This document shows, piece by piece, positions 1 to 34,739 of a DNA stretch of 34,739 bases. A program made the translations under genes and the position numbers. Numbering within the stretch: the first letter of the stretch is position 1; each line of letters starts with the position of its first letter. The notes below the pieces were generated by a model. That model was not told the origin of the DNA. It saw only the letters and a program-made list of their open reading frames with translations, and searched no databases. Source of the DNA: Actinomycetes bacterium (GTDB lineage: Bacteria; Actinomycetota; Actinomycetes; S36-B12; UBA10799); contig JAKOZM010000330.1 of the NCBI GenBank assembly GCA_029779995.1, positions 1 through 34,739 on the forward strand. The letters run 5' to 3'.

Positions 1-267
1 GGTGGTGCGGTCGGACAGCGCCCCGGCCAGCGGGTTGCCGATCACCGAGCCGATCACGCCGACCCCGGTGACCACGGCCAGCGCGGCCTCCTTGCCGTCG
101 GCCCCGGCGATCTGCTCGGACATGCGGGGCAGCAGGCTCTGCAGCGGCGCGAAGAAGGCGACCATGATGCCGAGGTTGGCCAGCGCCAGGCCGGCCATGA
201 ACGGGGCGCGCACCCGCACGGTCGGTTCGGCCAGCGCCTGGACTCCTGTGACGGCGGACTCACTCAT
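1..267 (-). CDS. MFS transporter, N-terminal part (runs off left edge)
   Basis: The minus-strand frame from an ATG at 267 stays open for 89 codons to the window edge. It reads as the start of a major facilitator superfamily transporter: a short polar N-terminus, a first hydrophobic helix near residues 23-45 (FMAGLALANLGIMVAFFAPL), a loop, and a second helix near residues 62-80 ending in NPLAGALSDRT. That last stretch matches MFS motif A between TM2 and TM3. The plus-strand frame over the same bases gives an unstructured Pro/Ala/Thr-rich product and is a shadow. The substrate cannot be told from two helices. The gene is read away from the secreted-protein gene at 355-720 but on the same strand, and a hairpin lies between them, so they are probably separate transcripts. 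Confidence 0.75.
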   Translation of the reverse strand, partial: MSESAVTGVQALAEPTVRVRAPFMAGLALANLGIMVAFFAPLQSLLPRMSEQIAGADGKEAALAVVTGVGVIGSVIGNPLAGALSDRTT

Positions 268-312
268 GCGGGCAAGGATAGTCCTGCCGACCCTGCTGAT
301 GCGGGCAGCACA

Positions 313-341
313 AAGGGCCCGGCCAGATCGACCGGGCCCTT
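313..341 (-). terminator. Hairpin terminator after the secreted-protein gene
   Basis: AAGGGCCCGG (313-322) and CCGGGCCCTT (332-341) form a perfect 10-bp stem with a 9-nt loop. It begins 13 bases past the stop codon of the minus-strand gene at 355-720. There is no clear U-run, which is common for terminators in high-GC actinobacteria. Confidence 0.7.
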
Positions 342-354
342 CGCGAAAGAGGAA

Positions 355-720
355 CTAGCGAACGCGCTTGAAGGAGGTGCTGCCGTCGAGCCGGTTCGGG
401 GCGCCAATGCAGATCAGGCGGTACCGGCCCTTCTTCTTGAACTTGATCTTCACCGAGGCCTCAGTAGTCTGCGGGTCGGTGCGGCCCTTCTTGTAGTCCA
501 CCCAGTTGCCCGGGCCCTTACGCCGCTGGACGATGAACTTGTAGCCGGTGTCGCGCCGCGGCCGGATCCGGACGTTCAGGGTGTTGCCGTCGACAGCGGC
601 ACCACAACGGACGGGCTTGGTGGGCGGGTACTGGGCAGCCTGCGCGGGGACGGCGACGAAGAGCCCGGCCCCCATTGCCGCTGCTGCGGCCACCGAAACG
701 CCTTGACGGATAGAGAACAT
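355..720 (-). CDS. Small secreted basic protein of unknown function
   Basis: The frame is open from 780, but the better start is the ATG at 720, preceded by a G-rich stretch (GGGGG). It gives a 121-residue protein with a clear Sec signal peptide: MFSIRQ, a hydrophobic Ala/Val-rich core to about residue 24, and a signal peptidase I site after AQA at residue 28. The mature domain of about 93 residues is rich in Arg and Lys, holds two Cys (in RCGAA and LICIG) that could form a disulfide, and alternates hydrophobic and polar residues like a small beta-sandwich. I do not recognise a family. It is probably exported and either free or bound to the anionic cell surface. A hairpin terminator follows directly, so it looks monocistronic. 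Confidence 0.6.
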   Translation of the reverse strand: MFSIRQGVSVAAAAAMGAGLFVAVPAQAAQYPPTKPVRCGAAVDGNTLNVRIRPRRDTGYKFIVQRRKGPGNWVDYKKGRTDPQTTEASVKIKFKKKGRYRLICIGAPNRLDGSTSFKRVR

Positions 721-795
721 GAGGGCAACCCCCGAAGCTAGTGAACCTACGTACGCGCCAGACATTAGCAGAGCGCCCACCGCTCAGGTACCCCT

Positions 796-824
796 TTGTC
801 CGGAACGTCCCGCGGGGGCATAAC
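796..824 (+). promoter_or_regulatory. Candidate sigma-70-type promoter for the DUF4012 gene
   Basis: TTGTCC (796-801) and CATAAC (819-824) are separated by exactly 17 bases and lie about 55 bases upstream of the ATG at 879. Both hexamers resemble the consensus elements. This is a prediction by eye. Confidence 0.35.
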
Positions 825-878
825 GTCCGACCCCTGATCGCTGTGTAAGGGTGACACCGAGGAACGGGAGGACACGCG

Positions 879-2630
879 ATGGCGGCATCGGAACGGCGCT
901 GGCCGCGGCGGGTCGCCGTGCTCAGCGTCCTGGCGCTGGTGCTGCTGGCCGTCGGCTATTACACCGTCTCCGGGTTCCTCGCCTACCGCGACCTCACCGC
1001 GACCCGCACCGCCCTGCTCGCCGCCCGCGACATCGGATCGACAGCCCCCGCCCAGGCCCAGCAATCGCTGCAGGATGCCAGCACCTCAGCCGAGGCCGCC
1101 GCCGACCGGCTCGACGGCCCGCTGTGGACCGCGCTGGCCGCGGTCCCACTGATCGGTGACACCCCGGACGCTGCCCGGCAGGTCACCACCGGGCTGAACC
1201 AGACGCTGCAGGCGTTGCAACCGCTGGTCGACAGCCTCGACCTACTCTCCCCCACCGCCCTGGTCACCGACGGCCGCATCAACATCGACGCCATCGAACA
1301 GGCCGTGCCCGCGGCCCAGCAGGCGCTGCCCGGCCTGGAGACCGCCCAAGCCACCCTCGCCGAGGTGCCCACCGGCGGCATGGTCCTGCCGCAGATCAGC
1401 GAGGCGGCCACCGAATTACAGCAGCAGGTCGCCGAACTCCAGGGCACTTTGACGACCGTCGACACCATCGGGCCGATCGCCGCCCCGCTGCTCGGAGCGA
1501 ATGGGCAGAAGCGGTACTTCGTCGCCCTGCTGAATCCGAACGAGGCCCGGGGCACCGGCGGATTTCTCGGCAACTACGCGGTGCTGACAGCCAACGACGG
1601 CGCGATCAGCGTGGGCGGGATCGGCAGCAACACCGACCTGCCGACGCTGGAGTCATTGCCAGCCGACCTCAACAAACAGTTCCGCTACCGCTACCGCGAC
1701 GATCCCACGCTGATCGGGAACATGAACATCTCGCCGCACTTCCCCGACACCGCCCGGATCTGGCTCGCCGCCTGGGAACAACTGACCGGGGAGACCCTCG
1801 ACGGCGCGATCGCCATGGACACGGTCACGCTTGGCCGCCTGGTCGCCGCCACCGACATGCCGGTGAACCTGCCCGACGGCGGCACCATGAACGGGTCCGA
1901 ACTGGCCGACTTCGCCAACATCGGGATCTACGAGAAGTTCCCCGAGGTCGGGGAGGTGCCCGCCCGGAAGGCATACCAGGAGGCGGTCAGCCTATCCGCC
2001 TTGCAGACCGTGATCGCGATGCCGCGCCCGCTGGCCATGGGCGAGGCGCTGGGCCAGGGCCTGCAGGACAACCGCATCGTGGTCTGGTCGGCCGATCCCG
2101 AGGTCGAGCAGGTGCTCAACGACGCCAGCGTCTCCGGCACGCTGGTCGTCCCCGACGGCCACCACGTGCAGGCGGTCGTGCTCAACACGTCCGGTTCCAA
2201 ACTCGACGCCTACCTCGACCGCTCGGTGCGTTACCACGTGGGTCGCTGCCCCACGCCCAACGGCCGGGTGGAGTCCAGCGTGACCGTGTCGCTGCGCAGC
2301 GATGTCCCGCTCGGGGAGCGCCCGCCCGCCTACATGGTCGGCAGCGCCGAGACCACTCCCACCGGCCCGGTCAACACCGCCATCGTGCAGCTGCACCTGC
2401 CCAACGGCGCGCGCGTTCAGAACGCCACGATCAACGGCAAAGCGCCCGGCCTGCTGGAGTTCCGGGAGCAGAACCGCCCCGCCGTGCTGGTCGGTGTGGA
2501 CCTGCCACCAAGGCAGCGCCAAGAGGTCGTCTTCACGTTCACCGAACCGGCCTCCGACGGCCCGGCCGAGGTCACGGAGCAGCCGCTCTTCCGCGAGCAA
2601 CAGACCACAATCACCTACGTCGGCTGCTAA
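879..2630 (+). CDS. DUF4012 family membrane-anchored protein
   Basis: A 583-residue protein starting at an ATG with GGGAGGA about 7 bases upstream. Residues 11-33 form one N-terminal membrane segment (VAVLSVLALVLLAVGYY), followed by an Ala/Gln-rich, probably helical region to about residue 200, then the DUF4012 core with the typical block FVALLNPNEARGTGGFLGNY near residue 211. The bulk should lie outside the membrane. DUF4012 proteins are common in actinobacteria near surface-polysaccharide genes; their activity is not established. C-terminal blocks such as GSKLDAYL, RSDVPLGERPP and ATINGKAPGLLEF recur in the ruined copy at 9903-10529, so the locus once had two of these genes. Its TAA stop overlaps the TAG stop of the convergent ABC gene (CTAA at 2627-2630). 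Confidence 0.85.
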   Translation: MAASERRWPRRVAVLSVLALVLLAVGYYTVSGFLAYRDLTATRTALLAARDIGSTAPAQAQQSLQDASTSAEAAADRLDGPLWTALAAVPLIGDTPDAARQVTTGLNQTLQALQPLVDSLDLLSPTALVTDGRINIDAIEQAVPAAQQALPGLETAQATLAEVPTGGMVLPQISEAATELQQQVAELQGTLTTVDTIGPIAAPLLGANGQKRYFVALLNPNEARGTGGFLGNYAVLTANDGAISVGGIGSNTDLPTLESLPADLNKQFRYRYRDDPTLIGNMNISPHFPDTARIWLAAWEQLTGETLDGAIAMDTVTLGRLVAATDMPVNLPDGGTMNGSELADFANIGIYEKFPEVGEVPARKAYQEAVSLSALQTVIAMPRPLAMGEALGQGLQDNRIVVWSADPEVEQVLNDASVSGTLVVPDGHHVQAVVLNTSGSKLDAYLDRSVRYHVGRCPTPNGRVESSVTVSLRSDVPLGERPPAYMVGSAETTPTGPVNTAIVQLHLPNGARVQNATINGKAPGLLEFREQNRPAVLVGVDLPPRQRQEVVFTFTEPASDGPAEVTEQPLFREQQTTITYVGC

Positions 2631-4600
2631 GCCACCGGCACGTCCGCGGCCTCGTCGTACGACGCGAGGAACTGCGACTGGTACAGGTCGTAGTAGAAAC
2701 CGCGCGCGGCCATCAACTCCTCGTGCGACCCCTGCTCGATGATGCTGCCGGCATCCATGACCAGGATCATGTCGGCGTCGCGGATCGTGCTCAGACGGTG
2801 CGCGATCACGAACGACGTCCGGCCGTGGCGAAGCAGCGCCATCGCCTGCTGGATCAGCACCTCAGTACGGGTGTCCACCGAGCTCGTCGCCTCGTCCAGG
2901 ATCAGGATCGGCCGGTCGGCCAGGAACGCCCGCGCGATGGTCAACAGCTGCTTCTCACCGGCCGACAGGTTCGAGGCCTCATCGTCGAGCATCGTGTCGT
3001 AGCCATCGGGCATCGTCCGCACAAAATGATCCACCCGCGCGGTCCGCGCGGCATCCATGATCTGCTCCTCGGTCGCCCCTTCGAAGCCATACGCGATGTT
3101 GTCCTTGATGGTCCCCGCGAACAGCCACGTGTCCTGCAGCACCATCCCGAAACTGCTGCGCACCTCATCACGCGACATCTCCATCGTGGGCACCCCATCG
3201 AGCAGGATCGACCCGGCGTCGACGTCGTAGAACCGCATCAGCAGGTTGACCAGCGTGGTCTTGCCCGCCCCGGTCGGCCCCACGATCGCGACCGCCTCGC
3301 CGGGCTGCACGGCCAGATCCAACCCCTCGATGAGCGGCTTGTCCTCGTCGTAGCGGAAACTCACGTTACGGAACTCGACGTGGCCCTGTGGGCGCTGGGC
3401 ACCATGCCCGGTCGCCTCGACGCTCTGCTCATCGGCGTCCAGCAGCTCGAACACCCGCTCGGCCGAGGCGATGCCGGATTGCAGCAGGTTCGTCACCGAT
3501 GCCAGCTGCGTGATCGGCATCGTGAACTGCCGGGAGTACTGGATAAAGGCCTGGACGTCACCCAGGCTCATGGTGCCGCTGGCCACCCGGATCCCGCCGA
3601 TCACCGCGATCGCGACGTAGTTCAGGTTGGCGATGAACATCATGGCGGGCTGGATCATGCCGGAGATGAACTGGGCCCGGAAGCTCGAGGCGTACATCTG
3701 CTCGTTGGCCTCGTCGAAGTCCTCGATGGCCTGGCTGCGATGGCCGAACACCTTGACCAGATCATGGCCGGTGAACATCTCCTCGATGTGGCCGTTGACC
3801 TTGCCGGTCCACTTCCACTGCCCCACGAACTGCCCCTGCGAGCGTTTCGCGATGAACAGGGTCACCGCAAACGACAGCGGCACGGTCAGCAGCGACACCA
3901 TCGCCAGCAGCGGGGAGATCCAGAACATCATGCCCAGTACCCCGATCACCGTCATGAGGCTGGTGATCGCCTGGGTCATCGTCTGCTGCATCGTCGTGGA
4001 GATGTTGTCGATGTCGTTGGTCACCCGGCTGAGCAGATCGCCGCGCGGGTGGGTGTCGAAATACTTCAGCGGCAGCCGGCCGAGCTTGACATCAACGTCC
4101 TCGCGCAGCCGGTACATCGTGCGCTGCGTGACCCCGGCCATCAGGTAGTTCTGCCCCCAGGAGAATACCGAGCTGACGAAGTAGGCAACCACCACCGCCG
4201 CGATGATCCGGCCGAGCTGCTCGAAGTCCACGCCGTCGGTCAGGGTCATCGCGGAGAGCATGTCGGCCATCTGGGTCTCGCCCTGCGCACGCAGACCCTC
4301 GATGGCCTGCTGCTGCGTCACACCCGGCGGCAGTTGCTTGCCGGCCACCCCGGCGAAGATGACGTTGGTCGCCTGGCCCAGCAGCCACGGGCCGAGCACG
4401 GCGAAGAACACGCTGACGATCGCCAGCACGAACACCACCGCGATCACCAGCCGCTCCGGGTGCAGGGTGCCGAGCAGGCGTTTGAACGTGGCCTTGAAGT
4501 TGCGGGCCTTCTCCGCCGGCAGGGTCATGCCCAGGCCCCCGGGGCCGCCACCCATCGGGCCACCGGGACGAGGCCCGGGAGCCGGTCGCACCGCGCTCAT
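2627..4600 (-). CDS. ABC exporter half-transporter, catalytically competent NBD
   Basis: A 657-residue fused membrane/ATPase subunit. A Gly/Pro/Met-rich cytoplasmic N-tail (about 25 residues) precedes a six-helix type-I exporter domain (about residues 50-370) and an NBD: Walker A GPTGAGKTT with Lys447, signature LSAGEKQ, Walker B ILILDEATSS with Asp569 and catalytic Glu570, and the H-loop in VIAHRLSTI. The signature is non-canonical (LSAGE instead of LSGGQ), while the Walker B pair is canonical. This complements the partner encoded just upstream, whose start-stop junction overlaps by 4 bases (ATGA at 4597-4600), implying translational coupling. Together they should form a heterodimeric exporter of the TM287/288 or BmrCD kind. 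Substrate unknown; drug, lipid or peptide export are all possible. Confidence 0.9.
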   Translation of the reverse strand: MSAVRPAPGPRPGGPMGGGPGGLGMTLPAEKARNFKATFKRLLGTLHPERLVIAVVFVLAIVSVFFAVLGPWLLGQATNVIFAGVAGKQLPPGVTQQQAIEGLRAQGETQMADMLSAMTLTDGVDFEQLGRIIAAVVVAYFVSSVFSWGQNYLMAGVTQRTMYRLREDVDVKLGRLPLKYFDTHPRGDLLSRVTNDIDNISTTMQQTMTQAITSLMTVIGVLGMMFWISPLLAMVSLLTVPLSFAVTLFIAKRSQGQFVGQWKWTGKVNGHIEEMFTGHDLVKVFGHRSQAIEDFDEANEQMYASSFRAQFISGMIQPAMMFIANLNYVAIAVIGGIRVASGTMSLGDVQAFIQYSRQFTMPITQLASVTNLLQSGIASAERVFELLDADEQSVEATGHGAQRPQGHVEFRNVSFRYDEDKPLIEGLDLAVQPGEAVAIVGPTGAGKTTLVNLLMRFYDVDAGSILLDGVPTMEMSRDEVRSSFGMVLQDTWLFAGTIKDNIAYGFEGATEEQIMDAARTARVDHFVRTMPDGYDTMLDDEASNLSAGEKQLLTIARAFLADRPILILDEATSSVDTRTEVLIQQAMALLRHGRTSFVIAHRLSTIRDADMILVMDAGSIIEQGSHEELMAARGFYYDLYQSQFLASYDEAADVPVA

Positions 4601-6384
4601 GAGGCCGCCTCCGCCGCTGTCAACTGCGAGTACACGATCTCCTGGTAGGTCTCACAGGTGTCCAGTAACTGCTCGTGGGTGCCGACGCCCACCACCCGGC
4701 CGCCGTCGAGCACCACGATCTGATCAGCGCCACGGATGGTGCTCACCCGCTGCGCCACGATGATCACGGTCGCGTCGTCGGTGCGCCGGGCCAGCGCTGC
4801 CCGCAGCCGGGCATCCGTGGCGTAGTCCAGCGCGGAGAACGAGTCGTCGAAGATGTAGATCGGGCAGCCGCGCACCAGCGCCCGGGCGATGCTCAGGCGC
4901 TGCCGCTGGCCGCCGCTGACGTTGGTCCCGCCCTGGTCGATGGGCGCCTCGAGCTCCTCGGGCATCTCGCGCACGAAACTCGCCTGTGCCACGTCGAGGG
5001 CCTCCCACACCTGCTCATCGCTGGCATCGGGGTTACCGAACCGGACGTTGCTCCCGACCGTCCCACTGAACAGGAACGCCTTCTGCGGCACCAGCCCGAG
5101 GTACTCCCACAGCTGCTCCTGGGCGTAGTCGCGCACATCCACCCCGTCCACCAGTACCGACCCGCCGGTCACGTCGTAGAGCCGCGGGATCAGGTTCACC
5201 AGGGTGGTCTTGCCGGCGCCGGTCGAGCCGACGATGGCGGTCACCTCCCCCGGGCGCATCGTCAGGTTCACATCGCACAGCACCGGGGCCTCCGCGCCGG
5301 GGTAGCGGAACTCGACCTCCCGGAACTCCACGACCCCGCGCCGCTGCGGCAACTGCGCAGGTTCGGCCGGGTCCGCCACCTCGGGCACCGTGTCCAGCAC
5401 GGCCCCGATCCGCTCGGCCGAGGCCGCCGCCCGCGGCACCATGACCATGATCATGACGGCCATCATCACGCTGAACAGGATCTGCATGATGTAGCTCAGG
5501 AAGGCCGTGAGGTCACCGATCTGCATGCTGCCGTCGTCTACGAAGCGGCCACCGAACCAGATGATCGCCACCGAGGACAGGTTGAGGATCAGCATCAGGC
5601 TGGGCATCGTCAGCGCGAACAGCCGGGTGACGCGCAGGGCGGTGTCGGTGAGGTCCTCGTTGGCCTCGGCGAAGCGCTGCTCCTCATGGTCGGTACGGAC
5701 GAAGGCGCGGATCACCCGGATGCCGGTGAGGTTCTCCCGCAGCACGCCATTGATCTTGTCGATCTTGACCTGCATGACGCGAAACAGCGGCACCGCCTTC
5801 CACATCAGCAGCCCAACCACCAGCGCCATCACCGGGATCACCACCAGCAGCAATGCTGACAGCTGCACGTCGGTGCGCAGCGCCATGATCACCCCGCCGA
5901 TGGCCGTCAGGGGCGCGGCGATCATCATGGTCAGGCCCATGAGCACGAGCATCTGCACCTGCTGCACGTCGTTGGTGGTGCGGGTGATCAGCGACGGCGC
6001 GCCGAACTCGTTGACCTCACGCAGGCTGAACCGCTCGACGCTGCGGAACAGTTGCCCGCGCACATCCCGGCCGAACGCCATGGCCGTGCGCGCCGCGAAG
6101 TAGACCGCGCTCACCGAGATCACAGCCAGCGCCGCCGACAGCCCGAGCATGATCAGTCCGAGCCGCACGATGTAACCGATGTCGCCGGTCACGACCCCGT
6201 TGTTGATGATGTCGGCGTTGAGGAACGGCAGGTACAGGTTCGCGATCACCTGCAATGTGGTCAGCACCGCCACGATGATCAAGGCGGAGCGATAGGGCCG
6301 CAGGAAGCGGGAGATGAGGGGCACCACCGCTTCAGGGTACGCCTGCGGATATCGGGACGCCGGTGCGCAATGTCGCGATCCCAT
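4597..6384 (-). CDS. ABC exporter half-transporter, degenerate Walker B
   Basis: A 595-residue type-I exporter subunit: membrane domain to about residue 330, then an NBD with Walker A GSTGAGKTT (Lys392), canonical signature VSGGQRQRL, and Walker B IYIFDDSFSALD in which the catalytic Glu is replaced by Asp (Asp513-Asp514). In heterodimeric exporters one subunit typically has exactly this Asp and the other the non-canonical signature, giving one dead and one active ATP site. The ATG at 6384 gives the longest form; the first 19 residues look unlike coding sequence, and GTG codons at 6327 or 6324 (VVPLISRFL) are equally likely starts. A TAGGGT element at 6412-6417 on this strand could be a -10 box. 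Its stop overlaps the next start, so the two subunits form one operon. Confidence 0.88.
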   Translation of the reverse strand: MGSRHCAPASRYPQAYPEAVVPLISRFLRPYRSALIIVAVLTTLQVIANLYLPFLNADIINNGVVTGDIGYIVRLGLIMLGLSAALAVISVSAVYFAARTAMAFGRDVRGQLFRSVERFSLREVNEFGAPSLITRTTNDVQQVQMLVLMGLTMMIAAPLTAIGGVIMALRTDVQLSALLLVVIPVMALVVGLLMWKAVPLFRVMQVKIDKINGVLRENLTGIRVIRAFVRTDHEEQRFAEANEDLTDTALRVTRLFALTMPSLMLILNLSSVAIIWFGGRFVDDGSMQIGDLTAFLSYIMQILFSVMMAVMIMVMVPRAAASAERIGAVLDTVPEVADPAEPAQLPQRRGVVEFREVEFRYPGAEAPVLCDVNLTMRPGEVTAIVGSTGAGKTTLVNLIPRLYDVTGGSVLVDGVDVRDYAQEQLWEYLGLVPQKAFLFSGTVGSNVRFGNPDASDEQVWEALDVAQASFVREMPEELEAPIDQGGTNVSGGQRQRLSIARALVRGCPIYIFDDSFSALDYATDARLRAALARRTDDATVIIVAQRVSTIRGADQIVVLDGGRVVGVGTHEQLLDTCETYQEIVYSQLTAAEAAS

Positions 6385-6502
6385 CCGCCCATTGCGTAAC
6401 GAATCGTCCGGACCCTAGTTAACCGGCTTTACGATCCGGTAGAGTCGCGCACAGTAGCGAAGGTTGAACACTCAGTAATTGCAATGATCCGGGGGTAGTG
6501 GA

Positions 6503-8308
6503 ATGACGAGCGCTCTTCGCGCCTTGAGTCAGGCTGTGGCTGACTTCGCCGTATGGGTCCTCGCTGTTCCGCTCGCGCTCTGGTTGCGCTTCGACTTCTC
6601 CGCCCCTGACAGCGGCTGGGGGCAGGCCCTGCTCTGGGGTGCCAGCGCCGGCCTCGCCCACGTCTTCATCGGCTACGCACTGCAGCTCTATCGCGGCCGC
6701 TACCGCTTCGGCTCCTTCGACGAGGTGACGGGTGTGGTGAAGGCCGTCGGCGTTGTCACCGTTGCTTGGGAGACTCTCACACTGGTCGCCGCACCGCCGG
6801 ACCTGCCGCGCACGGTCCCACTGCTTGCCGGCGGGTTGGCTCTGGCCATGCAACTCGCCGGCCGGTTCTCACTGCGGTTCTACCGGGAGCGGCTGCGCAC
6901 TGACCGGCAGGGTGAGCGGACGCTGGTCTACGGCGCCGGCGACGGCGGCGAGCAGATCGTGCGCGCCATGCTAAGCAACGGCAGCGGATACCACGTGGTC
7001 GGGTTCATCGACGACGATCCGCGCAAGCAGCGGCTGCGGATCCACGGGGTCCGGGTGCGCGGCACATTGACCTCCTTCGAGCACCTGGCGGACGTCAATG
7101 GCGCCCAAGTCCTCGTCGTGGCCATCGCCACCATCACTGCCAAAGAGCTCCGCAGCCTTGACCAGCGCTGCCGGGCCATCGGCGTGCAGCTGCGCGTCAT
7201 CCCGAGCCCGGTGGACATCGTGCGCGGGTCGGTGAAGCTCTCTGACGTCTCGGAGGTCACCGAGGAGGATCTGCTCGGGCGCCGCCCGGTCGAGACCGAC
7301 GAGTCCCAGATCTGCCAGATGTTGCGCGGCAAGCGCGTCCTGATCACCGGCGCCGGTGGCTCGATTGGCTCCGAGCTGGCCCGCCAGGTCCTGAGCTACG
7401 AGCCGGCGTTCCTCGGGCTGCTCGACCGCGACGAGTCGGCACTACACGCCCTGCATTTGACAATGTTCGGGCGGGCGATGCTCGATACCGACGACCTGAT
7501 CCTGGCCGACATCCGCGACGCCGCCCGCATGCGTGAGGTCATGCAGGATGTCAAACCCGATGTGGTTTTTCACGCCGCCGCGCTCAAGCACTTGCCCATG
7601 CTGGAGGCCGCGCCCGCCGAGGCCTTCAAGACCAATGTGCTCGGCACCCGCAACGTCCTGCAGGCCGCATACGACGCCAGCGTGCCGATCTTCGTGAACA
7701 TCTCCACGGACAAGGCCGCCGATCCGGTCAGCGTCCTGGGCCACTCCAAGCGAACCACCGAGCGGCTGACCGCGGGTATCGAGCCGCCGGCAGCGGGGCG
7801 TTACCTTTCCGTGCGATTCGGCAATGTGCTCGGCTCCCGTGGCTCGGTGTTGACCGCTTTCCGTGCCCAGATCGCCGAGGGCGGCCCCGTGACCGTGACC
7901 GATCCTGAGGTCACCCGCTACTTCATGACCGTGCGCGAGGCGGTGCACCTGGTCCTGCAGGCCGCCACGCTTGGCCGTGACTCCGAGACCCTCATCCTCG
8001 ACATGGGCGAACCCGTGCGCATCGCCGACGTCGCCCAGCACATGATCGACAAGTCGGGCAAAGAGATCGACATTGTCTACACGGGCTTACGCGACGGCGA
8101 GAAGATGCACGAGGTGCTTTCCAGCGAGGCCGAGTTCGGCGAACGCCCCCTGCACCCGCTCATAACACACGTCGAGGTCCCGGCCCTACCGGTCGTGGCA
8201 TTGGACGAGGGGTGGGGGGACTCCGCCATCGACTCGCGGATCCGCATGCAGGAGTTCGCTCTGCACGGAGAGATCTTGGATGAGGTGGATGTCCACTCGG
8301 GCGTGTAG
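6503..8308 (+). CDS. Membrane nucleotide-sugar 4,6-dehydratase (PglF/WbpM/CapD type)
   Basis: A 601-residue protein with ATG at 6503 and GGGGG about 9 bases upstream. Four hydrophobic helices occupy about residues 10-120, followed by a first Rossmann fold (LVYGAGDGGEQIV, near residue 140) and a second, catalytic SDR domain with GAGGSIG at residues 283-289. The NISTDK block gives Asp403 and Lys404 and is followed by VLGHSK. In PglF-type enzymes these positions are Asp-Lys and Met; here the Met position is Leu412. The family converts UDP-GlcNAc to UDP-4-keto-6-deoxy-GlcNAc at the inner membrane, the first step to bacillosamine, QuiNAc, FucNAc and related sugars. The aminotransferase (14832-15953), acetyltransferase (13529-14188) and phosphoglycosyl transferase (14185-14835) supply the following steps. 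The product could instead be a 4-keto sugar used differently. Confidence 0.9.
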   Translation: MTSALRALSQAVADFAVWVLAVPLALWLRFDFSAPDSGWGQALLWGASAGLAHVFIGYALQLYRGRYRFGSFDEVTGVVKAVGVVTVAWETLTLVAAPPDLPRTVPLLAGGLALAMQLAGRFSLRFYRERLRTDRQGERTLVYGAGDGGEQIVRAMLSNGSGYHVVGFIDDDPRKQRLRIHGVRVRGTLTSFEHLADVNGAQVLVVAIATITAKELRSLDQRCRAIGVQLRVIPSPVDIVRGSVKLSDVSEVTEEDLLGRRPVETDESQICQMLRGKRVLITGAGGSIGSELARQVLSYEPAFLGLLDRDESALHALHLTMFGRAMLDTDDLILADIRDAARMREVMQDVKPDVVFHAAALKHLPMLEAAPAEAFKTNVLGTRNVLQAAYDASVPIFVNISTDKAADPVSVLGHSKRTTERLTAGIEPPAAGRYLSVRFGNVLGSRGSVLTAFRAQIAEGGPVTVTDPEVTRYFMTVREAVHLVLQAATLGRDSETLILDMGEPVRIADVAQHMIDKSGKEIDIVYTGLRDGEKMHEVLSSEAEFGERPLHPLITHVEVPALPVVALDEGWGDSAIDSRIRMQEFALHGEILDEVDVHSGV

Positions 8309-8350
8309 CCGACGTTGTACATTGGCCGGAATGACCGGCGAGGGGGCCTT

Positions 8351-9850
8351 GTGACACTGCAGGACTATGCGACGATCCTGCGCCGTTCGTGGATCGTCAT
8401 CGTCACTGCGACAGCCGTAGGTACTCTGCTTGCGCTAGTAATGTCGGTCCTCGCAACCCCTGTTTATCAAGCCCAGGCACAGTTGTTCGTGTCGGTCAAG
8501 TCAGCAAATCAAGTGGGAGAGGCGTATTCCGGGGGGCTGTATGTGCAACAGCGAGTCCAGTCCTACGTTGTCGTGATCGACAGCCCTGCTGTCCTGGAGC
8601 CAGCTCTTGCCGAGCTTGGGTTGAACATTCCCTACCCGGACCTGGCCGCCAAGGTGTCAGCTCAGTCGCCACCCAACACGGTGCTCCTTGACGTATCCGC
8701 GACTGACCCGGATCCGGATCAAGCTGCGCGTATCGCCAATTCTGTTGCAGCGTCATATGCGACAGAGATCGCACGTCTAGAGAGCTCCTCACCAAACACA
8801 CCATCACCATCACCCACAGCAAGCCCGGACAACGACGGGCAAACCTCTGATGCGCCCGTGCAGGCGACAGTGATCAAGCCAGCACTCGCGGGAGTGAAGA
8901 TAGCTCCACGCACTGGAACAAACGTACTGATCGGTTTGATCCTCGGGCTTTTCGTCGGTGTCGCCATTGCCATCCTCAGGCACACGTTAGACACAACAAT
9001 CAAGACTGCCGAGGAAGCAGAGCAAGCGGCGGGGGCGACAGTGCTCGGAGCCGTCGCCCACGATCCTGAAGCCCAATCCAATCCCCTGATAACGCTGCGG
9101 GACTCTCCGCGTGCCGAGGCATTCCGAACGATCCGCACGAATCTGCAGTACGTAGACGTCGACAACCCACCCAAGGCTGTCGTAATCACCTCATCCATGC
9201 CTGGCGAGGGCAAGAGCACGACCGCCTGCAACCTTGCTATCGCCATTGCTCAAGGGGGCGCCAGAGTGCTCCTGATGGAAGCCGACCTGCGACGGCCGAA
9301 GGTCGCTGAGTACCTCCAGGTCGATGGCTCCCGAGGCCTAACGGACGTGCTAGTCGGACGTATGCCCTTGCCACGCTCGGTAATCCGATGGCAGCGCGGA
9401 TTGCTGGACCTGCTCCCAGCGGGAAGCATTCCGCCCAATCCCAGTGAGTTGTTGGGGTCTCGACACATGGCAGCAGTCTTGTCCCAGCTGCGAACACGGT
9501 ACGACATGATCATTATCGATGCGCCTCCTCTCCTACCCATTACTGACGCGGCGATATTGTCAACAGTTGTTGACGGCGCCATCCTGGTCGCTCGATACGG
9601 GGTGACGCGGCGCGATCAACTGATCGAGGCTGCTGAGGCGCTCAATCAGGTCAACTCCAGAGTCCTGGGAACAGTGATTAATTTCGTGCCCTTGCGCAGG
9701 GGTCGACGATATGGATACGAATATGGATACGGATACGGCCCCCCTTCGAACAGGCCAGAGCAGGTTGCCAGCACTCGACCACCCAGAGCGCTTCCGGTTG
9801 GTCAAGTGCAAGCCGTCCCGCCGATAGGCCCGCATCAACCTCGGATGTGA
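8351..9850 (+). CDS. Polysaccharide co-polymerase with bacterial tyrosine kinase domain (Wzz-Wzc type)
   Basis: I choose the GTG at 8351 (GAGGGGG lies 5 bases upstream; the frame is open from 8315), giving 499 residues. Order of parts: Wzz domain with TM1 near residues 12-35; an extracytoplasmic region ending in a Ser/Pro/Thr-rich linker (about residues 138-155); TM2 near residues 195-215; a BY-kinase domain with Walker A SSMPGEGKST (Lys288), Walker A' EADLRRP (Asp312) and Walker B MIIIDAPP (Asp390); and a C-terminal tail with Tyr at 454, 456, 458, 460 and 462. The family controls the chain length of Wzy-made polysaccharides by cycles of tail autophosphorylation. The partial phosphatase at the right end of the window is a natural partner. 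It lies 42 bases after the dehydratase gene, probably in one operon. Confidence 0.92.
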   Translation: MTLQDYATILRRSWIVIVTATAVGTLLALVMSVLATPVYQAQAQLFVSVKSANQVGEAYSGGLYVQQRVQSYVVVIDSPAVLEPALAELGLNIPYPDLAAKVSAQSPPNTVLLDVSATDPDPDQAARIANSVAASYATEIARLESSSPNTPSPSPTASPDNDGQTSDAPVQATVIKPALAGVKIAPRTGTNVLIGLILGLFVGVAIAILRHTLDTTIKTAEEAEQAAGATVLGAVAHDPEAQSNPLITLRDSPRAEAFRTIRTNLQYVDVDNPPKAVVITSSMPGEGKSTTACNLAIAIAQGGARVLLMEADLRRPKVAEYLQVDGSRGLTDVLVGRMPLPRSVIRWQRGLLDLLPAGSIPPNPSELLGSRHMAAVLSQLRTRYDMIIIDAPPLLPITDAAILSTVVDGAILVARYGVTRRDQLIEAAEALNQVNSRVLGTVINFVPLRRGRRYGYEYGYGYGPPSNRPEQVASTRPPRALPVGQVQAVPPIGPHQPRM

Positions 9851-9902
9851 TCAGCAGTTCGATAGACAACGACTCTGGCTCCCGCTTAATGCATTTGGTT
9901 TC

Positions 9903-10529
9903 TGGCAGCGGACGATGGCCGGCGGCCTGCGAAAGGAGACTGGACAACGGCTTGATCGCGCAATTGTCGCCGACATCTATGGGCTAGGGATCTATGAAGC
10001 TCGCGATGGCCAAGTTGAAGCAAGTAAGCGATTCCGGAAAACTGCGACCGGTCAACTAGGACGGTCATCGCTGCTCCGACGCTTCAACCAATGGGTGAAG
10101 CGCTGGGGCAAGCGCTGGCGGGTGGCCGAGTAGTCAGTGGATCGTTAATCCAGCAGTGCAAGCGGATTTGGTGGAACTTGATGTTGCCGGAATTTCTGAA
10201 TGCTCCTGAGGGCCACCCGGTCCAGTTCGTCACAGTCAATGGCTCGGGGTCCAAACTCGATGACTACCTGAATTGGGATGTGACTTATGCCGTTGGCCGC
10301 TGCCCCAAGAGGTTTGGCTGCGTGCATCCACCTGTTGTCGACATCTGCATGGTCAACCTGCGCAGAGATGTGCCGGTGGGCCTTAAGCCCCCTGACTGCA
10401 TCAAGGGATCTGGAAGGCAGACGCCCGGCGTCCCTACAACTTGGCATTGGCTCAACTCTGTTTACCGAGAGGGCAGAGGTGGAGAATTTCGCACTGAACG
10501 GTCGCAATCGGCCTATTTCGAGTTCACGG
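9903..10529 (+). pseudogene. Decayed DUF4012 gene remnant, 3' end cut by IS21
   Basis: Read in changing frames this stretch matches residues of about 300-560 of the intact DUF4012 protein at 879-2630. In order: TGQRLDRAI (intact: TGETLDGAI), GLGIYE (NIGIYE), then in another frame MGEALGQ (identical), GSKLDDYL (GSKLDAYL), VGRCP (identical), RRDVPVGLKPP (RSDVPLGERPP), then after another shift FTERAEVENFALNGRN (LPNGARVQNATINGKA), and YFEFTV just before the IS. At least two frameshifts, in-frame stops and a deletion of about 30 codons between TGQRLD and GIYE show that it is dead. The N-terminal half is absent and the last 20 or so codons are missing at the IS21 boundary; I could not find them on the other side. 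It lies directly after the Wzz/BY-kinase gene, suggesting that a DUF4012 gene was once part of this operon. Confidence 0.8.
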
Positions 10530-10549
10530 TGTCAAGGGACATTGGTTTC

Positions 10550-10640
10550 TGCCCAGTGGCGGACGGGAAACCTGCCCGGTGGCGGTCACGAGTTTTGCCC
10601 GGTGATGGCCATGGGTTCTGCACGGTGGGGGCCATCACGG
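10550..10640 (-). repeat. IS21 terminal repeat array, left (istB side)
   Basis: Four units begin at 10550, 10573, 10596 and 10619, a strict 23-bp period. Units 2 and 3 start TGCCCGGTGGCGGTCA and TGCCCGGTGATGGCCA; the fourth starts TGCACGGTGG. The array reaches to 7 bases before the istB stop codon. These are the likely binding sites for the IstA transposase. Confidence 0.8.
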
Positions 10641-10646
10641 TCGGGG

Positions 10647-11441
10647 CTATGGCAGGGGCATCACTCCTTTGCCGGCGAGGGCTTGGGTGAGTCGGACGCT
10701 GTCGCCGCTGGTTTGGCAGACGTGGGCGTGGTGTAGTAGCCGGTCGACGGTGGCGGTGGCCAACGTCTTTGGCATGAGTTCGTCGAAGCCTGAGGGGTGC
10801 AGGTTCGAGCTGATCGCGACCGAGCGTTTTTCGTAGGCGGCGTCGACCAGGCGGTAGAGGCCTTCGGCGGCGTCGTTGGCTACCGGCAGCAGCCCAATGT
10901 CGTCGACCACGATGAGTTCGGCTTTGAGCAGCCGGGTGATGGCTTTGGCCACGGTGTCGTCGGCACGGTGGCGGCGTAGCAGCACCCCGAGGTCTTCCAG
11001 GCGTAGCCAGGCCACGTGCAGACCGGCCTGCACGGCCTGCTGGCCGAGGGCTTCGAGCAGGAACGTCTTACCGGTGCCCGACGGCCCGCAGACGACCAGG
11101 TTCTCCCGGCGGTGCACCCATTCCAGGGTGCGCAACGCCTGCTGCGTGGCAGTCGGGATGGAACTGGCGTCGGGGTTCCAGGCGTCGAAGGTTTTGCCGG
11201 TGGGGAACCCTGCCGCGGCGCGGCGGGTGGCCAGCGCGGAGCGTTCCCGGCCGGTGACTTCCTCGACCAGCAGTACCCGCAGCACCTCGGCGGGGTCCCA
11301 GCGTTGGGCTTTCGCGGTGGCCAGCACCTCGGGTGCCGCCTTGCGCATGTGAGGCAGGCGCATCCGCCGTAGCAGCGCGAGCAGATCGGCGGGCAGTACC
11401 GGGGCCGGCCCACCGATCTCCGGTGTCGTGGTGGTGATCAT
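10647..11441 (-). CDS. istB: IstB, ATP-binding helper of IS21 transposition
   Basis: Start ATG at 11441 with an excellent AGGAGG about 8 bases upstream; the open frame extends further but upstream codons belong to istA in another frame. The 264-residue protein begins MITTTTPEIGG and has an IstB-type AAA+ domain with Walker A GPSGTGKT and Walker B ELIVVDDIGLLP, followed by SSNLHP, a sensor-1-like motif, and the conserved DRLLHHAHV. IstB stimulates the DDE transposase IstA and influences target choice. Its ATG overlaps the istA TGA by the ATGA motif at 11438-11441, so expression is coupled. The gene appears intact. Confidence 0.93.
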   Translation of the reverse strand: MITTTTPEIGGPAPVLPADLLALLRRMRLPHMRKAAPEVLATAKAQRWDPAEVLRVLLVEEVTGRERSALATRRAAAGFPTGKTFDAWNPDASSIPTATQQALRTLEWVHRRENLVVCGPSGTGKTFLLEALGQQAVQAGLHVAWLRLEDLGVLLRRHRADDTVAKAITRLLKAELIVVDDIGLLPVANDAAEGLYRLVDAAYEKRSVAISSNLHPSGFDELMPKTLATATVDRLLHHAHVCQTSGDSVRLTQALAGKGVMPLP

Positions 11442-12968
11442 GACGACACCTCCTCGTGGCCACCGGTGGTGGTGCCGAGGGCGGCCCAGGCGGTGGTGCC
11501 CTGGGTCAGGCTGGCCTGCTCGCTGGCGGCGTGGCTCCCAGCACCGGGCCTGGTGGCCCGGTGGTCCAGGATCGAGGCCAGATCGGTCTCGGCGAACCGG
11601 CCGTGCACCGCGGCGTGCCCGAGCGCGGCATCGACCTCGGCGGCGCCGAACAGCCTGGCCAGTTGCACCGCCTGGTCCATCTTCACCCGGATCCGGGTAG
11701 TGCCTGCCTCGGCGGCCTCGGTCAACCACAGACCGGCACCCGGGCCGATGGCCAGGAACGCCAGCTCCGCGGCGTCACGCGGGCGTGGCCTGCGGTCCAA
11801 AGCTCCTTCGGGTGCGGGCGGGAAATGCGCGTCGTCGATGCGGGGGCTGCCCGGTGTCGCGCGCAGATGCCGGGCCACCTCGATCGGGCCATGGGCGCCG
11901 ACGTGAGTGATCACGACCTGCTCACCGTCCCCGGCGCCGTGCACCCGTACCCAGACCGTCTGGCCGAGCAGCTGGTGGGGCACCGAGTACTGCCCGGACT
12001 CGAAGCTGACCATCGCCGGTGTTGGCAGGCACCCTGCGGGTGGTGCCGTAGCCGGCGGTGAACACCACCTCGGGTAGCCGGTGCAGACGATGCGCCTCCT
12101 CGGCGAGCATGTCCACCGGGCGGCGTCGGGTGACCCGATGCACCCGGGTGTTCACCTGCTCGCAGAACGAGGCGCAGGCCGCCTCCAACGCCGCGAACGA
12201 CCCATACTGCTCGAGCAGGTTCGCGTCGGTAGGCACCAGGTCGGCCTTGGCCAGTTTCACCGTCGACTCGGTGCCACCTTTACTGGCCGGGTCGGCCGGC
12301 ACACACGTTTTGATGGCCACCGAGTAGTGCCCGGCGAACGCCAGCATCGCCCGGTTACGCACCGGGATCCCCGCGACGTGCTCAACGGTGACGGTCTTCT
12401 CGTTATCGGTCAGCACATACGTCGGTGCCCCACCCAGGCGGCGCAGTGTCACGTCCAGGGCGGCGAACACGCTCGGCAACGTTTTGTCCCGCAGCGGCAG
12501 CACCACCCGAAACCTGGACCAGGCCAGCCACGCGCAGAACAACACCGTCTTCACCCCGTCGATGACCGGGCCGTCCCCGAAGTCGTACTGCAGCCACAAC
12601 CCCGGCTCGGTGACCCACGGCCGGTGCACCCGCACCCGCCCCAACCGGTAGGCCGCCTTCACGCTCGCCACGGCCCGGCGGGTCGTGCGCTCCGACCCGG
12701 TGAACCCCAACCCGAGCAGTTTGTCGTGCACCCGATCGGCGCGGATCTTGCCTTCCGAGTTCTGCACCCAGGCCTCCACCTGCGGCAGAAACCCGTCCAT
12801 CAGCATCGGCCGCACGATCCCCGCCCGGCCCACCTGGCCGGCGTCCCGGCGGGCCACATACGCGGCCACCGTGTGATGCGAACACCCCGCCAACTCCGCG
12901 GCATCTCGAAACGACCCTGTCAGGTCATACGCTTCCAAAACTTCCATGATCTCCTCGGCAGACTTCAC
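11438..12968 (-). pseudogene. istA: IstA transposase of IS21, frameshifted
   Basis: The best start is GTG at 12968 (VKSAEEIMEVLEAY) with GAGGAGGG 5 bases upstream. The N-terminal part has a helix-turn-helix (AAELAGCSHHTVAAYVARRD), then the integrase-like DDE core: LQYDFGDGP with the first Asp, TYVLTDNEKTV with the second Asp, and ASKGGTESTVKLAK with the Glu. The reading frame passes from GYGTTRRVPANTG into nonsense at about 12005-12012, while the family's expected continuation MVSFESGQYSVPHQLLGQTV is in the next frame up to the stop at 11438. One extra base in the stretch around 12009 explains this. It may be an inactivating mutation, a sequencing error or, less likely, programmed frameshifting. 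The DDE core lies before the shift; the C-terminal domain after it. Confidence 0.82.
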
Positions 12969-13067
12969 TTGTTCCCTCCTCGGGACTCGGCTCGAACGCT
13001 TCGCAACGTCCAGCCGACCCGAGGAGGGGACCCAAACCACGCAAGGTCAGGTCAACGAAAGATGTGT

Positions 13068-13141
13068 CGTGCACAACCCATGGCCACCACTGGGCAGTCT
13101 TGATGACCGCCAGCGGGCACTTTCATGACCGTCTACGGGTA
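13068..13141 (+). repeat. IS21 terminal repeat array, right (istA side)
   Basis: Read on the minus strand, units start at 13141 (TACCCGTAGACGGTCATGAA), 13119 (TGCCCGCTGGCGGTCATCAA), 13096 (TGCCCAGTGGTGGCCATGGG) and 13073 (TGCACG), with spacings of 22, 23 and 23. The third unit is nearly identical to the third left unit (both contain TGGCCATGGGTT followed by TGCACG), so the whole arrays are inverted copies. Confidence 0.8.
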
Positions 13142-13161
13142 GTTTGCCGTGACCGCCAACA

Positions 13162-13528
13162 GGCCGGGAAACGCCGGACGAAATGTGGCGCGGACGAAGG
13201 GCCGGGGGATGTGGCAAGTGCCGCCCGGGAAGAACTCCGAGCCACCAGTGCGAGGCCTACGCTCCCCCCACCGCCATCCCGTGCTACGAAATCTCATGAC
13301 CTCGATGCCACCGGTGCGCGACATGCCATGAGCGGAATCGGCACTTACTCACCTCATGGCTGGGGCGGCGATTCCTGAAACTCTCGCCGACGGAGCTCTA
13401 GCTCTTGAACGACGCCGCGAGCGTGACGCGGTACTAACGCCTCGGCGGTAACGTTCACCGCTGCTAGCCTGATGGCGCAGATTGCAACGATCGCCGGGCA
13501 GTTTCCGACACGAGAAGCAGGTGGTCTC
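13162..13528. other. Intergenic region after IS21, no gene seen
   Basis: These 367 bases lie between the IS21 right end and the acetyltransferase gene. The short open frames have no recognisable product. The missing 3' end of the DUF4012 remnant was sought just after 13161 in all three frames and not found. The last part, with TAGCCT at 13464-13469, may hold the promoter of the acetyltransferase gene. Confidence 0.5.
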
Positions 13529-14188
13529 ATGGGGGCTCCGACACCCATCGTCGTCTTTGGCGCGGGCGGGATGGGGCGCGAGATCGTGGTGCTGCTGCGA
13601 GACCTGGAGCGTGAGCAACCCGGCACCTGGAATCTGCTCGGTTTCGTGGACGATGCCCTGCCCAACCTGGATCGCTGCAAATCACTTGGGGTGGCCTACC
13701 TTGGCAACCGCGATGTTGTGCCGTCTCAGCTACCCCCGGGAACCCACTTCATCGCTGCGATCGGCAACGGCGACGCACGAAAGTCGGTCAGCCTGGACTT
13801 GGTCAACAGAGGATTGATCCCCGCTACGCTTGTGCACCCGTCTGCCTGGATCGGCGACTGCGTAGATGTGGGCCCCGGGTCGGTGGTGTGCGCCGGTAGC
13901 ATCCTGACGACGAACATCTCGGTCGGCGTCGGGTGCCAAGTGAACGTGTCGTGCACCATCAGTCACGACGTCGTCATGGGTGACTTCGTGACTCTGTCCC
14001 CTGCTGTCAACCTCACTGGCGCTGTCACTGTCGGGGACCTCGCCACCATCTACACCCGAGCATCTGTGAATCCCGCCATTCATGTGGGGGCTAAGGCGAT
14101 CGTGGGCGCGGGCGCCGTTGTGGTGACATCAGTATCTGCAGGAGAGACGGTGGTGGGCGTGCCAGCTCGCCCGTTCGCCAGAGGCTAG
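13529..14188 (+). CDS. Sugar N-acyltransferase, NeuD/PglD family
   Basis: The ATG at 13529 (GCAGGTGG upstream) gives 219 residues; the frame is open from 13472 but those codons do not fit the family. The N-terminal nucleotide-sugar binding Rossmann domain starts IVVFGAGGMGREIV, and the C-terminal half is a left-handed beta-helix of hexapeptide repeats (from about residue 100). His146 in TISHDVVMGD matches the catalytic His of PglD, which acetylates the 4-amino group of UDP-4-amino sugars. The substrate would come from the dehydratase (6503-8308) and aminotransferase (14832-15953). The gene is convergent with the phosphoglycosyl transferase, and the two stop codons share the palindrome CTAG at 14185-14188. 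Confidence 0.88.
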   Translation: MGAPTPIVVFGAGGMGREIVVLLRDLEREQPGTWNLLGFVDDALPNLDRCKSLGVAYLGNRDVVPSQLPPGTHFIAAIGNGDARKSVSLDLVNRGLIPATLVHPSAWIGDCVDVGPGSVVCAGSILTTNISVGVGCQVNVSCTISHDVVMGDFVTLSPAVNLTGAVTVGDLATIYTRASVNPAIHVGAKAIVGAGAVVVTSVSAGETVVGVPARPFARG

Positions 14189-14835
14189 GAGAACTGACCC
14201 GCTTCAGTCCCGGTGAACTCCGGCGCCGTGGCATGGCCATCGGCGCTGACCCCAGATCGTCTCAGAACAACTCTCAATGTGCGGAGAAGGATCTTGACGT
14301 CTAACCAGAACCCCACGTTGTCGACGTACCAGGTATCCATGGCCAGCTTCCCCTGCCAATCGGCGGCGTTCCGGCCGTTCACCTGGGCCCAGCCCGTCAG
14401 GCCGGGTCGGACTTCGTGACGGCGGGCTTGCTCAGGGCTATAGAGGAGCAGATACTTGGTCAGCAGAGGCCTTGGGCCAACCAGACTCATGTCCCCTTTG
14501 ATCACGTTCCACAGCTCCGGCAACTCGTCGAGGCTAGTCGATCGGAGCCATCGACCGAATCGGGTCAGTCTCAGTTCGTCCGCCAGCAGAACGCCGTCAG
14601 AATCGGTCCGATTTGCCATTGTCCGGAACTTGATGAGCATGAAAGGCTGCCCGTCGAGCCCGGGCCGCTCATGACGAAAAAGCAATGGCCTCCCCAGTTG
14701 TTTCCGGACGCAGGCAGCCACGGTCACCTGGACAGGGATGGAGACAAGCCCCATGAGGCTAGCCGCGACAAAGTCGATGAAGCGCTTACCATGGCTTTGG
14801 TAGAAACCGGGGAACCGTTTGTCGAACTGCGTCAT
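14185..14835 (-). CDS. Small phosphoglycosyl transferase (PglC-like initiating sugar transferase)
   Basis: 216 residues, close to the roughly 200 of PglC and much shorter than WcaJ/WbaP, so it is the minimal monotopic form. Residues 17-43 carry the amphipathic, membrane-dipping helix (RFIDFVAASLMGLVSIPVQV), then the signature RHERPGLDGQPF, KFRTM, the catalytic Asp103-Glu104 pair in SLDELPELWN, the GDMSLVGPRP block and RPGLTGWAQVNGRN. The family moves a sugar-1-phosphate from UDP-sugar to undecaprenyl phosphate on the cytoplasmic face, starting a lipid-linked glycan. Given its neighbours the sugar is likely a diacetamido-trideoxyhexose. Its ATG overlaps the aminotransferase stop (ATGA at 14832-14835). 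Confidence 0.92.
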   Translation of the reverse strand: MTQFDKRFPGFYQSHGKRFIDFVAASLMGLVSIPVQVTVAACVRKQLGRPLLFRHERPGLDGQPFMLIKFRTMANRTDSDGVLLADELRLTRFGRWLRSTSLDELPELWNVIKGDMSLVGPRPLLTKYLLLYSPEQARRHEVRPGLTGWAQVNGRNAADWQGKLAMDTWYVDNVGFWLDVKILLRTLRVVLRRSGVSADGHATAPEFTGTEAGQFS

Positions 14836-15953
14836 TTCACTGTGGCCTTGATGCCGTCCGCGACCCTCTCGACGTCCTCATCACGCAGGCCCACACCGCT
14901 GGGCAGGCACAGACCCTCTTCGAACAGTCGGTCCGCGACACCCGTCAGGTGCGCCTCACGGTCAGCGAACACCGGCTGCTGATGCATGGGCTTCCAGATC
15001 GGTCGCGACTCGATATTTTGCGCTTCGAGTGTCTCCCTAACCTGTACCGCGGCCCCGGGCAGGACCGTCTCGTCGAACGTCAACGTGGTGAGCCATGAGT
15101 TGCCCGTGGCCCATGGGGGGTCCTGTGTCACGTGCACCCCTGCCAAGCCACCCAGCAAATCCATGTACATCTCCCGAATCTGCCGCCGTCGACCGATCAT
15201 CTCCGGAAGCCGAGACAGTTGCGCTCGGCCGAGTGCTGCCAGAATGCCGCTGAGCCTATAATTGTATCCAATCGCCTCATGCTCATACCAGGGGTACGGC
15301 TCCCTGGATTGTGTCGACCAGAAGCGTGCCTTGCGCGCGATGGCCTCGTCGTCAGATACCAACATTCCGCCACCAGAAGTGGTCATGATCTTGTTTCCGT
15401 TGAACGAGTAGATGCCCGCTTGGCCCATCGTGCCGGCAGACTGGGAACCGTGAGTGGCGCCGAGAGACTCGGCCGCATCTACCAGGACGGGGATGTCATA
15501 CCGCGCGGCGATGGGCAAAATCTGGTCATAGTCGGCCGGGCGACCAAACAGGTCGACGGCGATGATCGCAGCCACACGCCCAGATCGCCCGGCCAAGACC
15601 GACTCCAGAAGCTCAGGGTCCAAGCCCCACGACTGATCCTCAACGTCCAGGAACACCGGCGTCGCGCCTGTGTAGGTCACGGCGAAGGCGGTCGCTCCGA
15701 ACGTGAGTGTGGGCACGATGACGTCGTCACCCGGTGCAACCCCCAGAGCCATAAGTGCCAGGTGTATGGCTGCCGTGCCTGAGGACAGAGCCACCGCATG
15801 TTGTGCTCCCGTGTATGCGCAGATGTCAGCCTCAAAGCCATCAACCTCTGGCCCCACGGGCGCGACCCAGCCAGATGTGACGGCCCTGGTCAACGCCTCT
15901 ACCTCGAGCTCTGTCACGTGCGCTTGAGAGAGCCGCACCACTTGCTTCGTCAT
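14832..15953 (-). CDS. PLP-dependent sugar aminotransferase (DegT/DnrJ/EryC1/StrS, PglE-like)
   Basis: The ATG at 15953 with GGAAAGG about 7 bases upstream gives 373 residues (the frame is open to 15977). Family landmarks: ALSSGTAAIHLAL, VIVPTLTFGATA, LVDAAESLGATH (Asp binding the PLP ring nitrogen) and YSFNGNKIMTTSGGGM, where Lys188 should bind PLP. The motif GNKIMTTSGGG and the GYNYRLSGILAALGRAQL block are typical of PglE-type 4-aminotransferases that act on UDP-4-keto-6-deoxy-GlcNAc. It is followed with a 4-base overlap by the phosphoglycosyl transferase. A different 3- or 4-keto sugar substrate cannot be excluded, since a second enzyme of the same family is encoded at 27557-28642. Confidence 0.9.
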   Translation of the reverse strand: MTKQVVRLSQAHVTELEVEALTRAVTSGWVAPVGPEVDGFEADICAYTGAQHAVALSSGTAAIHLALMALGVAPGDDVIVPTLTFGATAFAVTYTGATPVFLDVEDQSWGLDPELLESVLAGRSGRVAAIIAVDLFGRPADYDQILPIAARYDIPVLVDAAESLGATHGSQSAGTMGQAGIYSFNGNKIMTTSGGGMLVSDDEAIARKARFWSTQSREPYPWYEHEAIGYNYRLSGILAALGRAQLSRLPEMIGRRRQIREMYMDLLGGLAGVHVTQDPPWATGNSWLTTLTFDETVLPGAAVQVRETLEAQNIESRPIWKPMHQQPVFADREAHLTGVADRLFEEGLCLPSGVGLRDEDVERVADGIKATVK

Positions 15954-16130
15954 GGGCCAACCTTTCCGGTGCACCATGTTAGAGGGCCCGAGTTGCGCGC
16001 CGCTTACGCCTGCCAGACACGAGTGTCACGGTTCTGCCTGGAAGTCGCCATGCTAACCTTGGGTGAGTGCCAATCGTCACCGACGGGCCGCGCCCGGGGG
16101 GACCAATAACAGAGCGGTCGAAACAGCGCC
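15954..16130. promoter_or_regulatory. Divergent promoter region
   Basis: 177 bases separate the divergent aminotransferase and amidotransferase genes, so promoters for both operons must lie here. TGCTAACCT at 16050-16058 resembles an extended -10 element for the plus strand. No convincing -35 partner or operator was seen. Confidence 0.4.
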
Positions 16131-17942
16131 ATGTGTGGAATTTTCGGAATCATCTCTGATTCACCCGTCAACCGCCCAGATCTGGACTCACTCGCCAAAC
16201 ATGCGGAGCAACGCGGCCGTGACTCTAGCGGCCTTCTACTGCTCAAGAATGGGCGATACGAGATCAAGAGGGCGGACTACCGCATCCCTCGCCTGCTGAA
16301 GGAAGTCAAGCCGTTTACCAGTCACTTGGTGATCGGCCACAGTCGTCTGATCACTAACGGGCTCACGGACAACCAGCCCGTTATCTACGAGGACGTGGCG
16401 GTCCTGCACAACGGCATCATTGTCAACACCGACGCGATCTGGGATCAGATTGACAAACCGCGCAAGTTGGAGATTGATTCGGAAGTCATCGCTGCTCTGG
16501 CAAGTGATCACATTGACAAGGGTGGCGCTCTGGAAGGCCTGCCCGCTCGGGTCATGAAGGAATGCCAAGGGGTGGTCGCGTGTGCGTTGGTGGTGCCCCG
16601 GCTGGGCAAGCTCTGTCTGTTCTCCAATAACGGGAGTCTTTACATGGGGGCGAAGGGCGGCGCCACATACTTCAGCTCTGAGCGCTTTCCGCTGGAATCG
16701 GTGGCGTGTAGTGATATCGCAGAGGTACGGGAAGGCATCATCATCGATATCCCCGCTTCGCAGGAAGACTTCGCCGTCACAGACCGAATCGAGCGTTCGA
16801 ACAACCTCATACCCGGCTTGCTCACCTCCAGCGGCGAGGAAAAACTGCTTGAGTACTCCCATCACAGCCTGCGGCGCTGCACCAAATGCCTGCTGCCAGA
16901 GACCATGCCTTACATCACCTTCGAGCCCGATGGCGTCTGCAATTACTGCCTCAACTACAAACCACGCAACCACCCGAAACCGATCGAGGAGTTAGTCGAC
17001 CTCGTGAAGCCGTATCGGCGCGCGGAGGGGCCTGATTGCATCGTGCCCCTGTCAGGCGGGCGGGACAGCTGTTTCGGTCTGCACCTCATCGTGAAGGAAC
17101 TGGGGCTGCGGCCGCTCACATTCACCTACGACTGGGGCATGATCACCGATCTGGGACGGCGAAACGTCAGCAGAATCTCAGCGGAACTCGGCGTCGAGAA
17201 CATCATCATCGCCGATGACATCGAGGCGAAACGGCAATACATCGCAATGAATCTGCGAGCGTGGCTGAAGTCGCCCAATCTCGGGATGATCAGCATTCTC
17301 ACCGCGGGGGACAAGCACTTCTTTCGTCACCTCCAGACGATTCAGCACCAGACTGGGATCGGGCTGAACCTGTGGGGCATCAACCCGCTGGAGGTCACGC
17401 ACTTCAAGGCCGGCTTCCTAGGGGTGCCGCCGGACTTCGAGGAGCAACGCGTCTACTCGCACGGCGCGATGAAGCAGCTGCGGTACCAGTCGCTACGATT
17501 CCGGGCGATGCTGGCCAGCCCCGGTTACTTCAACAGGTCCCTGTGGGACACACTCTCGGGTGAGTATTACCGGAGCTTCGCAGCCAAGTCCGACTACTTC
17601 CACATCTTCGACTACTGGCGCTGGAGTGAACAGGAAATCGATGACACCCTGCTTCAGTATGACTGGGAGCGCGCACCGGACACGAAGACGACGTGGCGCA
17701 TTGGTGACGGCACTGCGGCCTTTTACAACTACGTCTATTACACGGTCGCCGGCTTCACCGAGCACGACACCTTCCGAAGCAATCAGATTCGAGAGGGGGA
17801 CCTCACCCGGGAGGAGGCGCTCGCACTGGTGGATGAAGAGAATGCTCCGCGATACCAGAACATCAAGTGGTACCTCGACGTTCTCGGTTTCGATTTCACC
17901 GATGTCATCAATACGGTCAACCGGATCCCGCGGATGTACTAG
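16131..17942 (+). CDS. N-acetyl sugar amidotransferase fused to a class-II glutaminase (WbpG/PseA-like)
   Basis: 603 residues in two domains. Residues 1-235 are an Ntn-type class-II glutamine amidotransferase: MCGIFGIIS puts the nucleophile Cys2 at the N-terminus, with GHSRLITNG and LHNGIIVN (Asn94-Gly95) as in GlmS and asparagine synthase. Residues 245-603 match the WbpG/PseA type: two CxxC pairs (Cys250/253 and Cys270/273) likely binding zinc, then the ATP-pyrophosphatase PP-loop LSGGRDS (308-313). This family adenylates the acetamido oxygen of a sugar and replaces it with ammonia, giving acetamidino. In Pseudomonas WbpG ammonia comes from separate HisH/HisF-like proteins; here the glutaminase is built in. 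The WbpA/B/E/D-like enzymes on the facing operon would make a fitting 3-acetamido substrate. First gene of a four-gene operon. Confidence 0.88.
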   Translation: MCGIFGIISDSPVNRPDLDSLAKHAEQRGRDSSGLLLLKNGRYEIKRADYRIPRLLKEVKPFTSHLVIGHSRLITNGLTDNQPVIYEDVAVLHNGIIVNTDAIWDQIDKPRKLEIDSEVIAALASDHIDKGGALEGLPARVMKECQGVVACALVVPRLGKLCLFSNNGSLYMGAKGGATYFSSERFPLESVACSDIAEVREGIIIDIPASQEDFAVTDRIERSNNLIPGLLTSSGEEKLLEYSHHSLRRCTKCLLPETMPYITFEPDGVCNYCLNYKPRNHPKPIEELVDLVKPYRRAEGPDCIVPLSGGRDSCFGLHLIVKELGLRPLTFTYDWGMITDLGRRNVSRISAELGVENIIIADDIEAKRQYIAMNLRAWLKSPNLGMISILTAGDKHFFRHLQTIQHQTGIGLNLWGINPLEVTHFKAGFLGVPPDFEEQRVYSHGAMKQLRYQSLRFRAMLASPGYFNRSLWDTLSGEYYRSFAAKSDYFHIFDYWRWSEQEIDDTLLQYDWERAPDTKTTWRIGDGTAAFYNYVYYTVAGFTEHDTFRSNQIREGDLTREEALALVDEENAPRYQNIKWYLDVLGFDFTDVINTVNRIPRMY

Positions 17943-17947
17943 GTACC

Positions 17948-19213
17948 GTGGCTCCCTGCATCTGGTACATCTCCAAGTACGTCATCACCCCCCCAGCAGG
18001 GGAACCCGCAGGCCGCTCGTTCGGACTCATGCGCGAATTCTCCGCTCAGGGTTATCGGTCGGTGATCGTTACATCAGACTCCATGGGCAAGTTCGATGCT
18101 CCTGTGGTGGACCGGCCCTGGGTGGTGGAGGAGTATGAGGGCGTCACCATCTGTCGAGGCCGTACCCTGAAGTACTCCGACAGCAAGTCCGGCCGAAGAG
18201 TCTTGAGTTGGCTAGACTTCGAGCGCAGGCTGCTCAGCCTGCCCAAGAAGGATCTACCCGCGCCAGACGTCATCGTTGTGTCCAGCCTCTCGCTTCTCAC
18301 TGTGCTCAGTGGCTTTCGTCTGCGCCGTCGATTTGGCTGCCCCCTCGTGTTCGAAGTCCGGGATATTTGGCCCCTGACCATCGTCGCGGAGGGCGGATTC
18401 AGCGCTCGCAATCCTCTAGTCATGGCGCTGGCTTTCATCGAGCGGCTCGGTTACCGCCGCGCTGACGCGATCGTTGGCACGATGCCGAATCTCGGCGAAC
18501 ACGTCGAGAAGGTGACCGGTCGATCCCTACCGACATCCTGCATACCGATGGGGGTGGATGTGGACGCGGTCCAGACACCGGAGCCACTCCCGGACGACTA
18601 CGTTTCGGCATACATCCCACAGGATAAATTCCTCGTCGCTTACGCTGGCAGCATCGGCATCTCCAACGCGATGGACGTGTTCTTCGAATGTGCGCAGTCA
18701 ATGCAGAGCGAAGAAGACATCCACTTCGTCGTACTCGGTGATGGTGAGTTGCGCCGGGACTACTTGGCGCGATACGGAGGCCTTCCCAATGTGACCTTCG
18801 CGCCCCGCGTTCCCAAATCGCAAGTCCACGACTTCCTGACTCGGTGCGATGTACTGTTCCTCTCCGTTCACGATTCCGAAGTGTGGGACTACGGCCTGTC
18901 TCTGAACAAGCTCATCGACTACATGCTGGCAGCCAAGCCCATCGTGGCTTCGTATTCGGGCTACCCTTCCATGATCAATGAGGCCGATTGTGGGGCATTC
19001 GTACCGGCAGGTGATCCCGCAGCCCTCCAAAGGGAGGTCAAGCACTTAGCCGATCTGCCGTCCGAAGAGCGTGAGGCCATGGGGTATCGCGGACGCACAT
19101 GGCTGCTCGCAAACCGGGACTACCGGGTGCTCGCCCAGGAGTACCTGTCGCTGCTCCTGCCCCAAGACACCTCAACCGCCGTTGGAACGGAGCCAGCAGA
19201 CACATGGCAATAG
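17948..19213 (+). CDS. Glycosyltransferase family 4 (WbuB/WcaI-like)
   Basis: I start at GTG 17948, five bases after the amidotransferase stop; the frame is open from 17867 but the earlier codons lie inside that gene. The 421-residue GT-B protein begins with WYISKYVITPPAGEPAGRSF, has FEVRDIWPLTIV near residue 137 (characteristic of WbuB-like transferases), the acceptor-domain block LVAYAGSIG, and the donor-binding C-terminal part with LSLNKLIDYMLAAKPIVAS. WbuB enzymes transfer amino-sugars such as FucNAc or QuiNAc in O-antigen synthesis; here it likely adds one sugar of the repeat unit on the cytoplasmic side. The stop overlaps the next gene start by 10 bases. Confidence 0.88.
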   Translation: MAPCIWYISKYVITPPAGEPAGRSFGLMREFSAQGYRSVIVTSDSMGKFDAPVVDRPWVVEEYEGVTICRGRTLKYSDSKSGRRVLSWLDFERRLLSLPKKDLPAPDVIVVSSLSLLTVLSGFRLRRRFGCPLVFEVRDIWPLTIVAEGGFSARNPLVMALAFIERLGYRRADAIVGTMPNLGEHVEKVTGRSLPTSCIPMGVDVDAVQTPEPLPDDYVSAYIPQDKFLVAYAGSIGISNAMDVFFECAQSMQSEEDIHFVVLGDGELRRDYLARYGGLPNVTFAPRVPKSQVHDFLTRCDVLFLSVHDSEVWDYGLSLNKLIDYMLAAKPIVASYSGYPSMINEADCGAFVPAGDPAALQREVKHLADLPSEEREAMGYRGRTWLLANRDYRVLAQEYLSLLLPQDTSTAVGTEPADTWQ

Positions 19214-20364
19214 TGCTGCATCTGACACATACGAACGTCCCGACGGACGCTCGCATACTTCGGGAACTGAATGCGCTGTGGCTGCTACCGGATGTGCACG
19301 TAGAGGCCTATGGCGTTCTTGATCAGGCCGCGCCCAAGACGGCCCTGCCTTTCGGCCTGCGAGAGTTCCGGGTGAGATCGAATGATGCCCACCGACTGGC
19401 CAGAGCCGCGCGGTACGCCCTGGTCCTCATCGAGGTGAACGCTCGCTTCATCTCGCGCCTGCTTCGATTGAGACCGGATGTGGTTCACTGCCACGACACT
19501 ATGGTCCTCCCATCGGCCGTTGTGGCGAAACTGCTCCAGCGGTCCACAGTCGTCTATGACGCCCACGAGTTGGAGTCCGATAAGGCCGGCCAAAGTGCAG
19601 CTCTCTCGAAGGCCACGCTGTTGCTTGAGAAGATCAGTTGGCCACACATCGACAGACTCATCACGGTAAGCCCCTCGATCGCTGCGTGGTACGCGGATCA
19701 TTTGGGGCCGAAGCCGACCTGGTGCATCCTCAACTCGCCAGAGTTGAGCGGCGTGACGCACGCCGACCCAGCCCGGTCGAAAGTGGGCGGAGTCCGCGCG
19801 GTGCTGGGAATCGGCGACCACGAGCCCCTCTTCGTATACGTGGGCGCCCTGGAGCCTGGTCGCGGGCTCGAACTGCTAGTGGATACTTTTGCCCAGTCCA
19901 TCACTGGGTCTCACATCGTTTTCGTCGGCGCGGGCAGCCTTCGCGATGTCGTGCGGGGAGCTGCTGCCGAGCACCGCAATATCCATTACACCCCGCCCGT
20001 TCCACACGACGAGCTTGTGGCGTTCATCAAGGGCGCAACGGGGGGGTTCTGCCTTATTGAAGATGTCTCGCTGAGCGACCATCTGTGCTTACCCAACAAA
20101 CTCTTCGAATACGCGTTTGCAGGTCTGCCCGTGATCGCGTCCCGCTTGCCTGACATCCAGCGTGTCGTCGAGCAGTACCAATTGGGCCTATGCGCTGACC
20201 TCACCGCCACTTCCGTCCGCGCCGCCGTTGTTGAGTGCAATGCGAGATCCGAGAACTTGCCCCAGGAGCGACTTGAGCCGCTCAGCTGGGAACGCCAGGC
20301 GAGTGATCTACGGAGTTTGTACGCGGACATTCTGCACAGTGACGAAGTCCGGGTCCTCCGATGA
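19204..20364 (+). CDS. Glycosyltransferase family 4
   Basis: The ATG at 19204 (GGAG 11 bases upstream) gives 386 residues; the open frame from 19099 is inside the preceding gene. N-terminus VLHLTHTNVPTDARILRELN, then VVHCHDTMVL, VYDAHELES, the Rossmann-linked donor domain starting LFVYVGALEPGRGLELL, and the C-terminal KLFEYAFAGLPVIASRLPDI with a conserved Glu position for nucleotide-sugar binding. It should transfer one sugar of the repeat unit in the cytoplasm. Donor and acceptor cannot be predicted from sequence. It overlaps the genes on both sides (10 bases and ATGA at 20361-20364). Confidence 0.87.
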   Translation: MAIVLHLTHTNVPTDARILRELNALWLLPDVHVEAYGVLDQAAPKTALPFGLREFRVRSNDAHRLARAARYALVLIEVNARFISRLLRLRPDVVHCHDTMVLPSAVVAKLLQRSTVVYDAHELESDKAGQSAALSKATLLLEKISWPHIDRLITVSPSIAAWYADHLGPKPTWCILNSPELSGVTHADPARSKVGGVRAVLGIGDHEPLFVYVGALEPGRGLELLVDTFAQSITGSHIVFVGAGSLRDVVRGAAAEHRNIHYTPPVPHDELVAFIKGATGGFCLIEDVSLSDHLCLPNKLFEYAFAGLPVIASRLPDIQRVVEQYQLGLCADLTATSVRAAVVECNARSENLPQERLEPLSWERQASDLRSLYADILHSDEVRVLR

Positions 20365-21215
20365 GCATCGACGGTCTGCGTGACAAGTACACATGGTCAA
20401 GCGAATCGGAAGCACGCAATGAACTGACTGCAGTGTACGAACCGGTACAACCTTTCGTGTTGCTCGCCATGACGCATAGACTCAACGACGCCATCTTCAT
20501 CGATGCGGGGGCGAACATCGGCTTCTACACCGTCGTCATCGGCAGTGAGGAAACGGTCAGCGAGGTCATCGCGGTTGAACCGATGCCAGAGGCTGTGGCC
20601 GCGCTCCGGTGGAACGCACAGGCGAATCTGCGCGGCACGTCGGTGGCTGTACACCAATTGGCTTTGTCCGCTCAGCCTGGGGAACTCTCATTCGCCGTCC
20701 GGAGCCCCCTGGCCGGCGACAACGGCGCCCTGCAGGATACAGCCCTGGCGGCCAAGGACTTTCACGTTGAAAAGGTCCGCTGCGAAAGGCTCGATGACGT
20801 GCTCACGGCTGTTGGTCGCGAGGTCGTCATCAAAGTGGACGTCGAGGGCCATGAATTGAGTCTCCTTGAAGGTGCACAACGAACCCTCAGGGAGAACCGG
20901 GGCTTTCTGCAGATCGAAATGCACCCGTCTCCGCTGACCGGCGAGAAGATCGCCTTGCTGAATGACCTGGGTTGGCATCAGGTCGCACAAATACGGTCCG
21001 ACTACTACTTCTCAAATGTCGGTGAGTACATGGGCCGTGCCTCGTTCACGGCCGAGATCCTCGAGGACGCCATGGGCCTGATGGTGGACGCATCGAAGGG
21101 CAGTTGGCGGGAATCCCGCAGACGGTTGGCCGCCGGCGTGTACCTCCATCTCTCTCGGAGCAAGGTGGATGCCATCAAAGGGTTACTCACCAGAGGCAGG
21201 TTCGGAAAAGGCTGA
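20361..21215 (+). CDS. FkbM-family SAM-dependent methyltransferase
   Basis: 284 residues with the FkbM fold: the SAM-binding motif FIDAGANIGFYT (Asp48 to Gly54 and following), acidic loop AVEPMPEAVAAL, and the conserved VVIKVDVEGHELSLLEGA followed by LQIEMHPSP. FkbM enzymes O-methylate sugars and polyketides; in polysaccharide clusters they usually methylate a hydroxyl of the repeat unit or cap the chain. The C-terminal 70 residues beyond the methyltransferase core are Arg/Lys-rich with no recognised domain. Last gene of the plus operon; it ends 27 bases before the convergent flippase gene, with no clear terminator between them. Confidence 0.88.
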   Translation: MSIDGLRDKYTWSSESEARNELTAVYEPVQPFVLLAMTHRLNDAIFIDAGANIGFYTVVIGSEETVSEVIAVEPMPEAVAALRWNAQANLRGTSVAVHQLALSAQPGELSFAVRSPLAGDNGALQDTALAAKDFHVEKVRCERLDDVLTAVGREVVIKVDVEGHELSLLEGAQRTLRENRGFLQIEMHPSPLTGEKIALLNDLGWHQVAQIRSDYYFSNVGEYMGRASFTAEILEDAMGLMVDASKGSWRESRRRLAAGVYLHLSRSKVDAIKGLLTRGRFGKG

Positions 21216-21242
21216 GGCCGACAGACGACGGGTCCCGCGAGT

Positions 21243-22658
21243 TCACCTCAACTTTCGGATAGCCACGAACGCCCAGCATGCGTCTGCGACAAGGGTGATA
21301 ACCCAAAGCGCCATGACCGGCACCTGAGATCGTGCTACGAGAAGTCCGGCGACGGTCCCCAGCGCCAGAGAGATCGTGCCCCAGTTCCTCCGTAGCAATG
21401 ATGCGGTACTCACACCCGCCATGTGTAGAGTCCACATCAGGTAGCCGCAAAGGGAAACCGTCCCTACCGCTGCATACAATGCGAATCCGATCAGGTCAGA
21501 ATCTGTGAGCCCACCTATCGCAATGGCTGTGAACCGCAGCGCTGTATCGATGGTAGCCCAAACAAGGATGGTGCCTAGCCTGCGCTTCACGACGGGAATG
21601 GAGCTCAGTGCGGAAGACGCCAGGCTCACCGCCAAATATGGGCTCAGAATCGCTGCCACTTGGCCTGCCCCAGACCAGTCACTGCCAAAGACCAGGCTGA
21701 ACAGTTCCGGCCCAAGCACCAGGACCGGAAGAAACAGCGGCATCGCCACGGAAAACAGCCGTCGGACGTAGCTCTCGACCGCGTCCGGCCGGATTCCTGC
21801 GCCTCGGTCGGCGGCTGCGAGCCTGGGGAAGAGAATTGTGCCCACGGCCTGACCGACCAACGCCGCAGGGACAGACAACATCATCAGAGCAAAGGCGAAG
21901 GACCCAGCAGCATCCAGTCCGTATTGTTTCGCCACCCACGGGGTTATCGCCGAGGTTCCCAGCAGATTCATGACAGTGGTGGGGAGTTGCCACCTGGGCA
22001 TCTCCGACCACCTCGCAGCCGTCTGTCTAAGCGCACTCAACCTCGGAGGTCTTCCGAGGTGCGCTCGACGGCCCAGAATCCCGAGGTTGACGAGTCTGCC
22101 CACTAAGTAGCCTGCACTGAGGCCAGGGGCACCCCATCCCAACCAACCCAGACCGATCTGCAATCCGACTTGAGCGGTCGCACCACCGCTCGTCGCCATT
22201 GCAACCCGATGGAAGGCTGAAAGCCGGGCCTGCCGGAACTGCAGTGTCCCCCACACGGCGATGGCCAGTGCAGTGATCGGAACGAAAAGCACCTGCTGCC
22301 AGTCGGGTCGCCAACCCCACGCTTCAACTCCCACGATGACACCAGCGCCCAGAACCACCGTGACGAGTGACGCAGCCGACGCCGCGAGGGTCATCGAAAG
22401 CCATGCGATCAGCCGGCTTTCCCGATCATTCTCAGCCAAGGCAATCGCTGTTGGATACGAGAAGGCGATTATTGCTCCAACGACTGTGGCGATCGACAGG
22501 ATGCTGGCGTACTGGCCGAACTCGTCGGGGGTATATAGGCGAGCCAGCAGCAGGGAGGCGCCAGCTTGCAACCCTTGCGAGAACACCGTCCCCGAGACCA
22601 TCAGACCGAGACTACGTCTGCCAGACGGTTTGGGCTCGTCGCCGATGTCACTTAGCAT
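21243..22658 (-). CDS. wzx: Polysaccharide flippase (Wzx type)
   Basis: About 471 residues from the ATG at 22658 (an in-frame GTG at 22673 is an alternative start). Nearly the whole chain is hydrophobic, with about 12-14 membrane segments and the family features LGLMVSGTVFSQGLQAGASLLLARLYTPDEFGQYA (in pieces: start of TM1 and the YTPDEFGQY loop), as in MVF/oligosaccharide flippases. Wzx moves undecaprenyl-linked repeat units from the inner to the outer face of the membrane. It is the last gene of a seven-gene minus-strand operon and follows the glycosyltransferase gene by 7-21 bases. It is the only flippase in the window. Confidence 0.87.
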   Translation of the reverse strand: MLSDIGDEPKPSGRRSLGLMVSGTVFSQGLQAGASLLLARLYTPDEFGQYASILSIATVVGAIIAFSYPTAIALAENDRESRLIAWLSMTLAASAASLVTVVLGAGVIVGVEAWGWRPDWQQVLFVPITALAIAVWGTLQFRQARLSAFHRVAMATSGGATAQVGLQIGLGWLGWGAPGLSAGYLVGRLVNLGILGRRAHLGRPPRLSALRQTAARWSEMPRWQLPTTVMNLLGTSAITPWVAKQYGLDAAGSFAFALMMLSVPAALVGQAVGTILFPRLAAADRGAGIRPDAVESYVRRLFSVAMPLFLPVLVLGPELFSLVFGSDWSGAGQVAAILSPYLAVSLASSALSSIPVVKRRLGTILVWATIDTALRFTAIAIGGLTDSDLIGFALYAAVGTVSLCGYLMWTLHMAGVSTASLLRRNWGTISLALGTVAGLLVARSQVPVMALWVITLVADACWAFVAIRKLR

Positions 22659-22679
22659 GGACTTACCACACACGACCAG

Positions 22680-23849
22680 TCATGGTCCCAAGACTGCATT
22701 CTGGTAGACGTTCAGCATTCGTGTGGCGAATGCTTCCGCCCCATAGTGCAGGCGGCAATACTCGCGTATCTCACCGGGGTCGAACTGAGATCTGTTCTGA
22801 TACATCTTCGACAGTGCATCCGCAAAGGCGGTCACATCGCCCACCGGAGTAAGCCTCCCCACCTCAGGGGTGACGATGTCCAGGGGACCATTGCACGCCG
22901 TCGCAAGCACAGGTACACCGACAGCCATAGCCTCGATAAGAACGACGCCGAATGACTCGCTATCGCTGGGGTGCGCGAACAAGTCCACCTCCCGTAGCAG
23001 TTCGACGATTTGCTCGCGATTCAGGTGTCCAGGCAAGTTCACTCGATCCTGACACTCCAGCGATCGAGCCAGTCGCGAGAGCCGACCGAGCTCGGGGCCA
23101 TCACCGCCTATGACCAGGCGCGCTCCTGCCGGGAGGTCCGCTCGAGCAAAGGCCTCGATAAGAAGGGCGTAATTCTTCCTGGGGAGCAGGTACCCGAGCC
23201 CTCCAACCGTGAAGGCGCCTTGCGGCTTTCCAAGGGGACAAGCAAGGAGCTGCGAATCAACAACGTTGGGGATGACTAAGACCGGGATGTGTGGACCGAT
23301 CGCCCTCTGCAGGGACGCAGCCAAATGGCTTCCAACAGCGATGATAGCTCGCGCACCGCTGGCCCCCAGCGCAAGAACCTTAGCGTCTCGCTGCGCAGCA
23401 TCCGCCTCGGCAGCGTAGGTACTGGTGTGCTCTGTCACCACGTAAGGTATGCCCGTCTCATCGTGGACATGCTTAGCCAGTAATCCTCCGGACGTCAGAT
23501 TATGTGCATGGACAACATCAGGGCGGCCAAACTTCTCGATGTAGTCTTCCAGCATGGGCCGGATTCTCCCGTAGGTTTTCGCCGCTGCATCACGTGGATC
23601 CTCCCATCTCGCAGGAAGATAGGCGCGACGGTACGCCCGATAGACGGGAACATCGTCAAGCAACTCTTTTCGATGATAGGGAAACCGGCGTCCGACAAAG
23701 CGCGTGGTGATGACTCCACCACTGAGAACTCCCAGCCGATGGCCGGCCGCTCTGAGCGCGGCTACCTGATGGCTTTCGAAGACCCCTTGGTTCGGCAGGG
23801 TGGGCACATCGTACAAGCCGCGAGGAATGACAAGCACATGCACGGTCAA
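22680..23849 (-). CDS. Glycosyltransferase family 4
   Basis: 389 residues starting MTVHVLVIPRGLY at an ATG overlapping the polymerase stop (ATGA at 23846-23849). N-domain landmarks are GVFESHQVAALRAAGH and DVVHAHNLTSGGLLA; the donor domain has VGGLGYLLPRKNYALLIEAF and the GT4 E-x7-E motif in HPSDSESFGVVLIEAMAVG. A retaining cytoplasmic GT-B transferase adding a repeat-unit sugar; the donor cannot be told from the sequence. It sits between Wzy/ligase and Wzx in the operon. Confidence 0.88.
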   Translation of the reverse strand: MTVHVLVIPRGLYDVPTLPNQGVFESHQVAALRAAGHRLGVLSGGVITTRFVGRRFPYHRKELLDDVPVYRAYRRAYLPARWEDPRDAAAKTYGRIRPMLEDYIEKFGRPDVVHAHNLTSGGLLAKHVHDETGIPYVVTEHTSTYAAEADAAQRDAKVLALGASGARAIIAVGSHLAASLQRAIGPHIPVLVIPNVVDSQLLACPLGKPQGAFTVGGLGYLLPRKNYALLIEAFARADLPAGARLVIGGDGPELGRLSRLARSLECQDRVNLPGHLNREQIVELLREVDLFAHPSDSESFGVVLIEAMAVGVPVLATACNGPLDIVTPEVGRLTPVGDVTAFADALSKMYQNRSQFDPGEIREYCRLHYGAEAFATRMLNVYQNAVLGP

Positions 23850-25228
23850 GCCTCCCCCGTGTTTAGGCCGATGCGGCTGAGACCCGCAGTCTCGGATGCT
23901 CCGAGATGAAAGCGGTCATCGGGGTTGCGGTGCAGTCCTGCCAAAACCACGGTGACCGCCAAGAACACCCCATAATGAGGAGACTCCAACACCCCACTCG
24001 ATGTGACGCCGTAGATGGTCAGGACGAGTGCCAGCGTAGCGCGGGCGAGCGACGCCTCGGGCCCCAGCCTCCGTGCGGATCTCGTGACGAAACCCCAGCT
24101 GATTCCGAGCCAGACGAAGTACAACAGCAGGGCACCAGCCACAAATATGCCCAACTCTGCTGCCAATTGGACGACCACATTGTGGTAGTTCAACGGGATG
24201 GTTCCAGAGTTCACGAGCGCATTCTCAGCCCCGATCCCACGACCCAGTCCACCCGTGTCAGCAGAGAGCCTGAAGCCCGACAGGATGAGGTCAAGGCGCG
24301 TCCCGTCGCTCTGGCTCTTCCGCACTGCCGCGAGGAGAGATCCGCCCCAGGCTGAAGCTACGATCACCACCCAGAGCGCAACCGACATCACTGCCATTCG
24401 TTGCAGGCTTCTCCTAGGAGTGAGCAGCCGGTCGAGAAGGTGCATGGTCAGGACAGCGGCGAGTCCGATTCGAAAGGCACGGGCATCGTCGAGCGCCGTA
24501 AGCGCCACTACAATACCAAGCAAGGCAAGAACCCACGCAATTGCGAGGACAATTGGGCGTAGCTTAAGGCCATAGGCGCTCCTGGAAAAGAACACCGCTA
24601 GTACGAGCAGCAGGTACCCTGCCAGGTCATTGGGATTGCCCAGAGACCCCCAGGCAACTTTCCCGATGACCTGTTCGATGTTGGCTAGATTCCACGTCTT
24701 GACATAGTCGGCAGCGAAACTCAACGTCAGGTGCTGGGCGGTCTGAAGCTCCCAAACGGCGATGCAAACCTGAAACCCACCCGAGATCAGTACACCCCAG
24801 GCAAATGCTTGGAGGGCCAACCTGTCCTGCCTGATCAAGAAGACAAGCGCCGTCGCTGAAAGCAGGGCGGCACCGATCGAGACGAAAGCCCGCAGCCCGT
24901 ACATCAGATCTGGAGTCCAGAGAAGGGTGGCAGCGGCGTACGCCATGACGATTGAGAACGCCTGTAGCAGATGGCGTGAGGGTGGAGGCAGACGCGTCCG
25001 GAGCGGGTTCAGGATGAGCCACGTCAAGGCTCCCAGAGTCACCAGCCTGACGACGTTTAGCTGATCCGGGTAGTCCGGAAACCCGGGCACATTAGGGATC
25101 AGAGTACTGAGATGCAACCCACCGGAGAGCGGCAATGTGGCGCCAAGCAACCATGCCCATCGGCGCGCTGTGGCCTGGCTCCGAGGTCGCACAGACAATG
25201 AGTCTCGGGTCGCGAGGGGCTGAGGCAT
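23846..25228 (-). CDS. O-antigen ligase/polymerase family membrane protein (Wzy-like)
   Basis: 460 residues with about 11-12 predicted membrane segments. The motif WGSLGNPNDLAGYLLLVLAV and the later YHNVVVQLAAELGIF are hallmarks of the Wzy_C (O-antigen ligase-like) family, including the conserved His-Asn in the large periplasmic-side loop. In a Gram-positive-type cell without LPS it is more likely the Wzy polymerase, joining repeat units on the outer face, or a teichuronic-acid-type polymerase such as TuaE, than a WaaL ligase. It is coded between the nucleotide-sugar enzymes and the glycosyltransferase, 7 bases after the dehydrogenase stop. Confidence 0.82.
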   Translation of the reverse strand: MPQPLATRDSLSVRPRSQATARRWAWLLGATLPLSGGLHLSTLIPNVPGFPDYPDQLNVVRLVTLGALTWLILNPLRTRLPPPSRHLLQAFSIVMAYAAATLLWTPDLMYGLRAFVSIGAALLSATALVFLIRQDRLALQAFAWGVLISGGFQVCIAVWELQTAQHLTLSFAADYVKTWNLANIEQVIGKVAWGSLGNPNDLAGYLLLVLAVFFSRSAYGLKLRPIVLAIAWVLALLGIVVALTALDDARAFRIGLAAVLTMHLLDRLLTPRRSLQRMAVMSVALWVVIVASAWGGSLLAAVRKSQSDGTRLDLILSGFRLSADTGGLGRGIGAENALVNSGTIPLNYHNVVVQLAAELGIFVAGALLLYFVWLGISWGFVTRSARRLGPEASLARATLALVLTIYGVTSSGVLESPHYGVFLAVTVVLAGLHRNPDDRFHLGASETAGLSRIGLNTGEA

Positions 25229-25235
25229 CGCGAAG

Positions 25236-26546
25236 CTAGTCGGAACTGGAGGTCGAAGCGCCGCCGAGGCCGATCAGCGATCCCCTGGAACCGCTGGGCT
25301 GCAGGAACCGCCTGCCATCCACGACGACCTTCGCAGCGGTGAGATCCCAGATGCCGTGCCCTAATTGCCGGTATTGCTCGTGATCCGCCTGAATGACCAC
25401 GGCATCAACCGGCTCGCCTAGATGGTAAGGACGCCATCCGTATTCCATCAACTCATCGTCGGAGAACATCGGGTCATGGACACTCACAGTCGCACCGCGC
25501 ACCCGCAACGCATCTAGGACCGGAAACACACCCGAAAACGCGGTCTCCTTCACTCCGCCGCGGTAGGAGGCCCCAAGCACGGCCACTCGGGCTCCGGTGA
25601 GATCCCCGTATTCCGCTTCGAGGCGTGCTATCGCATACTCCGGCATGCTTACATTCGCCTCCCGTGCGGCGGCCACGATGGTGGCATCCGGATCGTTACT
25701 CAGATACAACCGCGGGTACACCGGTATGCAATGCCCACCGACCGCGATACCCGGCTGATGGATGTGGCTGTACGGCTGGGAGTTGCACGCTTCGATCACG
25801 GCATAGACATCGATGCCGCTCTTGTCAGCAAATTTGGCGAACTGGTTGGCGAGGCCAATGTTGACGTCACGATAGGTCGTCTCCGCGAGCTTGGCCATCT
25901 CAGCAGCTTCCGCGGAGCCCAAGGGCCACACGCCATTGGATCGGGCAAGATCCGCACGCTCGTCAAATTCAAGAACGGATTCGTAGAAAGAAACGCCCCT
26001 CTTTTCAGACTCGGGGCTGATGCCTCCAACGATCTTCGGGTACTTGCGGAGGTCAGCGAAGATGCGCCCCGTGAGTACACGCTCCGGGGAGAAAACAAGA
26101 TGGAATCCGTCACCAGGAACAAGCCCTGAGTACTTCTCCAACATGGGCGCGTAGCGGGTCCGCGTGCTGCCGACGGGCAGGGTGGTCTCGTACGAGACTA
26201 GGGTTCCAGGCTGCAAACCGCGACCGATGGCGGCGGTCGCCGCATCCATCCCTACGAAGTCCGGGTGACCATCGTCGTCGACAAACAACGGCACAACGAC
26301 CACAACCGCTTCGGACTTCGATACAGCGGCGACGGTGTCAGTTGTCGCAGTGAGGAGTCCGGCTTTCACCACGTCTCGCAGTTTTTCCGATAGGTGCGCC
26401 TCGCCGGGGAACGGTTCGATTCCCCTGTTCACCAGATTCACCGTGCGTTCGTCTACATCGGCCCCCACCACTTCATGACCCATGGAGGCGAACTGAACGG
26501 CGAGCGGCAGCCCGATCTTGCCCAAAGCGACGACGCAGATCCTCAT
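25236..26546 (-). CDS. wbpA: Nucleotide-sugar 6-dehydrogenase (WbpA/WecC-like)
   Basis: 436 residues of the UDP-Glc/GlcNAc/ManNAc dehydrogenase family. The N-terminal NAD fold is RICVVALGKIGLPLAVQFA; the central domain has the helix with AEMAKLAETTYRDVNIGLAN; catalytic Cys273 lies in VGGHCIPVYPR; and the C-terminal domain contains VLGASYRGGVKETAFS. It oxidises C6 of the UDP-sugar in two steps with two NAD+. The following MocA oxidoreductase, aminotransferase and acetyltransferase make WbpA (UDP-GlcNAc to UDP-GlcNAcA) more likely than UDP-ManNAc dehydrogenase. Start overlaps the stop of the oxidoreductase gene (ATGA at 26543-26546). The symbol is assigned from pathway context. Confidence 0.87.
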   Translation of the reverse strand: MRICVVALGKIGLPLAVQFASMGHEVVGADVDERTVNLVNRGIEPFPGEAHLSEKLRDVVKAGLLTATTDTVAAVSKSEAVVVVVPLFVDDDGHPDFVGMDAATAAIGRGLQPGTLVSYETTLPVGSTRTRYAPMLEKYSGLVPGDGFHLVFSPERVLTGRIFADLRKYPKIVGGISPESEKRGVSFYESVLEFDERADLARSNGVWPLGSAEAAEMAKLAETTYRDVNIGLANQFAKFADKSGIDVYAVIEACNSQPYSHIHQPGIAVGGHCIPVYPRLYLSNDPDATIVAAAREANVSMPEYAIARLEAEYGDLTGARVAVLGASYRGGVKETAFSGVFPVLDALRVRGATVSVHDPMFSDDELMEYGWRPYHLGEPVDAVVIQADHEQYRQLGHGIWDLTAAKVVVDGRRFLQPSGSRGSLIGLGGASTSSSD

Positions 26547-27556
26547 TCTTCCTCTGACCCCACCCTCGTGACATCGACAACCTGACCAGTCGTCGCTGAC
26601 AGTGCAACAGCATTGGCTACACCAACTGTGGCGACTCCCTGTCGCAGTGTGACTATGTCGCTCTCCTTACCCAGCAGAGTGTCCCGGAAGTTCTCGTGCT
26701 CGACACGTAGAGGCTCCGGCTTTGCGAAGGCGAAGCGCGTCATGTTGCCTTCTGTGACTCCACGGAATCGAGCGACATCTGCCCATTGCGTGGGCACGAG
26801 ACCATTCTCGAAGAAGGTGAGATCCGCAGTGAGCGTGTCAGCCACCAGTGCACCCCTCTCACCCGTCATGACGGTGACACGCTCCTTCATAGGAGACAGC
26901 CAGTTCACCAGATGATTGGTGACTGTGCCGTCAGCAAGTTGCCCGGTTATGGACACCAGGTCTTCGTGCGGACGCCCTGACCGGTGTGCAGTCCGTGCGG
27001 CCACTGATGCGAAGTCTTGCTGGGCTACCCAGGCAGTCAAGTCAATGTCGTGAGTGGCCAAATCCAGAATCACGCCGACGTCAGCGATTCGACCCGGGAA
27101 AGGGCCTTGCCGCCTCGTGGTGATTTGGTACAGCTCCCCCAGGTCCCCACGCGCAATACGCATGCGCGCTTGTTGAAGCGCAGGGTTGTACCGCTCGATG
27201 TGGCCGACCGCACCGATCAGGCCCGCCGCTTCGAATGCCTGTGCGATCTCTCGCGCGGATTCCACATCCGTCGTAAGAGGTTTCTCGATGAGGGCATGGA
27301 TGCCAGCACCCGCTAGGAAGAGTGCCGTCTGCAAATGGTACTGCGTCGGTGTCGACACCATCGCGTAGTCGATGCCCTTGGCGAGCAGTTCATCGATGGT
27401 CGAGAAGAGAGGAACCCCCACCGGAGCCGCCCCAGGTATCCCGCCCGTTGGATCGGCAATACCCACGAGGTCCACTCCGTCCAGGGTGGCGAGCACTCGT
27501 GCATGGTTGCGACCCATCATTCCGAGCCCCACCAAACCTGCCCTCAAATTCGTCAT
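26543..27556 (-). CDS. wbpB: Gfo/Idh/MocA oxidoreductase (WbpB/WlbA-like 3-dehydrogenase)
   Basis: 337 residues. N-terminal NAD(P)-binding motif AGLVGLGMMGRNHARVL, the MocA signature IEKPLTTDVESA with the catalytic-site Lys, and VILDLATHDIDL with a conserved His. In the WbpA-B-E-D pathway this enzyme oxidises C3 of UDP-GlcNAcA to the 3-keto sugar, which the neighbouring aminotransferase converts. The gene order oxidoreductase next to dehydrogenase and aminotransferase is that of known ManNAc3NAcA or GlcNAc3NAcA pathways. It begins directly after the TAA of the aminotransferase gene, with no spacer. Confidence 0.87.
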   Translation of the reverse strand: MTNLRAGLVGLGMMGRNHARVLATLDGVDLVGIADPTGGIPGAAPVGVPLFSTIDELLAKGIDYAMVSTPTQYHLQTALFLAGAGIHALIEKPLTTDVESAREIAQAFEAAGLIGAVGHIERYNPALQQARMRIARGDLGELYQITTRRQGPFPGRIADVGVILDLATHDIDLTAWVAQQDFASVAARTAHRSGRPHEDLVSITGQLADGTVTNHLVNWLSPMKERVTVMTGERGALVADTLTADLTFFENGLVPTQWADVARFRGVTEGNMTRFAFAKPEPLRVEHENFRDTLLGKESDIVTLRQGVATVGVANAVALSATTGQVVDVTRVGSEEE

Positions 27557-28642
27557 TTACGCTCCCGCCGCCGCGACCAGGTTCACAGCATTAACGATTC
27601 GTTCCAGATCCGGCCCACTCAGAGCAGGATGAACGGGCAGTGAGATGACCTCTCGTGCAGCTTGCGCCGTCTCAGGTAAATCCAGGACAAGGCCAAAAGA
27701 CGGCAGCGCGTGCACCGGCGTCGGGTAGTAGACGCCGGAACCCACGCCGTGTTCGGCCAGGGCCGCGACGAATTCCTGCTGGTCGTGCCCAGGAACGCGG
27801 ATGGTGTATTGGTGGTAGACGTGCACCGCCCCTGGTGCAACGCTGGGCGTCACCACGCCCTTCAAGTTCGCAGACAGGAAGGCCGCGTTCGCCTGCCGCC
27901 GCGCCGTCCACCCAGCCAACTTGCCCAGTTGCACCCTGCCGATAGCGGCATGAATGTCCGTCATCCTGGTGTTGAACCCGACCACTTCGTTGCGGTAACG
28001 GATCTCCATTCCTTGATTGCGAAGAAGGCGTAACATGCGAGCCGTTTCCGAAGACGCCGTTGAGACCATTCCGCCTTCGCCCGATGTCATGTTCTTCGTC
28101 GGATAGAAACTGAAACAGCCCGCATCCCCGAACGCCCCAACAGCGGTCCCATGCAGACTCGCTGCGTGGGCTTGGGCGGCATCCTCGACGACGAACAGGC
28201 CGCATTCAGCAGCTAATGGCTGGAGCCGATCCATCGCGGCCGGGTGGCCGTAAAGGTGCACCGGCATGATCGCCTTGGTACGTGGTGAGATCGCCGACCT
28301 GGCCGCCTCGGGACTCATGCAATAGGAATCCGCCTCGATGTCGACGAATATTGGGGTGGCTCCCGCCAGCGCGACCGAGTTTGCGGTCGCTGCGAAGGTG
28401 AAGGATGGGACGATCACCTCATCCCCTGCCCCGATGCCCAGCGCGATGAGCGTCAAGTGCAGCGCCGAAGTGCCTGAGTTCACGGCGACGCACTCGCGGC
28501 CACCGACGACGTCCGAGAACTCGGCCTCGAAGGCCGCGACCTGAGGCCCTTGCGCAAGTGCGCCTGAGGCGAGCACAGCATCAACCGCGGCACGCTCTTC
28601 ATCGCCCAATATAGGTTTGGCTGCCGGGATCATGAACGTCAT
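27557..28642 (-). CDS. wbpE: PLP-dependent sugar aminotransferase (WbpE/WlbC-like)
   Basis: The ATG at 28642 with GGAGG about 7 bases upstream and an ATGA overlap with the acetyltransferase stop is preferred; the open frame extends to 28708. The 361-residue DegT/DnrJ/EryC1/StrS enzyme starts MTFMIPAAKPILGDEE, has AVNSGTSALHLTL, VIVPSFTFAATANS, FVVEDAAQAHAAS (PLP-ring Asp) and FSFYPTKNMTSGEGG with Lys183 as the PLP lysine. The AAKP start and FYPTKN block are typical of 3-aminotransferases such as WbpE, distinct from the PglE-like enzyme at 14832. It should transfer an amino group from glutamate to C3 of the keto-uronic acid. Confidence 0.9.
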   Translation of the reverse strand: MTFMIPAAKPILGDEERAAVDAVLASGALAQGPQVAAFEAEFSDVVGGRECVAVNSGTSALHLTLIALGIGAGDEVIVPSFTFAATANSVALAGATPIFVDIEADSYCMSPEAARSAISPRTKAIMPVHLYGHPAAMDRLQPLAAECGLFVVEDAAQAHAASLHGTAVGAFGDAGCFSFYPTKNMTSGEGGMVSTASSETARMLRLLRNQGMEIRYRNEVVGFNTRMTDIHAAIGRVQLGKLAGWTARRQANAAFLSANLKGVVTPSVAPGAVHVYHQYTIRVPGHDQQEFVAALAEHGVGSGVYYPTPVHALPSFGLVLDLPETAQAAREVISLPVHPALSGPDLERIVNAVNLVAAAGA

Positions 28643-29238
28643 TCGCACTCCTCCAAGAGATCGTCGTTCCTTTGCCGGTACCGGGCTCCAGTCATTGGGC
28701 AAACCCAAAGCGCCGGGTCATCGCCAGGATCAAGTTGATGACCGGCCCGGCCCACCCAGCCAACTCGCCGTGCTGGGACCCCGACTACGAGCGCGAAGTC
28801 CGGCACGTTGCGCACCACGACAGCTCCCGCCGCGACCATCGACCAACGACCGATCGTCACTGGCGCAACGCACACCGCCCGGGCACCGACAGAGGCCCCT
28901 GCCAAGACCGTCACGCCGACGGGTTTCCAGTCATGGCCTGACTTGGGCGAACCGTCGACATTCACTGCTCTGGGGAAGTGGTCGTTAGTAAGGACAGCTG
29001 CAGGACCCACGAACACCCCAGGTTCCAGGACAGCAGGTTCGTAGACAAGCGCGTAGTTCTGAATCTTCACGTTGTCGCCTACGTGGACTCCGACGCCCAC
29101 GTACGCACCACGACCCACAACGCAGTCTCGGCCAAGGACCGCACCCTCACGCACCTGTGCCAGGTGCCAAATAGTGGAGGAGTCGCCGATCACCGCAGTA
29201 TCAGCGACGTCAGCCGAGCCCGCTATTGAGACGCCCAT
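28639..29238 (-). CDS. wbpD: UDP-3-amino-sugar N-acetyltransferase (WbpD/WlbB-like)
   Basis: 199 residues of left-handed beta-helix hexapeptide repeats. The blocks STIWHLAQVREGAVLGRDC, KIQNYALVYEPAVLEPGVF and GPAAVLTNDHFPRA closely follow the WbpD/WlbB pattern; this group acetylates the 3-amino group of UDP-GlcNAc3NA. The C-terminal tail carries a lone Cys and a polar stretch with no catalytic role known to me. It is the first gene of the seven-gene minus-strand operon, with a run of six G about 3 bases before the ATG serving as ribosome binding site. Confidence 0.9.
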   Translation of the reverse strand: MGVSIAGSADVADTAVIGDSSTIWHLAQVREGAVLGRDCVVGRGAYVGVGVHVGDNVKIQNYALVYEPAVLEPGVFVGPAAVLTNDHFPRAVNVDGSPKSGHDWKPVGVTVLAGASVGARAVCVAPVTIGRWSMVAAGAVVVRNVPDFALVVGVPARRVGWVGRAGHQLDPGDDPALWVCPMTGARYRQRNDDLLEECE

Positions 29239-29596
29239 TAACCCCCCTCGACGCTCGTCTGGTGCGTAATCGCAATGCTACTCATCAGCAATACGGGCGC
29301 TGAAGCGGCCCAAGCCTTCCCATGGAGCGCTGCGCAGGCACCGGGGCTCGGTCAATGGGTGACCCTACCTGTGGTTCACCAGGCCAAATGACCGTCATTG
29401 CGCTTTGACAGATCGCCTGCCCGAGCAGTGGAGGCTGGCGCGGACCGATAGGATTTTGGCGGTACAGAATGGCCGGGGCTCGGACCGACTACAAACCCCG
29501 ATAGACTCCGAGGCAGTTCTACGGCGGCACCTGAAAACCGCCGTAGGCAGGTCCTCACGCACCTTGATCACGGCAACCTGTATTCGGGGGTACTAC
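29239..29596. promoter_or_regulatory. Divergent intergenic region upstream of the wbp-like operon
   Basis: 358 bases between the divergent acetyltransferase and Wzz-pseudokinase genes. Promoters for both must lie here. TAGCAT at 29277-29282 read on the minus strand is a weak -10 candidate. The plus-strand frame is open from 29405, but codons up to 29596 look non-coding. Nothing else was recognised. Confidence 0.4.
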
Positions 29597-30730
29597 TTGT
29601 TAGCTCCATCCTTGACCGACTATCTGCATGGTCTACGCCGACTGTGGTGGGTGCCCGTGATCACTCTTCTAATAGGCGGAAGCCTCGGGCTTCTAATGTC
29701 GTGGGGTGGCGGCCAGCCGAACGTGATGACGACAGGGACTATACTCTTTTCCGCCCGATCTGACGACGCTGGAAACCAATCCGCGGGGGCAGCGCGACTG
29801 GCCGAGAGTGCTTTGGCCAGCGAACGACTGGGGTTCTACGTGCAAGTCTCTCGTGCGAGCGAACGCGTCATGAAGAGCCTTTCGGATAACGGAGTCCTGC
29901 CGACGTGGTTATCGCCGACCGGGCGCTTCAACGACTCTGCACCTCAGGTCCTCATCGATGTGCCTATCCCGGGAGTCGTGGAAGTGCGCCTCAATAACGG
30001 AAGTCTCAGCCAAGAGGCGGCCGATCAAGCCGTAGAGTCCATTGCTGCGGATGTGGCACGTGAAATGTTGGCGACTGATGCTAAGCAGGATGTCCCTGCG
30101 CTGGCCTCCGATCCGGTGTTAACGTCGCCGCAGTCAGTCGAGACACCGCCACCATCCCGCTTTTCGAGATTGCCTCTTGCTGCAGTTATCATGTTCAGCC
30201 TCGGTCTCGGCATCGTCTACCTGATCGTGTGGCACCAGGGACGTATCTACTCACACAAAGACATCGAGCATCGCTTTGATGCCCGACTACTGGGGAAATC
30301 CCTCATTCGGTCTCCAGACGGCGGGGCAATCGCTCTAGCGCTCTGCAAGGGACATGAGGCAGGGACGAGAGCGCTGCTCGTTCCTGTGAGCAATCATTCC
30401 GAGGCGGTTGCTGCACTTGGCGATCAGATTGGAGACGGCGGGAGGGCCCTAGGCATACAGGTGACAGTCGCGCGAACTGACCCGACCGGACGAGAGAGGA
30501 TTGAAGGGGTTCCTCCGGACGCACGGAGTGACGACGGCGGCTTGTCGGGACCCCTGCACCTTTATGTAGCCGTGGATGGAATCGCCGCTGAAGCCCTGCG
30601 CGTTGCCGCTACTGTCGACATCATCGCGCTCGTCGTGGAGTACCAGAAATCGACATATGTCGAATTGACGTCAACGGCCCAAACACTGACCGAGATCACG
30701 GATGCGGAGATCGCAGTGATCGGCATTTGA
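29597..30730 (+). CDS. Wzz-type chain-length protein with degenerate BY-kinase-like domain
   Basis: The best start is TTG 29597, with GGGGG 6 bases upstream and the protein beginning LLAPSLTDYLHGLRRLWW; this gives 377 residues. TM1 is about residues 16-36, TM2 about 192-212, framing an extracytoplasmic Wzz domain of about 155 residues with Ser/Pro spacers. The cytoplasmic C-terminal 160 residues parallel the kinase domain of the protein at 8351-9850 (ARLLGKSLIRSPDGG, TRALLVPVSNHSEAVAALGD, ATVDIIALVVEYQKSTYVEL), but the P-loop is replaced by VSNHSEAV and the Walker B Asp region reads LYVAVDG. No ATP-binding Lys or Tyr-rich tail remains. It may regulate the active kinase or act as a kinase-independent co-polymerase. 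Confidence 0.7.
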   Translation: MLAPSLTDYLHGLRRLWWVPVITLLIGGSLGLLMSWGGGQPNVMTTGTILFSARSDDAGNQSAGAARLAESALASERLGFYVQVSRASERVMKSLSDNGVLPTWLSPTGRFNDSAPQVLIDVPIPGVVEVRLNNGSLSQEAADQAVESIAADVAREMLATDAKQDVPALASDPVLTSPQSVETPPPSRFSRLPLAAVIMFSLGLGIVYLIVWHQGRIYSHKDIEHRFDARLLGKSLIRSPDGGAIALALCKGHEAGTRALLVPVSNHSEAVAALGDQIGDGGRALGIQVTVARTDPTGRERIEGVPPDARSDDGGLSGPLHLYVAVDGIAAEALRVAATVDIIALVVEYQKSTYVELTSTAQTLTEITDAEIAVIGI

Positions 30731-31102
30731 CGATGACTGTGATCACCAAAGAAGCTTCGGACGTCACACGGGCTCGACGAGCAGGGCACTAGTCCGGTCC
30801 CTCGGGAAAGGCTGAAAGCCGTTGTCTCGTTTCCATCGCTGGGGCGTGGCACGTACCGAATCAGGGCTGACGATGACCGGGTGGCCACCCGGGGGCTCTA
30901 TACGCGCCAGCCAGCACCATCTTCTCGCCTGCGACCAACGACGCATCAAAGGGCACCTGAAGCAGTTGTTCAATTTACCGGCCACTACGCGCTAACTTCG
31001 CAGTCCCGGAGGGGCGTCGGGCCCAGGTCACCCTCGGACGACACAGCGTCACCCATGATCTTTCACCGCGCACCTGGGCCTGGCACCCGCTAGCGTCACG
31101 GC
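30731..31102. other. Intergenic region upstream of WS/DGAT
   Basis: 372 bases without a convincing gene; the short plus-strand frame at 30881-31093 looks non-coding. It contains a 16-bp perfect palindrome at 30877-30892 (see that entry) and TAGCGT at 31091-31096, a possible -10 box only 6 bases before the GTG at 31103. Confidence 0.5.
30877..30892. repeat. Perfect 16-bp palindrome
   Basis: CCGGGTGGCCACCCGG reads the same on both strands, with no spacer. It lies 211 bases upstream of the WS/DGAT gene and 146 bases after the Wzz-pseudokinase stop. A repressor operator or a terminator stem are both possible; without a loop the operator reading is slightly favoured. Confidence 0.35.
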
Positions 31103-32521
31103 GTGGCCGAACGACGACTTTCCCCCGCTGACACTGCCTGGCTCTACAGCGAGTGGGAGAAGAACAACCAGAACGTGTCCTCCCTGATGTGGCTGGATCG
31201 GGAGATCGACCCTGACGTCTTCATCGACATCGTGCAGGAGCGGCTCATCGACAAGTACCCAACGTTCAGCCAGCGGCTGCGGCCCTCGCGCAACCCCCTG
31301 ATGATGCCGCACTGGGAGGACGACCCGGAGTTCGACATCCACAATCATGTGCGGGTGATCCAACTGCCTGCGCCGGGCAGCAAGGCCCAACTCGCCGAGA
31401 TCATCTCCGAGCAGCGGGGGCAGCTGCTGGACCGTGGCCGCCCGCTGTGGGAGATGGACGTGATCCAGGGCTACCAGGGCAACACGACCGCGATCCACTC
31501 GCGCATCCAGCACAGCATCGCCGACGGGTGGGCGCTGGTGCGCCTGGTGTTGTCACTGTGTGACGACGAGGGCGAGATGCAGCGGCCGAAGACCGTGGAC
31601 AAGCAGCGCACCCGTAAGCGTGACGTCTTCGGCAAGATCGTCGAACCCGTGACCAACGTCGTGCGCAACCCCAGCGATGCCTTGGATGAGACGCTGTCGA
31701 TCACGCTGTACCCGAAACGTTTCGTGGAGTTCGGCGCGAGTGCGGTGAGCGGGGTCAAGGGCACCTCGGAGGACGCCGCCGAGGCGACCAAGAACGCGGT
31801 GGATCTGCTGCTCGCGCCGCGGCCGGGCAAGACGATCCTGCACGGTGAGGTGAGCGGGGTGAAGAAGGTCGACTGGATCGACCCGATCGACCTGCAACAG
31901 ATCAAGGACATCGGCAAGGCCGCCGACGCCACGATCAACGACGTGCTGCTGGCCGTGCTCACGAACACCCTGCGCAGTTACCTGCTGGAGAAGGATGCGC
32001 TGACCGTCGACGACCTGTTCACCTCGATGCCGGTGAGTCTGCGCAGGCCGGATGCGGACCTGCCGCGCACGTTGGGCAACCGGTTCGGCGTGATTCCGGT
32101 GCTGCTGCCGGTCTCCATAGAGGATCCGGTGGAACAGCTCGCGGAGGTCAAGCGCCGCGTCGATGAGTTGAAGGCGTCGCAGATGCCGATCGTCTCGTTC
32201 GGCCTGATCTCGGCGATGGCACTGACCACCGCTGACGTGGAGCGCATGATCCACATGGTCAACCAGGCGCATTCCATCGGCGTGACCACAAATGTGCCCG
32301 GTCCGCGGTTCCCGATCTACGTCGCGGGCGCGCGGGTGCTCGGGTCGTGGGGCATGGGCGGGCTGAGCGGCAACATGAACCTGTCGTTCGGCATTTTCAG
32401 CCTGGATGGGCAGCTCAACTTCTCGGTGCACAGCGACACGGGGATCACCGACGACCCGGAGCGGATCCTGGAGCTCTTTTTGGAGTCGATTGAGGGGTTG
32501 AAGGCGGCGTTAGGGGTCTGA
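31103..32521 (+). CDS. Wax ester synthase / diacylglycerol acyltransferase (WS/DGAT)
   Basis: 472 residues from GTG 31103. WS/DGAT family: N-terminal LSPADTAWLYSEW, the condensing-site motif, PLWEMDVIQGY, C-terminal TTNVPGPRFPIYVAGARV and GLSGNMNLSFGIFSL, all conserved in actinobacterial members. The catalytic HHxxxDG motif reads QHSIADG (Gln136, His137, Asp141, Gly142): the first His is replaced, the second, catalytic one is kept. These enzymes esterify acyl-CoA to fatty alcohol or diacylglycerol for storage lipid. No Shine-Dalgarno is visible; with TAGCGT 6 bases upstream the mRNA may be leaderless. Function is unrelated to the polysaccharide genes; it marks the return to the core genome. 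Confidence 0.9.
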   Translation: MAERRLSPADTAWLYSEWEKNNQNVSSLMWLDREIDPDVFIDIVQERLIDKYPTFSQRLRPSRNPLMMPHWEDDPEFDIHNHVRVIQLPAPGSKAQLAEIISEQRGQLLDRGRPLWEMDVIQGYQGNTTAIHSRIQHSIADGWALVRLVLSLCDDEGEMQRPKTVDKQRTRKRDVFGKIVEPVTNVVRNPSDALDETLSITLYPKRFVEFGASAVSGVKGTSEDAAEATKNAVDLLLAPRPGKTILHGEVSGVKKVDWIDPIDLQQIKDIGKAADATINDVLLAVLTNTLRSYLLEKDALTVDDLFTSMPVSLRRPDADLPRTLGNRFGVIPVLLPVSIEDPVEQLAEVKRRVDELKASQMPIVSFGLISAMALTTADVERMIHMVNQAHSIGVTTNVPGPRFPIYVAGARVLGSWGMGGLSGNMNLSFGIFSLDGQLNFSVHSDTGITDDPERILELFLESIEGLKAALGV

Positions 32522-32530
32522 GTCCCAAGA

Positions 32531-32542
32531 CCGCGCGCCAAA
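32531..32542 (+). terminator. Left half of a terminator stem split by the IS1182 element
   Basis: CCGCGCGCCAAA at 32531-32542, 10 bases after the WS/DGAT stop, is the exact reverse complement of TTTGGCGCGCGG at 34301-34312. Removing the element and one target copy restores a 12-bp stem with a 19-nt loop. Confidence 0.65.
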
Positions 32543-32554
32543 TCCGGCGATTAG

Positions 32555-34289
32555 GAGGCTGTTGCGCAATCACGCAGGGAGTGGCGTGGAGTGCTGACCG
32601 GAAGTCGCGTGATCGCTGGTTGGGAGGGGGGTTGCGCCCTTGCCTGCCTGGCGGCTAGGCCAGGGCCGGTGCCCTGTGAATCTTTAGAATGTTGAAGCAG
32701 GCGGCTGCGAGGTGGGTTTCGGCGCGGGCGGCGGCAAGCCCGCGCATGCTGAACCGGTCGATGAGTTTCTTGAGGTTCCCGATCGCTGGTTCCACCGTGG
32801 CTGATCTGCGCTTGTAGAGCGCCCTGCCTTCTTCGGTGTCCAACCGGTGCTGCATCAAAGTGCGCGGATCGGCGTCTGGCGCAGGCGGCCCGTGGACCAG
32901 TTCACGCCTGGCTAGGTGCCTGCTTTTGCCTAATGCGATCAACCGGTCGGGGCCCTCGGCGGTGAGGTTCTCGGTGCTGGCGTATCCGGCATCGGCCAGC
33001 AGCACCCCGATCGGGTGCGGCCTACCAGTGACAGCCTCGATCAACACCTGAGCGCGTTGCGCGGCGGCCATCATCGGCACGAACTCGCGGGTGTCGTTGC
33101 TACACCCCACGGAACTGGCCACGATCAGCTGCTCTCCGGTCACCGCCAACTGCGCGTTGTAGGCCTGCACCCACCCTTTCCTGGTCGTCATGATCCGCGA
33201 CTCGGGATCTGTCACGTTCACCGTGAACCGGGGGCCGGCGTCATCGCCCTGCGCTGGTTTCTGTGGCACCCGGGCGGCTTCGGCCTGCTCAGCCAGCAGC
33301 CGATCATAGTTGCGCTTTCGCCGCGCAGTATAGGCGTGAGACTCGGCGCTAACAGGCTCACGGAAGGGGGGCTTATGCCCGGCTGCCTTGGCCGCGGCGT
33401 AGGCCTCAACCTTGGCCTGCTGAGCGTTGAACGCGCTCTGCCAGGAGATCCGGGCCTGCTCCACCCGCTGGTCCAGATCCCCGCCGTAACGTCCCCGATG
33501 GCTGGCTCCCTTCGCCAGTCCCTGCTTACGGCGTTCAACCCGCTCATCACGCTCGCGCTGCACACGTTCGTAATCGCTCTTGGCCCGCCGCACCCCCTCC
33601 AACCACTTCGCGACCTCCTCCTTACGCGAGGCCGGATCGGCCATCACCGGATCCGGCTCATCGCCGCGGGCATCCCCGAACAACTCATCCTCAGCCGCAT
33701 CCACCGCCTGCGCCTGCTCCACGATCTTGCGGGCCTGCTCACGCACCCACTTCTCATCCCGGTTAGCGTCCAACGACGCGTTCGCCGCGATCTTCGTGCC
33801 ATCCACGGCCACCGTGTCCAACCGCACCAACCCATGCCCGGCGGCCAACACCAACACCTGACCGAACAACTCCTCGAACGCGGCGCTATGGGCCTGCCGG
33901 AACCGGGCCAACACCGTGTGATCCGGCACCAGATTCCCGCTCGCCACCCGGAAGCCCACATCCTGGGCACACAACCGCTCCAACTGCCGCGACGACCGCT
34001 GCCCGGTGCAATACCCCAACACCAGCACCGCCAACAACACGTCCGGATCGAACCCGGCCCGGCCCGCACCCCCACGACGTGACAACCGGTGAAACGCCGA
34101 GGTGTCCACCTGATCGATCACCTCCAACACCGTCCACACCAGATGATCCGGCGGCAACCAATCGCGCATATCCGGAGGCATCAGAAACTGCTGATCACGA
34201 TCCCCAGACCGATACCCGTGAGCCATACCCAATCCTCCCGGGGCACCCACCCCGAAACACCCAGACACGCCGGATTTCGCAACAGGCTC
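32555..34289 (-). mobile_element. IS1182-type insertion sequence with intact ends and target duplication
   Basis: 1735 bp with one transposase gene. The ends are inverted: GAGGCTGTTGCGCAAT at 32555-32570 and, read inward on the other strand, GAGCCTGTTGCGAAAT from 34289 to 34274 (two mismatches in 16). The element is flanked by TTAG at 32551-32554 and TTAG at 34290-34293, a 4-bp target duplication, the size usual for this family. Intact ends, target copies and transposase indicate recent insertion. Confidence 0.9.
32655..34226 (-). CDS. IS1182-family transposase
   Basis: The ATG at 34226 with GGGAGGA about 7 bases upstream gives 523 residues (the frame is open to 34268). N-terminal InsH-like domain with FLMPPDMRDWLPPDHLVW and LGYCTGQRSSRQLERLCAQDVGFR, then DDE core: DTVAVDGTKIAANASLDANR with the first Asp, a long Arg/Lys/Glu-rich coiled insertion (about residues 150-300), GVLLADAGYAST with the second Asp, and the C-terminal KRRSATVEPAIGNLKKLIDRF with the Glu. 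It is uninterrupted and therefore probably active. It is transcribed against the WS/DGAT gene. Confidence 0.92.
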   Translation of the reverse strand: MAHGYRSGDRDQQFLMPPDMRDWLPPDHLVWTVLEVIDQVDTSAFHRLSRRGGAGRAGFDPDVLLAVLVLGYCTGQRSSRQLERLCAQDVGFRVASGNLVPDHTVLARFRQAHSAAFEELFGQVLVLAAGHGLVRLDTVAVDGTKIAANASLDANRDEKWVREQARKIVEQAQAVDAAEDELFGDARGDEPDPVMADPASRKEEVAKWLEGVRRAKSDYERVQRERDERVERRKQGLAKGASHRGRYGGDLDQRVEQARISWQSAFNAQQAKVEAYAAAKAAGHKPPFREPVSAESHAYTARRKRNYDRLLAEQAEAARVPQKPAQGDDAGPRFTVNVTDPESRIMTTRKGWVQAYNAQLAVTGEQLIVASSVGCSNDTREFVPMMAAAQRAQVLIEAVTGRPHPIGVLLADAGYASTENLTAEGPDRLIALGKSRHLARRELVHGPPAPDADPRTLMQHRLDTEEGRALYKRRSATVEPAIGNLKKLIDRFSMRGLAAARAETHLAAACFNILKIHRAPALA

Positions 34290-34300
34290 TTAGTGAGGCG

Positions 34301-34312
34301 TTTGGCGCGCGG
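34301..34312 (-). terminator. Right half of the split terminator stem
   Basis: TTTGGCGCGCGG at 34301-34312 directly abuts the stop codon of the minus-strand phosphatase gene and pairs perfectly with 32531-32542. Before the insertion it would have served as a bidirectional terminator for the two convergent genes. Confidence 0.65.
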
Positions 34313-34739
34313 TTACCGCGTCAACTCCCCCAACAACGCCACCAACGGCCCAGTCGCGGCCACAATCTGCTCCCGAGCGACCGGATGCCACTCATCCCCG
34401 AGCACATGCGGGTCGGGGATGTCATCGGGATGGGGGGTTTCGGTGCGGCGGCGCCGGCGCCCGGCGGGCTCCACCGGCACCGGGGCCATCCCCCGCGCGG
34501 CATCGAGCTCAGCCACCAGCCATTCGGTGCGGCCGGTTGTCGGCAGCGGTACCACGAAGCGCCGCGGGTCGCCCTCCGGATACTGCCCCGGGGCCCGCGC
34601 GGCCGCCACCATCCCGGCGCTGAGGAGCCATTGCGACAGCCGCCCCGCCTGCTTGATCGTGAAGGTGCGCTGCCGCGCCGGCGGGTCGATCTCAACAACC
34701 GGCCCTTGATGCTCACGCGCGGCGGTCAGCACAAGATCC
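34313..34739 (-). CDS. Low-molecular-weight protein tyrosine phosphatase, C-terminal part (runs off right edge)
   Basis: The frame is open from the window edge to TAA at 34313-34315, about 142 codons. It starts DLVLTAAREHQ, followed by RQRTFTIKQAGRLSQWLL and, near the end, DDIPDPHVLGDEWHPVAREQIVAATGPLVALL. This follows the C-terminal half of actinobacterial LMW-PTPs, including the Asp-Pro motif supplying the general acid (DIPDP). The Cys-containing P-loop would be beyond the edge. An Arg-rich insert (PAGRRRRRTE) precedes the DP motif. Such phosphatases (Wzb-like) dephosphorylate BY-kinases, so the kinase at 8351-9850 is a plausible substrate, though the gene may be unrelated to the polysaccharide locus. 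Identification rests on a partial sequence. Confidence 0.65.
   Translation of the reverse strand, partial: DLVLTAAREHQGPVVEIDPPARQRTFTIKQAGRLSQWLLSAGMVAAARAPGQYPEGDPRRFVVPLPTTGRTEWLVAELDAARGMAPVPVEPAGRRRRRTETPHPDDIPDPHVLGDEWHPVAREQIVAATGPLVALLGELTR

Follow-up and report, generated by a model that had tools for sequence, protein, structure and literature searches.

The known route of sugar amidination takes three proteins, WbpG of Pseudomonas aeruginosa working with separate HisH- and HisF-like proteins. Here we ask whether a single protein may suffice, a question raised by a fused glutaminase-NASAT gene (FUS, 603 aa) at 16131..17942 on the + strand of a 34,739-nt stretch of DNA, the whole of which was analysed and is called the window below. 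The original prediction was that this fusion makes acetamidino sugars without partner proteins, as an evolutionary solution independent of the HisH/HisF arrangement.

Domain architecture of the fused protein

The reading frame is open from the ATG at 16131 to the TAG at 17940-17942. Domain search and structure prediction, both proposed earlier as checks, divide its product into a GlmS-type half and a NASAT-like half. The first half is a GlmS-type class-II (Ntn) glutaminase domain (residues 2-207; 16134..16751, +) with a predicted nucleophile, Cys2 (16134-16136, +), followed by Gly-Ile, and an HNG motif at residues 93-95 (16407-16415, +; LHNG at 92-95). NCBIfam GlmS-type models match residues 1-212, the Pfam search of FUS returned GATase_7 alone (E 7.8e-7), and the predicted N-terminal structure matches the Ntn fold of the GlmS glutaminase (PDB 1XFF). 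FUS shares with the glutaminase domain of GlmS/GFAT this fold together with Cys2, R72, T75, HNG and D116, that is, the Cys nucleophile, Arg/Thr, HNG and Asp that define GlmS-type class-II glutaminases; Arg/Thr, HNG and Asp belong to the glutamine pocket of such enzymes. Unlike GlmS/GFAT, FUS has no isomerase half, and a PP-loop domain stands in its place.

This second half is a NASAT/WbpG-type amidotransferase domain (residues 243-603; 16857..17939, +). It carries two CxxC pairs, C250/C253 (CTKC at 250) and C270/C273 (CNYC at 270), at 16878..16949 (+), and a PP-loop, SGGRDS, at residues 308-313 (17052..17069, +). FUS thereby has both motifs, the PP-loop SGGxDS and the tetracysteine motif, by which NASATs are defined in the description of the Legionella enzyme LpNASAT (PMC10607449). 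The tetracysteine site of LpNASAT is reported there to bind zinc and, by analogy, the CxxC pairs of FUS are a probable zinc site. The NCBIfam WbuX/NASAT model (TIGR03573) matches residues 249-581 with 131 bits, below its cut-off of 203.2; the fusions of 20 whole genomes score 127-155 bits, apart from one (G016) with 100 bits over part of the model. The predicted C-terminal fold matches that of LpNASAT (PDB 8WEX) over 326 residues, and by sequence the nearest solved structure is that of the GlmS glutaminase for the first half and that of the Legionella NASAT (8wex) for the other. The prediction of one 603-residue frame joining a glutaminase of the GlmS type to a C-terminal domain akin to WbpG/PseA is thus borne out, with both motif sets in place.

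Across 77 fused proteins, the most distant at 39% identity, C2, R28, G29, R72, T75, H93, G95 and D116 are invariant, as are C250 and S308-S313; N94, C253, C270 and C273 are kept in at least 90% of them. FUS resembles WbpG/WbuX-type NASATs in its tetracysteine site, PP-loop and fold, and also in being found in polysaccharide loci with WbpD-like genes. It differs from them in having its own class-II glutaminase, in scoring under the family cut-off and in the loss of two NASAT-conserved residues, a lysine and a phenylalanine that are present in 98% and 93%, respectively, of 42 unfused NASATs. Identity between the C-terminal part of FUS and plasmid-borne NASAT-like places is 22-26%. AsnB-type amidotransferases, in which an Ntn glutaminase is followed by a PP-loop domain, have the same general plan, but the PP-loop domain of FUS is of the NASAT kind with a tetracysteine site, and the full-length AsnB model matches the glutaminase half only (residues 2-192, 33 of 267 bits).

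Distribution and origin of the fusion

The first protein list of 120 contains 119 others with at least 70% identity over at least 87% of the query (among the matches listed) and, judged by these sequences, FUS is conserved far beyond chance. The 6471 matches of the protein search are not necessarily fusions, as single-domain relatives can score. In contigs from one genome per species, a relative is encoded in 367 of 421 pattern stretches; the best 80 of these 367 loci, for which the fused state was seen, match almost the full length of FUS at 62-73% identity. Isolates of Pseudomonadota, Bacteroidota and Actinomycetota are among them, and the phylum spread is safest taken from these isolates; many of the loci come from metagenome bins, in which a taxon label may be wrong. 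Together with the window these 80 make up 81 loci, with the fusion frame called in 72 and the fusion found by tblastn in all 81; two of these loci (L019 and L020, with 12159 of 19413 31-mers in common) are one case.

The survey of fusion frequency suggested by the original prediction thus turned up many relatives, and the 119 listed proteins and 367/421 stretches rule out the fusion as a rarity. The fusion is nevertheless infrequent in the phylum sample, at 2/398 genomes (E ≤ 1e-60) including the chosen centre itself, and the ordinary NASAT is commoner (23/200 over cut-off). A place covering 80% of FUS is held by none of the 9 matching phage records and by 3 of the 252 matching plasmid records. 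A second, distant fused subfamily at about 40% identity (P0157, P0121 and L129 10001-11965) was observed in Bordetella avium and on a Solidesulfovibrio plasmid; AsnB genes adjoin the fusion in the Solidesulfovibrio record.

In a tree of 93 NASAT domains (51 fused, 42 unfused), built by a quick method and containing long unfused branches, the fused domains form one side of one branch (SH-aLRT 99) with a single change of state between fused and unfused, so that a single fusion event suffices for the domains sampled. The 51 fused rows were chosen by hand, 24 from the window and loci and 27 from further protein relatives. The branch leading to the fused NASATs is long (3.3 changes per column) and their sister NASATs are unsure. 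The fused branch lies apart from the sampled NASATs served by HisH/HisF, in agreement with the predicted independent solution. A gene of the wax ester synthase/diacylglycerol acyltransferase family lies beside the polysaccharide locus in the window (31103-32521); taken with a weak actinobacterial placement in the tree, it may point to an actinobacterial source of the fusion.

Ammonia partners beside the fusion

No NASAT, HisH or HisF match was found elsewhere in the window. From the 80 loci, 20 whole genomes with the fusion were chosen by hand for spread. Over-cut-off NASAT and over-cut-off HisF2 co-occur in the same 8 of these 20 genomes (Fisher p 7.9e-6), and the remaining 12 have neither, which sets them apart from genomes with WbpG/WbuX-type systems. 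In these 12 genomes the fusion is the only NASAT-type match, and each contains only two matches of the HisF/HisA type (E ≤ 1e-10), the number that the histidine operon alone would give. In the phylum sample, all 6 genomes with over-cut-off HisF2 have over-cut-off NASAT; NASAT is present in 23, and the HisF2 cut-off therefore misses partners of other NASAT types.

One representative of each partner was identified, as WbuX (323 bits), AglZ/HisF2 (338 bits) and HisH (232 bits), and HisH matches lie beside NASAT and HisF2 where these coexist with the fusion. A Sphingomonas cluster is likewise listed with WbuX, HisF2-type and HisH genes (PMC11340318). At 80 bits or more, at least 16 of the 81 loci have NASAT, HisH and HisF all within some 10 kb of the fusion, a lower bound since L019 and L020 also hold a NASAT frame missed by the reference, and a count in which HisF matches can include the histidine enzyme. 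The fusion can therefore occur without partners and also occurs beside them. Where they coexist, it cannot simply replace NASAT, HisH and HisF, and a replacement of WbpG everywhere is ruled out. The idea that FUS works without partner proteins thus agrees with the window, where neither of the HisH2/HisF2 partners that serve WbpG/WbuX was found, and with the 12 genomes, which have no over-cut-off HisF2, and is at odds with the other 8 genomes and with L044 (described below), in which partners are present.

A different natural fusion occurs in L116 (genome G028), where one frame (103-2616) encodes a HisF2-type domain joined to a NASAT; like FUS, this protein joins an ammonia-delivery part to a NASAT in one chain, but the added part is a HisF channel domain and not a glutaminase, and the protein falls among the unfused NASATs in the tree. 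A NASAT match lies inside an 802-residue open frame in G011 (contig C18, 4485-5483). The long frame of L110 was rejected as a fusion, as it seems to be a NASAT preceded by open sequence that was judged non-coding by eye.

Gene neighbourhood, probable substrate and reaction

In the window, FUS is followed by a GT4 glycosyltransferase gene (17948..19213, +) whose GTG at 17948 lies 5 nt after the FUS stop (alternative start GTG 17867), and by a second GT4 glycosyltransferase gene (19099..20364, +). On the - strand are genes for a WbpA-like nucleotide sugar 6-dehydrogenase (25236..26546), a WbpB-like Gfo/Idh 3-dehydrogenase (26543..27556), a WbpE-like DegT aminotransferase (27557..28708) and a WbpD-like hexapeptide acetyltransferase (28639..29238). 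Upstream of FUS are genes for a PglF/WbpM-like UDP-GlcNAc 4,6-dehydratase (6503..8308, +), a PglD/NeuD-family acetyltransferase (13472..14188, +), a PglC-like initiating phosphoglycosyltransferase (14185..14835, -) and a PglE/LegC-family aminotransferase (14832..15977, -). Three frames inside the locus (10091-10690, 23846-25228 and 29405-30730; 199, 460 and 441 aa) had no match in Pfam (E 0.001) or, at the limits used, in NCBIfam; those of 460 and 441 aa could be polymerase or flippase candidates. An IS21-type element, with an IstB helper ATPase and an IS21 transposase, lies inside the polysaccharide locus (10647-13040, -), and a DDE transposase gene (DUF772/DDE_Tnp) lies near the window end (32655-34268).

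No neighbour of the fusion is more constant than the GT4 gene, which in 50 of the 81 loci (window included) comes next downstream on the same strand. In 8 loci, 7 of which have actinobacterial titles, a WbpA-type dehydrogenase gene is found on the same strand 0.2-2.7 kb upstream of the fusion. The WbpD of the E. coli locus described below, used as a query, finds matches in 19/20 fusion genomes, on the fusion's contig within about 33 kb in 18 of them; G008 has no match, and G011 has WbpD on another contig. At E ≤ 1e-55, WbpD is found in 16/20 fusion genomes and in 22/198 phylum genomes without the fusion (p 9.9e-11), a comparison that serves as a guide and not as a strict test, the groups differing in taxonomy and the 20 genomes being hand-chosen. 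A WbpB query matches 14/20 fusion genomes at E ≤ 1e-15; only 7 of the 20 have a close homologue (62-73% identity) near the fusion. Several fusion loci recall the layout of the P. aeruginosa O5 locus (hisH2, hisF2, wbpG, wbpH, wbpI, wbpJ and onwards), the fusion lying in them between a WbpI-like gene and GT4. These neighbours fit a 2,3-diacetamido-uronic acid substrate.

A DNA match (blastn, 64% identity, a search that could miss more distant copies) was obtained in 2/5426 complete E. coli genomes, both from chickens, whose stretches are identical over 28931 bases. The match lies in the O-antigen locus between galF and gnd (L131, L134, 1514-16694). Besides two frameshifted transposase genes, this locus has only genes like those for WbpB, TviB/WbpA, WbpD, WbpE, Wzx, Wzy, GT4 and WecB/WbpI, followed by the fusion and another GT4. 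No HisH/HisF match apart from the histidine operon was found for this locus, and no NASAT or AsnB match. Its galF-side frameshifted ISAs1 transposase gene contains a (CTCTG)8 array, and none of the 132 other loci compared has four or more CTCTG units in a row. The E. albertii O1 O-antigen reportedly resembles that of P. aeruginosa O5, by the title of its structure paper. The E. albertii O1 locus is described as having 11-73 copies of a CTCTG repeat in the 5' transposase gene, together with central transposases, in a source that also reports predicted O-antigen gene functions fitting chemical structures (PMC5622975). The 8 copies in E. coli are below this range, a match of kind but not of exact subtype; an E. 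coli O-antigen locus with such E. albertii O1-type features suggests transfer between the two species. The same fusion protein (P0241), representing 174 contigs, is assigned to the genus Escherichia as a whole. E. albertii is cited for ManNAc3NAcA (PMC10622841), and the P. aeruginosa PAO1 antigen is reported to hold ManNAc3NAcA and ManNAc3NAmA (PMC8319346). If E. albertii O1 has an amidino sugar, the fusion would be the sole candidate gene for it in the E. coli locus.

We consider it fairly probable that FUS is a self-sufficient glutamine-dependent N-acetyl sugar amidotransferase, an amidine synthase for 2,3-diacetamido-uronic acids. From the domains, residues, predicted fold, single tree branch and neighbourhood observed, we infer the reaction, substrate and ammonia transfer as follows. 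Glutamine would be hydrolysed by Cys2 of the GlmS-type domain, as the invariant catalytic residues suggest, and ammonia would travel inside the protein to the C-terminal NASAT domain. There an N-acetyl carbonyl would be activated by the PP-loop at the expense of ATP, and its oxygen replaced by ammonia to give a 3-acetamidino sugar; the group concerned is probably the 3-acetamido of UDP-2,3-diacetamido-2,3-dideoxy-glucuronic or -mannuronic acid. Since no WbpI-like 2-epimerase gene was detected in the window, the gluco-configured UDP-GlcNAc3NAmA is the natural guess for the product here. The adjoining GT4 would probably add the amidino sugar to a lipid-linked first sugar. Where WbpG and HisF2 were not found (12/20 genomes, the E. 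coli locus and the window as far as it extends), the fusion would carry out every step itself; in their presence, its target is probably a second residue.

A different reaction, amidation of the C6 carboxylate of a (di)acetamido-uronic acid to a uronamide, is thought to be the work of AsnB-type enzymes and for FUS seems unlikely. It would explain the coexistence with NASAT, HisH and HisF and fits the loss of the two NASAT-conserved residues, and the WbpA-type dehydrogenase gene upstream of the fusion in 8 loci speaks for it too. GlcNAc3NAcylAN-type uronamides are also reported from O-antigens that hold acetamidino sugars (PMC3210612). Rather unlikely, too, is an acetamidino group on another N-acetyl sugar, for instance the 4-acetamido group of a bacillosamine-type first sugar. 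PglC-, PglD-, PglE- and PglF-like genes follow the fusion and GT4 in many loci, and such genes are present in the window, but the E. coli locus has no PglC-, PglD- or PglF-like match, its single acyltransferase and single aminotransferase match WbpD and WbpE best, and in L080 a WbpA-type gene is the sole one of 18 other reference genes found near the fusion.

That the NASAT half is still fed by HisH/HisF, with the glutaminase half as a spare or regulatory part, is very improbable as a general account: 12/20 fusion genomes have neither an over-cut-off HisF2 nor an extra HisF-type match, and the glutaminase pocket residues are kept over the 77 proteins. In one flavobacterial bin (L044, 8523-10001), however, the fusion is immediately preceded by HisH and HisF matches, with no unfused NASAT detected in the locus, so some fusions could still be using HisH/HisF. 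Identity as glucosamine-6-phosphate synthase (GlmS), the name given by several databases and by some sources, in keeping with the match of the N-terminal 210 residues to GlmS models, can practically be dismissed, as FUS has no sugar-isomerase domain (full-length GlmS model at 69.1 of 418 bits, residues 2-209 only) and its C-terminal half has a NASAT-like fold, a domain content that also rules out AsnB.

For the self-sufficient amidine synthase, then, the mechanism first proposed was largely right: domains and neighbours fit an enzyme that would make acetamidino sugars on its own. The replacement of partners and the rarity of the fusion were overstated, partners coexisting with it in some genomes. 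A broader scenario, which we put forward tentatively as possible rather than probable, is that a single fusion event was followed by horizontal spread over several phyla, often as a cassette with GT4, and that the fusion makes a second amidine beside WbpG/HisH/HisF. If true, a second amidine, differently placed or configured, in the same repeat unit would give doubly amidinated O-antigens, of which no description was found in the literature searched. Nor was a fusion of this kind found described in that literature (titles and abstract starts, mostly without subscription papers), although the gene may have been named already in the E. albertii O1 structure paper (Zheng et al. 2017). The idea that amidination can be the work of a one-chain class-II enzyme is in print: Tanf_01265, a 605-residue AsnB-domain protein of Tannerella forsythia, was proposed for the acetamidino group on pseudaminic acid (PMC6120980), the closest published proposal.

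Acetamidino groups alter the charge and recognition of bacterial surface polysaccharides. FUS probably accomplishes by itself a task for which other bacteria employ three proteins, and a one-protein route, if true, would offer a simple means of preparing amidino sugars. Relatives of FUS are widespread and often mislabelled; source names, where given, are often glucosamine-6-phosphate synthetase or hypothetical protein, and the finding would correct the annotation of this family. It would also provide a clean case of one kind of PP-loop ligase fed by two unrelated types of glutaminase, so that ammonia delivery may be compared in otherwise similar chemistry.
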